A stretch of DNA of 64,000 bases from Bifidobacterium bifidum ATCC 29521 = JCM 1255 = DSM 20456 (GTDB lineage: Bacteria > Actinomycetota > Actinomycetes > Actinomycetales > Bifidobacteriaceae), in assembly GCF_001025135.1 (NCBI RefSeq), contig NZ_AP012323.1, positions 372,001 to 436,000 of the forward strand, read 5' to 3'. Both the position numbers and the translations under genes were made by a program. The notes beneath the pieces were generated by a model. The model was not told the DNA's origin. It worked only from the letters and a program-made list of their open reading frames with translations, and did no database searches. Shown piece after piece: positions 1 through 64,000 of this stretch; position 1 is the stretch's first letter, and every line of letters starts with the position of its first letter.

Positions 1-1
1 C

Positions 2-2215
2 ACCAGCCCGGACGCTGAGGGCAGCTACAAGGCGTTGGAGAAGTACTCCACCGATCTGACCGCCCGCGCCAAGGAGGGTAAGCTCGACCCGGTGATCGGG
101 CGTGATCAGGAGATCCGCCGTGTGATCCAGATCCTGAGCCGCCGCACCAAGAACAACCCGGTGCTGATCGGCGAGCCCGGCGTCGGCAAGACCGCCGTCG
201 TGGAGGGCCTCGCCCAGCGTATCGTGGCCGGCGATGTGCCGACCACGCTGCAGAACAAGAAGCTCATCAGCCTCGATTTGGGGTCGATGGTTGCCGGCTC
301 GAAGTACCGTGGCGAGTTCGAGGAGCGCCTCAAGAGCGTGCTCAACGAAATCAAGAACGCCGACGGCCAGATCATCACGTTCATCGACGAGATTCATACG
401 ATCGTCGGCGCTGGCGCGGCCGAAGGCTCGATGGATGCCGGCAACATGCTCAAGCCCATGCTGGCGCGCGGCGAGCTTCGCCTGATCGGCGCGACCACGC
501 TGGACGAGTACCGCGAGAACATCGAGAAGGACCCGGCGCTTGAGCGTCGTTTCCAGCAGGTGTTCGTGGGCGAGCCGAGCGTGGAGGACACGATCGCGAT
601 TCTGCGTGGCCTGAAGCAGCGTTACGAGGCGCACCACAAGGTGACGATCGGCGACGACGCGCTGGTCGCCGCCGCGACGCTTTCGAACCGCTATATTTCC
701 GGCCGTCAGCTGCCCGACAAGGCCATCGATCTGGTCGATGAGGCGGCCGCGCACCTGCGCATGGAGCTCGACTCCTCCCCGGAGGAGATCGACGGGCTGC
801 AGCGCAAGGTCACGCGCTACGAGATGGAGGAGATGCAGCTCAAGAAGGCCGAGGATCCGGCCAGCAAGGAGCGCTTGGAGAAGCTGCAGAACGAGCTCGC
901 GAACACTCGCGAGAAGCTGAGCGGCCTCAAGGCCCGCTGGGATGCGGAGAAGGCCGGCCACAACAAGGTCGGCGACCTGCGCGCCCAGCTGGACGCCAAG
1001 CGCGTCGAGGCTGACAAGTTCACCCGTGAGGGCAACCTGGCCGAGGCGTCGAAAATCCTGTACGGCGAGATTCCGGCGATTCAGAAGCAGCTGGACGCGG
1101 CCGAGAAGGCCGATGCGGAAGACGGCGCGACGGGCGAGACCAAGCCCGAGCCGATGGTGCCCGACCATGTGGACGCCGATTCGGTGGCCGGCATCGTCTC
1201 CGAGTGGACCGGCATCCCCGTCGGTCGCCTGATGCAGGGCGAGAACGAGAAGCTGCTGAGCATGGAGGACTACCTCGGCAAGCGCGTGATCGGCCAGAAG
1301 GAAGCGATCGCGGCGGTGAGCGACGCGGTGCGTCGTTCGCGCGCCGGCATCAGCGACCCGAACCGTCCGACCGGCTCGTTCCTGTTCCTCGGCCCCACCG
1401 GCGTGGGCAAGACCGAGCTCGCCAAGGCGCTCGCCGACTTCCTGTTCGACGACGAGAAGGCCATGGTCCGCATCGATATGTCGGAGTACATGGAGAAGGC
1501 GTCTGTGAGCCGTCTGATCGGCGCCGCGCCCGGCTACATCGGCTATGAGGAAGGCGGCCAGCTGACCGAGGCCGTGCGTCGTCGTCCGTACTCGGTGGTG
1601 CTGTTCGACGAAGTCGAGAAAGCTAACCCCGAAGTCTTCGACGTGCTGCTGCAGGTGCTGGACGACGGGCGTCTGACCGACGGCCAAGGCCGGACTGTGG
1701 ACTTCAAGAACACGATCCTGATCATGACCTCGAACCTCGGCTCGCAGTTCCTGGTGAACCAGGACATGGACGCGGACGCCAAGAAGAAGGCCGTGATGGA
1801 CGCGGTGCACATGAACTTCAAGCCGGAGTTCCTGAACCGTCTGGACGAGATCGTGATGTTCCATCCGCTGACCCGTGAGGAGCTGGGCGGCATCGTCAAC
1901 ATCCAGGTCGCTCAGGTGGCCTCGCGTCTGACGGATCGCCGCATCAAGCTCGACGTCACCGACGCGGCTCGCGAATGGCTCGCCAACACCGGCTATGACC
2001 CGGCGTACGGCGCTCGTCCGCTGCGCCGTCTGGTGCAGACCGAGGTCGGCGACCAGCTGGCGCGCATGCTGCTCGCCGGCAAGGTACACGACGGCGACAC
2101 CGTGCTCGTCAACCAGACCGGTGGCGAGCATCTGGAACTCGGTACCATGCCCGAGGATCCGGATGCCGGCTCCGATACCGACGTCACGGTCGAAGACGTC
2201 ACCGAAGACAAATGA
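2..2215 (+). CDS. clpB: ClpB disaggregase (5' end outside window)
   Basis: This is the AAA+ protein disaggregase that works with DnaK to rescue aggregated proteins in the cytoplasm. The reading frame is open from base 2, so the N-terminal substrate domain lies upstream of the window. Visible in order are NBD1 with Walker A GEPGVGKT and Walker [10 protein letters not shown], a long charged coiled-coil M domain (rich in Glu, Lys and Leu, roughly codons 250-370), and NBD2 with Walker [28 protein letters not shown] and the C-terminal small domain. The M domain separates it from ClpA and ClpC. It ends in an acidic tail, as is common in actinobacteria. The next gene is convergent, and the junction holds a large palindrome. 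Confidence 0.97.
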
Positions 2216-2301
2216 TGGCCGGGTGATGGCCGCATAATGGCCGAGTCGCGATGAGGGGAGGCCGGGCTCAATACCCGGTCTCCCCTCAATGCGTCATAAG
2301 T

Positions 2302-2443
2302 GCGTCACGCTGTGCGGGTCGCGTCACGCGGCGAGCGCTCGCACAGCGTGACGGTTCGTGAGAAGCCTTATTTTTCAACGTTTTTGGAGTATGCGTCACT
2401 CTGTGCGTTCGCTCTGCGTGACGTGACCCGCACAGCGTGACGC
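2302..2443. repeat. Convergent-junction inverted repeat, GCGTCAC family
   Basis: Perfect 19-bp arms at 2302-2320 and 2425-2443 enclose about 100 bp, which carries another copy of GCACAGCGTGACG at 2341. The same 13-mer occurs in the palindrome at 40355-40400. It lies between the ends of clpB and the mscS-like gene, so it may act as a bidirectional terminator or a REP-like element. Confidence 0.8.
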
Positions 2444-2509
2444 TGCATGGTGCGTGTGTAGGCGCTGTGGTGCCCGGATTCGCGCGTAAGTCCGAACGCG
2501 CCGCGACCC

Positions 2510-3283
2510 CTATTCGCCGACCGCGGCGCGCTGCTCCACGAACTCGCATCCAGCTATCGCGCGGGCCATGGCGTCGCGCATGGTGGACAGGAACACGCCG
2601 TCGCGCGTGAACGCCAGCGCCTGCACCTCGATGCCGTACGGCGAAAAACCGGTGAGCTTGACGAGTGGTTCGCTGCCGGGTTGCGCGAATTCGGCGGTGG
2701 CCGTGGCCACCGCGCGCTTCACTGCCTCCGTCACGTGCGCCGGGTCGCTGCCGGCCTTCGCGGTGAACGTCATCGTCACGCATCCTTCATTGGACGGCGT
2801 GAGCTTCTCCAGCGACGCGGTGTTGAGCACGGAATTGGGTATGACCATCTCGTTGCCATTGCGCTCGCGCACCACCGTCTGCCGCCACGTGATGTCCTTG
2901 ACCACGCCGGCCGTCCCCGCGACCGACACCAGATCGCCCGGCTGTATCACCTTGCCGAGCATCAGCCCGAAGCCCGAGATCACGTTCGCCACGGTGTCTT
3001 TCAGACCCAGCGACACGGCGATGCCGCCGACGCCGAGCGCGGTCATCAGTGTTGTCGGGCTGATGCCGAACACCGGCTGCAGCACGATGGACGCGGCCAG
3101 TATCCACACCAGCACGCGCATGATGTTGATGAATATCGACGCGCTCGGCATGTCCGTCCGATCCAGCACCTTGCGCATCACCCGTGCCAGTCCCTTGGTG
3201 ATCAACAGCGCGGCGACGATCGCCACCAGCAGGAAGATGATTTTCCCGGCGTTCGCCTCGAACCATTGCAGTATCTGATCCAT
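2510..3283 (-). CDS. Small-conductance mechanosensitive channel (MscS family)
   Basis: This 257-residue protein is a membrane channel that opens under hypo-osmotic tension. It has three hydrophobic segments (about residues 12-30, 50-70 and 75-100), then the MscS pore/beta-domain region with GVGGIAVSLGLKDTVANVISG and IPNSVLNTASLEKLTP, followed by the alpha-beta C-terminal domain. Length matches the minimal MscS type. The start was chosen at MDQILQWFE because GGAGGCGAC sits directly before this ATG. Longer in-frame starts upstream add only non-hydrophobic Arg-rich sequence. The TetR gene lies upstream on the same strand, 62 bp away. Confidence 0.93.
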   Translation of the reverse strand: MDQILQWFEANAGKIIFLLVAIVAALLITKGLARVMRKVLDRTDMPSASIFINIMRVLVWILAASIVLQPVFGISPTTLMTALGVGGIAVSLGLKDTVANVISGFGLMLGKVIQPGDLVSVAGTAGVVKDITWRQTVVRERNGNEMVIPNSVLNTASLEKLTPSNEGCVTMTFTAKAGSDPAHVTEAVKRAVATATAEFAQPGSEPLVKLTGFSPYGIEVQALAFTRDGVFLSTMRDAMARAIAGCEFVEQRAAVGE

Positions 3284-3345
3284 GTCGCCTCCAGGGTCGC
3301 GTCCGCGTCGCGCACCCCGCGGCGGCGACTGCTCTGCAAGCCACT

Positions 3346-3996
3346 TTAGTGGGCGGTTTTGAAATCTCCTGGAATGTCGCCTTTGAAAATGCGGCTCCAG
3401 TAGGCCAGCATGTTCTCCTTTGACATCGACAGGTACACTCCCATGGCGAGCACGGCGACATCCTCGTTGAGCAGGTCGTCGACCGAGAGTCTCTTGCTCA
3501 GCTCCGGCCACCGCCGCAGCACCGCGAGGATACCGCCGACGGTGAAGTCGAGCATCAGGTCGGTTTTCAGATCCAGGTTGCCGGCGTCGAGCTGGAGGTC
3601 GTTGATGATCATCAGACGGCCGAAGTCCTTCAGTGACTCGATGAGCTCGGGCGAGCTATGGCTGCCGGCGAGCAGTGCCAGACGGTCGAGCCGCTGCCGC
3701 TGAACTGGGTCGTTCATCACCAGGGAGCATTGGCGCCTCCATTCGATGTCGGGATTGAGGTCGGCGCGTGGCGCCTGCACGGTCGAGTGCTCTACGGCGT
3801 GCATGATCGCCGAATCGGCCAGCTCCGGCAGGCTGGCGTAATGGTAGTAGAACGAGTTGCGGTTGACATGCGCCTCGCGTACGACTTCGGTGACGGTGAT
3901 CTTGCGGTATTCGTGGTCTGCGAGCAGCTCCCAGAACGCGTTTTCGAGGCGTTCGGTCGCGGAGAGTATCTCGGAATCCTTGCGTGGGCGCGGCAT
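3346..3996 (-). CDS. TetR/AcrR-family transcriptional regulator
   Basis: This 216-residue protein has an N-terminal TetR DNA-binding domain: ATERLENAFWELLADHEYRKITVTEVV leads into a helix-turn-helix ending in HVNRNSFYYHYASLPEL, the typical TetR recognition-helix signature (NRNSFYYHY). The C-terminal ligand domain is divergent, so the effector is unknown. AGGAAGGGAACC precedes the ATG. It is co-oriented with the MscS-like gene downstream and a DUF2974 hydrolase upstream, which are possible targets. An AT-rich imperfect dyad sits just upstream of the gene, consistent with autoregulation. Confidence 0.92.
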   Translation of the reverse strand: MPRPRKDSEILSATERLENAFWELLADHEYRKITVTEVVREAHVNRNSFYYHYASLPELADSAIMHAVEHSTVQAPRADLNPDIEWRRQCSLVMNDPVQRQRLDRLALLAGSHSSPELIESLKDFGRLMIINDLQLDAGNLDLKTDLMLDFTVGGILAVLRRWPELSKRLSVDDLLNEDVAVLAMGVYLSMSKENMLAYWSRIFKGDIPGDFKTAH

Positions 3997-4041
3997 GATG
4001 GTTCCCTTCCTGCGTGGCGTGCGGCTATCGTTTATTGGGCA

Positions 4042-4074
4042 CTATGTCTATATGTGTGATATGGATTATTGTAG
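4042..4074. promoter_or_regulatory. AT-rich imperfect dyad upstream of tetR (possible operator)
   Basis: CTATG and ATAT half-elements are mirrored around GTGTG by ATAT and a diverged TTGTAG end. This is strikingly AT-rich for the region. The position 45-80 bp before the TetR start suits an autoregulatory operator and promoter. It is inferred from symmetry only. Confidence 0.35.
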
Positions 4075-4158
4075 GGCGGATCGTGAGGCGGATGATCGGA
4101 AAATAGGCGAACTGTCCATTTTTCTCGGTTGGCGAAACAGAGTTCGGGCACGAGACGG

Positions 4159-5433
4159 CTACCGCGAGGAACGGGACCGGACCGCGGCCATGAGCAGCCC
4201 CATCGCCTCGATCAGATGACGGCGATCCGCCTCCGACAGACCCACGAACGTGTTGATCATCGTGGGAACGGCCTTCAGGCCGGCCGCCATGAGATCGGAA
4301 ATGCTGTCGGCATGGCTCGACCGCAGCACGGAGAACAGGGCGTCCACCGCGCGCTCGCGGTCCTCGGTGCTCAACGATTCCAGCCAGCCGTTCAACGACC
4401 GGTTGAACAGCTGGGAACTCGGCGACACCTGCGGCAGATATTCGAAATCATTGCCCGAGACCTGCCAGGAGAACGTCAGATGCTGCATCACGCCCTTCTG
4501 GTCGGAGCGTACAACCCGCATCGGCTCGGGCGTCTCCAGAATCATGCCGACAATCGAGGAGTCCGGTACGATCTTCACGATGAGGGGCATGACGCTCCGA
4601 TACGGATCGCTGCCGACGATCTGCGACGGGAACCCCGGCCCGTCCAGCGAATACACCGCCGTGACACGCCGCTGCACCGGCTCGGGCGCGTTCATCGCCG
4701 CATACACGGCCAGATTGCCGCCCTTGGAATGCCCCAGCAGCACCATCGGGCCGCGCCACAGGCGCGCCACGGCGCACACATACTCACACGCCGCACGCTG
4801 TGCGGGCACCGGGTAGCGAAACGCCATGTTGAAATCCTCTTTCCAACCCACGAACGAGTCGTCCGTGCCGCGGAACGCCACCGCCAGAGTGCCGCCCGGC
4901 AGCAGCATGGTCACGGCGGCGAACTGCATCTGCTGTTCCTCGCTGAAATGCTCATCGGATGCGTCCACGCGAACGCAGGCAAAGCGCGGATTGACTCCGA
5001 TGGCGGCGTACAGCTCCTGCGTCAGGCGCGGGTCGGCGAGGCCGTTATGGCCGCTCTCCACATGAAAATCATCGGGGGTCAGCGCCTCCGACACCGAAGC
5101 CAGCGTTGCGTCGCCGAACTCCGGGGCGGCCAAATGGCGAATCGAGCGCACCGGATGGCGCACGTCGATGCTGCTCAGACGTCTGCGGAATGTGCCGGAT
5201 CGTGCCTCGACATCGGCCAGAGTCCGCACGCATGCCGGCATGTCCTGATAGACAAGCGACGCCAGCACCAGCGCGTCGACGGCGTTGAACGGTGCGTCGA
5301 CGCCGAACGGGCGGGTCTCGGAACGTGCATAATCGATGATGTTGGGCGTCGTGCGCCTCCTTTCCGCCGCGGCGGGGCTATGCTTGTCGTCCGGAGCCGC
5401 TAAGGGCCGGGCGGGTGACCGGTTACCCGTCAA
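4159..5433 (-). CDS. DUF2974 (Mbeg1-like) alpha/beta-hydrolase
   Basis: This predicted serine hydrolase has the DUF2974 N-terminal signature NIIDYARSE...PFNAVDALVLASLVYQD, a strand leading to LAVAFRGTDDSFVGWKEDFNM, and the nucleophile elbow GHSKGGNLAVYAA. The substrate is unknown. Family members resemble lipases or esterases. The start is uncertain. A TTG gives 424 residues, but the family-like sequence begins only at TPNIIDYAR. A strong AAAGGAGG lies just before that point (about 5365) with no ATG, GTG or TTG in frame at the right spacing. The gene is divergent from the aminotransferase and upstream of tetR on the same strand. Confidence 0.88.
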   Translation of the reverse strand: MTGNRSPARPLAAPDDKHSPAAAERRRTTPNIIDYARSETRPFGVDAPFNAVDALVLASLVYQDMPACVRTLADVEARSGTFRRRLSSIDVRHPVRSIRHLAAPEFGDATLASVSEALTPDDFHVESGHNGLADPRLTQELYAAIGVNPRFACVRVDASDEHFSEEQQMQFAAVTMLLPGGTLAVAFRGTDDSFVGWKEDFNMAFRYPVPAQRAACEYVCAVARLWRGPMVLLGHSKGGNLAVYAAMNAPEPVQRRVTAVYSLDGPGFPSQIVGSDPYRSVMPLIVKIVPDSSIVGMILETPEPMRVVRSDQKGVMQHLTFSWQVSGNDFEYLPQVSPSSQLFNRSLNGWLESLSTEDRERAVDALFSVLRSSHADSISDLMAAGLKAVPTMINTFVGLSEADRRHLIEAMGLLMAAVRSRSSR

Positions 5434-5540
5434 TATACCCGGTTCCCAACCCGCGCGAACCCAGCAACAACCGGCGACATGCCCTGTTGTGCGTGGTCGG
5501 TGGTAAAAACGAAACCAGAGTCCAACGGGGAGGTTGTGCC

Positions 5541-6731
5541 ATGATCAACGAAACATACAAAGCCATGCTCGGCGGCAAATCGGTCATTCGAACCCTGAGT
5601 GAATACGCGACCGCAAGGGGCACCGAAATCGGATACGACAACGTGTTCGACTATTCGCTGGGCAACCCGAGCGTGCCGTGCCCGTCCAGCTTCACCAAGG
5701 CGATGATCGACATGTACGAGACCGCCGATCCGGTCGCGCTCCACGGATACAGCCCGTCGCTGGGCAACCCGGAGGCGTGCCGCACCATCGCCGAAAGCCT
5801 CAACCGGCGTTTCGGCATGGATTACACGGCCGGCCATATCTTCCCGACGACGGGTGCCGCCGGTGCGCTCGCCCACGCGCTGCGGGCCGTCACCAAGCCC
5901 GGCGACGAAGTGCTCACGTTCGCGCCATACTTCCCCGAATACCATCCGTATGTCGAAGGCGCGGGCGCGCGGCTGACCGTCGTGCCCGCCGACATCGAGA
6001 GCTTCCAGATCAACTTCGCGGCGTTCGAGGCGGCGCTGAACCCCGAGGTGACGGTCGTGCTCATCAACACGCCGAACAATCCCTCCGGCGCGGTGTATTC
6101 GGCCGAAACGCTCGACCGGCTCGCGGGTATCCTGCGGGCGAAGCAGGCCGAATACGGTCACGACATCTTCCTGATCAGCGACGAGCCCTACCGCGAGATC
6201 GTGTTTGACGGCGGCACGCAGCCGTACCCGGCCAAGTTCTACGACAACACGCTGACCTGCTACTCCTGGTCGAAGTCGCTGAGCCTGCCGGGCGAGCGCA
6301 TCGGCTACGTGGCAGTCAACCCGCGGGCGACCGACGCCGAACTCATCGTGCCGATGTGCGGGCAGATCTCACGCGGCACCGGCCACAACTGCCCGAGCTC
6401 CAGCATGCAGCTCGCCGTGGCGAAGATCATCGACGAGACCAGCGACCTGAGCGTGTACGAGACGAACATGAACCTGCTGTACGATGCGCTGACCTCGATC
6501 GGCTTCGACGTGGTGCGCCCGGGCGGAACGTTCTACATCTTCCCGAAGGCGCTGGAAGCCGACGCGAACGCCTTCTGCATGAAGGCCAAGGAATACGACC
6601 TGATCCTGGTGCCGTCCGACAGCTTCGGCGTGTCCGGGTACTTCCGCATGGCCTACTGCATCGACACCGACAAGGTGAAGCGGTCGATTCCGGTGCTGGA
6701 GCGCTTCGTGCGCGAGGAATACGGATTGTAG
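5541..6731 (+). CDS. Class I/II PLP-dependent aminotransferase
   Basis: This 396-residue fold-type I aminotransferase is probably an aspartate/alanine-type enzyme of amino-acid metabolism in the cytoplasm. Seen are the substrate loop NTPNNPSGAVYS (about 177-188), SDEPYRE (213-219) and the PLP lysine in SWSKSLSLPGERIGY (Lys245), followed by the Arg that binds the carboxylate near FRMAY. The start is ATG with GGGGAGG seven bases upstream; a longer open frame begins further upstream but has no ribosome-binding site. Its TAG stop forms the outer end of a perfect 41-bp palindrome. Confidence 0.93.
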   Translation: MINETYKAMLGGKSVIRTLSEYATARGTEIGYDNVFDYSLGNPSVPCPSSFTKAMIDMYETADPVALHGYSPSLGNPEACRTIAESLNRRFGMDYTAGHIFPTTGAAGALAHALRAVTKPGDEVLTFAPYFPEYHPYVEGAGARLTVVPADIESFQINFAAFEAALNPEVTVVLINTPNNPSGAVYSAETLDRLAGILRAKQAEYGHDIFLISDEPYREIVFDGGTQPYPAKFYDNTLTCYSWSKSLSLPGERIGYVAVNPRATDAELIVPMCGQISRGTGHNCPSSSMQLAVAKIIDETSDLSVYETNMNLLYDALTSIGFDVVRPGGTFYIFPKALEADANAFCMKAKEYDLILVPSDSFGVSGYFRMAYCIDTDKVKRSIPVLERFVREEYGL

Positions 6732-6822
6732 GCGAAACCGCGCTCTCAAAACTCGCAGATACAGCCCCAAAATGTCGATTCTGGGGCTGTATCTGCGAGT
6801 TTTGAGAGCGCGGTTTCGCCTA
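6729..6822. repeat. Perfect 41-bp palindrome, family CTCTCAAAACTCGCAGATAC
   Basis: Arms 6729-6769 and 6782-6822 match over all 41 bases with a 12-base loop. The outer half carries CTCTCAAAACTCGCAGATAC, which recurs as an inverted pair at 60393-60496 and as a single copy at 14086-14106. It starts on the aminotransferase stop codon. It could terminate transcription, although no T-run follows, or be a MITE/REP-like element. Confidence 0.9.
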
Positions 6823-6954
6823 AGAGCATCCAGAAAGCATCAGAAAACATTCGGAAACCGTTCCGCAAGGTTGCAGGACGGTTCAACGTCAGGCGCAGGG
6901 GCCGCTAGGAAAGCCGTCGTTCAATGGAGTCAATCCAAGGAAAGGACGACGACC

Positions 6955-8187
6955 ATGCAACCCCATGACATGCAACCCCATGCGAGCCCCGGCGGCTCGC
7001 GGCGGCGTCGACCGCCGGTAATCGCGACGAGGCGGATGGTCGCCCTCACGGGTGGCCTGTGCGCGAGCCCCGGCGGCATGGTGCTGATTCGGCACCTCTC
7101 GGCCGGTTCCGCTGGCCCCGCCTCAACCATGCAGCCGCCGAGCGGCAACTTCGGTGGCGGCGCCAACACCATGCAATACGACTATTCCGGCAGCTACTCG
7201 GTGTCGCTCACCGTCGGCGAAGACTCCACCGCCGTCATCGACGGTACCGACATCACCGCCTCCAGCTCCGGGTCGAACGGCGTCTTCGCCACCGATTCCG
7301 GAACGGCGCTCGTCAACGACACATCGATTGAGACCATGGCCGACAATTCACGCGGGCTGGACGCGACCTACGGCGGCACGATATCGGCGAACAAGATCAC
7401 CGCGGACACGCAGGGCGGCCACAGCGCCATCGTCGCCACCGATCGAGGCGGCGGATCGATCTCTCTCGCCGATGCGACGCTGAGCACCGCCGGCTCCGGC
7501 TCCCCGCTGCTGTATTCCACCGGCGACATTCAGGTGAACAACGTCTCCGGAACCTCATCCGGCAGCCAGATCGCCGGCATGGAAGGCCTCAATACGATCC
7601 TGATCAAGGATTCGACGTTGGAAAGCACGGTCACCGGCAAAACCGCATCCGACCCGATCGCCAATGGCACCATCATCTACCAGTCCACCTCGGGCGATGC
7701 GGAAGCCAGCACCGGCGAGCACGCCACGTTCCAGTCGGTCGATTCCACACTCAGCTCCGCCATCGGATCAGGGTCGATGTTCTACTTCACCAACACGACC
7801 GCCGATGTGGTGCTGCAGAACACTGAGCTTGATTTCGACACCGACGCGGCGACGCTCACGGACAACGCGGCGGCCGGCTCCGGCACGGGCACGGCGAGCG
7901 ACGCCCCCATCACTGTGAATGTCGACGGCACGTCCACGTGGGTGGTGACGAAGGATACGACCATTTCCGCGCTCAACGTCGCTTCCGGCGGCGACGGCAA
8001 CACCGTCACCATCGTGGCGAACGGCAAGACCGTGGTCTCCGGCAGCGGCGACGTGACCGTCACGGTGACCGGCTCGTATTCGACCTCGGTCTCGGCCGGG
8101 AGCGACACGGAGCTGTCGAGCGACACCATCGACCGCAGCGAGTTCGACAGCCGGTTCGGCACATCGACAGCGTGGACGATGGCATAA
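6955..8187 (+). CDS. Secreted beta-helix surface protein
   Basis: This 410-residue protein has an Arg-rich cytoplasmic N-terminus, a weakly hydrophobic segment (about 28-52), then a juxtamembrane stretch MQPPSGNFGGGAN and a long Ser/Thr/Gly/Asp-rich region. Short repeating strands such as TALVNDTSIETMADNSRGL, GSPLLYSTGDIQV and MFYFTNTTADVVLQ are typical of right-handed parallel beta-helix or adhesin-like proteins of gut bacteria. No catalytic residues or LPXTG motif are seen. The start is ATG after AAGGAAAGGA. The next gene, 66 bp downstream, encodes a membrane protein with the same juxtamembrane motif, suggesting a shared surface role. Function is unknown; carbohydrate or host-surface binding is inference. 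Confidence 0.8.
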   Translation: MQPHDMQPHASPGGSRRRRPPVIATRRMVALTGGLCASPGGMVLIRHLSAGSAGPASTMQPPSGNFGGGANTMQYDYSGSYSVSLTVGEDSTAVIDGTDITASSSGSNGVFATDSGTALVNDTSIETMADNSRGLDATYGGTISANKITADTQGGHSAIVATDRGGGSISLADATLSTAGSGSPLLYSTGDIQVNNVSGTSSGSQIAGMEGLNTILIKDSTLESTVTGKTASDPIANGTIIYQSTSGDAEASTGEHATFQSVDSTLSSAIGSGSMFYFTNTTADVVLQNTELDFDTDAATLTDNAAAGSGTGTASDAPITVNVDGTSTWVVTKDTTISALNVASGGDGNTVTIVANGKTVVSGSGDVTVTVTGSYSTSVSAGSDTELSSDTIDRSEFDSRFGTSTAWTMA

Positions 8188-8253
8188 CCATGGCGGCGTG
8201 CCAGACATCAACATCAGCAATCACTTCATCAGTCAGTTTTCAAAGGAGTCATC

Positions 8254-9009
8254 ATGACCAGCAACAACAGCAACAATGTCAACAATGCGAATGGCGGCGA
8301 GAGCGGCAACAGCGCGGATGGTGCCATCGAGGGCGTCGCTATCGAGGTTGCGGCGAACGTCACCGGTTCGGAGCAGCATCAAGCGGCTGTAAATGACGCC
8401 GCTGTGGCTGATGGTGACCGGGCTGCGGCAGACAACGGCGGTACAGACGAGTATGCGGGGAATCGTGCGGCTGGTCTGGGAGATACCGAATGGGCTGCCG
8501 GGACCGGGGCTGCTGGATGCGGAACCGCCGGATACGGCTCGGCTGGGTATAGGCTCGCGGCAGCTCCGGGCAGTTCCGGCTATGCGCCGAACGGTCCGAT
8601 GCCGGGGAGCTACGGCGAGGGATCGCGTGCGGCGTGGTACGCGCAGAATGCGCCGACGCAGGCAATGAATCCGCAGCCGGGGAATATGCAAGCGGTGAGT
8701 GGCCAGAACATGAACGCGCAGGACGCGAATATGCAGGGCGCGAATACACCAGATGCGAACGCGCAGGGCGGCCGGATGCCGTTGTATGCGGATTGGAACG
8801 GCCGGGGGCCGGTGCCTGGAGCAATGGGCGGTCAGGTCCCGACACCGAAAGGCTCGAAGGGCGGCGAACACGCGTTGAGCGGTAAGACGTGGGCATTGCT
8901 CGCCGTGGTGTCTCTGGTCTGCGGCCTCGTGGGCGGCGTCGGTGGAGCGCTCGCGGTGAACGCGCTGACCGACGACGAAGATGGCACAGGCAGCAGCCAG
9001 CAGATGTAG
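8254..9009 (+). CDS. Membrane protein with low-complexity N-terminus, cut by in-frame TAG
   Basis: This 251-residue product begins after AAAGGAGTCATC. The Asn/Gly/Ala-rich N-terminal 200 residues contain degenerate repeats (NMQ, NAQ, DAN), then one transmembrane segment TWALLAVVSLVCGLVGGVGG and a short tail ending GSSQQM. The same frame continues straight after the TAG for 60 more residues of extracytoplasmic Gly/Ser-rich sequence. The tail therefore looks lost to a CAG-to-TAG change, as the surrounding residues are Gln-rich. It is probably co-transcribed with the beta-helix gene. Confidence 0.65.
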   Translation: MTSNNSNNVNNANGGESGNSADGAIEGVAIEVAANVTGSEQHQAAVNDAAVADGDRAAADNGGTDEYAGNRAAGLGDTEWAAGTGAAGCGTAGYGSAGYRLAAAPGSSGYAPNGPMPGSYGEGSRAAWYAQNAPTQAMNPQPGNMQAVSGQNMNAQDANMQGANTPDANAQGGRMPLYADWNGRGPVPGAMGGQVPTPKGSKGGEHALSGKTWALLAVVSLVCGLVGGVGGALAVNALTDDEDGTGSSQQM

Positions 9010-9192
9010 ATGCTCGGAGGCATGGGGCAGCCGCCCAGCGGCGGCCAATTCGGCAATAGGCAGTTTCAGCAGTATGGCGGCTCAGGGAAGTCGGACAGCC
9101 AGCTCGGCAGTGGTTCCAGTGGCTCCGGCAGCAGCTCCAGCGGTTCCGGTTCCTCGTACAGCTCCGACGGCAGTGATGCGACCACAATGTAA
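9010..9192 (+). pseudogene. Detached Gly/Ser-rich C-terminal tail of the preceding membrane protein
   Basis: This piece is in the same frame as the upstream gene and begins with the codon right after its TAG. It encodes MLGGMGQPPSGGQFGNRQF and then a Ser/Gly-rich stretch. QPPSG..FG matches the juxtamembrane motif of the beta-helix protein. There is no ribosome-binding site of its own apart from possible coupling at the TAGATG junction. It is read as a nonsense-separated domain, with readthrough or reinitiation as alternatives. Confidence 0.6.
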
Positions 9193-9280
9193 GCCATGAG
9201 CCGGGCAAGGCTCAGCGCGAAGTGAAAGCGTCCAACCGCAATCGCTGCCCCCTATCTGCCCCCATCATCCTCGTCAAATT

Positions 9281-9390
9281 ACGGGTTGAAATAGCCGTTC
9301 TGGGCAATTCCCCGTGCGAAATCGCCGTTTTGAGCTCGAAAAACGGCGATTTCGCACGGGGAATTGTGGATCTCGGCTATTTCAACCCGT
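9281..9390. repeat. Long imperfect palindrome at convergent junction
   Basis: The outer arms (16 bp, 9281-9296 with 9375-9390) and inner arms (27 bp perfect, 9305-9331 with 9340-9366) fold into one long hairpin. It shares no obvious sequence with the other palindromes. It sits after the surface-protein pair and before reverse-strand hydrolase debris. Confidence 0.85.
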
Positions 9391-9483
9391 ATTTTCGCGT
9401 TCTGTTCGCCCTCCACAGCCCGTAAATGGCCCAGCCGGTCGGGCTTTACGGCTCATCCGGCCAGCGCATCGCTGACGAATCGG

Positions 9484-9687
9484 TCGACCGTCGACCAATG
9501 CGGCCCTTGCCTCCTCGGCTGCATCACGGCGCGCGCCCTCCAGCTTGGCGCCGGGAACCTTACCGGCCCTGACCAGTTTCATCATCGAAAGCGGCGCCTG
9601 CGTGTCAAGGACGAATCGGAACATGAACGCCGACGTGGCCAGCGTCAACGCGCCTGCGGACGCCGCGGCGATGCCGGTAATTCGGCA
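9484..9687 (-). pseudogene. N-terminal remnant of a membrane-anchored alpha/beta hydrolase
   Basis: The open stretch encodes a signal-anchor-like segment GIAAASAGALTLATSAFMFRF followed by VLDTQAPLSMMKLV and KVPGAKLEGARRDAAEEA, which resembles the start of bifidobacterial membrane-anchored hydrolases of the prolyl-oligopeptidase-like type. No start codon, nucleophile motif or catalytic domain remains. Both sides run into non-coding DNA, so it is called a remnant. Confidence 0.45.
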
Positions 9688-9978
9688 TCCGCGCCGTACC
9701 CGGCCGGCGCGTCGCGAGCGAAATGAGTCATGCCGATGCGTGAAAGCAGCCGGCGCAAACGCAGCGCAGCTTCCCCTGCGGATACCCTGTGCCGACTGGA
9801 TTCCAAGCCGGCTGCACGGCCCAAGCGCGGCCGGCATGCCCGGGAAGAGCGCGAAAGGCGAAAAATCCTCACGACCTCTAGCGAACCGCGCGAACGGTTG
9901 TTAGTGTTGATGCACAGACGATTTCGGTTGCCGCGGCAGGCGTGCCGTCGGCTGATTGACGCGGCGCGCCGAACGCCG

Positions 9979-10062
9979 CATATACCGCTTGGTGCGCACC
10001 AGACGTAGAGCGGCGGTCTCCAAAACCGCAGGTCGTTGGTTCGAAGCCAACCGCGTATGCCA
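9979..10062 (+). other. tRNA-Trp(CCA)-like fragment, possible attachment site
   Basis: The 3' half is intact tRNA: anticodon stem GCGGT/ACCGC with loop CTCCAAA (CCA anticodon), T arm GTTGG-TTCGAAG-CCAAC, then an acceptor strand, G and CCA. The 5' half is poor: the D loop is too long and the 5' acceptor strand pairs badly. It abuts a phage-type HTH gene, so it may be the tRNA-end footprint of an integrated element. Confidence 0.5.
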
Positions 10063-10063
10063 G

Positions 10064-10339
10064 TCACTTGTTTTTTCGGGGTCTGCCTCCGCCGACGCCC
10101 CGACCGGGACGCTTCGTGTTCCATCCGTCTATCGTCTCCGGGAGCCAGCCGCGCGTGCGGCCTATCATGGCGTCGGGTTCGGGGAGCTTGAGGTTGAGCA
10201 GGCCGCCGCTGGTTATGCCGAGGCGTTCGGCGACCTGCTTGAAGCCGAGAGATATGCAGTCCGAGAACACGCGACACGCAGTGAATCTTAACGACCGCAG
10301 GACTAGGCAAACAACAAATGGCACTACGCAGATGCTCAT
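10064..10339 (-). CDS. Small phage-type HTH protein (AlpA/excisionase-like)
   Basis: The recognisable core is GFKQVAERLGITSGGLLNL, then DAMIGRTRGWLPETIDGWN and a basic tail GGGRPRKNK. This is a winged-HTH pattern seen in short prophage and plasmid regulators of actinobacteria. The first 30 residues of the open frame are Cys/Val-rich and not family-like, so the start is uncertain (GTG at VFSDCISLG is possible). It stops two bases from the tRNA-like CCA end and sits beside an HNH fragment, suggesting remains of a mobile element. Confidence 0.45.
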   Translation of the reverse strand: MSICVVPFVVCLVLRSLRFTACRVFSDCISLGFKQVAERLGITSGGLLNLKLPEPDAMIGRTRGWLPETIDGWNTKRPGRGVGGGRPRKNK

Positions 10340-10506
10340 ACACCCACTGCCACCTGCCCGTCACCCGCGGCCAAGCATGGGACCTCGGACATAACGACCG
10401 GCGCGACGGATACAACGGACCCGAACGCGCGAGCTGCAACCGCAAAGCGGGAGCGGCCAACGGCAACCGCATGCGCGAACACTGGAACAAGCAAACAGGA
10501 AACAAC
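10318..10506 (+). pseudogene. C-terminal HNH endonuclease fragment (phage type)
   Basis: The translation has the zinc-finger and HNH features CSYTHCHLPV, WDLGHNDRRD, YNGPERASCNRKAGAANG. These match the C-terminal part of small phage HNH nucleases (Cys pair, DxGH and the Asn-Arg-Lys end). The N-terminal half is missing and the frame then runs antisense through the acyl-CoA ligase, so it is a truncated fragment of a prophage gene. Confidence 0.5.
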
Positions 10507-10530
10507 GTGGCGACTGCAGGCCGGGTGAGC

Positions 10531-12363
10531 CTACTTCTTCTTCGGCACGTAGATCACAGTGTCGATCAGTTCTCGGTAGTGCGCGACGATCTGCGCGCGG
10601 CGGGTCTTCAGGCTGGCCGTCAGCATGCCGTTGTCTTGTGTGAACTCGTCGGGCAGAATCTCGAACTTGCGGATCGACTCGGCGCGAGACACGCCCTCAT
10701 TGGCCTGATTCACCGCACGCTCGACTTCGGTGTGCACGATCGGATTGCGGGCCAGCGACGCCAGGTCGGACTCCTCCTGAGCGCCCTGCGATTTCAGCCA
10801 CGCGTTCGCATCGGCGAGATCCAACGTGACCAGCGCGGCCACGAACGGCTTCCGGTCGCCGATGACCAGACACTGGTTCACAACCGGCGATGTCATCACG
10901 GCGGCCTCCAACAGGCCGGGGGAGACGTTCTTGCCGCCGGCGGTGATGATCAGATCCTTCTTGCGGCCGGTGATCGAAATGAAGCCGTCCTCGTCGATGT
11001 CGCCCAGATCGCCGGTGTGCAGCCAGCCGTCGACGATCTGCTCGGCGGTCACATCGGGATGGTTGTGGTATCCGCGGCAGACCAGATGGCCGCGTACGCA
11101 CAGTTCGCCGTCGTCCGCGATACCCGCGGTGACGCCGCTCATCGGCATGCCGATCGTGCCGATCCGATTGTTCTCCGGCAGGCTCACGCACACCGGCCCG
11201 CAGGTCTCCGTCATGCCGTAGCCCTCAAGCAGCGGCATGCCGATGCCGTTGAAGAAGTGCGAAAGGTTGGCGTCCATCGGGGCGCCGCCGGTGATGGCGA
11301 AGTCGGCGTTCGGGCCGAAAATCGTGCGGATCTTCTTGTACACCACCAACTCGTAGAACCCGTGGGCGAGGCGCCCCCGCCACGGCAGTTTCTCGCCGGC
11401 CTGCTCGGCCTTCGACCAATCCCGCGCCACGTCCGCCGCACGCAGGAACATCTTGCCGGCGATGCCCTTGCCGGCGCGCTGCGACGCTGCGTTATACACC
11501 TTCTCGAACACGCGAGGCACCGCCAGCAGCAGCGTCGGGCCGAACGACTCGAAATCCTTGACGATCGTCTTCATGTCGGAACTCAGTCCCAACGTCAGCG
11601 TGCCGCAGAAGCTCAGCAGCTCCATGAACCGCGCGAACACGTGGCTCAGCGGCAGGAACAGCAGCAGACGGCGGTCGGGCCACGCGCAGGCGCGGGGCAT
11701 GTACTGCATGGCCGACAGGCACAGGAACGCCAGATTGCGGTGCGACAGCTCCACGCCCTTGGGGGTGCCGGTGGAGCCGGACGTGTAGACGATCGTCGCG
11801 AGGTCGTCGCCGTGGGCGTCGTTCTTGCGCGCCCAGAACTCCTCGTCGCTCACTTCCTTGCCATACGCCTGCAAGGCTTCGAGCGCGCCGGCCTCGATCA
11901 CGAACACCTTGCGCAGCGACTGCACCTCATCGTGGATGGATTCGATCTTGTCGCGCTGCCCGTCGTCCTCGGCGAACGCGATCGTGGCCTGCGAATCGTT
12001 GAAGATCCAGCTCACCTGAGCGTCGGAATTCGTCTCGTAGACCGGGACGGTGAGCGCCCCGACCGCCATGATGGCCATGTCGAGCGCGGTCCATTCCCAG
12101 CGCGTACGCGACACGATTGACACGGCGTCGCCCTTCTTCACACCCAAGCCGATCAGACCCTTGCCCAGGGCGATCACCAGGTCGCGGAACTGCGTCGCGG
12201 AGAACGACTTCCAGCCGCCGTCCGCCTTGTATTCGACGGTCGAGCCGTCCGGGTCGCGCTGGGCGCGGCGGTCAAGGAAATCAAACAGGTTGATATCGTC
12301 GTCGATCGGTTCCTTCAGCGGATTGGTGAACTCTTTGACCATGGTCGAGGAATTTACTGTCAT
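10531..12363 (-). CDS. Long-chain fatty-acid-CoA ligase
   Basis: This 610-residue ANL-superfamily enzyme activates fatty acids with ATP and CoA for lipid metabolism. Visible are the P-loop [11 protein letters not shown] (193-203), [10 protein letters not shown], the A5 motif [10 protein letters not shown], the A7-type [27 protein letters not shown] and a C-terminal lysine region KNVSPGLLE. The ATG at [12 protein letters not shown] was chosen; AAGAGAG precedes it closely and the upstream extension is not family-like. Just upstream lie two poly-G runs. Bacterial members of this type (FadD15-like) have this length. Confidence 0.93.
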
Positions 12364-12416
12364 ACTCTCTTGAATACTCTCAGCGCGGTACAAAAACCGC
12401 GCGACAGGCGGCATTC

Positions 12417-12434
12417 GGGGGGGGCGGGGGGGGG
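12417..12434. repeat. G8-C-G9 homopolymer tract upstream of acyl-CoA ligase
   Basis: Eight G, one C and nine G lie 54-71 bp upstream of the ligase start, where its promoter or leader would be. Such runs slip readily. The rest of 12364-12645 shows no gene. Confidence 0.85.
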
Positions 12435-12645
12435 CGAGCATGCGGCGCGATGATGTCGCATTATGTGCGTCGCGCGTGGCCGGGGCTGTACGATGGAGGC
12501 AGGTTTGCCAGTATCGCGCCTTCGGTGGCGCGGCGCGGTGATTCGTGGCCGATGAAGGTGACGGGCGGAATAGGCGAGGCGCGGGCGAGATACAGGCGAG
12601 CGGCATGAGCCGGAGCGAAGCGGCCCGAGCCGGACGGGAGCAATC

Positions 12646-13027
12646 ATGAACATGCCGCCGGGCTGGTATCCGGACCCATCGGGCGATCCCTCGCTGATGC
12701 GTTGGTGGGATGGCGAGGAATGGACCGGTGACTTCGCGCCGGCGCAGCAGGTGACGCCGGACGGCAACCGTATTCGCCGGGCGCGTACCCGATGACGAAT
12801 AGCGACCGCAACCTGCGTCTCACTGCATTCATCCTCAACATCATCTCGATGGTCGCGTTGGGATGGACGTTGCTCCCGCTGGCATGGATGATCCCGATGA
12901 CGGTGATGAGTTGGGGCATCTACAAGGGCACGCGGGCCAACACCGTGGCGTTCGGTGTGTGCAACCTGCTGTTCGTGAATACCATTTTTTTGGGGGGGGG
13001 CTGCCCGTCAGCAACAAAGAGCGGTGA
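12646..13027 (+). pseudogene. DUF2510 membrane protein, apparently frameshifted twice
   Basis: After GGGAGCAATC an ATG opens MNMPPGWYPDPSGDPSLMRW, the DUF2510 signature, but the frame closes at TGA 12793-12795. A second frame begins at the overlapping ATG 12792 and encodes TNSDRNLRLTAFILNIISMV and PLAWMIPMTVMSWGIYKG, the two-helix membrane part usually fused to DUF2510. Near the end a T7-G9 run (12985-13000) sends the frame off course; with one more G it would end GGGLPVSNKER-stop at 13027, as in relatives. It may be a phase-variable gene, two ATGA-coupled genes, or decay. Confidence 0.6.
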
Positions 13028-13122
13028 CCGATTCCGCGGAATTTCAGGCGTGTCGCGATTTTTGTCCCGTTTGTACAGGCGGTCGGGTAATGTATTCCCC
13101 TGTTGCCTGTCAAGGTGACATT

Positions 13123-13195
13123 GCGGACATAGCTTAGTTGGTAAAGCGCAACCTTGCCAAGGTTGAGACCGCGGGTCCGAGTCCCGTTGTCCGCT
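13123..13195 (+). tRNA. tRNA-Gly(GCC)
   Basis: Acceptor GCGGACA pairs with TGTCCGC. The anticodon arm is CAACC-TTGCCAA-GGTTG and the T arm follows with GGTCCGAGTCCC. CCA is not encoded. It is first of a four-tRNA cluster. Confidence 0.93.
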
Positions 13196-13243
13196 CGCAG
13201 ATTCGGCTGGCTGAAGCGATTCGGCCGGTCGGCACGCAGACCC

Positions 13244-13315
13244 GGGCGGTTGGCGCAGAGGTAGCGCACTTCCCTGACACGGAAGGGGTCACAAGTTCGA
13301 ATCTTGTATCGCCCA
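13244..13315 (+). tRNA. tRNA-Val(GAC)
   Basis: Acceptor GGGCGGT pairs with ATCGCCC. The anticodon arm is CTTCC-CTGACAC-GGAAG, giving anticodon GAC. The T loop is TTCGAAT. CCA is not encoded. Confidence 0.93.
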
Positions 13316-13345
13316 CGGATGCCGAAGTTCACTTCGGTGTGCACT

Positions 13346-13418
13346 GGGTGATTGGCGCAGCGGCTAGCGCACTTCCTTCACACGGAAGGGGTCGTAGGTT
13401 CGATTCCTACATCACCCA
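13346..13418 (+). tRNA. tRNA-Val(CAC)
   Basis: Acceptor GGGTGAT pairs with ATCACCC. The anticodon arm is CTTCC-TTCACAC-GGAAG, giving anticodon CAC. It is closely similar to the neighbouring Val(GAC) gene in the D and anticodon arms, consistent with tandem duplication. Confidence 0.93.
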
Positions 13419-13442
13419 CGGCCGCTACGGTGGTCGGTTTTC

Positions 13443-13515
13443 GGGGCTATGGCGCAGCTGGTAGCGCATCTCCATGGCATGGAGAGGGTCAGGGGTTCGA
13501 ATCCCCTTAGCTCCA
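13443..13515 (+). tRNA. tRNA-Ala(GGC)
   Basis: Acceptor GGGGCTA pairs with TAGCTCC. The anticodon arm is TCTCC-ATGGCAT-GGAGA, giving anticodon GGC. It is last in the cluster and is followed at once by a terminator. Confidence 0.93.
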
Positions 13516-13525
13516 CAGAACAGAA

Positions 13526-13562
13526 CGTCCCTCCTTCCGGGAGGGGCGTTTCTTGTTTTTTC
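13526..13562 (+). terminator. Terminator of the tRNA cluster
   Basis: A 9-bp stem CGTCCCTCC/GGAGGGGCG with a five-base loop is followed by a T-rich run ending TTTTTT. Confidence 0.85.
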
Positions 13563-14085
13563 GAGCCTATACCCGCAGGCGAGGATCCTCGGCATCGACA
13601 GCTCCCCGGACATGATCACCTCGGCGCGCAAGCTCCGCCCCGACTGCGATTTCGATGTGCTGGACGCCGGGTCGCTCGACGAGCTCGACACCGATTTCGA
13701 TGTAGTCTTCTCCAACGCCTGCCTGCAATGGGTGCCGAACCATGAACGGGTGCTGCCCTCCATGCTGCGACGGCTTAACGCCGGCGGCATCGCGGCGGCG
13801 CAATTCACCGAGAACATCAACCTGCCGCCGCACATCATCATGCGCGAGACCGCGTGCGAGCCGAAATGGCGGCAGTGGATCAGCGAGATACGCCGCTACT
13901 GCAATCTCGGCGGCGACAATTTCGACGTAAGCGCATACTATGATCTGCTCGCCCCGCTCTCCGCGCACGTCGACGTGTGGGAGACGAACTACTACCATGC
14001 GCTGCCTGGGTATGAGGCGATCCTCGACTGGTATCGCGGTACCGGTCTGCGCCCGTATCTGGCCCAGCTGCCCGATGACGGCCTA
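13563..14085 (+). pseudogene. Trans-aconitate methyltransferase-like gene, truncated at both ends
   Basis: The open frame has the middle of a SAM-dependent methyltransferase of the trans-aconitate methyltransferase type: ILGIDSSPDMITSARK (motif II), DLDTDFDVVFSNACLQWVPN with the family ALQW-like signature, then AAQFTENINLPPHIIMRETA and YHALPGYEAILDWYRGTGLRPYL. The first 40 or so residues including the SAM-binding GCG motif are missing, because the fragment starts right after the tRNA terminator. The end is cut exactly where the repeat element begins. The fragment is internal and cannot be active. Confidence 0.7.
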
Positions 14086-14106
14086 TATCTGCGAGTTTTG
14101 AGAGCG
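14086..14106. repeat. Solitary half of the CTCTCAAAACTCGCAGATAC element
   Basis: TATCTGCGAGTTTTGAGAGC equals one arm of the palindromes at 6729-6822 and 60393-60496, but without an opposing arm nearby. It marks the 3' breakpoint of the truncated methyltransferase gene. Confidence 0.85.
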
Positions 14107-14245
14107 TCGGTTGAGCGAGCCATAGATTTTTCATATGTCCGCGGTCTTGTGTCGCGCCCTGCGACGTGCTTCGATGGTGGGTGCCGGCGGCAAGGGGCTT
14201 CGCCGGTGCCATATCAATGGTTCGCACGTCAAGAAGGGGGTTGTG

Positions 14246-14365
14246 ATGGTGTCCACCACATTGGACTTCGCCGAGAAGTACCTGCTGAAAACCGAGGTCA
14301 GGACCGTCGCGGTCATGCCCGACGACGATGATTCGGTGCGTGATGATGATTCGTACGACGCATAG
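14246..14365 (+). CDS. Small acidic protein of unknown function
   Basis: This 39-residue frame begins with ATG after AAGAAGGGGG at good spacing. It reads MVSTTLDFAEKYLLKTEVRT and ends in an Asp-rich tail (PDDDDSVRDDDSYDA). It is not recognised. An N-terminal amphipathic helix and acidic tail are all that can be seen. It lies in decayed DNA between a truncated methyltransferase and a HIT remnant, so it may itself be a fragment. No modification enzyme that would suggest a RiPP precursor lies nearby. Confidence 0.35.
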   Translation: MVSTTLDFAEKYLLKTEVRTVAVMPDDDDSVRDDDSYDA

Positions 14366-14510
14366 TGCGGTGATCGTTCTCGATGATGTTTGTGCGAGGA
14401 TGACTCATATTCCCGCACAAGTGCGCATGATGCGGATTCCCGGAATCCCGAGACTTGCTTTCGCTTGATGCCCGATTGGCCCGGTACCATACTCGCGCCT
14501 GTATCATTGA

Positions 14511-14699
14511 GGACGATTCGTTGCATATCTTGCCACCGGGAAGGGCCATCATGGGGCGCAGTCGGTGATGCATTTCCACGTGCACTTAATCCCGCGCAGA
14601 TATGGGGACGGATTGGACACCTGGTCCAAGCTGCCGGGCCGCTCGCTCGACCTCGATACGGCATGGCGGCGGTTGTGGCGGGGAAAATCGACTTCGTGA
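14511..14699 (+). pseudogene. HIT-family protein C-terminal remnant
   Basis: The frame contains the histidine triad QSVMHFHVHLIPR followed by RYGDGLDTW, the hallmark of HIT nucleotide hydrolases. A TGA closes the frame just upstream, no N-terminal domain is found, and the end is short. The rest of 14366-14882 holds no other recognisable gene. Confidence 0.55.
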
Positions 14700-14882
14700 G
14701 GATTGTGATATAGGACATCAAAACGGCGGGATTCCGCCGATGCAACCTGTGGTTGCGCACGGTTGCGGGGCATGGTCGGCGATTGCAACCGTAAGATGGT
14801 GGCGGATGGCGCGGACGGCGTGCCATAGTGGGGTCATCGGCCGAACATGACATGATGGAATCACTTGAGAAGGGATTTGACG

Positions 14883-16130
14883 ATGAGCTTCCGCACCAAC
14901 CTGCAATACCTGCGCGCCCAACGCAACATGACCCAGGAGCGACTGGCCATGCTGCTCGGCGTCTCGCGGCAGGCCATTTCGAAATGGGAATCCGAGAAGG
15001 CCTACCCCGAAATGGACAAGCTGCTCATGATCTGCGATCTGTTTGGCTGCACGCTCGACGACCTCGTGCTCGGCGACGTGAGCGTGAGCACCAGCCGGCC
15101 GGACTCGCACGGCGCATCGGCAACCGGCTGCGGCACGACTGTCGGAGGCATGACCGGTGAAGATGCCGGGAGCCCTGCACATGCGGGGAACGCGAAGGGA
15201 AGTATAGGCGACGCCGACGAGCCCGCGCATCTCGGTGCGGCCGGTGCCATCGAGCCAAGCCTCACGGGCGTGCCGACCGGCGAGACACCGTACGGAACCG
15301 GTTCGCCCCGCCCCGCCGTGCACGCCAATACGGCCACCCTGCCGCAGGACCTGACCGGCTACGACGAGCATCGCCGCCGGTTCGCGCTGCTCATCTCCGG
15401 CGGCGTTGCGGCGATCATCGCGGCGGTCGGTATCTGCAATCTGTTCGATTCAAGCAACTCCATCCTCGGCGTGACGCGGCTCAATGACTTCCTCACGTTC
15501 CTGTGCATCTGCATAGGTGTGATCGCCGGGCTGGCGATGCTGGTCCCGGGCGGCATGTCGCACGCCGAGTTCAAACGCCGCCATCCGTATATCGAGGATT
15601 TCTACACCGATGAGGATCGCAGCCGCGAGACGCGTCTGCTGGTGGTCGGCATCGTGGGCGGTATAGCGGCAATCCTGATCGGCATAGCGGTGACTGTGTA
15701 CGCCGATGACGTGTTGGGCATCAGCGATGGATGGCCGAACGCGATCATGCTGATGCTGTACTCGGTCGCCGTCTTCAGTTTCGTTTACTGCGGAATACGG
15801 CACGGCATGCTCGACATCGACGGCTACAACAAGAAGGCCGATACCGATGGCAAGAAAGAGCGTGCAGCCGGGCATGATTTCTACGACAATCTGACCGGTG
15901 CGGTATGCGGCATCATCATGTCGCTGGCCACGATAACCGCCCTGTGCCTACTGTTTCTGGGGCCGTGGATGCTGCATGACGACTGGAGCTCCGTGGGCCT
16001 GTTCTGGCTGCCGTGGCCGATCGGCGGCGTGCTGTGCGGCATAGCGAGCCTCATCATCCAGCTGGTCAAGGATTATCGCAGGCGCAACGACGACGGACAA
16101 GGCGCCGGGCAGCCCGGGCGGACGAAATAG
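14883..16130 (+). CDS. XRE-family HTH protein with C-terminal membrane domain
   Basis: This 415-residue protein has an N-terminal Cro/CI HTH (residues 1-68: LRAQRNMTQERLAMLLGVSR, AISKWESEKAYPEMDKLL, CDLFGCTLDDLVLGD), a Ser/Gly-rich linker (about 70-160) and about six hydrophobic helices (for example FALLISGGVAAIIAAVGICN and LLVVGIVGGIAAILIGIAVT). It is likely a membrane-tethered regulator. The start is ATG after AGAAGGGA rather than an earlier TTG. A hydrolase pseudogene follows with its own strong ribosome-binding site, 17 bp after the stop. Ligand and targets are unknown. Confidence 0.88.
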   Translation: MSFRTNLQYLRAQRNMTQERLAMLLGVSRQAISKWESEKAYPEMDKLLMICDLFGCTLDDLVLGDVSVSTSRPDSHGASATGCGTTVGGMTGEDAGSPAHAGNAKGSIGDADEPAHLGAAGAIEPSLTGVPTGETPYGTGSPRPAVHANTATLPQDLTGYDEHRRRFALLISGGVAAIIAAVGICNLFDSSNSILGVTRLNDFLTFLCICIGVIAGLAMLVPGGMSHAEFKRRHPYIEDFYTDEDRSRETRLLVVGIVGGIAAILIGIAVTVYADDVLGISDGWPNAIMLMLYSVAVFSFVYCGIRHGMLDIDGYNKKADTDGKKERAAGHDFYDNLTGAVCGIIMSLATITALCLLFLGPWMLHDDWSSVGLFWLPWPIGGVLCGIASLIIQLVKDYRRRNDDGQGAGQPGRTK

Positions 16131-16147
16131 CAAGGAAAGGACGGCCG

Positions 16148-16696
16148 ATGGATGATCTCGCCGCGTCTCGTGAGCGGTATCCGTTGCAAACCATGCGATT
16201 GCCGGATGGCGAACCCTTCGCATACCGGTATCATCGCAATCCCTCCGCCCGCGCAACGATTGTGCTCCTGCCGGGCGGAATCGGGCTGTCCGACTGTTCT
16301 GCCTGCATTTTGAACGGTTCGCCGAGGACTGCTCGGTCATCACCTTCGATTATCAGGAGCGGTTCGCGACGAACGCCGAACTGGCGCGTGCCATCGCAAG
16401 TGGAAGCGGACGCTTCGCCTGATACCGATGCCGCTGCACCGGCGTCTGATGGCGTGGGCCGTGATGCGCAAGACGCAAGACCTGTCGTCTGGCGAACGGC
16501 GGCTGATGCAGGGCCTGTGCGATGTCCTCAAGCAGTTGCTGAGCAAGCCGTATCAGCGGCATATGGCCGATTTGCTGATCGATGCTGCGTCGCACGCCGA
16601 CATGGTGACGGCGGTCATCTCGCGCTGTTGGTGCGCATGGACGAGTACATGGATACCGTACGCGCCTTCAGCGGGTCGCATGCGGCCCGCTCTTAG
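16148..16696 (+). pseudogene. Alpha/beta hydrolase, frameshifted and internally deleted
   Basis: A good AAGGAAAGGA precedes ATG and the N-terminus MDDLAASRERYPLQTMRLPD and TIVLLPGGIGLSD, typical of alpha/beta hydrolases. Near 16290 the homologous sequence jumps one frame (FCLHFERFAEDCSVITFDYQ), then stops. Only later pieces such as KPYQRHMADLLIDAASHADM and MDEYMDTVRAF, in different frames, recall the C-terminal half. The nucleophile elbow is gone. It follows the XRE regulator closely, as if once co-expressed. Confidence 0.65.
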
Positions 16697-16705
16697 CAGG
16701 CGTCT

Positions 16706-16795
16706 CTAGTCTCGCGTCGGATCCTTCTGCAGAAGCAGGAACACGAGCGCCACGACCAGCAGCACCGCGATAGACAGCACGCCGAGCGAGGCTCG
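16706..16795 (-). pseudogene. Orphan C-terminal fragment of an MFS transporter
   Basis: The 29 codons ASLGVLSIAVLLVVALVFLL to QKDPTRD-stop closely match the last residues of the complete MFS gene ending at 18780 (ASLGVLSIAILLVLALIFLL, QKDPTQA). Nothing upstream on this strand continues the gene. It is a leftover of a duplication or rearrangement. Confidence 0.75.
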
Positions 16796-16975
16796 TGGTC
16801 TGCGACGCATGAGTGTGACCGTGAGCTCCCCAGCTGATGAGCGCAAAGGCAGAGATTGGTTTCGCGTGGGATTGTCCCGATGTCAAGGTCATGATGCAAA
16901 AGCGTTAAGCATCCTACGGATTATATTGAGAAAAGAAGTCATTAGTAATACAATTGGCTTTAGAAAGGATTCATT

Positions 16976-17299
16976 ATGAGCACTACCACTGTTCGCATGG
17001 ATGATGATCTCAAAGCCGAAGTGAACGCCATTCTTGATTCCATGGGATTGAATTTCAATACGTTCGTGAATATGGCCAGCGTGCAGTTGGTGTCGCAGCG
17101 TCGTATTCCGTTCGAGGTGAGGGCGCCTGAACCCGTGCTGCCTCACGCGGGACATGTTGCCGCCAATGGAGTTACGTACCGTGGGGTCGACGAACAGGGA
17201 TATCCGGTGGTCGAAGTGCCGAACGCCATGGTGTTGAATCCGAGCCGGGGCTCCGATGGTGTTGCCGTACTGCCCAAGGCGTGGCGCGATGGCGAATAA
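16976..17299 (+). CDS. RelB/DinJ-family antitoxin
   Basis: This 107-residue protein begins STTTVRMDDDLKAEVNAILD and continues MGLNFNTFVNMASVQLVSQR, the ribbon-helix-helix fold of RelB/DinJ antitoxins. The tail (about 55-107) would bind the toxin. GAAAGGATTC precedes the ATG. It overlaps the start of the toxin-like gene by 11 bp, the usual arrangement for co-translated type II modules. The promoter region is AT-rich (16900-16970), unlike the surroundings, which suits horizontal origin and autoregulation. Confidence 0.88.
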   Translation: MSTTTVRMDDDLKAEVNAILDSMGLNFNTFVNMASVQLVSQRRIPFEVRAPEPVLPHAGHVAANGVTYRGVDEQGYPVVEVPNAMVLNPSRGSDGVAVLPKAWRDGE

Positions 17300-17677
17300 T
17301 CATGATATTCCGGAATTGATGCCGGTTCCGGAGCAACTGCATGTCTTCGACGTGTATCGCATGCGGGTGCGGTTCGAGGATGATCCGACGAAATCACGCA
17401 ACCATACGTGGCCGCCATCGTCATACAAGCCGACGACGACGGTGGAGTGGCTGTGAAACTGACCAGCAATCCAACTTGGCATGGGGCGGGCGATGTGCAA
17501 CTGCCCGAGTATGAGCATGCCGGGCTTACCCATCTGACGACCGCTCGCTGCGCGCAGCTGGTGCGGTTCCGCCGGTCGGATCTACAGGGATTCGCCGGTA
17601 GATTGAGTCGGAATGATGCCATACGTGTGGCCAATGCGGTCGGCGAGGTAAAGCCTGAAGAACAGGTGTGGCTGTAA
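17289..17677 (+). pseudogene. PemK/MazF-like toxin, frameshifted
   Basis: The first frame gives MANNHDIPELMPVPEQLHVF and DVYRMRVRFEDDPTKSR, the start of an MazF/PemK-like RNase fold (GDVY...F.D...KSRPV). About 17397-17410 the coding sequence passes to another frame: QPYVAAIVIQADDDGGVAVK, then CAQLVRFRRSDLQGFAGRLS and a stop after EQVWL. The second half matches the rest of the toxin fold. A one-base change in TCACGCAACCAT would rejoin them. As read, the toxin is inactive, unless recoding occurs. The antitoxin gene is intact. Confidence 0.65.
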
Positions 17678-17694
17678 TTCTGTTCTGCCGTCTA

Positions 17695-17724
17695 ACTGGT
17701 TCGGGGTGTTCACTGTGAACCAGT
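17695..17724. promoter_or_regulatory. Inverted repeat ACTGGTTC / GAACCAGT after toxin gene
   Basis: Eight-base perfect arms are separated by 14 bases. There is no T-run, so it may be an operator or weak terminator between the toxin-like gene and merR. Confidence 0.4.
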
Positions 17725-17785
17725 GCGCAATTGCGATGGTCGGATGTCTTTCTACAGTCCGCTTATATGTGAAGGTTTTGTGGTC

Positions 17786-17819
17786 GACGTTGCGTCATAT
17801 GTTGCTTGTGACGTTGCGT
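17786..17819. promoter_or_regulatory. Direct repeat GACGTTGCGT x2, 24-bp period, before merR
   Basis: Identical 10-mers at 17786 and 17810 lie 37-70 bp before the MerR start, with CATATG between them. A MerR-type autoregulatory site or promoter feature is plausible from position only. Confidence 0.35.
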
Positions 17820-17855
17820 AATGCGGCATATTGCTTGGTGAAAGGAGGTTAGGCC

Positions 17856-18599
17856 ATGTCGATGGACGATGAAACGGACAGCCGATACACCACAGGGGAC
17901 ATCGCCAAACTCACTGGTGTGAGTGTGCGAACCGTGCAGTACTACGACGCCAAAGGTCTGTTGATTCCCAATGAGATCAGCGACGGCGGCCGAAGGCTGT
18001 ACGGGACTGCAGAGGTCGAGCGGATGCGGGTCATCCTTTTTCTCAAAGGACTCGGCTTCAAGCTGGAGCAGATTCGCTCGATTCTGTCGGACGAGCGGCC
18101 GGAACGGGTGCTGGTTGATTTGCTGGATCAGCAGACGGCATCCTTGCAGTCGGGTATCGCCGAGCAGAAGCAACGTCTTGATGACTGCTTGCAGCTGCGC
18201 AAAGCACTGACGGTCTCGGCGTCTGACTTCGTATCGTCAACATTAACCGACATGGCAACCGTTATGAACACCACAACCACTCATTCCCTGCGCACCACAT
18301 ATTTGGTCATGCTGGCAATCACATTGCCCGCGACTTTGTTGCAAATTGCATGCCTCGTCATTGGTGTGATGACAGACGTATGGTGGCCGCTGCCGGTCGC
18401 CGTTCTGCTGGCGATTGCGCTCACTGTTGCGGCGATGAAGTACTATCGCTCCCGCGTGCAGTACCTATGTCCGGCTTGCCATGAGACCTTCCAGCCGGGT
18501 ATGCGAGAGTTCGTATTCGCCGCACACACGCCCAAGACACGCAAGCTTACCTGCCCGCATTGCGGTCACAGGGGGTATTGCATGGAACTCAGCATCTGA
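17856..18599 (+). CDS. MerR-family regulator with membrane and zinc-ribbon C-terminus
   Basis: This 247-residue protein has a MerR DNA-binding domain (YTTGDIAKLTGVSVRTVQYY, then GRRLYGTAEVERMRVILFLK), a dimerisation coiled coil (about 75-125), then two hydrophobic helices (LVMLAITLPATLLQIACLVI and WWPLPVAVLLAIALTVAAMK) and a C-terminal zinc ribbon with CPAC and CPHC pairs. GAAAGGAGG precedes the ATG. A MerR fused to membrane helices and a zinc knuckle is unusual; it may sense an envelope or metal signal. The MFS gene downstream is convergent. Confidence 0.88.
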   Translation: MSMDDETDSRYTTGDIAKLTGVSVRTVQYYDAKGLLIPNEISDGGRRLYGTAEVERMRVILFLKGLGFKLEQIRSILSDERPERVLVDLLDQQTASLQSGIAEQKQRLDDCLQLRKALTVSASDFVSSTLTDMATVMNTTTTHSLRTTYLVMLAITLPATLLQIACLVIGVMTDVWWPLPVAVLLAIALTVAAMKYYRSRVQYLCPACHETFQPGMREFVFAAHTPKTRKLTCPHCGHRGYCMELSI

Positions 18600-18631
18600 A
18601 AGTTTCTGATTATAGCGTTCGATTTACCAAC

Positions 18632-18662
18632 GGTAGTTGTCGCAGAATTTGCGACAACTACC
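18632..18662. terminator. Bidirectional hairpin between merR and MFS genes
   Basis: Perfect 13-bp arms GGTAGTTGTCGCA / TGCGACAACTACC with loop GAATT. It serves a convergent pair. Confidence 0.7.
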
Positions 18663-18779
18663 ACCCTGTCAGAATATGTGCGTTGTGCAGGGCTAAATTG
18701 TTTCAGGTCGCGGCTCGGGCGGTAGGGTATGCCGTTTCATCGCTGCTTCGGCGTTCCTGTTGCTGATTGATGGGTGACA

Positions 18780-20102
18780 TTACGCTTGCGTTGGGTCCTT
18801 CTGCAGGAGCAGGAAGATGAGCGCCAACACCAGCAGGATGGCGATGGAAAGCACGCCGAGGGAGGCGTTGCCGGTGATCGACGTGGTGGTGGCCACGAGG
18901 AACGTGCCCAGAATGCTCGCGGTCTTGCCGAAGATGTCGTAGAAGCCGTAGTACTCGTTGGCGTGGTCCTTGGGGATGATCTTGCCGTAATACGAGCGGC
19001 TCAGCGCTTGGATGCCGCCCTGGAACATGCCGACGAGGATCGCCAGGATCCAGAACTGCGCGGCCGACACGAGGAAGAACGCGGCGAAGAACACGATGCA
19101 CATGTAGGCCACGACCGCCGCCACGATCATCGCCTTGCAGCCGAACCGCCCGGCCATCCGCCCGTACAGGATCGCGCATGGGAACGCCACGAACTGCGTG
19201 ACCAGCAGCGCCACCACCAGCTGAGTCGAGTCGATGCCCAGCTCGGCGCCGTACGAGGTGCTCATCGAGATCACCGTGTTCACCGCATCGATGTAGAAGA
19301 AGAACGCGAGCATGAACATCCACAGCGGCTTGTTCCTCACTATCTTGCGGAAGGTGCCGCCAAGCTCGCGGAAGGTGCCGCGCACGGCCGTTCCCAGCTG
19401 GTCGCGTGTGGCGCGGTAATGCTCCTGACGGTAGCTGGAGATCAGCGGGATCGTGAACGCGACCCACCAGACGGCGGTGATGATGAACGATGCGCGGGTG
19501 CAGCCGGTCGTCGTCCAGCCGAATGGCAGCGCCGGGCCGCCGAAGATCAACGCGATGCACACGATGAACGGCACGGTCGAGCCGATGTAGCCCCAGCCGT
19601 AGCCGTGCGAGGAGACCTTGTCCATGCGTTCGTTCGGCGTGGTGTCGATCAGCATCGAATCGTAGAACGTGAGCGAGCCGTTGAGTCCGATCGTCGCGAG
19701 GATATACACGACCAGGAACGGCAGCCACGTCAGTGGAAGCGCCATCGCGCAGCACGTGACGACGCCGGTGCCGAAGAAGCCGAGGAAGAACTTGATTTTC
19801 ATGCCCTGCACGTCGGCAATCGAGCCGAGCAGCGGCATGAGCAGCGCGATGACCAGCGATGCGATGGTCTGCGCGTAGCCCCAGGCCGACACGATGTTGC
19901 CGTCCGCGGGCATCAGCGATTTCGCGTAGATCGGAATCACCGCGGTGGACAGCAGCACGAACGCGGAGTTGCCCACGTCGTAGATGATCCATTTCTTCTC
20001 GCGCGGGGTGAGTTTCGCGGTGGCGGTGAGGGCCGGATCTGTGCCGGCCGCTGCACTGTCTGCCGGGCCATCGGTGGGTTTGGCTGCGATGCTGTCGTTC
20101 AT
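18780..20102 (-). CDS. MFS transporter (UMF1-like)
   Basis: This 440-residue protein has about 12 hydrophobic helices and the UMF1-type opening KKWIIYDVGNSAFVLLSTAV, with conserved GSIADVQGMK after helix 2 and SRSYYGKIIPKDHANEYYGF in the second half. UMF1-like proteins are linked to efflux in fungi; the bacterial substrate is unknown. AGGAGTCCCC precedes the chosen ATG (MNDSIAAKPTD), making the longer 5' open frame unlikely. A copy of its C-terminal 29 codons is found at 16706-16795. Confidence 0.9.
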   Translation of the reverse strand: MNDSIAAKPTDGPADSAAAGTDPALTATAKLTPREKKWIIYDVGNSAFVLLSTAVIPIYAKSLMPADGNIVSAWGYAQTIASLVIALLMPLLGSIADVQGMKIKFFLGFFGTGVVTCCAMALPLTWLPFLVVYILATIGLNGSLTFYDSMLIDTTPNERMDKVSSHGYGWGYIGSTVPFIVCIALIFGGPALPFGWTTTGCTRASFIITAVWWVAFTIPLISSYRQEHYRATRDQLGTAVRGTFRELGGTFRKIVRNKPLWMFMLAFFFYIDAVNTVISMSTSYGAELGIDSTQLVVALLVTQFVAFPCAILYGRMAGRFGCKAMIVAAVVAYMCIVFFAAFFLVSAAQFWILAILVGMFQGGIQALSRSYYGKIIPKDHANEYYGFYDIFGKTASILGTFLVATTTSITGNASLGVLSIAILLVLALIFLLLQKDPTQA

Positions 20103-20212
20103 GGGGACTCCTGACGTCGTGTTCATATATATCGTAAAGTGCCGTTTCCGGCATACCAAGTTTCCATATGAATTGCGGGTGAATTGTTGCGGGCCGGCGG
20201 GAGTCGGACGGG

Positions 20213-20871
20213 TTGGGCGGGTCAAGCGCGCAATGGGCCGCGTCGATCGTGGCGATCGTCATCGGGGTCGGCGTTCGTTATCTGGTACACCTATTATGCG
20301 TGGCGCAAGCCCGATCCCATCGAAGAGGCGCGGCGGGCGGATATGTTCGCTCGCGGTTGGACGCCGCTGGACGAGGACGTGCACTTCCCTCCGGCGTGGT
20401 TCGCCAAGATTTCCAAGCTGAGGACGGTCGGTAGCGAAATGCCGCATACGACATGGGGCAAGGACGGCTGGATCACGTTCAACTATGACGTGATGCAGTT
20501 CATATCGGACGCGAACCCCAGCTATGGCACCGATATCGTGTTCCTGGTATGCCCGTGCACGGTGCCACGAGGCCCACTCATGTGGGCGACCATCTATCAG
20601 GGTCGCAAGATGTTTCAGCGCACCAGCGAGCAGGGCGGCGTGCCCGCCGACGTGGTCGAACTGCTGAAGATGAGCCCGTACAGACCGAATCTGATCGTGA
20701 TGGATGGACGAATCTACATATGGTTGCGGGTGAATTACATGCCGTTGCCGCAGCGTTTTTCTGAATTATCCGCTGGAAAGCGATCTGATTCCGTTGACGA
20801 AGGAACTGCATCGCAGGCTCGCCCGCGATATGGGGATTGTCGGCCAGACGCCGTGGGGTGGCCGCGCCTGA
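20213..20871 (+). pseudogene. Membrane-anchored hypothetical protein, two frameshifts
   Basis: A signal-anchor start WAASIVAIVIGV passes to another frame near 20270 (FVIWYTYYAWRKPDPIEEAR), which carries the body with FARGWTPLDEDVHFPPAWFA, YGTDIVFLVCPCTVPRGP and YRPNLIVMDGRIYIWLRVNY. At the T-run near 20757 it slips again to FLNYPLESDLIPLTKELHRR and ends ARDMGIVGQTPWGGRA-stop. All pieces join into one about 215-residue protein if each slip is corrected. The family is not recognised. Confidence 0.6.
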
Positions 20872-20901
20872 GCGGTCATCGGTACGGTGATTGGTCCAAT
20901 A

Positions 20902-21013
20902 GCGTCCTTAAGTGCGCGCCGAAACGACAAGTGCGCGCACATAGGGACGCAAAACACCCGATTTGCGTCCCTATGTGCGCAGAGTCGTCCGTTCGGCGCG
21001 CACTTAAGGACGC
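20902..21013. repeat. Long palindrome at convergent junction
   Basis: Outer arms 20902-20923 and 20992-21013 are perfect over 22 bp; inner arms 20935-20953 and 20962-20980 are perfect over 19 bp. CGTCCTTAAG / AGTGCGCGC blocks recur within it. It lies between the frameshifted gene and the end of the PfkB kinase gene. Confidence 0.88.
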
Positions 21014-21073
21014 AAACGGAACGACAGCGTTGCGCAACAATCCATATCGGCCGGGCGACGCTGCGAGGAATGG

Positions 21074-22132
21074 CTACTTCGCGGCCTCGGCCGGAGTCTC
21101 GTCTTCCTCGAGCTTGGCGATGACCTCGTCATAGCCGGGGCAGTCCGGAACGCCGTTGATGGAACGCTGAATGCCCAGCGAAGCGGCCGCGTTGGCGATC
21201 TTCACCGCATCGACAAGCGACCAGCCGCGGGCGATCAGTGCGCACATGGCACCGGTGTGGCACGAGCCCGCCGAACGGGTGTGCGTCGCCTTCGTCGGAT
21301 ACCCCTCCACATGGATGACTTCGCCGCCCGGCGTGCGCACCCACGCGCCGCGCGACCCCGCACGAACCACCAGCGGCGCGCGCAGCGTGGCGCCGAGGCT
21401 GTTGCACAGCGCCTTCATCGAGTCGTCGAATCCGCCGCCGACGGTCATCGACAGGGAATCGTCCACGAACACGCCAAGCCGGTCGGCGAGCGTGCGGGCC
21501 TCCTGACGGTTGCAGGACCAGATGGGCCGCACCAGCACCAGATCCTCCAGCAGGTGGTCGCTGACCATGTGCAGCGTGTTGGTCGGATTGAGCACGATGC
21601 TGTAGTCGCGCGTCGTCGGGTCCGAAGAGGTGCGATGCAGGAAGGCGTCGATGCCTGACGCGCTGTGATCCATCAGCGTGTTGGCGCTGATGTGCACCAC
21701 ATCGCCCTCGCCGGGCTCCACGCAGTCGAACGTGTTCTCGTTGCCTTGTGATTCGGCGCCATACGTGGCGACGAACGTCTTGCGCTCGCTGTCGTTGAGC
21801 ACCAGACGGAAACCGGAATCGGCGTCGATGCGGTCCTGGCCGATGTGCTCGATGCCGTTGTCGTTGAGAGCCTTGCGGATCAGTGACGCCCACGGCCCGT
21901 TGCCGATGACGCCTGCGTGCTTGGTCGCCGCCCCAATCCGGCTGGCCGCCTGCATGACGCGGAAGCTGCCGCCCACCGACGGCATGGTATGGTTCGCGAC
22001 GGCGAATCCGCCCGGTTGGGGAATCGCGTCGATGTCCATCATGATGTCGACCCACACCTGTCCCAACGAGATCACTGTGGGGGAGGGCACGTCGTTTTTG
22101 CGTGAAAGCAGGCCTTTAAGTGAATTGAGCAT
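21074..22132 (-). CDS. PfkB/ribokinase-family protein with altered catalytic motif
   Basis: This is a protein of about 352 residues with the ribokinase fold: VISLGQVWVDIMMDID, the GG motif AVANHTMPSVGGSFRVMQAA, IGNGPWASLIRKALNDNGIE and the C-terminal nucleotide region. In kinases of this family the anion hole and base lie in GAGD; here the aligned segment is RSAGSCHTGAMCALI, with Ser in place of the catalytic Asp. It may be a non-canonical kinase or a binding protein. Two adjacent ATG codons follow AAGGAGGA; the second is better spaced. It is divergent from rpmB. Confidence 0.85.
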   Translation of the reverse strand: MLNSLKGLLSRKNDVPSPTVISLGQVWVDIMMDIDAIPQPGGFAVANHTMPSVGGSFRVMQAASRIGAATKHAGVIGNGPWASLIRKALNDNGIEHIGQDRIDADSGFRLVLNDSERKTFVATYGAESQGNENTFDCVEPGEGDVVHISANTLMDHSASGIDAFLHRTSSDPTTRDYSIVLNPTNTLHMVSDHLLEDLVLVRPIWSCNRQEARTLADRLGVFVDDSLSMTVGGGFDDSMKALCNSLGATLRAPLVVRAGSRGAWVRTPGGEVIHVEGYPTKATHTRSAGSCHTGAMCALIARGWSLVDAVKIANAAASLGIQRSINGVPDCPGYDEVIAKLEEDETPAEAAK

Positions 22133-22287
22133 CATTCCTCCTTGACGATTGCCGCGTTGCATGTATCGTATGCCATACAGTAACCGTTTTACCGTGATTT
22201 TATGAAGAGTTGCTGGATGCGGCAATAGTCAAGACGGGTGATATTGTGTGGATGTGTAGGTGAAAGCCGCAATGATACGCGCTTGAT

Positions 22288-22316
22288 TTGCATTTGTTTG
22301 TGTTTGGCGCTATTAT
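22288..22316 (+). promoter_or_regulatory. Sigma-70-type promoter of rpmB
   Basis: TTGCAT, a 17-base spacer and TATTAT lie about 75 bp before the rpmB start. The region is locally AT-rich. Confidence 0.55.
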
Positions 22317-22391
22317 TGTGAAGTTGTGTGTTCAAGCATCCGTGCTGGAACACGGAAGACTTGAACATCAAGGTTATTAAGGGAGTCCATC

Positions 22392-22586
22392 ATGGCAGCT
22401 CGTTGTGCAGTGTGCGGCAAGGGTCCGCAGGTCGGATACACCGTTTCTCACTCGCATATCCGCAACAAGCGCACCTTCCGCCCGAACCTGCAGCCGGTTC
22501 GTACCACCGTTGACGGCCAGAACGTTCGCGTCCGCGTGTGCGTCAAGTGCCTCAAGGCCGGCAAGGTTCAGCGTGTGGTTGCGTGA
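22392..22586 (+). CDS. rpmB: Ribosomal protein bL28
   Basis: This 64-residue large-subunit protein has [30 protein letters not shown] and a C-terminal [11 protein letters not shown]. Two CxxC-type pairs make it the zinc-binding (C+) form. AGGGAGTCC precedes the ATG. A strong terminator follows and recG begins 120 bp after the stop. Confidence 0.97.
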
Positions 22587-22608
22587 CATCGCGCGATAAC
22601 GTTTCACT

Positions 22609-22645
22609 GAGGCCCCGGAAGTCGCAAGACTCCGGGGCCTCTTTA
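22609..22645 (+). terminator. rpmB terminator
   Basis: An 11-bp stem GAGGCCCCGGA / TCCGGGGCCTC is followed by TTT. Confidence 0.85.
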
Positions 22646-22705
22646 TATCCGCTGGCGGAGGGGACAATGCGATGCCGTCCCGCCGGCACACCACAATAGG
22701 GACGT

Positions 22706-25402
22706 ATGAGCATCACGTTGAACACCACCATGTCGTCGATCATGACGAACAAGCGGCGTGTCGGCGCGCTCAAAAGCCTTGGCGTCGTGACGGTGGGCGA
22801 TGCGTTGACCTACTATCCGTTCCGCGTCGCCGATCCGGTGCCCCTGCGGGCACTGCGCGAGGCCCGTATCGGCGAGAGAATGGCGTTCTCCGCGTCGGTG
22901 CGCAGCATGCGGGTCGTGCCGATGAACGTTCGGCGGGGCTACCGGCTCGAGGCCGTGGTGGATGACGGGGATTTCGCGGTTTCCCGGCATATCGCGGGGG
23001 CCGCCGCCCGTTTGGTGTTCTTCTCGTACAAGAAGCAGTATGTCGATTGGCTGAGCATGCGGCTGCGTTCCGGCGCGATTGTGGTGATCGCCGGCGAGCC
23101 GAGCGAGTTCAACGGCCAACTGCAGTTCACCCATCCCGAAATAATGACGGTCGCTCCCGGCTCCGGTCCGGCTGATGGCGAATACTCCGGTGTCGTGCAG
23201 ATGAGCGCTCTGAAATACGACGCCGACACCGTCGAAGCGGGCCTGCGTCGCATCAGCAGACCCCGACCGGTGTATCACGCGTCGTCTCGTATCTCCAGCG
23301 AACACATTCATGAGTCGATAGTGCAATGCATCGAGTTGCTGGCCGGAACCGGGCAGGATCTCCCGGGCGATGCGGCAACGGAAGCCCCGCAAACAATGAA
23401 ACCGATGGAAGACGGCGGCATCAGCGGCGCCGGAACCGCTCCAGCGGATGCCGAGTCTCGGTCAGGAAACGCCGTGGCCGTCGGCCTGGCCCGCGCGATC
23501 CCGGACGTCCTGCCCGAATCGGTGCGCGAATCGAATCATCTGCTGCATCGCGCGGAAGCGTTCCTGGCCATCCACGACCCGCTCAGCACCGCGGATTTCA
23601 AACGGGCCATCGGCACGATGCGCTACGAGGAGGCGTTCGTCTCGCAGACGGCGCTGCTCCAGTCGCGTAGCAATGTCCGCAAGGATGCGGCCCTGCCTTG
23701 TGCGGGCGTGGCGCTGCGTGACCGGTTCATCGAATCACTGCCGTTCCCGCTGACCGGCGGCCAGCGGGAGGTCATCGATGATATCGGCGTGGACATGGCC
23801 CGCGAATATCCGATGCAGCGCCTGCTGCAGGGCGAGGTCGGTTCCGGCAAGACCGTGGTCGCGGTCGCGGCCATGCTGCAGGCGGCGGGTTCCGGCCATC
23901 AGGCGGTGCTTGTCGCGCCCACTCAGGTGCTCGCCGAGCAGCATCATGCGACCATCAGCGCCATGCTCTGCGCGATTGACGGCGTCGAGACGGGCGATGA
24001 CCCGTCCCGCGATGCCCTGTCTCCCAATGACCCGGCCGACCTGATCAAGGTCGCCGAATCCGCTGCCGATGACGGAGATGCCAAGGGGCGCACGGCCGTG
24101 AAACATCCCGTGAAACACAGTGGGGCGCGCAGTGGGAAACAAGACGGCGCGGCGCACGCGCAGTCGGACGCGAACACGCGGCACGTGCCGGTCATCCTGC
24201 TGACCGGCGGCATGAAACTGGCCGCCCGCCGCCGTGCTCTCGCGCTCGCGGCCAGCGGCGACCCGTGCATCATCGTCGCCACGCACGCCGCGTTCTCCAA
24301 GACGTTCCAGGCCCCGAACCTCGCGCTCGTCGTCATCGACGAGCAACACCGGTTCGGCGTGGAGCAGCGCGAATCCCTGCGCACCAAAAACGATGTCGTG
24401 CCGCACCTGCTGGTCATGACCGCGACGCCGATCCCGCGTACGGCGGCGATGACCTGGTTCGGCGATCTGGACATCTCGTGGCTCACCGAGCTGCCGGGTG
24501 GGCGCAAGCCCATCCGCACGTTCATCGTGCCTGAAGACGACGGCCGCATGATGGGCTCCATGTTCGCCCACATCCGCGGCCGCATCGACGCGGGGGAGCG
24601 GGCGTATGTCGTCTGCCCGCGTATCGATGCCGACGATGAATCGGACGGCGATGACGATACAAGTGGGGCATCGCAGATCGGCGTGTACGACGATTCCGAC
24701 GCCTACAGGCGCGAATCCGCCACCGCGGCCGCCAACACAGCCGCCAGCGCGCCATCGCAGGAGGATGGTGACGGTGCTCCGTCACGGCCGCCGCTGCATT
24801 CCGTGGCCGAGATCGAGCGCAGGCTGTCATCGCTGCCGCAGTTCCGTGGCGTCCGTTTCGCGACGCTGACCGGCCGCGACGATGACGCGACCAAGCAGCA
24901 GGTCATGGCCGATTTCGCGGATGGGGCCACGCCGGTTCTGGTGGCGACAACGGTCATCGAAGTGGGCGTGGACGTGCCGCAGGCCAGCTGCATCGTGATC
25001 TTCGACGCTGACCGGTACGGGCTTTCGCAGCTGCACCAGCTGCGCGGGCGCGTGGGGCGCGGCGGCACGGATTCATGGGCGTTCCTGATTTCGCGGGCTG
25101 AGGACGGCGGTCCCGCGCAGCAGCGGCTGCAGGTCATCCAGGGCACGCTCGACGGTGCCCAGATCGCGCAGGCCGATCTGGAGTTCCGCGGCGCCGGAGA
25201 CGTGCTCGGCGACGCGCAGTCGGGCGGCAAGTCCGGTCTGAAACTGCTGCGCGTGGTCAAGGACGTCAAGATCATCGCCGACGCGCGCGAACGTGCTGGG
25301 CGGTTGCTCGCCGATGACCCCGATCTGTCGGGCGAGGTCGAGCTTGCCGGCGCGGTGCTTGATTTCACCCGCGGCAACGAGACGTTCCTGACCAGCAGCT
25401 GA
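22706..25402 (+). CDS. recG: ATP-dependent DNA helicase RecG
   Basis: This 898-residue protein unwinds branched DNA at stalled forks. It has the N-terminal wedge domain (about 50-150: YPFRVADPVPLRAL), then the helicase core: Walker A GEVGSGKTVV, VIDEQHRFGVEQR, TATPIPRTAAM, PGGRKPIRTF, and in domain 2 TVIEVGVDVPQA and QLRGRVGRGG. Two Ala/Asp/Ser-rich insertions break the core (about residues 424-493 and 650-690), making it longer than the usual 690-740. Other initiation codons lie near the first ATG; this one precedes the family-like start MSSIMTNKRRVGALKSLGV. Confidence 0.95.
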   Translation: MSITLNTTMSSIMTNKRRVGALKSLGVVTVGDALTYYPFRVADPVPLRALREARIGERMAFSASVRSMRVVPMNVRRGYRLEAVVDDGDFAVSRHIAGAAARLVFFSYKKQYVDWLSMRLRSGAIVVIAGEPSEFNGQLQFTHPEIMTVAPGSGPADGEYSGVVQMSALKYDADTVEAGLRRISRPRPVYHASSRISSEHIHESIVQCIELLAGTGQDLPGDAATEAPQTMKPMEDGGISGAGTAPADAESRSGNAVAVGLARAIPDVLPESVRESNHLLHRAEAFLAIHDPLSTADFKRAIGTMRYEEAFVSQTALLQSRSNVRKDAALPCAGVALRDRFIESLPFPLTGGQREVIDDIGVDMAREYPMQRLLQGEVGSGKTVVAVAAMLQAAGSGHQAVLVAPTQVLAEQHHATISAMLCAIDGVETGDDPSRDALSPNDPADLIKVAESAADDGDAKGRTAVKHPVKHSGARSGKQDGAAHAQSDANTRHVPVILLTGGMKLAARRRALALAASGDPCIIVATHAAFSKTFQAPNLALVVIDEQHRFGVEQRESLRTKNDVVPHLLVMTATPIPRTAAMTWFGDLDISWLTELPGGRKPIRTFIVPEDDGRMMGSMFAHIRGRIDAGERAYVVCPRIDADDESDGDDDTSGASQIGVYDDSDAYRRESATAAANTAASAPSQEDGDGAPSRPPLHSVAEIERRLSSLPQFRGVRFATLTGRDDDATKQQVMADFADGATPVLVATTVIEVGVDVPQASCIVIFDADRYGLSQLHQLRGRVGRGGTDSWAFLISRAEDGGPAQQRLQVIQGTLDGAQIAQADLEFRGAGDVLGDAQSGGKSGLKLLRVVKDVKIIADARERAGRLLADDPDLSGEVELAGAVLDFTRGNETFLTSS

Positions 25403-25495
25403 CGCGCGACGGGCGATATGCGCCGCGGATAGGGTCGTCGGACACGAGCCCCGGCCCCGCCATCCGCGATCGAACAATGTGGCGCTTGAACGCAG

Positions 25496-25512
25496 CATAG
25501 ATTTTTCATATG
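25496..25512. repeat. CATAGATTTTTCATATG, second copy of 17-mer at 14120
   Basis: This AT-rich 17-mer is identical at 14120-14136 and here, and both copies follow a similar GAGCGA/GAACGC context. It sits in the gap between recG and the permease. Meaning unknown. Confidence 0.7.
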
Positions 25513-25582
25513 GGAACGGCGTTCTCATCGCCGGCATGATGTGGTTCAGTTGTCATGAAGGTTTCGGCCGGGGAGGGGCATC

Positions 25583-26890
25583 ATGGCATCATCACGTTCA
25601 CTGCACACGGTTCATCTGGCCGCTTTTGGCGCGGGCAATGTCGTCGGTCTGGGGGTCATGTCGATGGCCGGCATCGGCGTCGGCATCACGGGCACCGGAT
25701 TGTGGCTCGCCGCGCTGGTCGGTGGCCTGGGAGGCGCGTTCGCGCTGGTGCCGCAGCTGCTGGCCAGCTCGTCCGGCGATTACCCGGGTGGCCAGTACCA
25801 GCAGGTCGGCACGCTGCTGCCGCCCGTGTTCGGTGGCATCGTCGCCTATATCCTGTGTTTTCTGGTGTTCGACATCTCCGCGTACGCGCTGTCCGCGGCG
25901 CAGCTGCTCGGCCTGCCCACGCTGCCGACACGCCTGACCGCGGCGTTGGTCGTCGCGCTGTTCCTCGGCGTGCACATGCTGGGTGCCCGCATCGCCGCCA
26001 TCGCCCAACTGGTGATGGCCGTGCTGCTCGCGGCGGCGTTGGGCACGTACGTTGCGGTGACAATGCCGCACGTGCGGCTCGCGAATCTCGCGCATTACAC
26101 GTTTCTCGGCTCGCCTCTGGCGTTCCTGTTCGCATGCGTGTACATGACGTTCATGATGAACGGGGTGGCCGGCGTGGCGAACTATGCCGCGGTCGCGGAC
26201 CGTCCGCGGGTGACGGTGCCCCGCGCGATGCGCGTCTCGCTGTTGCTGGTCGTCGTGACGTATGCGCTGATCTGCGTGGCCGATGCCGGCGCCTTGCCGA
26301 TAGCCCAGGTCGCGAACCGGGATCTCGCCGTCAGCCTGTCTGCATTCGTCCCGGCTCCGGTGACGGTCGCGTTCGTGGTGGGCGGCTCCGCGTTCGCCCT
26401 GCTCACCACGCTCAATGCCGCAGTCGGCTGCATGGCGTATCCGGTCGCCTCGGCCTGCGCGGACGGATGGTTGCCGCGCGAACTGGGAGAGCGTTCCGCT
26501 CGGACCGGCGCTCCCGTGCGCCTGCTTTCGGTGGGCATGATCGCCGCGGAGTGCCCGCTGATCGCCGGGAATTCCGCGAAAACCGTGTCGTCGAGCGTCA
26601 CGATTCTGATGATCGTGGTGCAGGCGATGGTCGCCGTCGCCGCATTGCGCCTGATACTGCGCGACGGCTCATCGCTCTGCGCATTCCGCTCGCTGCCGTT
26701 GCTCGGCCGCGTGCCGCAATCCGGGCTCGCGGCGTTGTGCATCGTCGCGCTGCTCGTCGACCTGCTGCTGATCGCATGGCTGCTGTACACGATGAACCGT
26801 CTGCTGATCATCGGCAATGTCGTGATATTCGCCATAACGGTTGTCGCCGCTGTCATCGTGAACAAATATAGGGTTGATACGAGGCCATAA
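25583..26890 (+). CDS. APC-superfamily amino acid permease
   Basis: This 435-residue membrane protein has about 12 helices. The N-terminal GAGNVVGLGVMSMAGIGVGI and LWLAALVGGLGGAFALVPQLL resemble the helix 1 and 2 region of amino acid permeases, and SSGDYPGGQYQQVGTLLPPV matches the loop before helix 3. The substrate is not evident. GGGGAGGGGCATC precedes the ATG. It lies upstream of the Cys-rich/thioredoxin/TcyP operon, but 460 bp of non-coding DNA separate them, so co-transcription is doubtful. Confidence 0.85.
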   Translation: MASSRSLHTVHLAAFGAGNVVGLGVMSMAGIGVGITGTGLWLAALVGGLGGAFALVPQLLASSSGDYPGGQYQQVGTLLPPVFGGIVAYILCFLVFDISAYALSAAQLLGLPTLPTRLTAALVVALFLGVHMLGARIAAIAQLVMAVLLAAALGTYVAVTMPHVRLANLAHYTFLGSPLAFLFACVYMTFMMNGVAGVANYAAVADRPRVTVPRAMRVSLLLVVVTYALICVADAGALPIAQVANRDLAVSLSAFVPAPVTVAFVVGGSAFALLTTLNAAVGCMAYPVASACADGWLPRELGERSARTGAPVRLLSVGMIAAECPLIAGNSAKTVSSSVTILMIVVQAMVAVAALRLILRDGSSLCAFRSLPLLGRVPQSGLAALCIVALLVDLLLIAWLLYTMNRLLIIGNVVIFAITVVAAVIVNKYRVDTRP

Positions 26891-27035
26891 CAACTATGTA
26901 TAACCGCGGGTTTGCCAACGCGGCGACGCGGAGCCTACGATGATGTCAACGTTCACGGGAACCCGCGAACAGGCCCGGCCCCGGATGATGGGGCGGCACC
27001 CCGGTCAGGTGTCTTATCCGAGCAAGGAGTACATT

Positions 27036-27113
27036 ATGTGTGTCAATGAAGGCGTGAAGGCATCGGCTGTCGGCTCACTGTCGGGCGGACTGCCGATCAT
27101 GCGCGAGCGGTGA
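27036..27113 (+). CDS. Possible leader peptide
   Basis: A 25-codon frame, MCVNEGVKASAVGSLSGG to MRER, follows GCAAGGAGTACATT at excellent spacing. A 7-bp hairpin GAGCGGT / ACCGCTC covers its stop. It precedes an operon for Cys-rich and thiol proteins and has a Cys codon at position two, so attenuation is conceivable. It is not otherwise recognised. The remainder of 26891-27350 holds GC-rich hairpins but no gene; no known riboswitch pattern was identified. Confidence 0.3.
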   Translation: MCVNEGVKASAVGSLSGGLPIMRER

Positions 27114-27350
27114 GAGACCGCTCGATAGTCCGTTTCGGATGTTTGCCGGCGCGATCGCGATGATTGTGATTCGCCGTCCGGCATGATTCCTCACACTCCC
27201 GGCAGATTACGCCGACGGTTGCCGGATCATTCGCGGCGATGCGGATTCTGCCGCATCGCAGGTTTTCGTATATCGCGATTCGCCGCCACCAAACTGTACC
27301 GCCGCGCCGTATCCAAAAACGGCGCGGAAGACAAGAAGAAGGGAATATCC

Positions 27351-28439
27351 ATGTCCACATCATCAGCTCGTCATGAAGCGCCACGCAACGGGCGGCCCGT
27401 GAAACGCCGGCTTATCCGCGTGCTCGCCGGCTCGGCCGTGATAGGCGCTATGGCGGTCGGCGGCCTGCAATTCGCGCTCGGCACGGCCTACGCGGCCGGC
27501 GACGTGTGCGACCTGTGCTCGACCAACTACAATCCGGTCGCCTGCTGTTCCAGTGGCGGTTCGGCTTACGATTCCAACCCCGGAGGCGGCATCGACGTCT
27601 CAGCGCAGAAGGCCGCGTTCGACAGCTACTGCGCGAACTACAAGAAGGAGCACGCCCAGAAGGAGGAGCCGGCGACGCCCGCCCCCGCCACGAAGCCGAG
27701 CAACCCGAAGCAATCAGCCCCGGCCCCGGCGAAGCAGTCCTCGGGCTCGCCGGCCACCCAGACGACGAAGCCCTCCACGGGCAACACCACCGCGCAACAG
27801 TCGCAGCCCGCGCAGTCGACCGGCACACAGTCCGGCCAGAGCACGACGGGCAGCACAGCCGGGATCACAGGCGACACGGCCGCGAACGCCGATGCCACCG
27901 CCACTCAGACCTCGAAGGACGCGGCCTCCCGGAAGAACAGCGATGACAACACCGCCGACACCGCTGGCGGCGAGACCACCACGACCGAATCCGGCATCAC
28001 CGACAGCGGCACTGATACGGCGGAAACCACCACGCAGGCCTCTCCGGTCACCGATCGGGCCGAAACCACCAGCCCGGTGGTGCGCATCGTCGCCGGCGTG
28101 GTCATCGCGCTCGCCGTCATCGGCACGCTGGGCGCTGCGCTGATTGTGCGCAACAAGCGCCGCGCTCCCGCGCTCGCCGGAGCGAACGGCGGCCGGTCCG
28201 ACGACGGATTCGACATCGCAGACGGCGCGACGCCGGCCCCCGCGACGACGGCGAACGCCATTGCCGCAACCGAAGCCCGTGCCGACGCGAGTGCGCCGAC
28301 CGAAGTGCTGCAGCCCATCGCATCGCCGGCGAACGGACCATCCGCCGGGCCATCGGCGAGTCTCAACGTGGCCGACAGCGGCGGCGCTCCTACCGCACGG
28401 TATGACTTCAACCTCGTCGACGGACCATCGTCCCGCTGA
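27351..28439 (+). CDS. Secreted, membrane-anchored Cys-motif protein
   Basis: This 362-residue protein has an Arg-rich start and signal peptide (KRRLIRVLAGSAVIGAMAVG, cleavage probable after YAA near residue 49). The mature N-terminus holds five cysteines in a short space (CDLCSTNYNPVACC and SYCAN, about 53-90), then an Ala/Pro/Thr/Gln-rich linker to about 235, one transmembrane helix (VVRIVAGVVIALAVIGTLGA) and an Ala-rich cytoplasmic tail. AAGAAGGGA precedes the ATG. It is first of a three-gene operon with a thioredoxin-fold protein and a cystine-type symporter. A role in extracellular thiol or metal binding is inferred; no family is recognised. Confidence 0.75.
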   Translation: MSTSSARHEAPRNGRPVKRRLIRVLAGSAVIGAMAVGGLQFALGTAYAAGDVCDLCSTNYNPVACCSSGGSAYDSNPGGGIDVSAQKAAFDSYCANYKKEHAQKEEPATPAPATKPSNPKQSAPAPAKQSSGSPATQTTKPSTGNTTAQQSQPAQSTGTQSGQSTTGSTAGITGDTAANADATATQTSKDAASRKNSDDNTADTAGGETTTTESGITDSGTDTAETTTQASPVTDRAETTSPVVRIVAGVVIALAVIGTLGAALIVRNKRRAPALAGANGGRSDDGFDIADGATPAPATTANAIAATEARADASAPTEVLQPIASPANGPSAGPSASLNVADSGGAPTARYDFNLVDGPSSR

Positions 28440-28502
28440 GCCATCGGCGCAGCAGTACCAACGCAATTCGATACGGAAGAAATACAGAAGGGAACCACAA
28501 CA

Positions 28503-30413
28503 ATGTCCAACACCAACCACAGCCTCACGAGAGGCTCCATCGCCGCTAAAGCCGCGGCGCTGCTCACCGCGGCGGCGCTCGGTCTCACCGGATTCGCGCT
28601 GACGGGCGGGAACGCCGCGTCCGCCGCCGAAACCACGCCCACGGCGGCAACAGCCGCACAATCCCAGGAAGACACGCCATTCGACTACTACGCGGGCATC
28701 CCCAACCTGCCTTCGGATCACGTGTTCGAAAACATCACGCTGGAACGTCTCGAAGACATCCTGCGCTACGGCAAAGGCAACTTCGTGATACTCATCGGCG
28801 GCACGTGGGACTCCGCGACGACGGCCGCACTGCCCGCCATCAACACCGCCGTCAAGGCGCAGGGCATCGAGAAGATCTACAATTTCGACCCGCACCTCGA
28901 CAACGCCGGAGCCGACACGCTCGTCAACATCAACGACAAGAACAACGCGGTCGACGCATTCGCCAAGCGGTTCCAGCAGACCATCGACGAATTCGGCCTG
29001 ACCGACCTGCAAAGCAAGAACACAGCAAACGTCGTCGATCTGCCGACCCTGTTCACCTACAACAAGGACAACACCGGCGACAAGGTGCTCGCATCCACCG
29101 CGAACGTTGCCGACAGCGCCGAGCTGACCCGCGTGCTGGGCACCGCGAAGAACGCCGCGACCCGCGCCAACGGCCAGTTCTACACCAACTACTACCTGAA
29201 CAACGTCTCGGCCGGCGCGGCCAGCGTGTTCAAGCAGGGCGAGGACAAGGACTTCTCGCTCATATCGGTGACGTACGGCGAACTGGAGAAGCTGCTGCAG
29301 TCGCCAGGCAACCATTACATCTTCTTCGGCGCGACCTGGTGCGGCAACACATACGCCACGATCCGCTACGTGAACCAGGAAGCCCGCAAATACGGCATCA
29401 AGCACGTGTACACGTTCGACACGATCCTCGACAGCACGTCCGGCAAAGGCTCGCCGTTCCACATCCGTGACAACTACAACAACGGCAGCCACCCGCTGTC
29501 GGACCTGTACACGCATCTCGTGAACACGTACCTGCCGAACCTCGTGACCGAGGACGGCAGCCACGGCGTCGTCGATTCCAAGGGCGTCGGCGCGACCCGC
29601 CTGCAGGTGCCGCTGCTGCTGCACTACAACAAGAACAACGCCGCACAGCTGCCCGGAACCGACCAGCCGGCCGGCCCCGTGACCGATGAGGTCGTGGACT
29701 ACCATGGCAAGACCGCGAACGTCGACGCCAAGCCGCAGCCCACGGCGAGGGAATACATGCTCAACTGGTACGGCACCACGTACGACGACAAGGCGATCAT
29801 CCAAGGCGGATTCTCCATCACCGGCGACGACCTGAGCGCGGCGAAGAACTACGGGCGCAAGGTCAACAACGATCGTGACGCATACATCGCCCAGGCCGAC
29901 CACTTCTACTCCCTGCTCAACCTGCGCGGCGAAATCGCACAAGCCAAGACGGTGAGCCTGGACGGTTACTCCGCCGGCCGGGTCGCCGCATTCAAGAAGA
30001 CGCTCGCCGCGGCCGAAAAGACCGTGTCCGACAAGAAGGCGACCATCAGCGCGACCGACACCGCCACGAAGAACATCGCCAATGCGGTCGCGGCGCTCGC
30101 CGGAGGCAACAACGGCGGCAGCGGCAGCGGTAACGGCAGCGGCAGCGGCGACACGGGTAACAATCCGGTCGCAGGCAACGCCGACAACGCTGGCGGCAAC
30201 GATAGCACGGCCGGCAACAAGCCGTCCCGCAAAATCGTCGTCGCCGGCAACGAGCCGCTCTCCCGCACCGGTGCCGAAGCCACGGTCATCGCATCCGTCG
30301 CGCTCAGCCTCGCGCTGACCGCCGCCGGGGCGCTGGCGCTGAGCCGCAACCGTGGCGACGCCGCGGCGGCACAGGCTCTCTCCGACTCGACCCGCCCAAC
30401 CTCGGCGAGGTGA
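28503..30413 (+). CDS. Surface-anchored tandem thioredoxin-fold protein
   Basis: This 636-residue protein has a signal peptide (AKAAALLTAAALGLTGFALT) and two thioredoxin-like domains. The first (about 60-215) has VILIGGTWDSATTAALPAI with no cysteine at the active site. The second (about 255-420) has IFFGATWCGNTYATIRYVNQ, with one Cys and Thr replacing the resolving Cys. A FIVAR-like helical repeat follows (GYSAGRVAAFKKTLAAAEKT), then a Gly/Asn linker and LSRTGAE, hydrophobic stretch and SRNR tail, a LPXTG-like sorting signal. It sits 63 bp after the Cys-motif gene and 8 bp before the symporter. An extracellular thiol role is inferred. Confidence 0.8.
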   Translation: MSNTNHSLTRGSIAAKAAALLTAAALGLTGFALTGGNAASAAETTPTAATAAQSQEDTPFDYYAGIPNLPSDHVFENITLERLEDILRYGKGNFVILIGGTWDSATTAALPAINTAVKAQGIEKIYNFDPHLDNAGADTLVNINDKNNAVDAFAKRFQQTIDEFGLTDLQSKNTANVVDLPTLFTYNKDNTGDKVLASTANVADSAELTRVLGTAKNAATRANGQFYTNYYLNNVSAGAASVFKQGEDKDFSLISVTYGELEKLLQSPGNHYIFFGATWCGNTYATIRYVNQEARKYGIKHVYTFDTILDSTSGKGSPFHIRDNYNNGSHPLSDLYTHLVNTYLPNLVTEDGSHGVVDSKGVGATRLQVPLLLHYNKNNAAQLPGTDQPAGPVTDEVVDYHGKTANVDAKPQPTAREYMLNWYGTTYDDKAIIQGGFSITGDDLSAAKNYGRKVNNDRDAYIAQADHFYSLLNLRGEIAQAKTVSLDGYSAGRVAAFKKTLAAAEKTVSDKKATISATDTATKNIANAVAALAGGNNGGSGSGNGSGSGDTGNNPVAGNADNAGGNDSTAGNKPSRKIVVAGNEPLSRTGAEATVIASVALSLALTAAGALALSRNRGDAAAAQALSDSTRPTSAR

Positions 30414-30421
30414 GCTGACTG

Positions 30422-32059
30422 ATGGGAGCGCTATCCAACATCGATCCCACCGCAGTGGCGGTCTGGGCGTCGGCCGTGGTGCTGTTCGCCCTGATCGCCG
30501 TGCTGCGTGCGGTCTTCAAACTCAACTTCAGCCTGCTGACGGTGCTCGCGCTTGGGCTGGGCATCGCCCTGAGCCTCGTGTTCGACGGGCAGGTCGACTC
30601 GCTCAACCTGCTGGGCAACATCTACATCAACCTGATCACCGCGCTGGTCGCGCCGCTGATCTTCGTGTCGATCATCTCCAGCATCACCTACGTCGGCAGT
30701 CTGAAAAAGCTGCGCAGCATCGGATTGCGGTCGGTCGGCTGGCTGCTGCTCACCAATCTGATCGCCATCGTGATGACGCTGGGTGTGGCCATCCCGCTGC
30801 ACATCGGCTCGGGCGTCAAACTCGTCGACGACAAGTCGACCGCCGGTTTCCTCACCTCGCAGACAGCGCCGCTCGACCAGGTCATACTCAACTTCTTCCC
30901 GAAGAACATCGTCGGAGACCTGTCCGGCAACCGTGTGGTGCCTATCATCATCACGGCCACCGTGCTGGCCATCGCCATCGTGTCGGTCGGTCGGCAGAAG
31001 GACGTGAGCGTCGTCAAACGGTTCTTCGAGCAGACCAAGGACGTGATCTACAAGGCCGTCGGCTACGTGGTCGAGCTCACCCCGTACGCGGTGGTGGTGC
31101 TGGGAGCGACTTCGACGGCCGCGACCACATCCAAGGCGGACGCGCTGCTCGCGCTGCTGAGCATTCTCGTGCTGGGCTTCGTGCTCAACATCATCCAGGC
31201 GTTCGTCGTCAACGGGCTGCTGCTGAAATTCGTGGCGCACGTGCCGCCCTTGACGTTCTTCAAGGCCGTGCTGCCGGCGCAGACCACGGCGTTCGCCACG
31301 CAGTCCAGCGTGGCGACGCTTCCGCTGAGCATACGGCAGCTCGGCACGGTCGGCGTCGGCGCGGACGTGGCGAACTTCACCACCCCGATCGGGACGACCA
31401 TCGGCATGCCGGGATGCGCCGGTGTGTGGCCGATGCTGTCGGCCGTGTTCACCATCAACGCGCTCGGACTGGGGTATTCGCCGGCGAGCTATGTGGCGCT
31501 CGCGGTGATCGGACTGCTGTCGTCGATCGGTACCGCGGGCGTGCCGGGCACTGCGATCGTGACCGCGACGACCGTGTTCACCGCGGTTGGTCTTCCGGTG
31601 CAGCTTCTGGTGCCGCTGGTGCCGGTCAGCAACATCGTCGGCATGCCGAGCACGATGGCGAACGTGTCCGCTGCGGTCACATGCGCGGCGATCGTATCGC
31701 GGCAGACCGGGGAGTTCGACGAGGGCGTGCTGGATTCGGCTCGTGCCGGGCGGCATCGCCATCGCGCGGGCGTGGTCGTGTCGCCGGCTGGCGGGGCGGT
31801 TGCGGCTCCTGTCGTTCCTGTTGCGGCTCCCCTCGGCGCGGTGGGTGTTGCGGCGTCCGTCGTCGCCTCGCCCGTCGCGGCTGGAGTCGGTGCGGCCCAT
31901 AAGCCGGTGCAGCCGGGATTCGCGGTGACGCCTGGATTGTCATTGACGTTGCATCAGTCGACGCTGCGTGTGCAGACCGACGACGATGCCGACGACGCTC
32001 CGGTGCCCGTTGGCGCGTGCGGCATCTCCGCCCACGCCGCCACGGCAAAAGCCGCATAG
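30422..32059 (+). CDS. DAACS-family symporter, TcyP (L-cystine)-like
   Basis: This 545-residue sodium-dependent symporter has about eight helices plus re-entrant loops: NIYINLITALVAPLIFVSI, ILNFFPKNIVGDLSGNRV, FATQSSVATLPLSIRQLG (hairpin 1 like TcyP FTSRSSAASIPL), TTIGMPGCAGVWPML (helix 7) and GLPVQLLVPLVPVSNIVGMP. The pattern in the hairpins favours TcyP-type L-cystine carriers over glutamate or dicarboxylate carriers. A non-homologous Ala/Val/Pro-rich tail of about 110 residues follows the last helix. It is last in the operon with two secreted thiol-type proteins. Substrate assignment is by motif only. Confidence 0.85.
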   Translation: MGALSNIDPTAVAVWASAVVLFALIAVLRAVFKLNFSLLTVLALGLGIALSLVFDGQVDSLNLLGNIYINLITALVAPLIFVSIISSITYVGSLKKLRSIGLRSVGWLLLTNLIAIVMTLGVAIPLHIGSGVKLVDDKSTAGFLTSQTAPLDQVILNFFPKNIVGDLSGNRVVPIIITATVLAIAIVSVGRQKDVSVVKRFFEQTKDVIYKAVGYVVELTPYAVVVLGATSTAATTSKADALLALLSILVLGFVLNIIQAFVVNGLLLKFVAHVPPLTFFKAVLPAQTTAFATQSSVATLPLSIRQLGTVGVGADVANFTTPIGTTIGMPGCAGVWPMLSAVFTINALGLGYSPASYVALAVIGLLSSIGTAGVPGTAIVTATTVFTAVGLPVQLLVPLVPVSNIVGMPSTMANVSAAVTCAAIVSRQTGEFDEGVLDSARAGRHRHRAGVVVSPAGGAVAAPVVPVAAPLGAVGVAASVVASPVAAGVGAAHKPVQPGFAVTPGLSLTLHQSTLRVQTDDDADDAPVPVGACGISAHAATAKAA

Positions 32060-32087
32060 GCTGGCGAGTGGGCTGGCTGGGGGGTCT

Positions 32088-32143
32088 CCAGTCTCGCTAC
32101 GCTCGACAGCCCCCGCTGGCGGGGGGCTGTCGAGCGTAGCGAC
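32088..32143. terminator. Long hairpin after symporter operon
   Basis: CTCGCTACGCTCGACAGCCC pairs with GGGCTGTCGAGCGTAGCGA around GCTGGC, with one small bulge; no T-run. The CCCGCTGGCGGG centre recurs in the hairpin near 47507. Confidence 0.7.
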
Positions 32144-32367
32144 TGGGGGTGGTCGAAGGTATGTCCAGATGAAAAAAGCGACCCGCAAACGGTCAAATTA
32201 CGCGGGTCGCCGTGAGTATCCGAGCAAGGGTACCCGCAAAGCATCATAGCATATGAGGCATGTGAGCAAGCTGAGTCGCGTATCGGAGCCGTCTGATATA
32301 TGGCACGTACGACCCAGGACCGGTGGTGCGGTTGCGGTCGTTTCGCCGGGGCGGCCATAATGGTGTC

Positions 32368-33030
32368 ATGCATGTGATTTCAGGACGATTCAAGGGCGTC
32401 GCGTTGACCACGCCGAAAACCGGAACCCGGCCGACCACCGACCGGACCAAAGAGGCGATATTCTCGCATCTGGATTCATGGCAGGTGCTGGACGACGCCC
32501 GCGTATTGGATCTGTTCGCCGGGACCGGGGCGCTGGGCATCGAGGCGTTGAGCCGCGGCGCGAGGGAGCTGGTGGCGGTAGAGTCCTCCGCTCCGGCGGC
32601 GGCGCTGATCGCCAAGACGTTGACCGCGCTGCAGCGGAACCGTTCGTGGGAGCGCGGCATGACGGCCCGGGTCATCAGGGCCAGAGCCGAGAAGTACGTC
32701 GCTTCGGGTGCCGCACGCTCGGCCTCGAACGCCGATGCTGCTGGCGGCTCCGCGAAGTCGGCGGCGTTCGATGTGATCTTCATCGACCCGCCGTACGCGT
32801 TCGCCACCGAGGACTGCAACCAGTTGCTCTCGGACATGGTCGCCCATGGAATCGCCGGCGGGAATACGACGATCGTGTTGGAGCGATCCGCGCGTTCCGA
32901 CGAGCCCGTGCCGCCCGAGGGATGGGTCCTCGCCGAGCATCGCGATTATGGCGAGACCGCGGTGTGGTATATCGAGTCCGCGCTTGAGACATCGGAGGCC
33001 TCGGAGACCTCGGGCGCGACGGATGAGTGA
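32368..33030 (+). CDS. rsmD: 16S rRNA (guanine(966)-N2)-methyltransferase
   Basis: This 220-residue enzyme methylates G966 of 16S rRNA using SAM. Motifs: MHVISGRFKGVALTTPKTGT, the substrate loop RPTTDRTKEAIFSHL, SAM motif VLDLFAGTGALGIEALSRGA and catalytic IFIDPPYAF. The ATG at MHVISGR matches family starts. There is an Ala/Ser insertion around residues 110-130 and a Glu/Ser-rich tail. It is monocistronic by spacing. Confidence 0.95.
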   Translation: MHVISGRFKGVALTTPKTGTRPTTDRTKEAIFSHLDSWQVLDDARVLDLFAGTGALGIEALSRGARELVAVESSAPAAALIAKTLTALQRNRSWERGMTARVIRARAEKYVASGAARSASNADAAGGSAKSAAFDVIFIDPPYAFATEDCNQLLSDMVAHGIAGGNTTIVLERSARSDEPVPPEGWVLAEHRDYGETAVWYIESALETSEASETSGATDE

Positions 33031-33116
33031 GCGGCCGAGGCGAGTGTAGCCCGTTGCTGCGAGCCCGAAGCGGCCTTGGCCCAATCGCCGCCGTGCCGAA
33101 TGTTACCTAGCTAATA

Positions 33117-33131
33117 TTCTCTGACAGAGAA
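33117..33131. promoter_or_regulatory. Dyad TTCTCTG-A-CAGAGAA upstream of nitroreductase
   Basis: Perfect 7-bp arms around one base, 115 bp before the nitroreductase start in AT-rich DNA. It is a candidate operator. Confidence 0.45.
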
Positions 33132-33244
33132 CATCGGCATGTGGATCGCATGGCGCACGTATCGTTAATTATGGAATACCTCGAATCGAGCTATTAAAAG
33201 ACAGTGAAACAACAAACGCAATGCCATCGCGAAAGGATGCCATC

Positions 33245-33847
33245 ATGTCGAACTTCATCGAGGAACTCAAGGCCCGTCGCTCGCAGTACGCGCTGACCTC
33301 CGAATCCCCGGTCAGCGATCAGGAGATCGTCAAGACCGTCGAGGACGTCACCGTGCAGGTGCCGAGCGCGTTCAACTCCCAGCCGCAGCGCGCCGTCGTG
33401 CTGTTCGGCGACGCCAACCAGAAGCTGTGGAACATCGTCAAGGAGACGCTGCGCAAGGTCGTGAGCGATGACGAAGCGTTCAAGGGCACCGAGGCCAAGA
33501 TCAACGCCTTCGCCGCCGGCCACGGCACCGTGCTGTTCTACGACGACACCGACGTGACCAAGCAGCTGCAGAAGAACTTCCCGACCTACGCTGCGAACTT
33601 CCCCGGATTCGCCCGTGATGCCGCCGGCATGCTGCAGCTCGCCGTGTGGACCGCGCTCGCCGAGAAGGGGCTTGGCGCATCCTTGCAGCACTACAACCCG
33701 CTGATCGACGAGGCGGTCTCCGCCGAATTCGGTCTGCCGCCCAGCTGGGTGTTGCAGGCGCAGATGCCGTTCGGCACCGTCGCCCAGGCCGCGGCTCCGG
33801 TTGACAAGCAGCCGGTTGACTCCCGCGTGAAGGTGTTCGGCCTGTAA
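33245..33847 (+). CDS. Nitroreductase-family protein (Hbn1/YdgI-like)
   Basis: This 200-residue FMN-dependent oxidoreductase has ARRSQYALTSESPVSDQEIV, PSAFNSQPQRAVVLFGDANQ (FMN phosphate region) and GMLQLAVWTALAEKGLGASL with HYNPLIDE, typical of the small nitroreductase subgroup near fungal Hbn1/Frm2. The physiological substrate is unknown. GAAAGGATGCC precedes the ATG. A divergent promoter region with a dyad lies upstream, and a strong shared hairpin separates it from convergent hsp20. Confidence 0.93.
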   Translation: MSNFIEELKARRSQYALTSESPVSDQEIVKTVEDVTVQVPSAFNSQPQRAVVLFGDANQKLWNIVKETLRKVVSDDEAFKGTEAKINAFAAGHGTVLFYDDTDVTKQLQKNFPTYAANFPGFARDAAGMLQLAVWTALAEKGLGASLQHYNPLIDEAVSAEFGLPPSWVLQAQMPFGTVAQAAAPVDKQPVDSRVKVFGL

Positions 33848-33905
33848 GCCGAATGGTCGCTCCCGCTGACGGGGTGGGGACGAAATACCAACGAGCCAAT
33901 AAAAA

Positions 33906-33941
33906 CCGTGACCGGTTGCATGTTCCGCATGCCGGTCACGG
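33906..33941. terminator. Bidirectional terminator, nitroreductase/hsp20
   Basis: CCGTGACCGG pairs with CCGGTCACGG, with GCATG/CATGC inside. An A-run precedes it, serving as a T-run for hsp20 on the minus strand. Confidence 0.8.
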
Positions 33942-33996
33942 GATTTCTGCTTGACTGTTGTTTCCGCCGCCGACCTGTACGGCCGGCCATCAGGCA

Positions 33997-34449
33997 TCAG
34001 CCCTCAATGGCGATCTGGTGCTTGCTTTCGACCTGCGGCTGCGCCTCGATCTTCGGAACCTGAATGCACAGCGTGCCGTTCTGATAGTTGGCGTGGATGT
34101 CGTTCTCCTTCACCTGATCGCCGACGTAGAAGCTGCGCGAGCAGGTGCCGACGTAACGTTCACGACGAAGCCACTTGCCGGACTCATCCTTGTCGCCGCT
34201 GTCCTCGTCCTTATGGGCGGACACGGTCAGATAGCCGTTGTTCAGCGAGACGCTGATGTCGTCCTTCTTGAAGCCGGGCATGTCGATGTCCACGTCATAG
34301 CCCTTGTCGTTCTCGCGCACGTCCGTACTCATCATGTTCGTCGGGGTCATCGCCGCGCTGTTGTCGGCGGAGCGCCAACCCTCGAAGAACGGGTCGTCAA
34401 ACAGGTCAGAGAACATCGTGTCATTCATCAAAGCCGGAAACATTGCCAT
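33997..34449 (-). CDS. Hsp20 small heat-shock protein
   Basis: This 150-residue alpha-crystallin chaperone binds unfolding proteins without ATP. Seen are the N-terminal region with DPFFEGWRS, the alpha-crystallin domain with GYDVDIDMPGFKKDDISVSL and YLTVSAHKDEDSG, then FYVGDQVKENDIHANYQNGT and the C-terminal IQVPK (variant of the I-x-I/V motif). GAGGAGT precedes the ATG. A HAIR operator lies about 190 bp upstream, indicating HspR repression. Confidence 0.95.
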   Translation of the reverse strand: MAMFPALMNDTMFSDLFDDPFFEGWRSADNSAAMTPTNMMSTDVRENDKGYDVDIDMPGFKKDDISVSLNNGYLTVSAHKDEDSGDKDESGKWLRRERYVGTCSRSFYVGDQVKENDIHANYQNGTLCIQVPKIEAQPQVESKHQIAIEG

Positions 34450-34635
34450 AATCGGTACTCCTCGCATATCGGAGTGGAACGGGTTGGCTTGCCGCGCCGG
34501 CCGGGTGACTGGCCTTGCCGGTGTGGTCTATCGTGGCCGTTCCCGGAACCCCTCTCGGAGCTCCTCCTCTTGCCTTGCACCACTACCTACCGGTATTCCG
34601 TCCTGACATTCCCGGCTTTTACCCACAGTGAAAAA

Positions 34636-34656
34636 GTTGAGTGTGTGAGACTCAAC
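34636..34656. promoter_or_regulatory. HAIR (HspR-binding) inverted repeat
   Basis: GTTGAGT-N7-ACTCAAC fits the HspR-associated inverted repeat CTTGAGT-N7-ACTCAAG except for the outermost pair. It lies upstream of hsp20, and just downstream of trmD, both on the minus strand. Confidence 0.82.
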
Positions 34657-34695
34657 TTTTGCGGGGATGGTGGCTGATGACGTGTGTCAAGCGAC

Positions 34696-35694
34696 TTACT
34701 TCAGCTTGCGCGGACGAGCTCCGGAGACCTCCCAGCCAAGGGCGATGAGGGTCTTGCGGTCCTGCTTGTCGAGCTGCCGGCAATCGAGCTGCTCGATGAG
34801 ATCCGGGCGAATGTCGTTGGTGCGGGTCAACGCTTCGTCGCGGCGGAACCGGTCGACCTTGCCGTGATCGCCGCTGGTAAGGATCGGCGGAACCGCGATG
34901 CCTCGCCACGTGGCCGGCTTGGTGTACTGATGGTGTTCCAGCAGTGCGTTGCCGCCCGTGTACGACTCCTCGACGATCGAATCGGGATTGCCCATGAAGC
35001 CCGGCAGCAGTCTGGTGATCGCCTCCAGCATCACGGAAACCGCCACCTCGCCGCCGTTCAGCACGTAGTCGCCGATCGAGTATTCGCGTACGTCGACGCC
35101 CTGCGCGCGGTAATACTCAGGGATTCGCGCGTCATAGCCCTCGTATCGGCCGCAGCCGAACAGCAGATGGTCGGCGTGCGAGAGCTCGGTCGCGTCGCGC
35201 TGCGTGAACAGCGGCGCCGAGGGATTCGGGAAGATGAGAACCGGCGCGGCGTTCCCGCCAGCTTCACTGGTGTCGCTCGTGGTATCGGAAACGATGGAAG
35301 TGACGGAAGCGGCTGCGTCGGTCGGATTACCTGCATGGCCCGAGTCGGCCGCATCGGTCGTATCGGCTGCTTCCGCCGAGTTGACTGCGCCGGACGGACT
35401 GACGGAGGCCGAATCATCGTCGTGCGCGTCGGAAGATACCGCGTCCGGCGCGATGACTGCGGGTGCCAGACCGAGCAGGTCATCCAGGCATTCCGCCCAA
35501 ACCTCAGGTTTCATCACCATGCCGGCACCGCCGCCGGCCGGCGTATCGTCAACGGAATGATGCACGTCATGCGTCCAGTCGCGCAGGTTGTGCGCGGTGA
35601 CGGTGACGAGACCCTTCTCCTGCGCCTTGCCGAACAGGCTCAGGTTCAGCACGTCAAAATACTCCGGAAACACGGACACGATATCGATCTTCAT
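34696..35694 (-). CDS. trmD: tRNA (guanine(37)-N1)-methyltransferase with large insertion
   Basis: This 332-residue enzyme makes m1G37 in tRNAs reading CNN codons. It has MKIDIVSVFPEYFDVLNLSL, PAGGGAGMVMKPEVW, the trefoil-knot SAM site LLFGCGRYEGYDARI, SIGDYVLNGGEVAVSVMLEA and RLLPGFMGNPDS. A low-complexity Ala/Asp/Ser/Thr insertion of about 70 residues (79-150) separates the N-terminal half from the strand PVLIFPNPSAPLFTQ; typical enzymes are 230-260 residues. It is last in the rpsP operon, 260 bp after rimM with a hairpin between. Confidence 0.95.
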   Translation of the reverse strand: MKIDIVSVFPEYFDVLNLSLFGKAQEKGLVTVTAHNLRDWTHDVHHSVDDTPAGGGAGMVMKPEVWAECLDDLLGLAPAVIAPDAVSSDAHDDDSASVSPSGAVNSAEAADTTDAADSGHAGNPTDAAASVTSIVSDTTSDTSEAGGNAAPVLIFPNPSAPLFTQRDATELSHADHLLFGCGRYEGYDARIPEYYRAQGVDVREYSIGDYVLNGGEVAVSVMLEAITRLLPGFMGNPDSIVEESYTGGNALLEHHQYTKPATWRGIAVPPILTSGDHGKVDRFRRDEALTRTNDIRPDLIEQLDCRQLDKQDRKTLIALGWEVSGARPRKLK

Positions 35695-35904
35695 GTTCTC
35701 CAGCGTAGCGAATCCCGCAGTCCGACGGCATGAGCGTCGCGACACGCCTGGATGTGTGGCATGGTTCGTCGGCGCCGGCTGACTGGAATCGCATGATTCC
35801 GATGTCTTTTATAAATCGCGTCTGTCAGCCTTGCTACGCATCCGGGCGTGCCGCATTGTTGCCGGACTCGGCTCGGCGCCCGGCAACAACGCCGTCATGT
35901 ATGA

Positions 35905-35936
35905 CAGTGTCCGACAGCCGCAGCTGTCGGACACTG
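35905..35936. terminator. Hairpin between rimM and trmD
   Basis: Arms CAGTGTCCGACAG / CTGTCGGACACTG are perfect over 13 bp with a 6-base loop. There is no strong T-run on the minus strand, so it may be an attenuator or RNA-processing site within the operon. Confidence 0.6.
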
Positions 35937-35955
35937 AAGGGTGACCGGGGCCGAA

Positions 35956-36570
35956 TCACAGTCCCGGAATCAGCCCGCCGGGCGGGTCGATCGTCAGATA
36001 CCCCTCTTCGAGGTCGATGTCGGGCACCAACTCGTCGACGAACGGCACCAGTGCGGTCGATTCCGTCACTTCGCCGGTGACGGTGTCCCGAACCGGCGAG
36101 ACCAGGCGAATCTTCAACAGCGTCTGCGCGCTGTCGAGTACGTCCACGACCTTGCCTATGACCTGGCCGGCCGGCAGGCCGAGCCCGTTGCCCTCGGCGA
36201 GCCGCGCTTCAAGCCCGACCAGATCCTTCGGATACCAGGCGTCCTCTTCCAGCATGTCCTCGGGATCGTCAGCCTCGCCGTACAGCTCGATGCCATTCGC
36301 CGCCTCGGAGGCGTCGCGGTCATCAATGCCCTCGAACTTAACGATCCAACGGTTCTTGAATGTGCGCGCGTACTCGACGACGTATTCCTGCGAACCGTCG
36401 CGCGTGTACAGCACGGAGTCGGGAGCGAACCGATATTCCGGCTCGTCCGTGAAGATCTGCACGGTGACCTCGCCTTTGAGCCCCTGCGCGCGTCCGATAC
36501 GACAGACCCTCAGCAACTCGCGCTGCTGAGGGTCGTCAGAGTGTTGTTGACGCTCCACGCTAGGGTTCAC
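35956..36570 (-). CDS. rimM: Ribosome maturation factor RimM
   Basis: This 204-residue 30S assembly factor has an N-terminal barrel LRVCRIGRAQGLKGEVTVQI and the PRC-barrel domain with AWYPKDLVGLEARL, GQVIGKVVDVLDSAQTLLKI and LVPFVDELVPDIDLEEGYLT. It acts on the 30S head via uS19. It overlaps the end of khpA by four bases (36567-36570), consistent with translational coupling. Confidence 0.95.
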   Translation of the reverse strand: MNPSVERQQHSDDPQQRELLRVCRIGRAQGLKGEVTVQIFTDEPEYRFAPDSVLYTRDGSQEYVVEYARTFKNRWIVKFEGIDDRDASEAANGIELYGEADDPEDMLEEDAWYPKDLVGLEARLAEGNGLGLPAGQVIGKVVDVLDSAQTLLKIRLVSPVRDTVTGEVTESTALVPFVDELVPDIDLEEGYLTIDPPGGLIPGL

Positions 36571-36806
36571 CTGCGCACATCCATGATGTCGACGCGCACT
36601 TTGTGGTCGGCAGGTGCCTGCACCACGGTGCGGATCGCATTGGCGGTGCGGCCGCTGCGGCCGATCACGCGGCCAATATCCTCCGGGTTCACGCGCACGC
36701 GAATGAGTTCGCCGCGCGCGTTCTCGTGGGACTTGACCGAAACGTCATCGGGGAAATCGACGATGTTCTTGATGAGGTGTTCCACAGCCTGCGCGAGCAT
36801 GATCAC
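36567..36806 (-). CDS. khpA: KH-domain RNA-binding protein KhpA
   Basis: This 79-residue protein is a single KH domain with [20 protein letters not shown] and the GxxG loop in [20 protein letters not shown]. KhpA proteins bind RNA with KhpB (Jag). The GTG start overlaps the rpsP stop as GTGA; an ATG two codons later is the alternative. Position between rpsP and rimM is the standard operon order. Confidence 0.95.
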
Positions 36807-37246
36807 TCAGCCTGCGCTTCCTCGGCGGGAGCTTCAGCTTCAGCGGCAGCTTCGGCTTCGGCCTTGGCCTTGGCGTCAGCGGCGGACTTCGCGGCCTTCA
36901 GCTTCTGGGCTTCGGCTTCCACGGCTTCGACGCGAGCTGCGGCGTCCGGGCCGGCTTCCACGGTCTTCAGCGTGCCTTCGGCGCCGTCGAGGCCCTTGAA
37001 CTTCTGCCAGTCGCCGGTGATCTTCAGCAGCTTGAGCACAGGCTCGGACGGCTGAGCACCGACACCGAGCCAGTACTGTGCGCGCTCGGAGTCGATCTGG
37101 ATGGTCGAAGGCTGGGTGTTCGGGTTGTAGGTGCCGATCTCCTCGATGGACTGACCGTCACGCTTGTTGCGGGAATCGGTGATGACCACGCGGTAGAAGG
37201 CGTAGAACTTCTTGCCCATACGCTTCAGACGAATCTTGGTTGCCAA
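36803..37246 (-). CDS. rpsP: Ribosomal protein bS16
   Basis: This 147-residue small-subunit protein opens [20 protein letters not shown] and has [14 protein letters not shown]. The first 85 residues are the bS16 fold; the rest is an Ala/Glu/Lys-rich tail ([20 protein letters not shown]) common in bifidobacteria. No ATG exists at the homologous start. TTG is in place, preceded by AAGGAGAGCC, with an ATT immediately before it at a slightly better distance. It is first gene of the rpsP-khpA-rimM-trmD operon. Confidence 0.95.
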
Positions 37247-37516
37247 AATGGCTCTCCTTGTAATACTAGGTTTGCGGATTTTCGATTGTGTGTGGGGCAC
37301 CTCAACCGAGAACCCACGTGTTCCTCATGAAAGGCAGAATGAGAGGGCTCCACCCATCACGAATAACCGCTAAATTATAACGCATAGGGGTGGATACCCG
37401 ACACGCTGGAGCTGGCGAGCGATCGTCGGGGTCGACGTGGCAAAAACATCGGCGCGCAAGGTGTCTGACGTGATGCTTGAAAGTCTGGTCGGCATTCACT
37501 GGCGGAGGATTCGGGG

Positions 37517-37722
37517 CTATCTGCATTTCGAGGGGTTGATTCGTGTTGTTCCGAATGCCTATCTGCGTTTCGAGGGGTTGGTCACAAAGTATAAGCGGCC
37601 CAAGAACCGCATGATTCCGTTGGTATTTCGCCGATCATACTTCGGATATCGCGTTTTGGCGCCCCCTTGAAACGCAGATAGATGTCCGGCGGAGCCGAAA
37701 TCAACCCCTTGAAAACGAGATA
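37517..37722. repeat. Nested repeats CTATCTGCRTTTCGAGGGGTTG
   Basis: Two direct copies (37517-37541, 37559-37583) are followed by two inverted, slightly diverged copies (37663-37683, 37700-37722), so the region can fold in more than one way. The 576-bp gap between rpsP and the MocR gene holds this and no convincing gene. Confidence 0.8.
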
Positions 37723-37822
37723 CGGCCACATGGGGTACCTTGGCCGGTCGCAGCGGGCGGTTTCGAGACGGATAACGGCGGGTTTGCTTGGACGCTGTCC
37801 AGCCCGAAGCTGCCATCGAGGC

Positions 37823-39352
37823 CTATACCAAAGAGGTCAGGGTTTCGGCGGCAGCCGCGAACTCCTCCGGCGTGGTGTAGGAGTAGCTCAGGCGCAGCGA
37901 GTTGTCCCCCTCGAAATCGTAGATGTCGCCGGGGTTGAGCAGTACGCCGTGCTCGATTGCGCGCTGGAACAGGCGCCCTGTGCGCACCGGCTCGTCGAAC
38001 GTGAGCCAGACGTAAAAACCGCCGCGCGGCACGTTCCAGTGGGCACGGCCGGCGAACAGTCGCTCCAGCGTCTCCAGTGCGGCGTCCCGCCGCCGGCGTA
38101 GCTGCATGCGCAGCGAGACCATGTACTCGTCATACAGGCCGCTGGACAGGAACCGCGCGAACACCCACTGGCTCAGCGTGCTCGCCCCGTAGTCCATCTG
38201 CATCTTCACGTCGGCCAGCCGTTGCACGATGCGCTCGTCCGCCACGATCCAGCCGATGCGCAGTCCCGGCGCCAGCGCCTTCGACGCACTGCCCAGCGTA
38301 ATCACCATGCCGGTCTCATCGAACGATTTGAGCGTGTGCGGCGTATCCCCGTCGAAGATGAGGTCCTGGTATGCGCAGTCCTCGATGATCGGCAACCGGT
38401 TCGCCACGCATGAGGCGATGAGCGCCCGACGGCGTGGCTCGCTCATCGTGACGCCCGTGGGATTGTGGTTGGTGGGGATTGTATACAGCACCGCGTCGTT
38501 CTCGCGCGTGGCCTTGGCCCGCGGCGGCAGTGAGGTCTGCGGGGCGGACGGTACCGCCGCCGTCATCCCCTCGGACTGCGACCCGCCGCCCATCAGCTTC
38601 CCCAGCGCATCCACGTCAAGGCCATGCTCGTCCATCGGTACGCCGGCGAGTTTCATGCCGGCCGATTGGAACACCTGCAGCGACTTGATGTAGCTCGGCG
38701 CCTCCGCATAGACCGTGGATCCGGCCGACAGCAGACTCACCGAAATCATCTGCAACGCCTGCAATGCGCCGGATGATACAAGGACCTGCCCGGGCGTGCA
38801 GCTGATGCCCCACGCCTCCATGTGCGCCGCTATCGCCTCGCGCAGCACGTCAAGGCCCTCCGGCGGCGGATACCCGAGCGAGCTTATCTCGGCCGCGGCT
38901 TCGCCGGCCACGCGCCGCCACATGTCACGGGGGAACAGCCGCGGGTCGAGCTCGCCGGTGCCGAGACGGGTTTTCGACCGGTCGAATTCGAGTCGGTTTA
39001 TCGTCTGAATGGTGTCGTTGTTCGCCTTGAAGAACCCGGACGACACGTAATCCGCCCAGTCCGGCGCGCCCGGCAGCATCAGCGACCACGTGTTGCTGGC
39101 GATGCGTGTGCCGGCGCCGTGCCGGCCTTCGACGATGCCGTAGTCGGCGAGCTCTCCGATCGCGGCGATGATGGTGGACCGGTTCACGCCGAAGCGTTCG
39201 GCCAGTACCCGCTGGCTGGGCAGTCTTGATCCGATCGGCCAGTCGCCGCTTGAGATGCGGGCGCACATGAAACCGACGATCTGTTCGGTTATGGGCTCGC
39301 CGCTGCTGCGGTCCGGCTCCCAGTTGATGTCCAATGGTGTGCTGCGTGTCAT
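37823..39352 (-). CDS. MocR/PdxR-type GntR regulator with aminotransferase domain
   Basis: This 509-residue protein has an N-terminal GntR winged HTH (ITEQIVGFMCARISSGDWPI and LPSQRVLAERFGVNRSTIIA) and a C-terminal fold-type I aminotransferase domain (about 110-509) with IPTNHNPTGVTMSEPRRRAL and the PLP-lysine motif SASKALAPGLRIGW. A Gly/Ser-rich insertion lies around residues 255-285. MocR proteins use PLP as a sensor. It is divergent from a LysE-type exporter across about 200 bp with a clear inverted repeat, so it probably controls that exporter. Confidence 0.93.
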   Translation of the reverse strand: MTRSTPLDINWEPDRSSGEPITEQIVGFMCARISSGDWPIGSRLPSQRVLAERFGVNRSTIIAAIGELADYGIVEGRHGAGTRIASNTWSLMLPGAPDWADYVSSGFFKANNDTIQTINRLEFDRSKTRLGTGELDPRLFPRDMWRRVAGEAAAEISSLGYPPPEGLDVLREAIAAHMEAWGISCTPGQVLVSSGALQALQMISVSLLSAGSTVYAEAPSYIKSLQVFQSAGMKLAGVPMDEHGLDVDALGKLMGGGSQSEGMTAAVPSAPQTSLPPRAKATRENDAVLYTIPTNHNPTGVTMSEPRRRALIASCVANRLPIIEDCAYQDLIFDGDTPHTLKSFDETGMVITLGSASKALAPGLRIGWIVADERIVQRLADVKMQMDYGASTLSQWVFARFLSSGLYDEYMVSLRMQLRRRRDAALETLERLFAGRAHWNVPRGGFYVWLTFDEPVRTGRLFQRAIEHGVLLNPGDIYDFEGDNSLRLSYSYTTPEEFAAAAETLTSLV

Positions 39353-39363
39353 GATGCCTGATT

Positions 39364-39374
39364 TTTGGTTGGGT
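39364..39374. promoter_or_regulatory. TTTGGTTGGGT half-site next to mocR start
   Basis: This 11-mer equals one arm of the dyad at 39508-39536 and lies 12 bp upstream of the mocR start codon. Distant paired half-sites are typical for MocR regulators. Confidence 0.55.
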
Positions 39375-39507
39375 GCATTGCTCTGTTCTTGGCTGGTTGC
39401 CAAGTGTAATCGAATCTGTAGAATATGGCAAAGGTGTTGGAATAAGGCGGATTTTGTATAACTTGCAATCCGCGTGAGGAAATCCAGCTGATGGCATATT
39501 GGCTGGT

Positions 39508-39536
39508 TTTGGTTGGGTGATGATGACCCAACCAAA
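39508..39536. promoter_or_regulatory. MocR operator candidate TTTGGTTGGGT-N7-ACCCAACCAAA
   Basis: Perfect 11-bp arms with a 7-base spacer end 15 bp before the LysE-type gene. The direct half-site near mocR supports divergent control. Confidence 0.65.
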
Positions 39537-39551
39537 TGATTGTCGGGAGTG

Positions 39552-40247
39552 ATGATGGGTCTGTATTTCCAGGGCTTGACGATGGGATTGGCGTATGTCG
39601 CGCCAATCGGCATGCAGAATCTGTTCGTGATCAATTCCGCGTTGACGCGTACGCGTCGCAACGCGTTGATTACTGCGGTGATCGTGATTTTCTTCGATAT
39701 CGTGCTGTCGCTGGCGTGCTTTTTCGGCATCGGCGCGTTGATGCAGGCGCATCCGTGGCTGCAGACCGTGGTGCTTGGCCTGGGCGGCGCCGTCGTGGTG
39801 CGCATCGGTCTGGGACTGCTGCTACCGAAGAAGAAGTCGACTTCCGAGAACGGCGCTGGGGCCGGTGCTGTTGCTGCTGCGACTGCTTCGACGGCGAGTC
39901 CGGTCGCTGGTGCTGAAGCCCCTGCCAAGCGTCTCGGTCTGCGTGGACTGCTGAAGACCGTTGGCACCGCGTGCGTGGTCACGTGGTTCAACCCGCAGGC
40001 CATCATCGACGGCACATTGATGCTCGGTGCGTTTGCGGCTACGCTGAGCGCGCAGCAGGCCACCCCGTTCATCACGGGCGTTGAGACCGCTTCAGTGATG
40101 TGGTTCCTCGGCGTCACGCTCGTCGTCAACGCGCTCGCGCACAAGTTCAATCCGAAGATCATCGGAGTGCTCAACCGCGTGTGCGGCGGCATCATCGTCC
40201 TGTACGGCATCAAGCTGCTCGTGGATTTCGCGATGGCGGTGCTGTAG
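39552..40247 (+). CDS. LysE/RhtB-family amino acid exporter
   Basis: This 231-residue membrane protein has about six helices, with the LysE signature GLTMGLAYVAPIGMQNLFVI, then VIFFDIVLSLACFFGIGALM and a C-terminal TWFNPQAIIDGTLMLGAFAA. An Ala/Gly-rich insertion (about residues 100-125) separates the halves. It likely exports basic or other amino acids. GGGAG lies before two adjacent ATG codons. The divergent MocR gene and dyad indicate regulation. Confidence 0.93.
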   Translation: MMGLYFQGLTMGLAYVAPIGMQNLFVINSALTRTRRNALITAVIVIFFDIVLSLACFFGIGALMQAHPWLQTVVLGLGGAVVVRIGLGLLLPKKKSTSENGAGAGAVAAATASTASPVAGAEAPAKRLGLRGLLKTVGTACVVTWFNPQAIIDGTLMLGAFAATLSAQQATPFITGVETASVMWFLGVTLVVNALAHKFNPKIIGVLNRVCGGIIVLYGIKLLVDFAMAVL

Positions 40248-40354
40248 TCGGGCAATCCAAGCCTCGCCGCATGGACTTCTACGGGAGCCCATGCGGCATT
40301 GTTGTTTTGACGTGCCGGGGGCGGGCCGTCTCGGTCATTCTGCGTCACTGTGAG

Positions 40355-40400
40355 CGGGTTGCGTCACGCTGCGTGTGCCCGCACAGCGTGACGCAACCCG
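40355..40400. repeat. Palindrome, GCGTCAC family, convergent junction
   Basis: Perfect 17-bp arms (40355-40371, 40384-40400) containing GCACAGCGTGACG shared with 2302-2443. A further inverted pair GCGTCACTG (40432) and CAGTGACGC (40476) follows. It lies between the LysE-type gene and the phosphatase-fold gene. Confidence 0.85.
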
Positions 40401-40516
40401 GAAACCCAGTGATTGCAAGGGTTTTGTGGGTGCGTCACTGTGAGTGTGCCCGCGCTCAGTGACGGTGGGCGCGCTCAGTGACGCATATCCGCTATGCTGT
40501 CCGTGCGGCATGCCGC

Positions 40517-41689
40517 TCAAATAGTCATTGTGGCGGTCAGCGCGAGGTGGTCGGTGTCTTCCACGACGAATGATTCGACGCCGCTGAACGCGGCGGCTCG
40601 TGCCGGCTCGGCGGCGGAGCCTGACGCGGATTCTCGCGTCGCGGCCATGATGTGGTCGAGCTCGATGCGCGGCCACGGCACCTGACTGGGGAAGGTATTG
40701 ACATGTCCGCGAGCCTGTGCCAGTGCGGCGTCGCGGAATCCGGACCGCAGCAGCTCGCGGAAGCTGGCATGGTCGATATCGGCGTTGAGGTCGCCCATGA
40801 GCACCGCGATATCGACGTCGGGATATGCGGAACCACCGCCGCGTCCGGCTTTCGAGCCGGTGGCACGTTCCTCGCGGCCAGTGCCTGCGCTGACCGACTT
40901 GCGCGGCATCGGAACCAGCGCGCTCAGGGACCGGATGCCGTCCGACCATTCCCGACAGCCGCGCATCGGCGATTTGGTGTGCGCGGATGCGAATGCCACG
41001 GAGGTGCCGTCATCGGTTTGCAGCATGATGCCCGGCACGTCAGCCGCAGATATCGAGACAATGCCATGCGTGCCGCGTTTCGGCTTGGTGCGCGACCAGA
41101 TGCCGTTGAAGCCGCCGTTGTCGGTCTTTTCGCGGGGCGTACCGAGCTGCCGATAGGGGAGGATCCTGCGCAGGCCGCCGCGCTCAAGACGCTTGATGAG
41201 ATCCGTACTGAGTTCCTGAAGCGCGAGGACATCGATGTGTCGTTCCCGCACGGCCGCGATGATGGCGTCGGCGCTCGCCTTGCCATAGCGGCAGTTCAAC
41301 GTCATCAGATGGTAGGTGTCGCCGCTCGCCTGCGGCGGGTTCGCGGTCGGCTCGGCGTCGGCGGATCGCGCGGTCTGGCGATGGTCGTCTGACGCTGTTT
41401 CATGGGATGTTCCACGCTGGTGGTGCCATCGTTCCCGCGGCATGTTCGTCCAATACGGAACCTGCATGGCAAGTATCGACACGATGCCGGCGACGGCGAC
41501 GCCGCACTGCCACCACGAGCCGACCAGACCGGCCCATACCGCGATGACCAGGTACGGTATCCACAAAAAACGAATCAGCGCAATCATGTAAGGCATCGTC
41601 GGCATGTGCGCTTCCCGTCCGGCTGGCAGGAACCGCAACGCCGACCATAGCATGCACGCCGCCAGCAGTATCCACGACAACACGCCCAC
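40517..41689 (-). CDS. Membrane-anchored endonuclease/exonuclease/phosphatase-family protein
   Basis: This 390-residue protein has three N-terminal hydrophobic helices (VLSWILLAACMLWSALRFLP, IALIRFLWIPYLVIAVWAGL, CGVAVAGIVSILAMQVPYW), a polar linker and the EEP catalytic domain: LMTLNCRYGKASADAII, VLALQELSTDLIKRL, VLMGDLNADID and the final DHLALTATM. The Asn, Glu, Asp-Asn and Asp-His residues of this metal-dependent fold are present. The substrate is unknown; the active site would face outside. GTG start after TAAGGAG. Confidence 0.88.
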   Translation of the reverse strand: MGVLSWILLAACMLWSALRFLPAGREAHMPTMPYMIALIRFLWIPYLVIAVWAGLVGSWWQCGVAVAGIVSILAMQVPYWTNMPRERWHHQRGTSHETASDDHRQTARSADAEPTANPPQASGDTYHLMTLNCRYGKASADAIIAAVRERHIDVLALQELSTDLIKRLERGGLRRILPYRQLGTPREKTDNGGFNGIWSRTKPKRGTHGIVSISAADVPGIMLQTDDGTSVAFASAHTKSPMRGCREWSDGIRSLSALVPMPRKSVSAGTGREERATGSKAGRGGGSAYPDVDIAVLMGDLNADIDHASFRELLRSGFRDAALAQARGHVNTFPSQVPWPRIELDHIMAATRESASGSAAEPARAAAFSGVESFVVEDTDHLALTATMTI

Positions 41690-41799
41690 CGCCGAACTCC
41701 TTACCTAACATTCCAACGAGTGAATAATGGCTTTCAGTGTACCGGCAGCCGTTGCGAATTCGCGGCGAGTGGAAAGCTGCGAAGATATGGCAAATGATT

Positions 41800-41847
41800 T
41801 GGCGCCGGGCGGGGATGGCCGAAAACGTCCATCCCCGCCCGGCGCCA
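41800..41847. terminator. ffh terminator
   Basis: Perfect 19-bp arms (41800-41818, 41829-41847) with a 10-base loop. On the minus strand a T-rich stretch precedes no gene. Confidence 0.85.
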
Positions 41848-41864
41848 GAGAAAAACGGGCCGAA

Positions 41865-43511
41865 TCAGCCGAGCAGACCGGAAAGGCCGCCGCCGAAGTT
41901 GGGCGGAAGCTCGCCACCGTTCGCGTCGAGCGCATCCTGCAGCCCGGCCGGAAGAGCCGGATTCTGCGGCTTCTTCATGAAGGCGGACCCGCCGGACTTG
42001 CCGGAACCGGAGCCCTTGCCGGCGAGCTTGTCGCGCAACGCCTTCTCCTCGGCCTCGCGCTTCATCGGATTGCCGGACTTCGAGCCCTTCTTCTTGCTCT
42101 TGCTCTTGCCCTTCTTGCCGCCGCCTACCGCGGGGCCTCCGAAACCGGGGATGCCGCCCATGGCCTTGTTGCTCATGCGCTTCATCATCTTCGCGGCCTG
42201 CTCGAACCGTTGCAGCAGCCCGTTGACCGCCGAGACGGTTACGCCGGAACCATAGGCGATGCGGGCGCGGCGAGAGCCGTCGATGATCTTCGGGTTGCGC
42301 CGCTCTTCGGGGGTCATCGACCGGATGATCGCTTCGGTGCGGTCGATCTCCTTCTCGTCGAACTGCTCCAGTTCCTTGCGGTGCTGCGCCATGCCGGGGA
42401 TCATGCCGAGCAGCGACTTCATCGAGCCGAGCTTGCGCACCTGCTGCAGCTGGTCCATGAAGTCGTCGAGTCCGAACTCGCCTTCCGCCATCTTCTGGGC
42501 GGCCTTGCGGGCCTCCTCCTCGTCGAACTGCTTCTGCGCCTGTTCGATCAGGGTAAGGATATCGCCCATGTCGAGGATGCGCGAGGCCATGCGATCGGGG
42601 TGGAAGACCTCGAAGTCCTTGAGCCCTTCGCCGGTCGAGGCGAACAGGATCGGCTTGCCGGTCACGCTCGCCACCGACAGCGCCGCACCGCCGCGGGCGT
42701 CGCCGTCGAGCTTGGACAGCACCACGCCGGTGAAATCCACGCCCTCGTCGAACGCCTTGGCCGTCTGGACGGCGTCCTGGCCGATCATTGCGTCGATGAC
42801 GAACAGGATCTCGTTGGGGTTCACGGCATCGCGGATGTCGCGGGCCTGCTGCATCAGCGCTTCGTCGACGCCCAGTCGGCCGGCGGTATCGATGATGACC
42901 GTGTCGTACAGCTTCTGCTTGGCTAGCGCGATCGAATCGCGGGCCACCTTCACCGGGTCGCCGGAGGTCTCGCCCGGCGCGGACACAGAGTCGCCCCCGT
43001 CGGACTGGACGCCCTTCTCGGGCGCGTACACCGGCACGCCGGCGTGTTCACCGACCACCTGCAGCTGGGTCACGGCGTTCGGACGCTGCAAGTCGGCGGC
43101 GACCAGCAGCGGCGTGTGGCCGGAATCCTTCAGCCAGTAGCCGAGTTTGCCGGCGAGCGTCGTCTTGCCGGCGCCCTGCAGGCCGGCCAGCATGATGATC
43201 GTCGGCGGGTTCTTGGCGAAGTTCAGCGGCCGGTCCACGCCCTGGCCGAGCACATCCGTCAGCTCCTCGTTGACGATCTTGACCACCTGCTGCGCCGGGT
43301 TGAGCGCTTCGGACACTTCGGTGCCGAGCGCACGTTCGCGGATGCGCGCGGTGAAGGAACGCACCACGTCGAGCGCCACATCGGCGTCGAGCAGCGCGCG
43401 GCGGATCTCACGGATCGTGCCGTCGATATCCGCCTCGGAAAGTTTGCCCTTGCTCTTCAGATGCTTGAACGCATTCGAGAGCCGGTCTGTCAAAGAACTA
43501 AAAGCAGCCAT
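41865..43511 (-). CDS. ffh: Signal recognition particle protein Ffh
   Basis: This 548-residue GTPase binds signal peptides and 4.5S RNA. It has an N domain (LTDRLSNAFKHLKSKGKLSE), G domain with LAGLQGAGKTTLAGKLG, DLQRPNAVTQL, DTAGRLGVDEAL and SKLDGDARGG, and a Met-rich M domain (about 330-450) with GMIPGM and RIAYGSGVTVSAVNGLLQRF. A Lys/Gly/Ser tail follows. A short insertion with SDGGDSVSAPGETSGD lies in the G domain. The ATG lacks a clear Shine-Dalgarno sequence. Confidence 0.96.
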   Translation of the reverse strand: MAAFSSLTDRLSNAFKHLKSKGKLSEADIDGTIREIRRALLDADVALDVVRSFTARIRERALGTEVSEALNPAQQVVKIVNEELTDVLGQGVDRPLNFAKNPPTIIMLAGLQGAGKTTLAGKLGYWLKDSGHTPLLVAADLQRPNAVTQLQVVGEHAGVPVYAPEKGVQSDGGDSVSAPGETSGDPVKVARDSIALAKQKLYDTVIIDTAGRLGVDEALMQQARDIRDAVNPNEILFVIDAMIGQDAVQTAKAFDEGVDFTGVVLSKLDGDARGGAALSVASVTGKPILFASTGEGLKDFEVFHPDRMASRILDMGDILTLIEQAQKQFDEEEARKAAQKMAEGEFGLDDFMDQLQQVRKLGSMKSLLGMIPGMAQHRKELEQFDEKEIDRTEAIIRSMTPEERRNPKIIDGSRRARIAYGSGVTVSAVNGLLQRFEQAAKMMKRMSNKAMGGIPGFGGPAVGGGKKGKSKSKKKGSKSGNPMKREAEEKALRDKLAGKGSGSGKSGGSAFMKKPQNPALPAGLQDALDANGGELPPNFGGGLSGLLG

Positions 43512-43871
43512 AATGCGAATCAGTCTAGCCGTTGCGGCGGAAAACCAGCGGGTTGCCGCCGAGGCGGCCCGCACGGCGACGGAGAGGTGCCGCGGGGCGC
43601 CGTTCGGCGGTCGCGGCTGCGCGTGGGACCGACGTGAGAGAGCGGCGGAAATGCGACAGAACCGTTGGCCTTGTGGGCGGCGGGGATTCCCGCACGCTCA
43701 GCGCGAACCGACACGCCCGGAATCGTTCGTTTCCGTTACCATGGAAGGGCAATAATTTCCGTGGATTATTGGATCGCTGAGCTGTTTTGATTATCCTTCG
43801 GACCCAACCTATACGCAGACTGCCGCGCTGACGCCGACGCAGACATGCCGTGCAATATGGAAGGCCCGCCT

Positions 43872-44780
43872 ATGCCACACCAGAAAACCATCGAACGCAA
43901 AGCCCTGATCGTGGGCATCGTCATCAACATCCTGCAGGTGCTCGCAGGCATGGCCGTGTTCTTCATGACCGGTCTGAAGGCCATGTTCCTGGACTTCTCC
44001 TTCACCGCCATCTCCGTGCTGTCCGGCCTCGTCGCCGCATACCTGTCGTCGCGCACCGTGCGCACCACCGAGCGCTTCCCCAATGGCATGTTCGCTCTGG
44101 AACCGATATACGCCATCTGCAAGGCGATGCTGACGATGTCGCTGCTGCTCTTCTCTCTCGTCGATGTGACGCGCGTCGCCTATGACTATTTCGTGCTTGG
44201 GCAGGGCGGGCGCATCGAGACCGGGCCCGTGGTGATTTACGAGATCCTGACCGTGGCCGTCTGCCTAGGACTGTACCTGTATTACCGGCGCGAGAACCGG
44301 CGCATCCGCAATTCCAGCACGATGCTGACCGCGGAGTGCAAGAGCACGCTGGTCGACGGTTCGATGTCGTTCGGCATCGGTGTGGTGGCCGTGTTCCTGT
44401 GGTTCCTGCCGGCTGGTGGCCCTCTGGATTTCCTGCATTACACCGGTGATTTCTTCATCACCGTCGCACTGGTGCTGCTCACGATCAAGGAGCCGTTCGG
44501 CGTGCTCAAGGACGCGTTCGTGGAACTGGTCGGCGGAGTGCATGACGACGATGCGACGAACGCGTTCGTGGAGTCGGCGGCGCAGCGGCATCTGCCGCAG
44601 AACACCGATTACGAGCAGGTACTGGTGTTCAAGACCGGCATGAACTATACGGTTGATGTGTATCTGAGCGGTATCGGTCAGAGCATTGACGTGGAGGATC
44701 TGGTGGAGTGCAAGCGAGACTTGGAGAAGGAGCTGACCAAGCGGCTGCATATCGTGGATGTCGATTTCGTGTTCGATTAA
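43872..44780 (+). CDS. Cation diffusion facilitator-like transporter
   Basis: This 302-residue protein has about six helices: ALIVGIVINILQVLAGMAVF, MFLDFSFTAISVLSGLVAAY, IYAICKAMLTMSLLLFSLVD, VVIYEILTVAVCLGLYLYY and a fifth pair near FGIGVVAVFLWFL. Acidic residues in helices 2 and 5 (FLDFSF, LVDGSMSFG) fit CDF metal sites, and a soluble C-terminal domain (about 225-302) follows. An in-frame ATG nine codons upstream is the alternative start. The metal is not predictable. Confidence 0.8.
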   Translation: MPHQKTIERKALIVGIVINILQVLAGMAVFFMTGLKAMFLDFSFTAISVLSGLVAAYLSSRTVRTTERFPNGMFALEPIYAICKAMLTMSLLLFSLVDVTRVAYDYFVLGQGGRIETGPVVIYEILTVAVCLGLYLYYRRENRRIRNSSTMLTAECKSTLVDGSMSFGIGVVAVFLWFLPAGGPLDFLHYTGDFFITVALVLLTIKEPFGVLKDAFVELVGGVHDDDATNAFVESAAQRHLPQNTDYEQVLVFKTGMNYTVDVYLSGIGQSIDVEDLVECKRDLEKELTKRLHIVDVDFVFD

Positions 44781-44941
44781 GGAGCGGAACAGGATAGGAT
44801 GATCATGACTGTCCCGCGATGATGCCGGGGCGTTCCTGCTCGGTATTTGATTGCATTTGCTGGCATAATGCCAGCGACAATGCTGGGCTGCTATCGGCGC
44901 TTTCACCGTCAAAATATGCTCCGATCGCATAACCGTAACCA

Positions 44942-44972
44942 GTTGAGCCCCGCTTTGGGGGCGGGGCTCAAC
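44942..44972. terminator. Bidirectional hairpin, CDF transporter/cysS
   Basis: Perfect 12-bp arms GTTGAGCCCCGC / GCGGGGCTCAAC with a 7-base loop at a convergent junction. Confidence 0.8.
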
Positions 44973-45001
44973 ATAACGGATCACACAGTGTCGGGGGAGG
45001 A

Positions 45002-46624
45002 TTACTTCAAACTCCACGTGCTGCCTTGCGGGCCGTCCTCGATGGCGATGCCGGCGGCACCCAGCGCGTCGCGAATCGCGTCCGCCTTGGCGAAGTCGCG
45101 GGACTTGCGCGCTTCGGCGCGGGCGTTCAGCTGCTCCGTGATCAGGGCGTCCAGCACGTCATGCTCGTGGCTCTCGCCGTTGCCGTCCGCGCCTGCGGCA
45201 CCGGCCCACGGCTCGGCCAGCGGATCCAGTCCCAGCGCATCCAGCATCGCCCGCACCGCGACCAGGGCGCTGCGCACCTCGGCGCGGGCCGCATCGCCGT
45301 CGGCACGGTCATCCAGCTTGCTCAGCAGCGTGTTGCCGTTGCGAATCGCGGTGAAGATCGCCGCCGTGGCGCCGGAGACGTTCACGTCGTCATTCATCGC
45401 GGAGACGAAATCGGCGGGAAGATCATCGGCGCTGACCCCGGCGATCTCGGCGCGCTCGGGCTGCTCGCCCAAAGCCACGCCGGCGCGCTCGATGAAGTTC
45501 ATGATGCGTTCGTATGCGGCCTGGGCCTCGACCAGCGCTTGGTCGGACCATTCGAGCATCGAACGGTACTGCACGGAGCCGAGCGCATAGCGCACCACCC
45601 ATGCGGAGTGCTCGGCCAGCACACTCGGCACGGACAGGCCGGTGCCCAGCGACTTCGACATCTTCTCGCCCTTGGCGGTCACCCACGCCGAATGCATCCA
45701 GCGTGCGGCCGACTCGTATCCGGCGGCACGCGTCTGCGCCATCTCGTTCTCGTGATGGGGGAAGCGCAGGTCCAGTCCGCCGCCGTGGATGTCGAACATG
45801 CCGTCCAGATACCGGTGGCTCATGGCCGAGCATTCGATGTGCCAGCCGGGGCGGCCCACGCCGAACGGCGTCGACCAGCGCGCGTCCTGCGGGTCGGTGG
45901 GCTTCGGCGCCTTCCACAGCGCGAAATCGCGCGGATCGTGCTTGTCGGGGGATGCGTCGGCGGGGTCGATCGGATTGTACTTGTCGTCGCCGGCCGCATC
46001 CACGGACGGGCCCATGCGGTCAGCCACGGCGGCGGCCTCGTCGGCCTCGGCGGCACCCTGCTTCTGATGGGTCAGCTCGCCGTAATGCGGCCAGCTCGCC
46101 ACGTCGAAATACACGTTGCCGGTCGGCTTGCCATCCGCGTCATAAACTACGTAGCCGTGACCGTTGTCGATGATGCGGCGGATCAGGTCGATCATGTCGA
46201 TCATGTGCCCGGTCGCGCGGGGCTCATACGTCGGCGGCAGCACGCCAAGCGTGTCATACGCCTGCGTGAACTCCCGCTCGTAGAAGTACGCGCGCGCCCA
46301 CCACTGCTGGCCTGCCGCGGCCGCCTTGTCGAGGATTTTGTCGTCGATATCGGTCACGTTGCGCACGAACGTGACCTGATATCCCAGCCGCAGCATCCAT
46401 CGCCGCACCACATCGAACGCGACGGCCGCTCGGATATGGCCGATGTGCGGGGAGCTCTGCACGGTGGCGCCGCACACGTAGATCCCCACCTGGCCGGGCT
46501 TGATCGGGGTGAAACGCGAGACCGTGTGCGAAGCCGTGTCATACAGCTTCAGGCCGGCCGCGGCGCGCGCCACGCCGGCGTTCTCGGAAGTGTTGGAATT
46601 CTGCGGTTCTGAGGCTTGTGTCAT
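45002..46624 (-). CDS. cysS: Cysteinyl-tRNA synthetase
   Basis: This 540-residue class I synthetase has the zinc ligand and HIGH region in YVCGATVQSSPHIGHIRAA, further zinc ligands in WHIECSAMSHRYL and HGGGLDLRFPHHENE, and KMSKSLG. An Ala/Asp-rich insertion (about residues 175-215) precedes FALWKAPK. A leaderless or weak start ATG is used (MTQASEPQ), with no clear Shine-Dalgarno sequence. Divergent from the amidotransferase. Confidence 0.96.
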   Translation of the reverse strand: MTQASEPQNSNTSENAGVARAAAGLKLYDTASHTVSRFTPIKPGQVGIYVCGATVQSSPHIGHIRAAVAFDVVRRWMLRLGYQVTFVRNVTDIDDKILDKAAAAGQQWWARAYFYEREFTQAYDTLGVLPPTYEPRATGHMIDMIDLIRRIIDNGHGYVVYDADGKPTGNVYFDVASWPHYGELTHQKQGAAEADEAAAVADRMGPSVDAAGDDKYNPIDPADASPDKHDPRDFALWKAPKPTDPQDARWSTPFGVGRPGWHIECSAMSHRYLDGMFDIHGGGLDLRFPHHENEMAQTRAAGYESAARWMHSAWVTAKGEKMSKSLGTGLSVPSVLAEHSAWVVRYALGSVQYRSMLEWSDQALVEAQAAYERIMNFIERAGVALGEQPERAEIAGVSADDLPADFVSAMNDDVNVSGATAAIFTAIRNGNTLLSKLDDRADGDAARAEVRSALVAVRAMLDALGLDPLAEPWAGAAGADGNGESHEHDVLDALITEQLNARAEARKSRDFAKADAIRDALGAAGIAIEDGPQGSTWSLK

Positions 46625-46770
46625 AATGTCGAGCGTATTCGCGTTATGCGACAAACCGCCAGACAAACCACCCGGCAAATGTGATTGCGCGGCCGCCCGG
46701 GCGCGGCTGGAAATACGAAAGATGAAGAAACGGTGTGCAAAGTTTACGTAGGTGATGCAACAATGGAGTT

Positions 46771-47496
46771 ATGACGCAATCGCAAGTGCTTATCGTGCAG
46801 CACGTCCCGTGGGAGAAGCCGGGGCGCATCCTGGACAACCTGGACGACCTGAACATGTCGTCCACGGTGGTGAACATCGCCAAGGAAAAGAAGCCCGATC
46901 TGCCTGACTTCGCGCAGGTCGCCGGACTGGTGATTATGGGCGGTCCGATGGGTGCGCTGGATTATGACAAGTATCCCGGTCTCAAGGTCGAGGCGAAACT
47001 GGTCAAGGCGGCCATCAGCGTCGGCAAGCCGGTGCTGGGCGTGTGCCTCGGCCATCAGATCATCGCCACCGCGCTGGGCGGCAAACTCAGCCGTGGCGAG
47101 TCGCCGGAAATCGGGTTCGCGCCGATCAAGCGCGTTGACAAGCACAATTACTTCTCGATGTGGAACAAGCAGATCGACGTGCTGCACTGGCACAACGACG
47201 TGGTGGGGCTTCCCGCCGGCGCCCAGCTGCTGGCGCGGTCCGAGCACACCAAGGTGCAGGCGTTCCGCATCGGCTCGGCGCTGGGCATGCAGTTTCATCT
47301 CGAAGTGACGCCGACGTTGCTGGAGGAATGGCTGGATGAGTCCTCGATGGTCAAGGACCTCAAGGCGGTGGGCGGATCGAAGTCGCAGCTGCGCGAAGCG
47401 TTCGCCGAATATAATCCGCGCCTGCAGCCGTTGGCCGAGCAGGTGTTCGGCGGATTCGCCGCCCGCTGCAACACCTACGCCCAATCCCTGCGCTAG
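46771..47496 (+). CDS. Class I glutamine amidotransferase (GMP synthase-like, stand-alone)
   Basis: This 241-residue protein has VLIVQHVPWEKPGRILDNLD, LVIMGGPMGALDYDKYPGL (oxyanion region), nucleophile GVCLGHQIIATALGG and the His-Glu pair in MQFHLEVTPTLLEEW. Stand-alone members include gamma-glutamyl hydrolases and orphan amidotransferases. The target is unknown. The ATG lies 27 bases beyond an AAAGATGAAG-like stretch, with weak upstream signal. Confidence 0.92.
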   Translation: MTQSQVLIVQHVPWEKPGRILDNLDDLNMSSTVVNIAKEKKPDLPDFAQVAGLVIMGGPMGALDYDKYPGLKVEAKLVKAAISVGKPVLGVCLGHQIIATALGGKLSRGESPEIGFAPIKRVDKHNYFSMWNKQIDVLHWHNDVVGLPAGAQLLARSEHTKVQAFRIGSALGMQFHLEVTPTLLEEWLDESSMVKDLKAVGGSKSQLREAFAEYNPRLQPLAEQVFGGFAARCNTYAQSLR

Positions 47497-47506
47497 CGAA
47501 CTGCGA

Positions 47507-47536
47507 GTTCGCCCCCGCCGCTGGCGGGGGGCGAAC
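47507..47536 (+). terminator. Hairpin after amidotransferase gene
   Basis: GTTCGCCCCCGCC pairs with GGCGGGGGGCGAAC with one bulged G. No T-run. It carries the CCGCTGGCGG centre also seen at 32088-32143. Confidence 0.6.
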
Positions 47537-47606
47537 ATGACGAGCCAGCGGGGGCGTATGGTGGTTCGGACGTTGATGCCCACCGCTGACGCTACATTGG
47601 TGAGTC

Positions 47607-49727
47607 ATGCCGACTTATGACCTTGGACTGGAACACGTTTCACTCGCCTTCGCCACCAAAACCATCTTCACCGATGTGACGCAGGGCGTATTCGAGGGCG
47701 ATCGCATCGGCATCGTCGGCCGCAACGGCGACGGCAAATCCACGCTGCTGCACCTGTTCAAAGGCACTCAGGAGCCGGATTCCGGGCGAGTCACCAAGCG
47801 CGGCGGACTGACGTTCGGCATGCTCGACCAGCGCGACCCGCTGGACGACGACGCCACCGTGCGCGCGGCCGCGCTGGAAGGCCGCGAGGATTACGAGTGG
47901 GCCGCCGACAACAAGTCGCGCGAGATCGTCGAGGCGCTGCTGGGCGGCATCAACCTCAACGCCCGCGTCGGCTCGCTGTCCGGAGGCCAGCGACGCCGCG
48001 CCGACCTGGCCCGGCTGCTGCTCAAGGATTGGGACATCCTCGCGCTCGACGAGCCCACCAACCATCTGGACGTCGTGACGATCCACTGGCTTGCCGAACA
48101 TCTCAAGAACCGCTGGTCGAAAGGGCAGGGGGCGCTGCTGCTCGTCACCCACGACCGCTGGTTCCTCGACGAGGTGTGCGAGTCGATGTGGGAGGTCCAC
48201 GACGGCGTGATCGACCCGTTCGAAGGCGGCTACTCCGCATACATGCTGCAGCGCGTGGAGCGCGACCGACAGGCCGATGTGCGAGAGACGAAGCGCCGCA
48301 ACCTCGCGCGCAAGGAGCTCGCCTGGCTGTCGCGCGGCGCCCGCGCCCGCTCCACCAAGCAGAAGTTCCATGTCAAGGCCGCGCGGGAGCTCATCGCCGA
48401 CGTGCCGCCCATGCGCAACGCCGTCGAACTCAAGCAGATGGCCACGTCGCGCCTGGGCAAGCAGGTCGTCGACCTGATCGACGTCACGCAGATCTTCGCG
48501 AAAAGCCAAGGCGAGCAGCCGGTCACGCCGACCGACGACACGGCGGCGGATCAAGCCCCCGCCTCCTCCTCTCAGATCGATATCGTCCCCTCCCTATACT
48601 CGGAGCCGCGCGTGACCGGTTCCGTCGAAGTCGCCGTCGACACGCTCGCCGACCCGCGTCTCGTGGACGCCGGCGTGCCGGAATCCATCCAGGCCGCAGC
48701 GGAAGCCAAGGCGAAGGCGGAGGCGCTCGCGGAACGTAAGGGTGTCACGGAGGAGTCGGTCGCGCCGCAGGTCACCTCCGCGGCGCAGAAGATCACCGTC
48801 GCCGGTCGCAAGATTCTCGACGACGTGACCTGGCTGATCGGCCCCGGTGACCGTTTCGGCATCGTCGGCGCGAACGGCGCCGGCAAATCCACGTTGCTCA
48901 AGCTCATCGACGGCACGCTCACGCCGACAGCCGGGCATGTCAACATCGGCAAGACCGTGAAGTTCGCGGTGCTTTCGCAGCGGCTCGACGAGCTGGAGAA
49001 ACTCGGCAAATACAAGATCAAGGAAGTACTGTCCCGCTACAAGCCCAGCTATATCGTCGACGGCAAGGAAGTCACGCCCGGTCAGCTGATGGAACGGCTC
49101 GGCTTTGAATCCGCGCAGCTGATGACGCCGATCCGCGACCTGTCGGGCGGACAGAAGCGCCGCATGCAGCTGCTGCTGATCCTGCTGGATGAGCCGAACG
49201 TGCTCATCATGGACGAGCCCGGCAACGACCTCGACACCGATATGCTCGCCGTCATGGAGGATCTGCTCGACACGTGGCCGGGCACGCTGATCGTCGTCAG
49301 CCACGACCGGTACCTGCTGGAGCGCGTCACCGACCAGCAGTTCGCACTGATCGGCGGTAAGGTGCGGCATCTGCCCGGTGGCGTCGACGATTATCTCGAC
49401 ATGATCGAAAAAGCGAAGACCGCAGCGCCGGCAGGCGTATCGGCTTCGCAGAAGGAGCCGGCCGACTCCGGCGTCACTGCCACGGCGGACGACGCCCCCA
49501 AGCTCAGCGGCAAGGAATTCCGCGAGACCAGCAAGCGCATCTCCGCCATCGAGCGCAAGCTCGCAAAGCTGGAGGAGCAGAAGACCGCGCTCGAAGCGGA
49601 TATGGCCGCTCATGATCCGAGCGACTATGAGGGGCTGAACAAGCTCAACGGGCAGCTTCAGGCCGTCTCCGACGAGTCCGGCGCCTTGGAGGCCGAATGG
49701 ATGGAATTGTCCGAAAAACTGGAGTAA
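47607..49727 (+). CDS. ABC-F family ATPase (Uup/EttA-like)
   Basis: This 706-residue soluble protein has two ABC cassettes. The first has GRNGDGKSTLLHLFKG, LSGGQRRRADLARLL and LALDEPTNHLDVVTIHWLAE; the second has GANGAGKSTLLKLIDG, LSGGQKRRMQLLLILLDEPN and MDEPGNDLDTDMLAV. A long Ala/Glu/Ser linker (about residues 300-390) separates them, and a C-terminal coiled coil (KRISAIERKLAKLEEQKTAL) resembles Uup. ABC-F proteins act on ribosomes or, for Uup, branched DNA and ribosomes. Not a transporter, as no membrane helices exist. Confidence 0.94.
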   Translation: MPTYDLGLEHVSLAFATKTIFTDVTQGVFEGDRIGIVGRNGDGKSTLLHLFKGTQEPDSGRVTKRGGLTFGMLDQRDPLDDDATVRAAALEGREDYEWAADNKSREIVEALLGGINLNARVGSLSGGQRRRADLARLLLKDWDILALDEPTNHLDVVTIHWLAEHLKNRWSKGQGALLLVTHDRWFLDEVCESMWEVHDGVIDPFEGGYSAYMLQRVERDRQADVRETKRRNLARKELAWLSRGARARSTKQKFHVKAARELIADVPPMRNAVELKQMATSRLGKQVVDLIDVTQIFAKSQGEQPVTPTDDTAADQAPASSSQIDIVPSLYSEPRVTGSVEVAVDTLADPRLVDAGVPESIQAAAEAKAKAEALAERKGVTEESVAPQVTSAAQKITVAGRKILDDVTWLIGPGDRFGIVGANGAGKSTLLKLIDGTLTPTAGHVNIGKTVKFAVLSQRLDELEKLGKYKIKEVLSRYKPSYIVDGKEVTPGQLMERLGFESAQLMTPIRDLSGGQKRRMQLLLILLDEPNVLIMDEPGNDLDTDMLAVMEDLLDTWPGTLIVVSHDRYLLERVTDQQFALIGGKVRHLPGGVDDYLDMIEKAKTAAPAGVSASQKEPADSGVTATADDAPKLSGKEFRETSKRISAIERKLAKLEEQKTALEADMAAHDPSDYEGLNKLNGQLQAVSDESGALEAEWMELSEKLE

Positions 49728-49749
49728 TCGCGGCGCGCGGCGCGTGACC

Positions 49750-50091
49750 TTACTTCATCATCTCTTCATAGATGCGCTTGCAGTCCGGGCAGACGGGGTA
49801 TTGCGACGGGTCGTGCTTCGGCACCCAGATCTTGCCGCACAGCGCGACCACGGGCCGGCCGGTGAGCTTCGATTCGGCGATGCGATCGCGCGACACATAG
49901 TGCGCGAACCGGTCGGCGTCGCCATTGTCGGAACGGTCGGTCTGCTCCTCGGTTTCCGGACGCTCCAGCACCGCCGTCCCTGTGCCCTGGTCCGGGGTGG
50001 ACAGCGGCGACACCGGATCCGCGAGATCCGCGGCGATCCCTCCTGCGACGGCGGATGTCGGCTTTAGCTGTGTTGACGGTTCAGATGACAT
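49750..50091 (-). CDS. DUF3039 protein
   Basis: This 113-residue actinobacterial protein has a low-complexity N-terminus and the DUF3039 end DRFAHYVSRDRIAESKLTGR, VVALCGKIWVPKHDPSQYPV and CPDCKRIYEEM. Three cysteines suggest a metal knuckle. Function unknown. It is convergent with the ABC-F gene over 22 bp with no long palindrome. Confidence 0.9.
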   Translation of the reverse strand: MSSEPSTQLKPTSAVAGGIAADLADPVSPLSTPDQGTGTAVLERPETEEQTDRSDNGDADRFAHYVSRDRIAESKLTGRPVVALCGKIWVPKHDPSQYPVCPDCKRIYEEMMK

Positions 50092-50254
50092 TTCGACTCC
50101 ATTCCTTCATCCATGACGACATCATAGCGGCGAATGGCCGGCCTGTCTTCCACCGGCATGGATTCATGATAATGCTCGCATGCTACCGCTGCATGTCCGG
50201 CGTCTGAGCCCCGGCTCGCTCGTATACGGACTGTCCGGCGATTCGCGGTAGGCT

Positions 50255-50755
50255 ATGCATATGACTATCGCAGTATGCCCAGGATCGTATGACCCCGTGA
50301 CCGCGGGACATTTGGATGTCATTGAGCGGTGCGCCCGTTTTTTTGACGAAGTGCACGTGGTCGTGGCCGTGAACGCCGCGAAGACCCCGATGTTCCCGGC
50401 GCATACGCGAGTGGATATCATTCGTCAGGCGCTCGACCACGACGGATTCCCCGATGTCAAGGTCGCGTCCACGACCGGCCTGATCACCGACTACTGCAAG
50501 GAGATCGGTGCCACCGTCATCGTCAAGGGCCTGCGGCAGAACGGCGATTACGAGGCGGAGCTGGGCATGGCCCTGGTCAATCGCAAGCTCGCAGAGGTGG
50601 AGACGCTGTTCCTGCCGGCCGACCCGGTGCTTGAGCATATTTCCAGCTCCATCGTCAAGGACGTCGCCCGGCATGGCGGCGACGTGACCGGCATGGTGCC
50701 TGATGGCGTGGTGCCGATGCTGGACGAGGCGTTGAGCCATGAGCGTGGCGAGTGA
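50255..50755 (+). CDS. coaD: Phosphopantetheine adenylyltransferase
   Basis: This 166-residue enzyme catalyses the penultimate step of CoA synthesis. It has [20 protein letters not shown] with the nucleotidyltransferase TxGH motif, [40 protein letters not shown] and [17 protein letters not shown]. The ATG at 50261 (MTIAVCPG) is an alternative. It opens the coaD, DivIVA-like, yceD, rpmF, rnc series. Confidence 0.96.
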
Positions 50756-50838
50756 CGTCGCGACGCGAATCCCATATGATATTGTCTGGGTTTTCCGGTC
50801 GCTGATACGTGACCGGAATAAAAGTAAAGAGATGCAGC

Positions 50839-51744
50839 ATGGATGAATCAACGAACGATGGCATCGTCAACGTCGGTGACGGCAACGACGGCGGCGCCGC
50901 CATGAATCCCGCGACCGGCACCGAGCCGGCCGCGCAGTCGACCGACGCCTACAGCGTCACGTATGCGGCCGCGGCGCGGCTGAACGATGCGCCGGAAAGC
51001 GCGGCACCTGCCAGCGTGTGGGACGAAATGTCGCACAAGCCGCAGCCGGCCGCCGCTGCGACGCACGAGAACAAGCCGGACATATCCGATTACGCGAAGC
51101 AGTCCAAGCCGACGTTCCCGATCAGTCAGCTCCCCGATTTGCGCGAGACGCTGGATCCGAAGGCCGACATGAACCCCGAGGAGGTGAAGTCCCGCGAGGA
51201 GTTCACCACCGTCTATGACATCATCGACTCGATGGAGGCGACGCTGGAGGCCGCGAAGACCAGCCTGTTCGCGCCCAGCATGGTGCGTGTGGACCGCGAG
51301 GAGTTCGCCGGTCAGCTGGACGAGCTCAAGCGGATGCTCCCGGTGCAGCTGGAGCGCGCGTCCGCGCTGATGCGCGAGGCCGAGCGGCGCTTGGAATCCG
51401 CGCAGACGCAGGCGAACGCCATCATCGCGTCGGCGCAGAGCCGTGCCGCCGACACGTTGGACGAGGCCAACAAGCAGGCGCAGATCCTCGTCGGCCAGGA
51501 GAACATCACCGACAAGGCGCGGCAGCGTGCGCGTGCGATTCTCGACAAGGCGCAGGCGCGTGCCGACCATCTGACCAATGGCGCCGACGAGTACTGCACG
51601 ACGGTGATGACCGGCCTGCAGGAGCAGCTCGGCAAGCTCAGTCACGACGTGCAGGCAGGACTCAACGTGCTTGAGGAACGGCAGCGTGCGGCGGGCGAGC
51701 AGATGCCGCACCTGAACATCAACGATTATCCGGAAGCGCAGTAG
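50839..51744 (+). CDS. DivIVA-like coiled-coil protein
   Basis: This 301-residue protein has a low-complexity N-terminus (about 1-100), then helical segments: TVYDIIDSMEATLEAAKTS, QLDELKRMLPVQLERASALM and SAQTQANAIIASAQSRAADT with QAQILVGQENITDKARQRAR, similar to actinobacterial DivIVA-like cell-division or growth-pole proteins. It lacks the canonical DivIVA N-terminal lipid-binding motif. AAAGAGATGC precedes ATG. Between coaD and yceD in an order common in actinobacteria. Confidence 0.8.
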   Translation: MDESTNDGIVNVGDGNDGGAAMNPATGTEPAAQSTDAYSVTYAAAARLNDAPESAAPASVWDEMSHKPQPAAAATHENKPDISDYAKQSKPTFPISQLPDLRETLDPKADMNPEEVKSREEFTTVYDIIDSMEATLEAAKTSLFAPSMVRVDREEFAGQLDELKRMLPVQLERASALMREAERRLESAQTQANAIIASAQSRAADTLDEANKQAQILVGQENITDKARQRARAILDKAQARADHLTNGADEYCTTVMTGLQEQLGKLSHDVQAGLNVLEERQRAAGEQMPHLNINDYPEAQ

Positions 51745-51808
51745 GGGCGCGCCGGAGTGTAACGGAACGCGCAACAGCATGCGCGGCAGCAGCAGGGAGG
51801 AGATTTGT

Positions 51809-52423
51809 ATGGCACGACCGGAGGATTCCGCATGGGCGGTCAGCGTGGCGCAGGTGACGTCTCGGCCGGGGCAGTCCAAGACGGTGGATGTGGTGTTTCC
51901 CGCGCCGAGCGGCATCGGCGATGAGGTCATCGGCGTGAAGGAGGGCGCGGACGTCAGCGTGCACGGCTCGTTCGACTCGATAGTCGACGGCCTGGTGCTG
52001 ACCGCTCGCATCGAAGCGCCCGTCGCGGCCGAGTGCACACGCTGCCTCAAGCCCATCAAGCGCGATTGGGGTGTGGACGTCGTCGCGTTCTTCCCCTACG
52101 AGGAGAGCGCGAAGGCCCGCTCGCACGGCAAGCCCAAGAACGAGGACGTGGAGATCGTCGCGGGGGAGGACGAGTCCGAGGACGTGTATCCGCTGAGCCG
52201 AGACGGGGCGTTCGCCGACCTGGAGGCGCTGCTGCGTGACACGCTGGTGGAGGCGCTGCCATTGCAGCCCCTGTGCCGCGAGGACTGCCGGGGACTGTGC
52301 TCGCAGTGCGGCGTCGACCTCAACGAGCACCCGGACCATCATCATGACGTGACCGATCTGCGGTTCGCGGCTCTGGCCGGGTTGAAGGCCCAGCTGGAGG
52401 CCGAGGAGCACGGCGACAAGTAA
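51809..52423 (+). CDS. yceD: YceD/DUF177 protein
   Basis: This 204-residue protein is the DUF177 family: VIGVKEGADVSVHGSFDSIV, EAPVAAECTRCLKPIKRDW, then LLRDTLVEALPLQPLCREDC and CRGLCSQCGVDLNEHP. The Cys pairs suggest a zinc site; members are linked to 23S rRNA accumulation and sit next to rpmF. GGGAGGAGATTTGT precedes the ATG. Confidence 0.93.
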   Translation: MARPEDSAWAVSVAQVTSRPGQSKTVDVVFPAPSGIGDEVIGVKEGADVSVHGSFDSIVDGLVLTARIEAPVAAECTRCLKPIKRDWGVDVVAFFPYEESAKARSHGKPKNEDVEIVAGEDESEDVYPLSRDGAFADLEALLRDTLVEALPLQPLCREDCRGLCSQCGVDLNEHPDHHHDVTDLRFAALAGLKAQLEAEEHGDK

Positions 52424-52551
52424 CGGTGGGCGATCGGCGTGCGGGTCTGGGAACCTGCTCGCGCGATGCCGCGACATGCCGTTGTACGGGCGATGCGTTA
52501 AGATACCGTACGCTTAAGCTCAATTGTTCGAACGAAACAGAGGAATAACAA

Positions 52552-52746
52552 ATGGCACTGCCTAAGTACAAGACCTCGCGCGCCAACACGCACTCGCGTC
52601 GCGCGAACTGGAAGGCTACCGCCGCCCAGACCATCGCATGCCCGAACTGCGGCGCTCCGGCGCTGCCGCACATGGCTTGCCCGAGCTGCGGCTCCTACCG
52701 CGGCCGCGTGTACCGCGCAGCCATTCGCTCCGCTCACACCAAGTGA
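52552..52746 (+). CDS. rpmF: Ribosomal protein bL32
   Basis: This 64-residue protein reads [20 protein letters not shown] with the zinc ribbon [31 protein letters not shown] precedes the ATG. It is the zinc-containing form. A strong terminator follows. Confidence 0.97.
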
Positions 52747-52772
52747 TCGCAGCCGAATGCCGATAGCGAAAT

Positions 52773-52806
52773 GAAGACCCTGCCATCGACGGGTGGCAGG
52801 GTCTTC
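52773..52806 (+). terminator. rpmF terminator
   Basis: Arms GAAGACCCTGCCA / TGGCAGGGTCTTC are perfect over 13 bp; only a weak T-run follows. Confidence 0.75.
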
Positions 52807-52895
52807 GTATATTGTCGCATATTGCCATCCGGACACTGCGCGTATGCGTTCAGGGCGTGCGCGTGCGGCCGGATACGGTGGACAAGGAGAAAAAC

Positions 52896-53663
52896 ATGAC
52901 TGAACCTGAACCGCGCGAAGAGCTGTTCTCCGCGCTGGGCGTCACCATCAGCCCGGATCTGCTGATACAGGCGCTCACCCATCGTTCGTTCTCGCACGAA
53001 CACCCCGGCACATCGAACTATGAGCGGCTGGAATTCCTCGGCGACGCCGTGCTGGAACTGGTATCGACCGAGACGCTGTTCACGCTGCATCCCGACATGA
53101 CCGAAGGCCAGCTGGCGAAGATGCGCGCCAAGGCCGTTTCGGAGGAGGCCCTGTCGGCGATCGCCCGGGACAAGTTGCACGTCGGACCGTTCATCCTGCT
53201 CGGGCACGGCGAGGCGGAGTCCGGCGGTGCCGAGAAAAGCTCCATTCTGTGCGACATCGTCGAATCGCTGATCGGCGCCACGTTCCTGGAGCACGGCATC
53301 GAAGGCGCGCGCAAGGTCGTGCACCGGCTCATCGACGACACGTTGGCGGAAGTGGCCACCGAAGGACCAGCCCTGGACTGGAAGACCTCGCTGACCGTGA
53401 AGGCGCACGAGCTCGGCCTGGATGAGCCGCGGTACCGCATGAGCGTGTCCGGCCCCGAATACGCGCAGGAATTCACCGCCAAGGCCACCATCGGCCCGAA
53501 AGACGACATCATCGGCAAGGGTACCGGCACCAGCAAGCGCAAGGCGCAGCTCGCCGCGGCGGAAATGGCCTGGCATGAGCTCGACCGGTACGCGCCCGCG
53601 CTCAAGGCGGCCCGCAAGAACGGCTCGTCCAAGCACCGGCGCAGCGGCTCGGCCGGCAACTGA
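52896..53663 (+). CDS. rnc: Ribonuclease III
   Basis: This 255-residue enzyme cleaves double-stranded RNA in rRNA processing. It has the N-terminal LIQALTHRSFSHEHPG, signature YERLEFLGDAVLELV, catalytic acid pair region ILCDIVESLIGATFLEHG, and a dsRNA-binding domain (about 165-240) with DWKTSLTVKAHELGL and GTSKRKAQLAAAEMAW. ACAAGGAGAAAAAC precedes the ATG. Confidence 0.96.
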   Translation: MTEPEPREELFSALGVTISPDLLIQALTHRSFSHEHPGTSNYERLEFLGDAVLELVSTETLFTLHPDMTEGQLAKMRAKAVSEEALSAIARDKLHVGPFILLGHGEAESGGAEKSSILCDIVESLIGATFLEHGIEGARKVVHRLIDDTLAEVATEGPALDWKTSLTVKAHELGLDEPRYRMSVSGPEYAQEFTAKATIGPKDDIIGKGTGTSKRKAQLAAAEMAWHELDRYAPALKAARKNGSSKHRRSGSAGN

Positions 53664-53845
53664 CCAACTGGTGAACGGCGATTGCGCGATGCTGTCACCT
53701 GTATGCTTAAACTGAGAAAATACGAATCACAGACGCCATAGCCACAAGCGAACGCGCATCGTGACCGTCGGCGCACGCAAGTCATGAACGCTCGCGAGGC
53801 GCGACGGGTCCAGGCATATGACCGAACGATTTGAGTTGAGAGGAC

Positions 53846-55741
53846 ATGATGGCTCTACCCACACCATTGCAGGCGTTCAGCGGCGTTCCGAAAAACACCG
53901 CATCCGCAGACAAGCAGACGATCATCGACGGTGAGAAAATGACCGGCGCGCAGGCGTTGATTCGCGCGCTGGAGGATTTGGGCGTGCAGGACGTGTTCGG
54001 CCTGCCCGGCGGCGCCATCCTGCCGGTGTTCCACGCGATCAACGACGATACGAAGTTCCGGTTTACGCTCGTACGCCACGAGCAGGCCGCCGGCCATGCC
54101 GCCGAAGGCTATGCGGTGGCGACAGGCCGCGTGGGTGTGTGCATCGTCACGTCCGGCCCGGGCGCGACGAACATGATCACCCCAATCGCCGACGCGAACA
54201 TGGATTCCGTGCCGCTCGTCGTGATCACCGGTCAGGTGGGCGTGAACGCCATCGGCACCGACGCCTTCCAGGAGGCGGACATCGTTGGGGCGACCTATCC
54301 GGTCGTCAAGCACTCGTATCTTGTGACCCGCGCACAGGATATCCCCCGCGTGCTCGCCGAGGCGCACTATATCGCCCGTTCGGGCCGCCCCGGCCCGGTG
54401 GTCGTGGACCTGACCAAGACCGCGCAGACCGGCGAGATGTATTATTCGTGGCCGCAGCGCATGATTCTGCCCGGTTACAACCCCACCACGAAGGCGCACG
54501 GCCGCGTGATCTCGGATGCGGCGAAGCTGTTCGCGCAGTCGTACCGTCCCGTGCTGTACGTGGGCGGTGGCGCGGTGCGTTCCAACGCGTCCGCCGAAGT
54601 GGCCGAACTGGCCGAAGTGACCGGCGCGCCGATCGTCACCACGCTCCCGGCCCGTGGCATCGTGCCGAACTCGAACCCCAAGGCGCTTGGAATGCTCGGC
54701 ATGCACGGCACCGTCGCCGCCACCGCGGCCGCGCAGCGCTGCGACCTGCTGGTCGCCATCGGCGCGCGCTTTGACGACCGTGTGACCGGCAAGCTTGACG
54801 CGTTCGCACCCGGTGCGCGGGTGATCCACATCGACATCGATCCAGCCGAAATCGGCAAGAACCGCGCTCCCGACGTGCCGATCGTCGGCGACGTGTCCAC
54901 CGTGCTCAACGACCTGATTCCCGAAATCAAGCGTTCTCAGGCCATCGGCGGCAAGCCGAACCTCAAGCCGTGGTGGGACGAGCTCAACCGCCTGCGCGAG
55001 GAATATGCCATCGATTACGATCAGCCGTGCGATAAGCCGACCGATGGTTCGCTCGCGCCGCAGTGGGTCATCAAGCAGCTGTCCGACCATGCCGACCCCT
55101 CCACGATCTGGGTGTCCGACGTCGGTCAGCACCAGATGTGGTCGGCCCAGCTGATTGATTTCGAGAAGCCGCATTCGTGGATCTCCTCCGGCGGCCTCGG
55201 CACGATGGGCTTCGGCCTCCCGGCCGCCATCGGCGCTTCGGTCGGCTCCCAGCGCGACTTCAAGGGGCGCAAGCCGGTGTGGCTGATCGCGGGCGACGGC
55301 TCGTTCCAGATGACTTCCGAAGAGCTGACGACCGCGTTCCTGGATCATGCGCCGGTGAAGATCGCCATCATCAACAACTCCGTGTACGGCATGGTGCGCC
55401 AGTGGCAGACTCTGTTCTTCGGGCAGCACTACTCCCAGACCAACCTGGCTGACGGCGATTCGAAGGAAGGCGGAGAGTTCTTCGACGTGCCTGATTTCGT
55501 CAAGCTCGCCGAGGCGTACGGCTGTGTCGGCCTTCGCGCGTTCACCGAGGACGAGGCGATTGACGCGATCAACAAAGCGAACGAGATCAACGACCGTCCG
55601 GTGCTGATCGACTTCCGCGTATGGAAGGACGCCATGGTGTGGCCGATGGTGGCAGCCGGCGCGTCCAACAACGAGGTCGCGTATCGTCCGGGCACGCAGC
55701 CGCTGCTGCACAAGGGCGTCGACGATGGTGACCAGGCGTGA
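53846..55741 (+). CDS. ilvB: Acetolactate synthase large subunit
   Basis: This 631-residue ThDP/FAD enzyme makes acetolactate for branched-chain amino acids. Seen are the ThDP Glu in TLVRHEQAAGHAAEGYAV, VCIVTSGPGATNMITPIADA, FAD-region ARFDDRVTGKL, and the ThDP motif GDGSFQMTSEELTTAF to INNSVYGMVRQWQ. A 30-residue N-terminal extension precedes GAQALIRALEDLGVQDVFGL. It is followed after 35 bp by ilvN. Confidence 0.96.
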   Translation: MMALPTPLQAFSGVPKNTASADKQTIIDGEKMTGAQALIRALEDLGVQDVFGLPGGAILPVFHAINDDTKFRFTLVRHEQAAGHAAEGYAVATGRVGVCIVTSGPGATNMITPIADANMDSVPLVVITGQVGVNAIGTDAFQEADIVGATYPVVKHSYLVTRAQDIPRVLAEAHYIARSGRPGPVVVDLTKTAQTGEMYYSWPQRMILPGYNPTTKAHGRVISDAAKLFAQSYRPVLYVGGGAVRSNASAEVAELAEVTGAPIVTTLPARGIVPNSNPKALGMLGMHGTVAATAAAQRCDLLVAIGARFDDRVTGKLDAFAPGARVIHIDIDPAEIGKNRAPDVPIVGDVSTVLNDLIPEIKRSQAIGGKPNLKPWWDELNRLREEYAIDYDQPCDKPTDGSLAPQWVIKQLSDHADPSTIWVSDVGQHQMWSAQLIDFEKPHSWISSGGLGTMGFGLPAAIGASVGSQRDFKGRKPVWLIAGDGSFQMTSEELTTAFLDHAPVKIAIINNSVYGMVRQWQTLFFGQHYSQTNLADGDSKEGGEFFDVPDFVKLAEAYGCVGLRAFTEDEAIDAINKANEINDRPVLIDFRVWKDAMVWPMVAAGASNNEVAYRPGTQPLLHKGVDDGDQA

Positions 55742-55776
55742 CGGCACGGTTGCCAAGGAATAAGGAGTAAGTGATT

Positions 55777-56331
55777 ATGGCTATGTATCCCGCTTCCCGC
55801 CTCGGTTCCGAGCGTCACACGCTGTCGGTGCTCGTCGAGAACCGTCCCGGCGTGCTGGCCCGCATCGCCGGCCTGTTCGCCCGTCGTGCGTTCAACATCA
55901 ACTCGCTGTCCGTCTCGCCGACCGAGCGTCCGGACATTTCCCGCGTCACCGTGACCGCCGACGTGGAGGCCGTGCCGCTGGAGCAGATCATCAAGCAGCT
56001 CAACAAGCTGCTGCACGTGCTCAAGATTGTCGAACTCGATCCGAACACCACTGTGGAGCGTGAACTGGTGCTCATCAAGGTGGCGGCGAACGAGTCGAAC
56101 CGTTCTGACGTGCTGGAGATCGTGCGCCTGTTCCGTGTGCGTGTTGTCGATGTGAACCCGGAGTCGCTGACCATCGAGGCCACCGGTGCCGAAGGCAAGA
56201 TCGACGCGCTGCTGGGTCTGTTGGAGCACTACGGCGTGATCGAGCTGGTGCGTTCCGGCGCGGTCGCCGTGACGCGCGGTCCGAAGGCGCTGAGCGAAAA
56301 GGTCATCGGCTCCGAGATTAAGGGCCGCTGA
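55777..56331 (+). CDS. ilvN: Acetolactate synthase regulatory subunit
   Basis: This 184-residue protein has an ACT domain HTLSVLVENRPGVLARIAGL and FNINSLSVSPTERPDISRVT, then the C-terminal part VAANESNRSDVLEIVRLFR. It confers valine feedback on IlvB. AAGGAGTAAG precedes GTG/ATG alternatives. A strong terminator follows. Confidence 0.95.
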   Translation: MAMYPASRLGSERHTLSVLVENRPGVLARIAGLFARRAFNINSLSVSPTERPDISRVTVTADVEAVPLEQIIKQLNKLLHVLKIVELDPNTTVERELVLIKVAANESNRSDVLEIVRLFRVRVVDVNPESLTIEATGAEGKIDALLGLLEHYGVIELVRSGAVAVTRGPKALSEKVIGSEIKGR

Positions 56332-56362
56332 TGCGGTATCGGCGTGGCCGAGCATGACATTG

Positions 56363-56394
56363 CCGGGCGGGTTCTTTCCCGCCCGGTTTTTTTT
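56363..56394 (+). terminator. ilvBN terminator
   Basis: CCGGGCGGG / CCCGCCCGG with a TTCTTT loop and eight Ts: a textbook intrinsic terminator. Confidence 0.93.
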
Positions 56395-56596
56395 GCGGTG
56401 ATGCTCATCGGTGCAGCACATCGCGCGGATTCCCCGGAATCTTGAAGAAACGGCGTCTATCGTGAAAGCGGACATTGTGGAACATGCCGCGTGAAATATG
56501 AAATAATGGTGGGAAAGCGTTGCAGGGATCGATGCCATCGCACAGTCTGGTTCCGCACAATCAGGTTCGATACAGACCGGCACATCACCGTTCGCC

Positions 56597-57646
56597 ATGA
56601 CAGCGCAATCCAATTCATCGCAATATGAGCCACTGGAACCTTACGATACGATGACGGGCACTGCGATTGCCATCAGCGATGCCGACGAGGCCGAAGCCCT
56701 ATCCGAATACCTGACGTCCCCCGACCGCCAGCATCCCGCGGTAGTGGTGACCCGTCGCTTCGGCAAGCCCCTGTTCGACGCGAAGAGCCTCGCCTCGAAT
56801 CTGCATGATGTCGCCGCCGTATTCGACCTCGTCACCCCGAAAGCGACGTGGGGGCTGTCGGCAGCCCTGCCGGAAGGTGCCGCCATGACGCGCACGCAAT
56901 TCGACTCGATGCAGGAGCTCGTCGAATTTATCACCGACGACGACGGCCATATCGACGAGTCCGCCGCCGACGAGGTGTTCCAGTACCTCACCCAGCTGCA
57001 GGGCGAGGCGCGGCATCTTCGCGAGGGCCTGAAGGTCTCCAACGACAGGTTGGAGAGCATGAAGCAGAAGATGATGCAGAAGCAGCGCGAGAACTCGTAC
57101 AGCGACGGACGCCAGTACTACAAGTCGCCGCTGTCGCTGTTCGCCGACAAGGCGGAGGGCAAGCGGTTCGAGCGCGAGCAGATGGACATGCTGGTCCGCC
57201 GCGAATGGGCCACGCGGTTCGGTCCGGAAGAGAAGAAAAGCCATGCGCTGCCGAGGACATGGGCGTATTCCGACTGGTTCTTCGACACGCTGGCATCCAC
57301 ACACATCAGCGTCAGCAAGGTGGTGGCCGTGATGGTCGAGGTGCTGACCGGGCTTGACATCGAGCTCGCGGGGCGAGAGGGATTACAGTACGGTGATTTC
57401 GGTGGGGATTACCGGCTCGCCTTTCATCAGGCTTTGCGCGGTGATCGGCAGTTCGCGCAGGGCCTTGGCCCGGTATTCGTGCGCGTCGGCGATGGCGGCG
57501 TGACCCTGATAACGCGAATCGATGTCACCGTGGTCGACGTAGTCGACCAGCAGGTCTTTCCATCCCTCAGCCGGACGATACTCGGCCAGCTGGGTTTCCG
57601 ATCCGGAGATCACATGTTCCGTCTCGGCCAGACCATACTCATATGA
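56597..57646 (+). pseudogene. Hypothetical protein, 3' end lost into antisense of pncB
   Basis: The first about 255 residues look like real protein: EADEALSEYLTS-type start, FGKPLFDAKSLASNLHDVAA, MQELVEFITDDDGHIDE, a charged helix NDRLESMKQKMMQKQREN, and REWATRFGPEEKKSHALP. From about 57380 the frame simply reads the opposite strand of pncB (264 bp), so the native end is missing. It resembles a bifidobacterium hypothetical family with a longer C-terminal domain. Function unknown; probably truncated by rearrangement. Confidence 0.55.
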
Positions 57647-58705
57647 ACGGTAGGCGAGCTTGCGGCCGGGAACACTGGCCTTGTCCTTCGACTTCTTCGC
57701 CACGGGCTGCATCACGCCAGCCGAATTCTCGCGCTCGGTGAGCTTGTACACCATCGCGCAGGTCGGGGCACCGGAGCCGGTGACCAGCATCGTGCCCACG
57801 CCGTACGAGTCCACCGGCGCGCTCTGCAGGGCGGCCAGCGCGTACTCGTCCAGATCGTTGGTGACGGTGATCTTCGTGTTCGTCGCGCCCAGGGCGTCCA
57901 GCTGGTTGCGCACGCGCTGCGCCATGGCGGCCAGATCGCCCGAATCGATGCGCACGCCGCCCAGCTGAGGACCGGCGACCTCCACGGCGGTCTTCACCGC
58001 CTCTTCGACGTTGTACGTGTCCACCAGAAGCGTGGTGTTGCGGCCAAGCGCCTCGACCTGCGAGGCGAAGGCGCTGCGCTCGTCATCATGTACGAGCGTG
58101 AAGCAGTGCGCGGCGGTGCCGATGGCCTTCAGTCCATACAGCTGCGCCGCAAGCAGGTTCGCTGTGCCCTGGAAACCGCCGATGACCGCGGCTCGTGCGG
58201 CTGCCACCGCGGCCCACTCGTTGGTGCGGCGCCCGCCCATGTCCATGCAGGGGCGGTCCTTCGCTGCGCTCACCATGCGCGAGGCGGCGGATGCGACCGC
58301 CGAATCATAGTTCAGCACGCTCAGCACCAGCGTCTCCAGCAGCGTGCACTCGCCGAACGTGCCCTCGACCTGCAGAATCGGCGAATTCGGGAAGAACATC
58401 TCGCCCTCGCGGTAACCCTTGATCGAACCGGAGAAATGCAGGTTCTCCAGCCACGAAATCGTCTCCTTGCTAACCACCTTGCGGTCGGACAGGAAACGCA
58501 GGTCCTCGTCGCTGAGGAGGAACCGACTCAGCTCATCCAGAATGCGGCCGATGCCCGCCACGACGCCGTAACGGCGGCCTTCGGGCAGGTGGCGCGTATA
58601 CACCTCGAACACGCATTTGCGGTTCGCCGTGCCATCCTTCAGGCTGGCGTCCAGCATCGTGTACTCATACATATCCGTCATCAGTGCCGGTGAATAATCG
58701 ACCAT
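57383..58705 (-). CDS. pncB: Nicotinate phosphoribosyltransferase
   Basis: This 440-residue enzyme makes nicotinate mononucleotide for NAD. It has ALMTDMYEYTMLDASLKDGT, FEVYTRHLPEGRRYGVVAGI, the NAPRTase active-site region MGGRRTNEWAAVAAARAAVI and IGTAAHCFTLVHDDE, and VRIDSGDLAAMAQRV binding phosphate. GGGAGGGC precedes ATG at MVDYSPAL. The last 264 bp are covered antisense by the truncated upstream-facing gene. Confidence 0.95.
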   Translation of the reverse strand: MVDYSPALMTDMYEYTMLDASLKDGTANRKCVFEVYTRHLPEGRRYGVVAGIGRILDELSRFLLSDEDLRFLSDRKVVSKETISWLENLHFSGSIKGYREGEMFFPNSPILQVEGTFGECTLLETLVLSVLNYDSAVASAASRMVSAAKDRPCMDMGGRRTNEWAAVAAARAAVIGGFQGTANLLAAQLYGLKAIGTAAHCFTLVHDDERSAFASQVEALGRNTTLLVDTYNVEEAVKTAVEVAGPQLGGVRIDSGDLAAMAQRVRNQLDALGATNTKITVTNDLDEYALAALQSAPVDSYGVGTMLVTGSGAPTCAMVYKLTERENSAGVMQPVAKKSKDKASVPGRKLAYRSYEYGLAETEHVISGSETQLAEYRPAEGWKDLLVDYVDHGDIDSRYQGHAAIADAHEYRAKALRELPITAQSLMKGEPVIPTEITVL

Positions 58706-58874
58706 GACCGCCCTCCCGCAAGACAAGAATCGTGTGTTATTCAAAACCCTAGTGTCGCGCGGCGACTCGCGCAAGAGCCATTCGGCGTGACGGCGGTCAC
58801 GATGGCTGCCGCAGCGGCGGCGGGAGACGTGCCGCGCTGCGGGCACGTTCGCCGCATGGTGCTACGTTGAAGGC

Positions 58875-59639
58875 ATGGCTGAAATCAAAGACATGTTGGA
58901 CAAGGCAATGGTGATTCGCGCGGACGGCCGCGTAGTGGACGAACTGCGCCCGGTGCGCATCACGCGGCACTTCACGGACGTGCCCGAAGGATCGGTACTC
59001 ATCGAATGCGGCAACACGCGCGTGATGTGCACGGCGACGTTCACGCCGTCGGTGCCGCGCTGGCGCAAGGATTCCGGACTCGGCTGGGTGACCGCCGAAT
59101 ATTCGATGCTGCCGCGAGCCACCGCCGAGCGCACCGACCGCGAGTCAGTGCGCGGCAAGGTCGGCGGCCGCACCCATGAGATCAGCCGTCTGATCGGCCG
59201 CTGCCTGCGCGGCGTCGTCGACATGAAGGCGCTTGGCGAGAACCAGATCCAGATCGACTGCGATGTGCTGCAGGCTGATGGCGGCACCCGCACCGCCTCG
59301 ATCACCGGCGCGTATGTGGCGCTGGTCGACGCGATGCGCTGGGCTGAGCAGAAGCGCCACATTCGTTCGGCCGACCGCGTGCTCAAAGACGCCGTTTCCG
59401 CGGTGTCGGTCGGCGTTATCAACGGCACGCCGATGCTTGACCTGCCCTACATCGAGGACAGTCAGGCGATGACCGACATGAACGTGGCGATGACCGGATC
59501 CGGTGACTTCATCGAGATCCAGGGCACCGCCGAACACCGCCCGTTCAACCGCGCCGAACTCAACACATTGCTCGACCTCGCCGAAAAGGGCAACAAGGAG
59601 CTTCAGGCCGCCCAGCGTGCCGCCCTCTCGCTCGATTGA
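58875..59639 (+). CDS. rph: Ribonuclease PH
   Basis: This 254-residue phosphorolytic 3'-5' exonuclease trims tRNA precursors. It has [79 protein letters not shown] and [20 protein letters not shown]. Paired with rdgB, 79 bp downstream, a common gene order. Confidence 0.96.
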
Positions 59640-59718
59640 AACGAGTCGGGCACGCCGCCGGCGGGCGATCGGCCTCACCCCGTCATGCACAACCATAGGT
59701 AAGGAATAAAGGACCCCC

Positions 59719-60387
59719 ATGAAACTCGTCGTCGCTACGCACAACGAAGGCAAACTCGTTGAAATCCGCCGCATTCTCGAAGAGGATCTGGGCGCGGACG
59801 CCGCTCAGGTGGAGCTTGTCTCCGCCGGCAGCCTCGGCCTGCCCGACCCGGTCGAGACGGGCGTCACCTTCCAGGAGAACGCACTGCTCAAAGCGCGGTT
59901 TGTGGCCGGTCTCACCGGCCTGCCGGCCATCGCCGACGACTCCGGACTGATTGTGGACGTGATGGGCAACGCGCCTGGCATCCTGTCCGCGCGCTGGGCG
60001 GGGGAGCATGGCAATGATCCGGCGAACAACGCGTTGCTACTCGCCCAGCTCTCCGACATCCCGGACGCGGCGCGCACGGCCCGTTTCCGCTGCGCCGCCG
60101 CACTGGCCGTGCCGGATTCCGCGGCCCCTGTGGCGGGCGGGAGGCACGCCATCGTCTCCGAAACCGTCGAAATCGGCGAAATGCCGGGGCGCATCCTGCG
60201 CGCGGCGCGCGGCGAGCATGGTTTCGGCTACGACCCGCTGTTCGTGCCGGACGACCAGCCGGAGCGGGCCGCTGCGGACCATCCGCTGACCAGCGCGGAG
60301 ATGGACGCGGCGGAAAAGAACGCGATTTCGCACCGCGGCAAAGCCATCAGGGCTCTCGTGCCGGCGGTCGAGGCGCTGTTGCGGTAG
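59719..60387 (+). CDS. rdgB: XTP/dITP pyrophosphatase (RdgB/HAM1)
   Basis: This 222-residue enzyme hydrolyses XTP and dITP to keep non-canonical purines out of DNA. It has VVATHNEGKLVEIRRILEED, ETGVTFQENALLKARFVAGL, IADDSGLIVDVMGNAPGILS and GFGYDPLFVPD. The ATG follows AAGGAATAAAGGA. The palindrome of the CTCTCAAAACTCGCAGATAC family starts five bases after the stop. Confidence 0.96.
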   Translation: MKLVVATHNEGKLVEIRRILEEDLGADAAQVELVSAGSLGLPDPVETGVTFQENALLKARFVAGLTGLPAIADDSGLIVDVMGNAPGILSARWAGEHGNDPANNALLLAQLSDIPDAARTARFRCAAALAVPDSAAPVAGGRHAIVSETVEIGEMPGRILRAARGEHGFGYDPLFVPDDQPERAAADHPLTSAEMDAAEKNAISHRGKAIRALVPAVEALLR

Positions 60388-60392
60388 AATCA

Positions 60393-60496
60393 CGCTCTCA
60401 AAACTCGCAGATACAAAAACGGGTTTTTGCGGTTTTCCGCTATTTTCCGCCGTTTCCGCGAAATCGGTGAAATCGTATCTGCGAGTTTTGAGAGCG
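60393..60496. repeat. Palindromic element, CTCTCAAAACTCGCAGATAC family
   Basis: Perfect 22-bp arms (60393-60414, 60475-60496) enclose 60 bp of T/C-rich sequence different from the core at 6729. It lies between rdgB and the convergent AEC transporter gene. Confidence 0.88.
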
Positions 60497-60508
60497 CATG
60501 TTCGGCAC

Positions 60509-61510
60509 TCACGCGGGAATCACGAAATTCACGATGGTCATCAGCACGATTGAGATGACCGCGGTGACGGACAGCGTGAACCCGGCGAGCTTCGCGTTAC
60601 CGAGTACGCGGTCGGTGAACAGTGTCGAGAACACGGCCGTGGGCGCGAGCGACAGCATCACCGCCGTCTTTCGCACGGACGCATCGAACGGCAGAAGGAA
60701 CCAGCAAGCGGCCGCGAACAGCACGCCGAGCGGCAAGCGCCAACCGAGCACCCGCAGCACGCTGCCGACATCCTTGCCGGTGCGCGGCAAATCCATCAGC
60801 ATGCCCACCATGAACACCGAGCAGAACGAGTTCGCATCCGCCACCGGCTGCAGCAGCGTCGGCACGAACGCCGGGATGTGAATGCTGAAGAGCATGACCA
60901 CGATCATCAGCAGATACACGTTGAACGGCACCGAAGTAAGGAATCCCTTGAGGATCTGCTTGGCCTTCGCGCGGCGGGCGAGCCTGCGGGCGTCTTTGTC
61001 CCGTGGCTTCGAATAGGGAAGTGTCGGCGCGGCTCCCGCATGCTGTTCGGTGAGCGGCCGGTCCATGTCGATGTGCAGCAGCGACGTCGTCATCACGTTT
61101 GAGCCGGCGGTCACGATCACGGAATTGCCGATGTCGAACATCGAGGCGGTGACCAGCGCCGAAGGCCCCATGAACGTCTGGATTACGGGGAAGCAGAAAT
61201 TGCCGATGTTGAATCCGGAGCAGTTGAGCATCAGGAACGCGCGGTCCGCGACGGGCTTGTGCCGGGTCGCCGCATACACCAGCAGCAGCGGCAGCAGGCC
61301 GAAGACGATGGCGAACACCGAGATCAGCAGCATGCTCAGATGATGCGGGTTCGTGGCGAACGAGACGATGATGGAGGCGGGAAGCGTGAAATCGAACACC
61401 ACCACCTGCATGACGCGATAGTCGCGTGGCTTGAACAGTCCCGCCCGCTTGACCAGATACGCAGCGACGATGATGAGCAGAAACGCTATGGGTTTCAGTA
61501 TCGCGGTCAT
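60509..61510 (-). CDS. AEC-family (auxin efflux carrier-like) transporter
   Basis: This 333-residue membrane protein has ten helices: IAFLLIIVAAYLVKRAGLF, VVVFDFTLPASIIVSFATN, LLISVFAIVFGLLPLLLVYA, then the middle loop with DMDRPLTEQHAG and LARRAKAKQILKGFLTSVPF, and the C-terminal five. AEC proteins export organic acids or malate; the substrate is unknown. The stop is 12 bp from the palindrome; the start lies beside tRNA-Leu. Confidence 0.92.
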   Translation of the reverse strand: MTAILKPIAFLLIIVAAYLVKRAGLFKPRDYRVMQVVVFDFTLPASIIVSFATNPHHLSMLLISVFAIVFGLLPLLLVYAATRHKPVADRAFLMLNCSGFNIGNFCFPVIQTFMGPSALVTASMFDIGNSVIVTAGSNVMTTSLLHIDMDRPLTEQHAGAAPTLPYSKPRDKDARRLARRAKAKQILKGFLTSVPFNVYLLMIVVMLFSIHIPAFVPTLLQPVADANSFCSVFMVGMLMDLPRTGKDVGSVLRVLGWRLPLGVLFAAACWFLLPFDASVRKTAVMLSLAPTAVFSTLFTDRVLGNAKLAGFTLSVTAVISIVLMTIVNFVIPA

Positions 61511-61553
61511 GCTTCTCTATTCCCTGTGGCGATTGCGGAGGTATGGTTCCGCG

Positions 61554-61634
61554 TGCGCGAGAAGGGACTTGAACCCTCACGTCAAAGACACAGGAACCTA
61601 AATCCTGCGCGTCTACCGATTTCGCCACTCGCGC
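61554..61634 (-). tRNA. tRNA-Leu(TAG)
   Basis: Acceptor GCGCGAG pairs with CTCGCGC. The anticodon loop TTTAGGT gives anticodon TAG; the variable arm is long, as in class II tRNAs. CCA is not encoded. Confidence 0.92.
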
Positions 61635-61667
61635 GTGCCACCCGTCGAAACGGCTGGATATACAAAA

Positions 61668-61689
61668 CCCTAGGCGCGGAGCCTAGGGG
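61668..61689. terminator. Palindrome between tRNA-Thr and tRNA-Leu
   Basis: CCCTAGGC-GCGGA-GCCTAGGG, perfect 8-bp arms, between two minus-strand tRNA genes. It may act as a processing or pausing hairpin. Confidence 0.5.
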
Positions 61690-61694
61690 TATGG

Positions 61695-61767
61695 AGCCAC
61701 TTGACAGAATCGAACTGTCGACCTGCTCATTACGAGTGAGCCGCTCTACCGACTGAGCTAAAGTGGC
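61695..61767 (-). tRNA. tRNA-Thr(CGT)
   Basis: Acceptor GCCACTT pairs with AAGTGGC. Anticodon arm GCTCA-CTCGTAA-TGAGC gives anticodon CGT. CCA is not encoded. Confidence 0.93.
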
Positions 61768-62013
61768 ATGCTGCCGATTCGTTGATGAACCTGCGCACAA
61801 GAATGAGACTTTACTGTATGCCGTGGATTTATGCAAGTTCGGCTGGCATGTCGTGCGCGGGCATGTCGTGTCGGTCACGGTTGTTCATCTTGGGTATTTT
61901 TTGTTTGTTTCTGTCCGCTTTTGTGAGTATCTTGGTAAGCGAAGTAACCGGTGTGGCCCGCCAGCATTGGAGAGCCGACTCCGGCGTACAGTGATGATGA
62001 AAGGACCAATACC

Positions 62014-63711
62014 ATGGCCATCAATCCGCCAGTTGACGCCACCAAGACCCCCGAGTGGGCCGCGCTGCAGAAGCACTATGACGAGCTGCAGGCCGAGGGC
62101 GTCAGCCTCAAGCAGTGGTTCGCCGATGACGCCGAGCGCGTCGACAAGCTGTCGTTCGACGCCGGCGACCTGCACTTCGACCTGTCCAAGAACCTGATCA
62201 AGCCGGAGACCCTCCAGCTGTTCGCCGACCTCGCCAAGGCCGTCAAGCTCGACGAGCGCACCAAGGCGATGTACACCGGCGTGCACATCAACAACACCGA
62301 GGACCGCGCCGTGCTGCACACCGTGCTGCGCCGCCCGGTCGAGGACGAGGGCAAGTACATCGTCGACGGTCAGGACACCGTCAAGGACGTGCGCGAGGTG
62401 CTTGACCGCATCTACGCCTTCGCCGACGAAGTGCGTTCCGGCAAGTGGACCGGCGTGACCGGCAAGAAGATCGAGACCGTCGTCAACATCGGCATCGGCG
62501 GCTCCGACCTGGGCCCCGTCATGGTGTACGAGGCGCTCAAGCCCTACGCGGACGCCGGCATCTCCGCCCGTTACATCTCCAACATCGACCCGAACGACCT
62601 GGCCGAGAAGACCAAGGGCCTCGACCCGGAGACCACCCTGTTCATCATCGTCTCCAAGACCTTCACCACGCTGGAGACCCTGACCAACGCCCGTGAGGCC
62701 CGCACCTGGCTGCTCGAGGAGCTCAAGGCCAAGGGTGCCATCGACGGTTCCGACGAGAAGAACGCCGAAGCCATCAAGAAGCACTTCGTCGCCGTCTCCA
62801 CCAACCTGGAGAAGGTCGCCGAGTTCGGCATCGACCCGAACAACGCCTTCGGCTTCTGGAACTGGGTCGGCGGCCGTTACTCCGTCGACTCCGCCGTCGG
62901 CACCTCCCTGGCCGTGGTCTTCGGACCTGCCCGCTTCGAGGAGTTCCTGCACGGCTTCCACGAGATCGACGAATACTTCGCCAACACCCCGTTCGAGAAG
63001 AACGTCGTCGTGCTGCTCGGCATGCTGAACGTGTGGTACCGCAACTTCTTCAAGGTCGCCTCCCACGCCGTGCTGCCGTACGACCAGTACCTGCACCGCT
63101 TCCCGGCCTACCTGCAACAGCTGACCATGGAATCCAACGGCAAGTCCGTGCGCTGGGACGGCACCCCCGTCACCTCCGAGACCGGCGAAATCTTCTGGGG
63201 CGAGCCCGGCACCAACGGCCAGCACGCCTTCTACCAGCTGATCCACCAGGGCACCCAGCTCATCCCGGCCGACTTCATCGCGTTCGTGAACACCCCGAAC
63301 CCGACCAAGGACGGCGACCAGGACGTGCATGAGCTGTTCCTCGGCAACTACTTCGCGCAGACCAAGGCGCTGGCATTCGGCAAGACCGCTGACGAGGTCC
63401 GCGCCGAAGGCACCCCGGAAGAGATCGTTCCGGCCCGCGTGTTCTCCGGCAACCGCCCGACCACCTCGATCTTCGGTGTGGCTCTGACCCCGTTCGCGCT
63501 TGGCGAGCTCATCGCCCTGTACGAGCACATCACCTTCGTTGAGGGTACCGTGTGGGGCCTCGACTCCTACGACCAGTGGGGCGTCGAGCTCGGCAAGCAG
63601 CTCGCCAAGCAGATCACCCCGGCCATCTCTCAGGACGACGACGCCCTCGCCGCCCAGGACGCCTCCACCCAGTCCCTGATCAAGTTCTACCGCGCCAACC
63701 GCGAGTTCTGA
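62014..63711 (+). CDS. pgi: Glucose-6-phosphate isomerase
   Basis: This 565-residue enzyme interconverts glucose- and fructose-6-phosphate, feeding the bifid shunt. It has [20 protein letters not shown] (signature 1), [32 protein letters not shown] (signature 2), [10 protein letters not shown], the catalytic Glu and His in [18 protein letters not shown], and [17 protein letters not shown]. Codon use is strongly biased to C/G third positions, as in highly expressed genes. GAAAGGACC precedes ATG. Confidence 0.97.
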
Positions 63712-63812
63712 TCTCCGCTCCTGCGTCGCTTCAATCAGAACTCGCGGTTGGCGCGCCGCGCTGTGTTGTTTGATGGTCGGTCTGGCGACCGTCCATGTCG
63801 CGAGTTCTGATT
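63691..63812. repeat. Inverted copies of the pgi 3' end
   Basis: The last 21 bp of pgi (63691-63711) are repeated inverted at 63735-63755, and the last 12 bases recur directly at 63799-63812 within CGCGAGTTCTGATT. This can fold the mRNA end. Confidence 0.8.
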
Positions 63813-63850
63813 CGTCGGTTCGGCTCTAGCAGCTGACCACATGAATACAT

Positions 63851-63880
63851 GTGCCCCGGCCTCTTCGGATGCCGGGGCAC
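63851..63880 (+). terminator. Hairpin after pgi
   Basis: GTGCCCCGGC pairs with GCCGGGGCAC. Only a weak T-rich stretch follows. The remainder of the window to 64000 shows no gene. Confidence 0.7.
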
Positions 63881-64000
63881 ATTGCTATATATTCCGTGCG
63901 ACGTTATATCTATGACCTGTGAACTGGGGTGGTGTTCCGGGTCAATGAGATCAGCCGTGGGAAACCGCTTCATTGCAGTGTTCCTTGCATTTTCATGCGC

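Follow-up and report, generated by a model that had tools for sequence, protein, structure and literature searches.

Results

The palindromic element in the window and its copies in the chromosome

The window, that is, the whole stretch of 64,000 nucleotides analysed here (positions 372001–436000), lies in the chromosome of Bifidobacterium bifidum, a single contig of 2,211,039 bases to which we refer as G000. One palindrome in this window follows a gene for a PLP-dependent aminotransferase, and a second one is situated between a Ham1/RdgB-family gene and a permease gene, which we take to be of the AEC type (Table 1). According to the first-pass annotation of this DNA, the same 20-mer forms the arms of both palindromes. 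Indeed, the 20-mer was found exactly at both arms of each copy, on the plus strand at the left arm and on the minus strand at the right arm, at a chance expectation in the window of 0.01 and a largest count of 1 in 100 shuffles. The palindromes were also found where the annotation had placed them: the one at 6729–6822 has 45-nt arms that are 98% complementary, while the one at 60393–60496 has 22-nt arms that are 100% complementary. The first of these starts directly on a stop codon, and the stop codon ahead of the second ends five bases before it, as had been noted previously. The lone half-copy proved to be real as well, since the 20-mer is present with one mismatch at 14085–14104 on the minus strand. 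This half-copy was said to sit at a gene truncation point, and it does adjoin the relic of a trans-aconitate 2-methyltransferase gene, the open reading frame of which is cut at both ends. The 5′ part of the relic runs out of the tRNA-Ala gene, and its open reading frame matched the trans-aconitate 2-methyltransferase profile only over positions 47–218 of 258, below the model cut-off. A search of the 64-kb window against Rfam at gathering scores returned tRNAs only.

Table 1. Genes, palindromic elements and associated features in the window
Feature	Position	Strand	Remarks
PLP-dependent aminotransferase gene	5415–6731	+	stop 11 nt ahead of copy 1
Copy 1, left outer flank	6729–6742		TAG stop at 6729–6731, A-run at 6735–6737, GC-rich stem base; pairs with 6809–6822
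Copy 1, 66-bp class	6743–6808		arms 6743–6762 and 6789–6808; paired palindrome 6729–6822
Copy 1, right outer flank	6809–6822		CGCGG, then T-run at 6814–6816 (family T-tract, outward positions 6–9)
Trans-aconitate methyltransferase gene relic	13516–14104		5′ cut beside tRNA-Ala, 3′ cut at the half element
Half-copy, one arm	14086–14104	−	19 exact bases; joined to the methyltransferase gene relic
Ham1/RdgB-family gene	59719–60387	+	ends 7 nt ahead of copy 2
Copy 2, 100-bp class	60395–60494		arms 60395–60414 and 60475–60494; between convergent Ham1/RdgB and permease genes
Integral membrane protein (permease) gene	60509–61510	−	ends 14 nt after copy 2; used in the sister-species comparison

A search of the whole chromosome, as the annotation had advised, retrieved a 19-base arm 49 times with at most two mismatches, including 31 exact matches, while the reversed control gave none. 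This did away with the case, raised in the annotation, that only the copies in the window exist. Altogether, G000 contains 23 two-armed palindromes of 65–100 bp, which fall into classes of 65/66 bp (n=16), 77/78 bp (n=5) and 100 bp (n=2), plus three damaged copies that are omitted from the counts on the 23. One of the latter has an internal deletion (465880), another is the half-copy of the window (386086), and in the third the right part enters another repeat (567678).

Among 14 copies of 66 bp, the mean ungapped identity was 96% for the arms and 37% for the central 22 bp. The most similar cores in this class were 73% identical, and recent movement is therefore not seen there. The description of the cores as unrelated holds for these diverged sequences. 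It does not hold for the 77/78-bp copies, which, as judged by eye, have a GGAAAATGGCGG-like core in common that also occurs in elements of other species. Twenty-nine of the 46 arms were perfect. A matching change in both arms was observed in three copies, whereas 10 of the 13 changed copies displayed unmatched changes, either in one arm only or differing between the arms. Thus, the arms are held alike while the cores drift.

Palindromes of other types were also encountered. In the window, these include a GCGTCCTTAAGTGCGCGCCGAAACGA-type palindrome of about 118 bp (20895–21020) and CGTCACGCTGTGCGGG-type palindromes of about 140 bp or fragments thereof (2302–2443 and 40355–40400), both with further occurrences in the G000 sample; a repeat similar to the CGTCACGCTGTGCGGG type adjoins the damaged copy at 567678. 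The repeat at 37518–37722 carries two TATCTGCGTTTCGAGGGG-like words together with two inverse words, has other copies of about 133 bp, and has TATCTGCG in common with the arm studied here. Furthermore, a long palindrome at 9276–9395 has 56-nt arms (88% complementary) and an 8-nt loop, and the palindrome CGCGCCAACCGCGAGTTCTGAT at 63691–63812, whose inner word occurs a third time, overlaps a gene call. Elsewhere in G000 there is a CGACACGCCCGGAGTGCGCAGCA family of about 115 bp (L193, 756–872 and 1892–2005; L201, 12423–12539; L203, 591–704), and other Bifidobacterium species have multi-copy palindromes of their own, such as GATCTGCGTTACGGGTAGTGCC in G075 and GCGAGTTGTCGGTGCGCGG in G110 (samples L206–L245).

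Distribution among bifidobacteria

Using a covariance model (E ≤ 0.01), we detected the family in at least 16 of 112 Bifidobacterium genomes, G000 included; this number is a lower bound as stricter filters lose weak matches. The weakest carriers, G023 and G086, gave only weak matches and their elements were left aside, so that 51 elements were read from the 13 other carriers among the matches listed. Most of these have arms of about 20 bp of the form CAAAA-TCG-AGATA or CGCACAAGTCGGCAGATA around a centre like TGGCGGAATTCCGCCA and measure 75–82 bp; one element is trimmed to 68 bp, and four copies in G018 combine CAAAAGTTGCAGA arms with other centres.

The exact G000 arms found no match in a wider collection of genome contigs, from which near records may be left out. 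A relaxed two-arm pattern returned five stretches from genome contigs, three in Bifidobacterium sp. ESL0763, one in B-bin1 and one in Mobilisporobacter. The last of these, at 6212–6261 of Mobilisporobacter senegalensis (L075), lies outside the genus and is perhaps due to chance. A phage or plasmid origin was rejected, as three exact patterns were without a match in viral contigs and plasmids gave only weak ones (blastn with copy 1: two Tritonibacter matches, E 0.4). The family was not described for Bifidobacterium in the titles and opening parts of abstracts, or in the passages of PMC1590033, PMC3116915 and PMC13155455 that were consulted, and a text search of the papers covered for the arm and central-palindrome words found neither.

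Hairpin structure and flanking sequences

RNA folding produced one long hairpin for each of the two copies, with −87.2 kcal/mol (z −20) for copy 1 and −56.4 kcal/mol (z −7.5) for copy 2. For covariation, 30 elements drawn from five genomes were aligned and 26 stem pairs of our own choosing were scored. In these pairs, 91.2% of the cells were paired and 14 pairs showed changes on both sides, giving a covariation score of 0.249 versus 0.108 for shuffled and at most 0.079 for slid pairs. The unit follows one plan, in which two inverted arms of 20 bp enclose a variable, often self-complementary centre, and a GC-rich stem base with a T-tract stands on each side.

The first base outward of the arm was C in all 46 flanks from G000 and the next one was G in 78% of them. 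Further out, T reached 48, 67, 48 and 33% at positions 6–9 in G000, and 66, 62 and 72% at positions 6–8 in G025. Over 148 flanks from 74 elements, T made up 36–51% at positions 6–9 versus 11–25% at positions 17–30, and TTT was present in 55 near flanks (positions 1–14) versus 11 far flanks (positions 27–40). The T-tract stands at one fixed distance from the arm, with a consensus near CGyGnTTT, and this includes four copies called inside genes. In co-directional contexts, the downstream side had more T than the upstream side in 16 cases, less in 10 and as much in 11 (sign test, P 0.16). As the T-tracts are short and about as frequent on the side that would have no need of them, they may belong to the unit itself instead of having arisen by selection site by site. 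The hairpin with its GC-rich stem is strong but the U-tract is short, and a consensus terminator scan of positions 1–20000 does not list copy 1.

Gene context

The gene context was determined with our own gene calls, which were made from codon usage and are distinct from curated annotation. In G000, a stop codon lies within 24 nt of 18 of the 23 copies versus 8% of random placements (P about 4e-16), the latter being drawn from intergenic gaps no shorter than 66 bp in 464 kb of G000. Eight of these 18 copies are flanked on either side by the stop codon of a convergent gene at no more than 14 nt. One of the five copies that are not stop-adjacent lies between divergent genes. With respect to orientation, 11 copies are placed between convergent genes, 11 between co-directional genes and one between divergent genes, the corresponding random proportions being 27, 47 and 25%. 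A distance of 24 nt or less to a stop codon was seen in only 4 of 38 other long palindromes from the same G000 sample. Among the relatives, 27 of 50 elements are stop-adjacent by the same measure, and their contexts are convergent (18), co-directional (26), divergent (2) or, by our calls, inside a gene (4, two of them well supported); these 50 omit one G118 copy that lacks a called gene on one side. Of 20 flanking proteins that were scanned, 18 had a Pfam family. The neighbours include aminotransferases, Ham1, permeases, DAP epimerase, VKOR, endonuclease III and a glycosyltransferase, and this variety indicates that the genes do not form one regulon.

Sister species, shared loci and species-specific arm ends

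The genomes nearest to G000 as judged by one protein (86–89% identity) are G066, G105, G108 and G109, none of which has a family match. The Ham1/permease junction measures 121 bp from stop to stop in G000, 100 bp of which is element; among genomes that have both genes, the same gap in the six nearest measures 16 (G109), 24 (G066), 42 (G108), 53 (G020), 123 (G078) and 181 bp (G105). At the 1788749 junction, 66 of the 81 bp in G000 are element, and the gap elsewhere measures 11 (G078), 11 (G066), 26 (G109), 29 (G110), 71 (G105), 99 (G023), 140 (G108) and 232 bp (G020). For the 318929 junction, the left gene was found in 3 of the 10 genomes searched and both genes only in G020, with a gap of 143 bp. 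The element was not present at these junctions in the sister species. Compared with the shortest sister gaps, the element is an extra unit; the gap lengths vary so widely that a clean insertion or an empty site cannot be named.

Unrelated long palindromes were observed behind the permease gene in G078 and behind the gene left of 318929 in G020 and G110, the one in G110 occurring five times in the sample of its own genome. The palindromes behind the permease gene in G103, G080, G036, G088 and G001 belong to other junctions, at which the Ham1 gene is not adjacent.

Three loci of G000 are possibly shared with other carriers: the Ham1/permease junction with G025 (410154), the site 318929 at a permease 3′ end with G025, G034 and G029, and 2141793 with G115 (78669), where the element is upstream of a 96%-identical gene. 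Since about 1.3 shared genes are expected by chance on a rough estimate, these three loci are no more than suggestive of common sites.

G025 and G034 have four element loci in common, with both flanking proteins 84–95% identical. One of these falls within the coding sequence of an ABC-ATPase, and here the element is read in frame, separating the ABC_tran domain from the AAA_assoc_C domain. The eight copies read from G034 end in CTCAC on all 16 arms, while the 22 arms of 11 A-type copies from G025 end in GTTAC (19) or GTCAC (3). The G025 count omits 5 of its 16 copies, which have other arm types and two of which start with CTCAC. In G117, three A-type copies have mixed ends (GTTGC, GTGAC, GTTAC and GTTAT). 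Given the mixture in G117 and the CTCAC in some G025 copies, the species-specific ends hold best for G034 versus G025. At the four shared loci, copies of the same arm type carry the different species-specific ends on both arms. The A-type ends differ at every locus, on the left and the right arm alike, and the cores differ as well, which simple drift would not produce. Such coordinated differences would result from a co-evolving trans factor or from repeated replacement at the same sites.

Interpretation of the family

On balance, we lean towards the view that these are old, dispersed and non-autonomous REPIN-like palindromes without a RAYT, which form bidirectional terminator-like hairpins at the 3′ ends of genes. 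Most likely, the family works as a 3′-end hairpin and predicted bidirectional terminator. When transcribed from either side, the unit would fold into a single long hairpin with U residues behind it, and this hairpin could end or protect mRNAs from one neighbouring gene or from both. Such a role at mRNA ends would keep copies at the 3′ ends of genes, especially between convergent ones. A putative trans-acting protein, for which a mobilising recombinase or an RNA- or DNA-binding host protein are candidates, would read the arms, and the arms would for this reason remain alike within a species, unlike the cores. Past mobility of the family, like termination and the trans factor, is what we infer from the genomes compared here.

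The main alternative, which we regard as possible though unlikely, is that the palindromes are purely selfish MITE- or REPIN-like elements, moved in trans by a recombinase other than Y1, and that their location at 3′ ends reflects the least harm. The first-pass annotation had likewise proposed a mobile MITE- or REP-like unit, and this proposal stood in part. On the positive side, the palindromes are dispersed, multi-copy and patchily present, their ends are conserved and their centres variable. In addition, coding genes of two species carry in-frame copies at the same place, and sister junctions are without the element, albeit with gaps too variable for a firm statement. The architecture is also that of REPINs in so far as these are described in the parts of PMC3116915 that were consulted. 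The marks of mobility that the annotation had proposed to look for did not appear. The Y1 transposase (PF01797) was absent from G000 and present in only one of the 16 carriers (G086), which is also the only overlap with the seven of 112 Bifidobacterium genomes that encode this enzyme; the same search was positive in 5 of 14 control genomes. No target duplications were seen in 74 elements over 444 combinations of offset and length, the strongest signal being 4-mers in 5 of the 74 elements versus 0.63 expected. A parent insertion sequence with the same ends was not found either, as no arm pair was spaced at insertion-sequence distance in G025, G034, G115, G117 or the G000 arm list; in the four relatives, the only occurrences of the arm word outside known elements were five isolated copies of an identical word and a single other one. 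Near-identical cores, which are missing from the 66-bp class, were found as one pair 1.3 kb apart in G025. A purely selfish element also fits poorly with a stop adjacency that is far tighter than that of other palindromes in G000 and with copies that stay at shared loci across species. Membership in the RAYT/REPIN system was rejected for want of the transposase, yet a REPIN-like mode of working may apply. Two further candidates were dropped: attC-like sites, because the copies are mostly isolated and symmetric by inspection, and a helical phase relation among the classes of 66, 78 and 100 bp, because three classes are too few.

The position of the copies along the chromosome bears on another alternative, namely that they are the sites of a DNA-binding protein with a role in chromosome organisation or linked to division, and are rare near the replication terminus. 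With exceptions, the GC skew of G000 is mostly positive over the first 0.9 Mb or so and turns mostly negative beyond 1.1 Mb, and this noisy pattern places the origin near coordinate 0. The half of the chromosome around this coordinate holds 21 of the 26 G000 places (Rayleigh P 6e-4) and, among the matches listed, 13 of 16 G025 copies (P 2e-3) and 20 of 24 copies pooled from eight other single-contig genomes (P 3e-4). Thus, the copies lean towards the replication origin and are rare in the terminus half. Other palindromes in 20 evenly spaced stretches of G000 showed no such lean (12 of 29 in the same half). The test was confined to single-contig genomes, with the origin checked in G000 and assumed in the others. 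Conservation of the arms in sequence, and not in pairing alone, would suit a chromosome-organising protein, as would the species-specific ends at shared loci if that protein co-evolved. Nevertheless, we consider this reading improbable: such sites need no palindromes of 65–100 bp with T-tracts behind stop codons, the pooled genomes share loci and their counts are not independent, and regions near the origin may simply be more stable.

A broader and rather doubtful proposal is that the palindromes are read-out sites of a co-evolving putative protein and, together with their rarity in the terminus half, constitute a chromosome-wide site system in bifidobacteria. It draws on the outer bases of this arm type, which change together from G034 to G025 in every copy, shared loci and the one in a coding gene included, whereas the cores drift. 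We know of no counterpart of such a system in these bacteria. If the proposal is true, the system could be that of a terminator factor, a mobiliser or a nucleoid organiser.

It is very unlikely that the elements entered the loops of terminators that were already there, so that the outer stem and T-tract would be native. Flank bases did pair with their own partner above those of others at positions 1–3 (P 0.04 in G000, 0.014 in G025, 0.019 in G034 and 2e-4 for 50 elements from outside G000), but at positions 4–12 this was not significant (P 0.27, 0.10, 0.98 and 0.055, respectively), and a T-tract at a fixed distance, in-gene copies included, looks like part of the unit. Lastly, ordinary intrinsic terminators that are alike by chance or shared composition would explain the location and the T-tracts, and stem-loops generally concentrate near the 3′ ends of bacterial genes according to the parts of PMC1590033 consulted, but this idea deserves hardly any credence and its chance-similarity reading is refuted by the copy number of an identical arm of 19 bases, from which most other G000 palindromes differ in sequence.

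For bifidobacterial genetics, the family is a source of candidate bidirectional terminators. A REPIN-like build in carriers that mostly lack Y1 (15 of 16) asks what else spreads or maintains such repeats. For telling a co-evolving trans factor from repeated replacement, G025 and G034 are a clean test bed, since their shared junctions hold copies whose ends change together from one species to the other.

Comparison with known systems

REPINs are thought to depend on RAYT, and their hairpins carry a tetranucleotide of the GTAG/GGAG type at the foot. Judged from the flank tables, the elements studied here have no conserved GTAG at this place; in G000, C and then G stand beside the arm. As far as described in the parts of PMC3116915 consulted, REPINs are extragenic and consist of two conserved inverted ends around a hairpin spacer of constrained length, with compensatory changes. 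The present family resembles them in its two inverted conserved ends and in a hairpin spacer of constrained length, and differs in the lack of a RAYT in G000 and nearly all other carriers, in the strong stop adjacency with T-tracts and in the origin-proximal lean.

The stem-loop repeat families Bor, Ype, Efa, ERIC and NEMIS are species-specific intergenic hairpins that are enriched at the 3′ ends of coding sequences, as described in the parts consulted of PMC1590033, the main text of which does not mention Bifidobacterium. Our family is like these by description, but differs in the coordinated species-specific ends seen here at shared loci. Rickettsia palindromic elements lie in frame inside genes; the two in-frame copies in ABC-ATPase genes are similar, although copies in genes are a small minority here. 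The sites of SlmA or Noc, which are chromosome-organising or division-linked, are depleted around the replication terminus, and a comparable depletion was observed for our family among the matches listed, with pooled loci that are not independent. Finally, bidirectional Rho-independent terminators resemble the family in their symmetric stem, with an A-run before and a T-run after it, and in their frequent position between convergent genes, whereas the family is distinguished from them by a sequence-conserved stem of at least 20 bp and a short T-tract.
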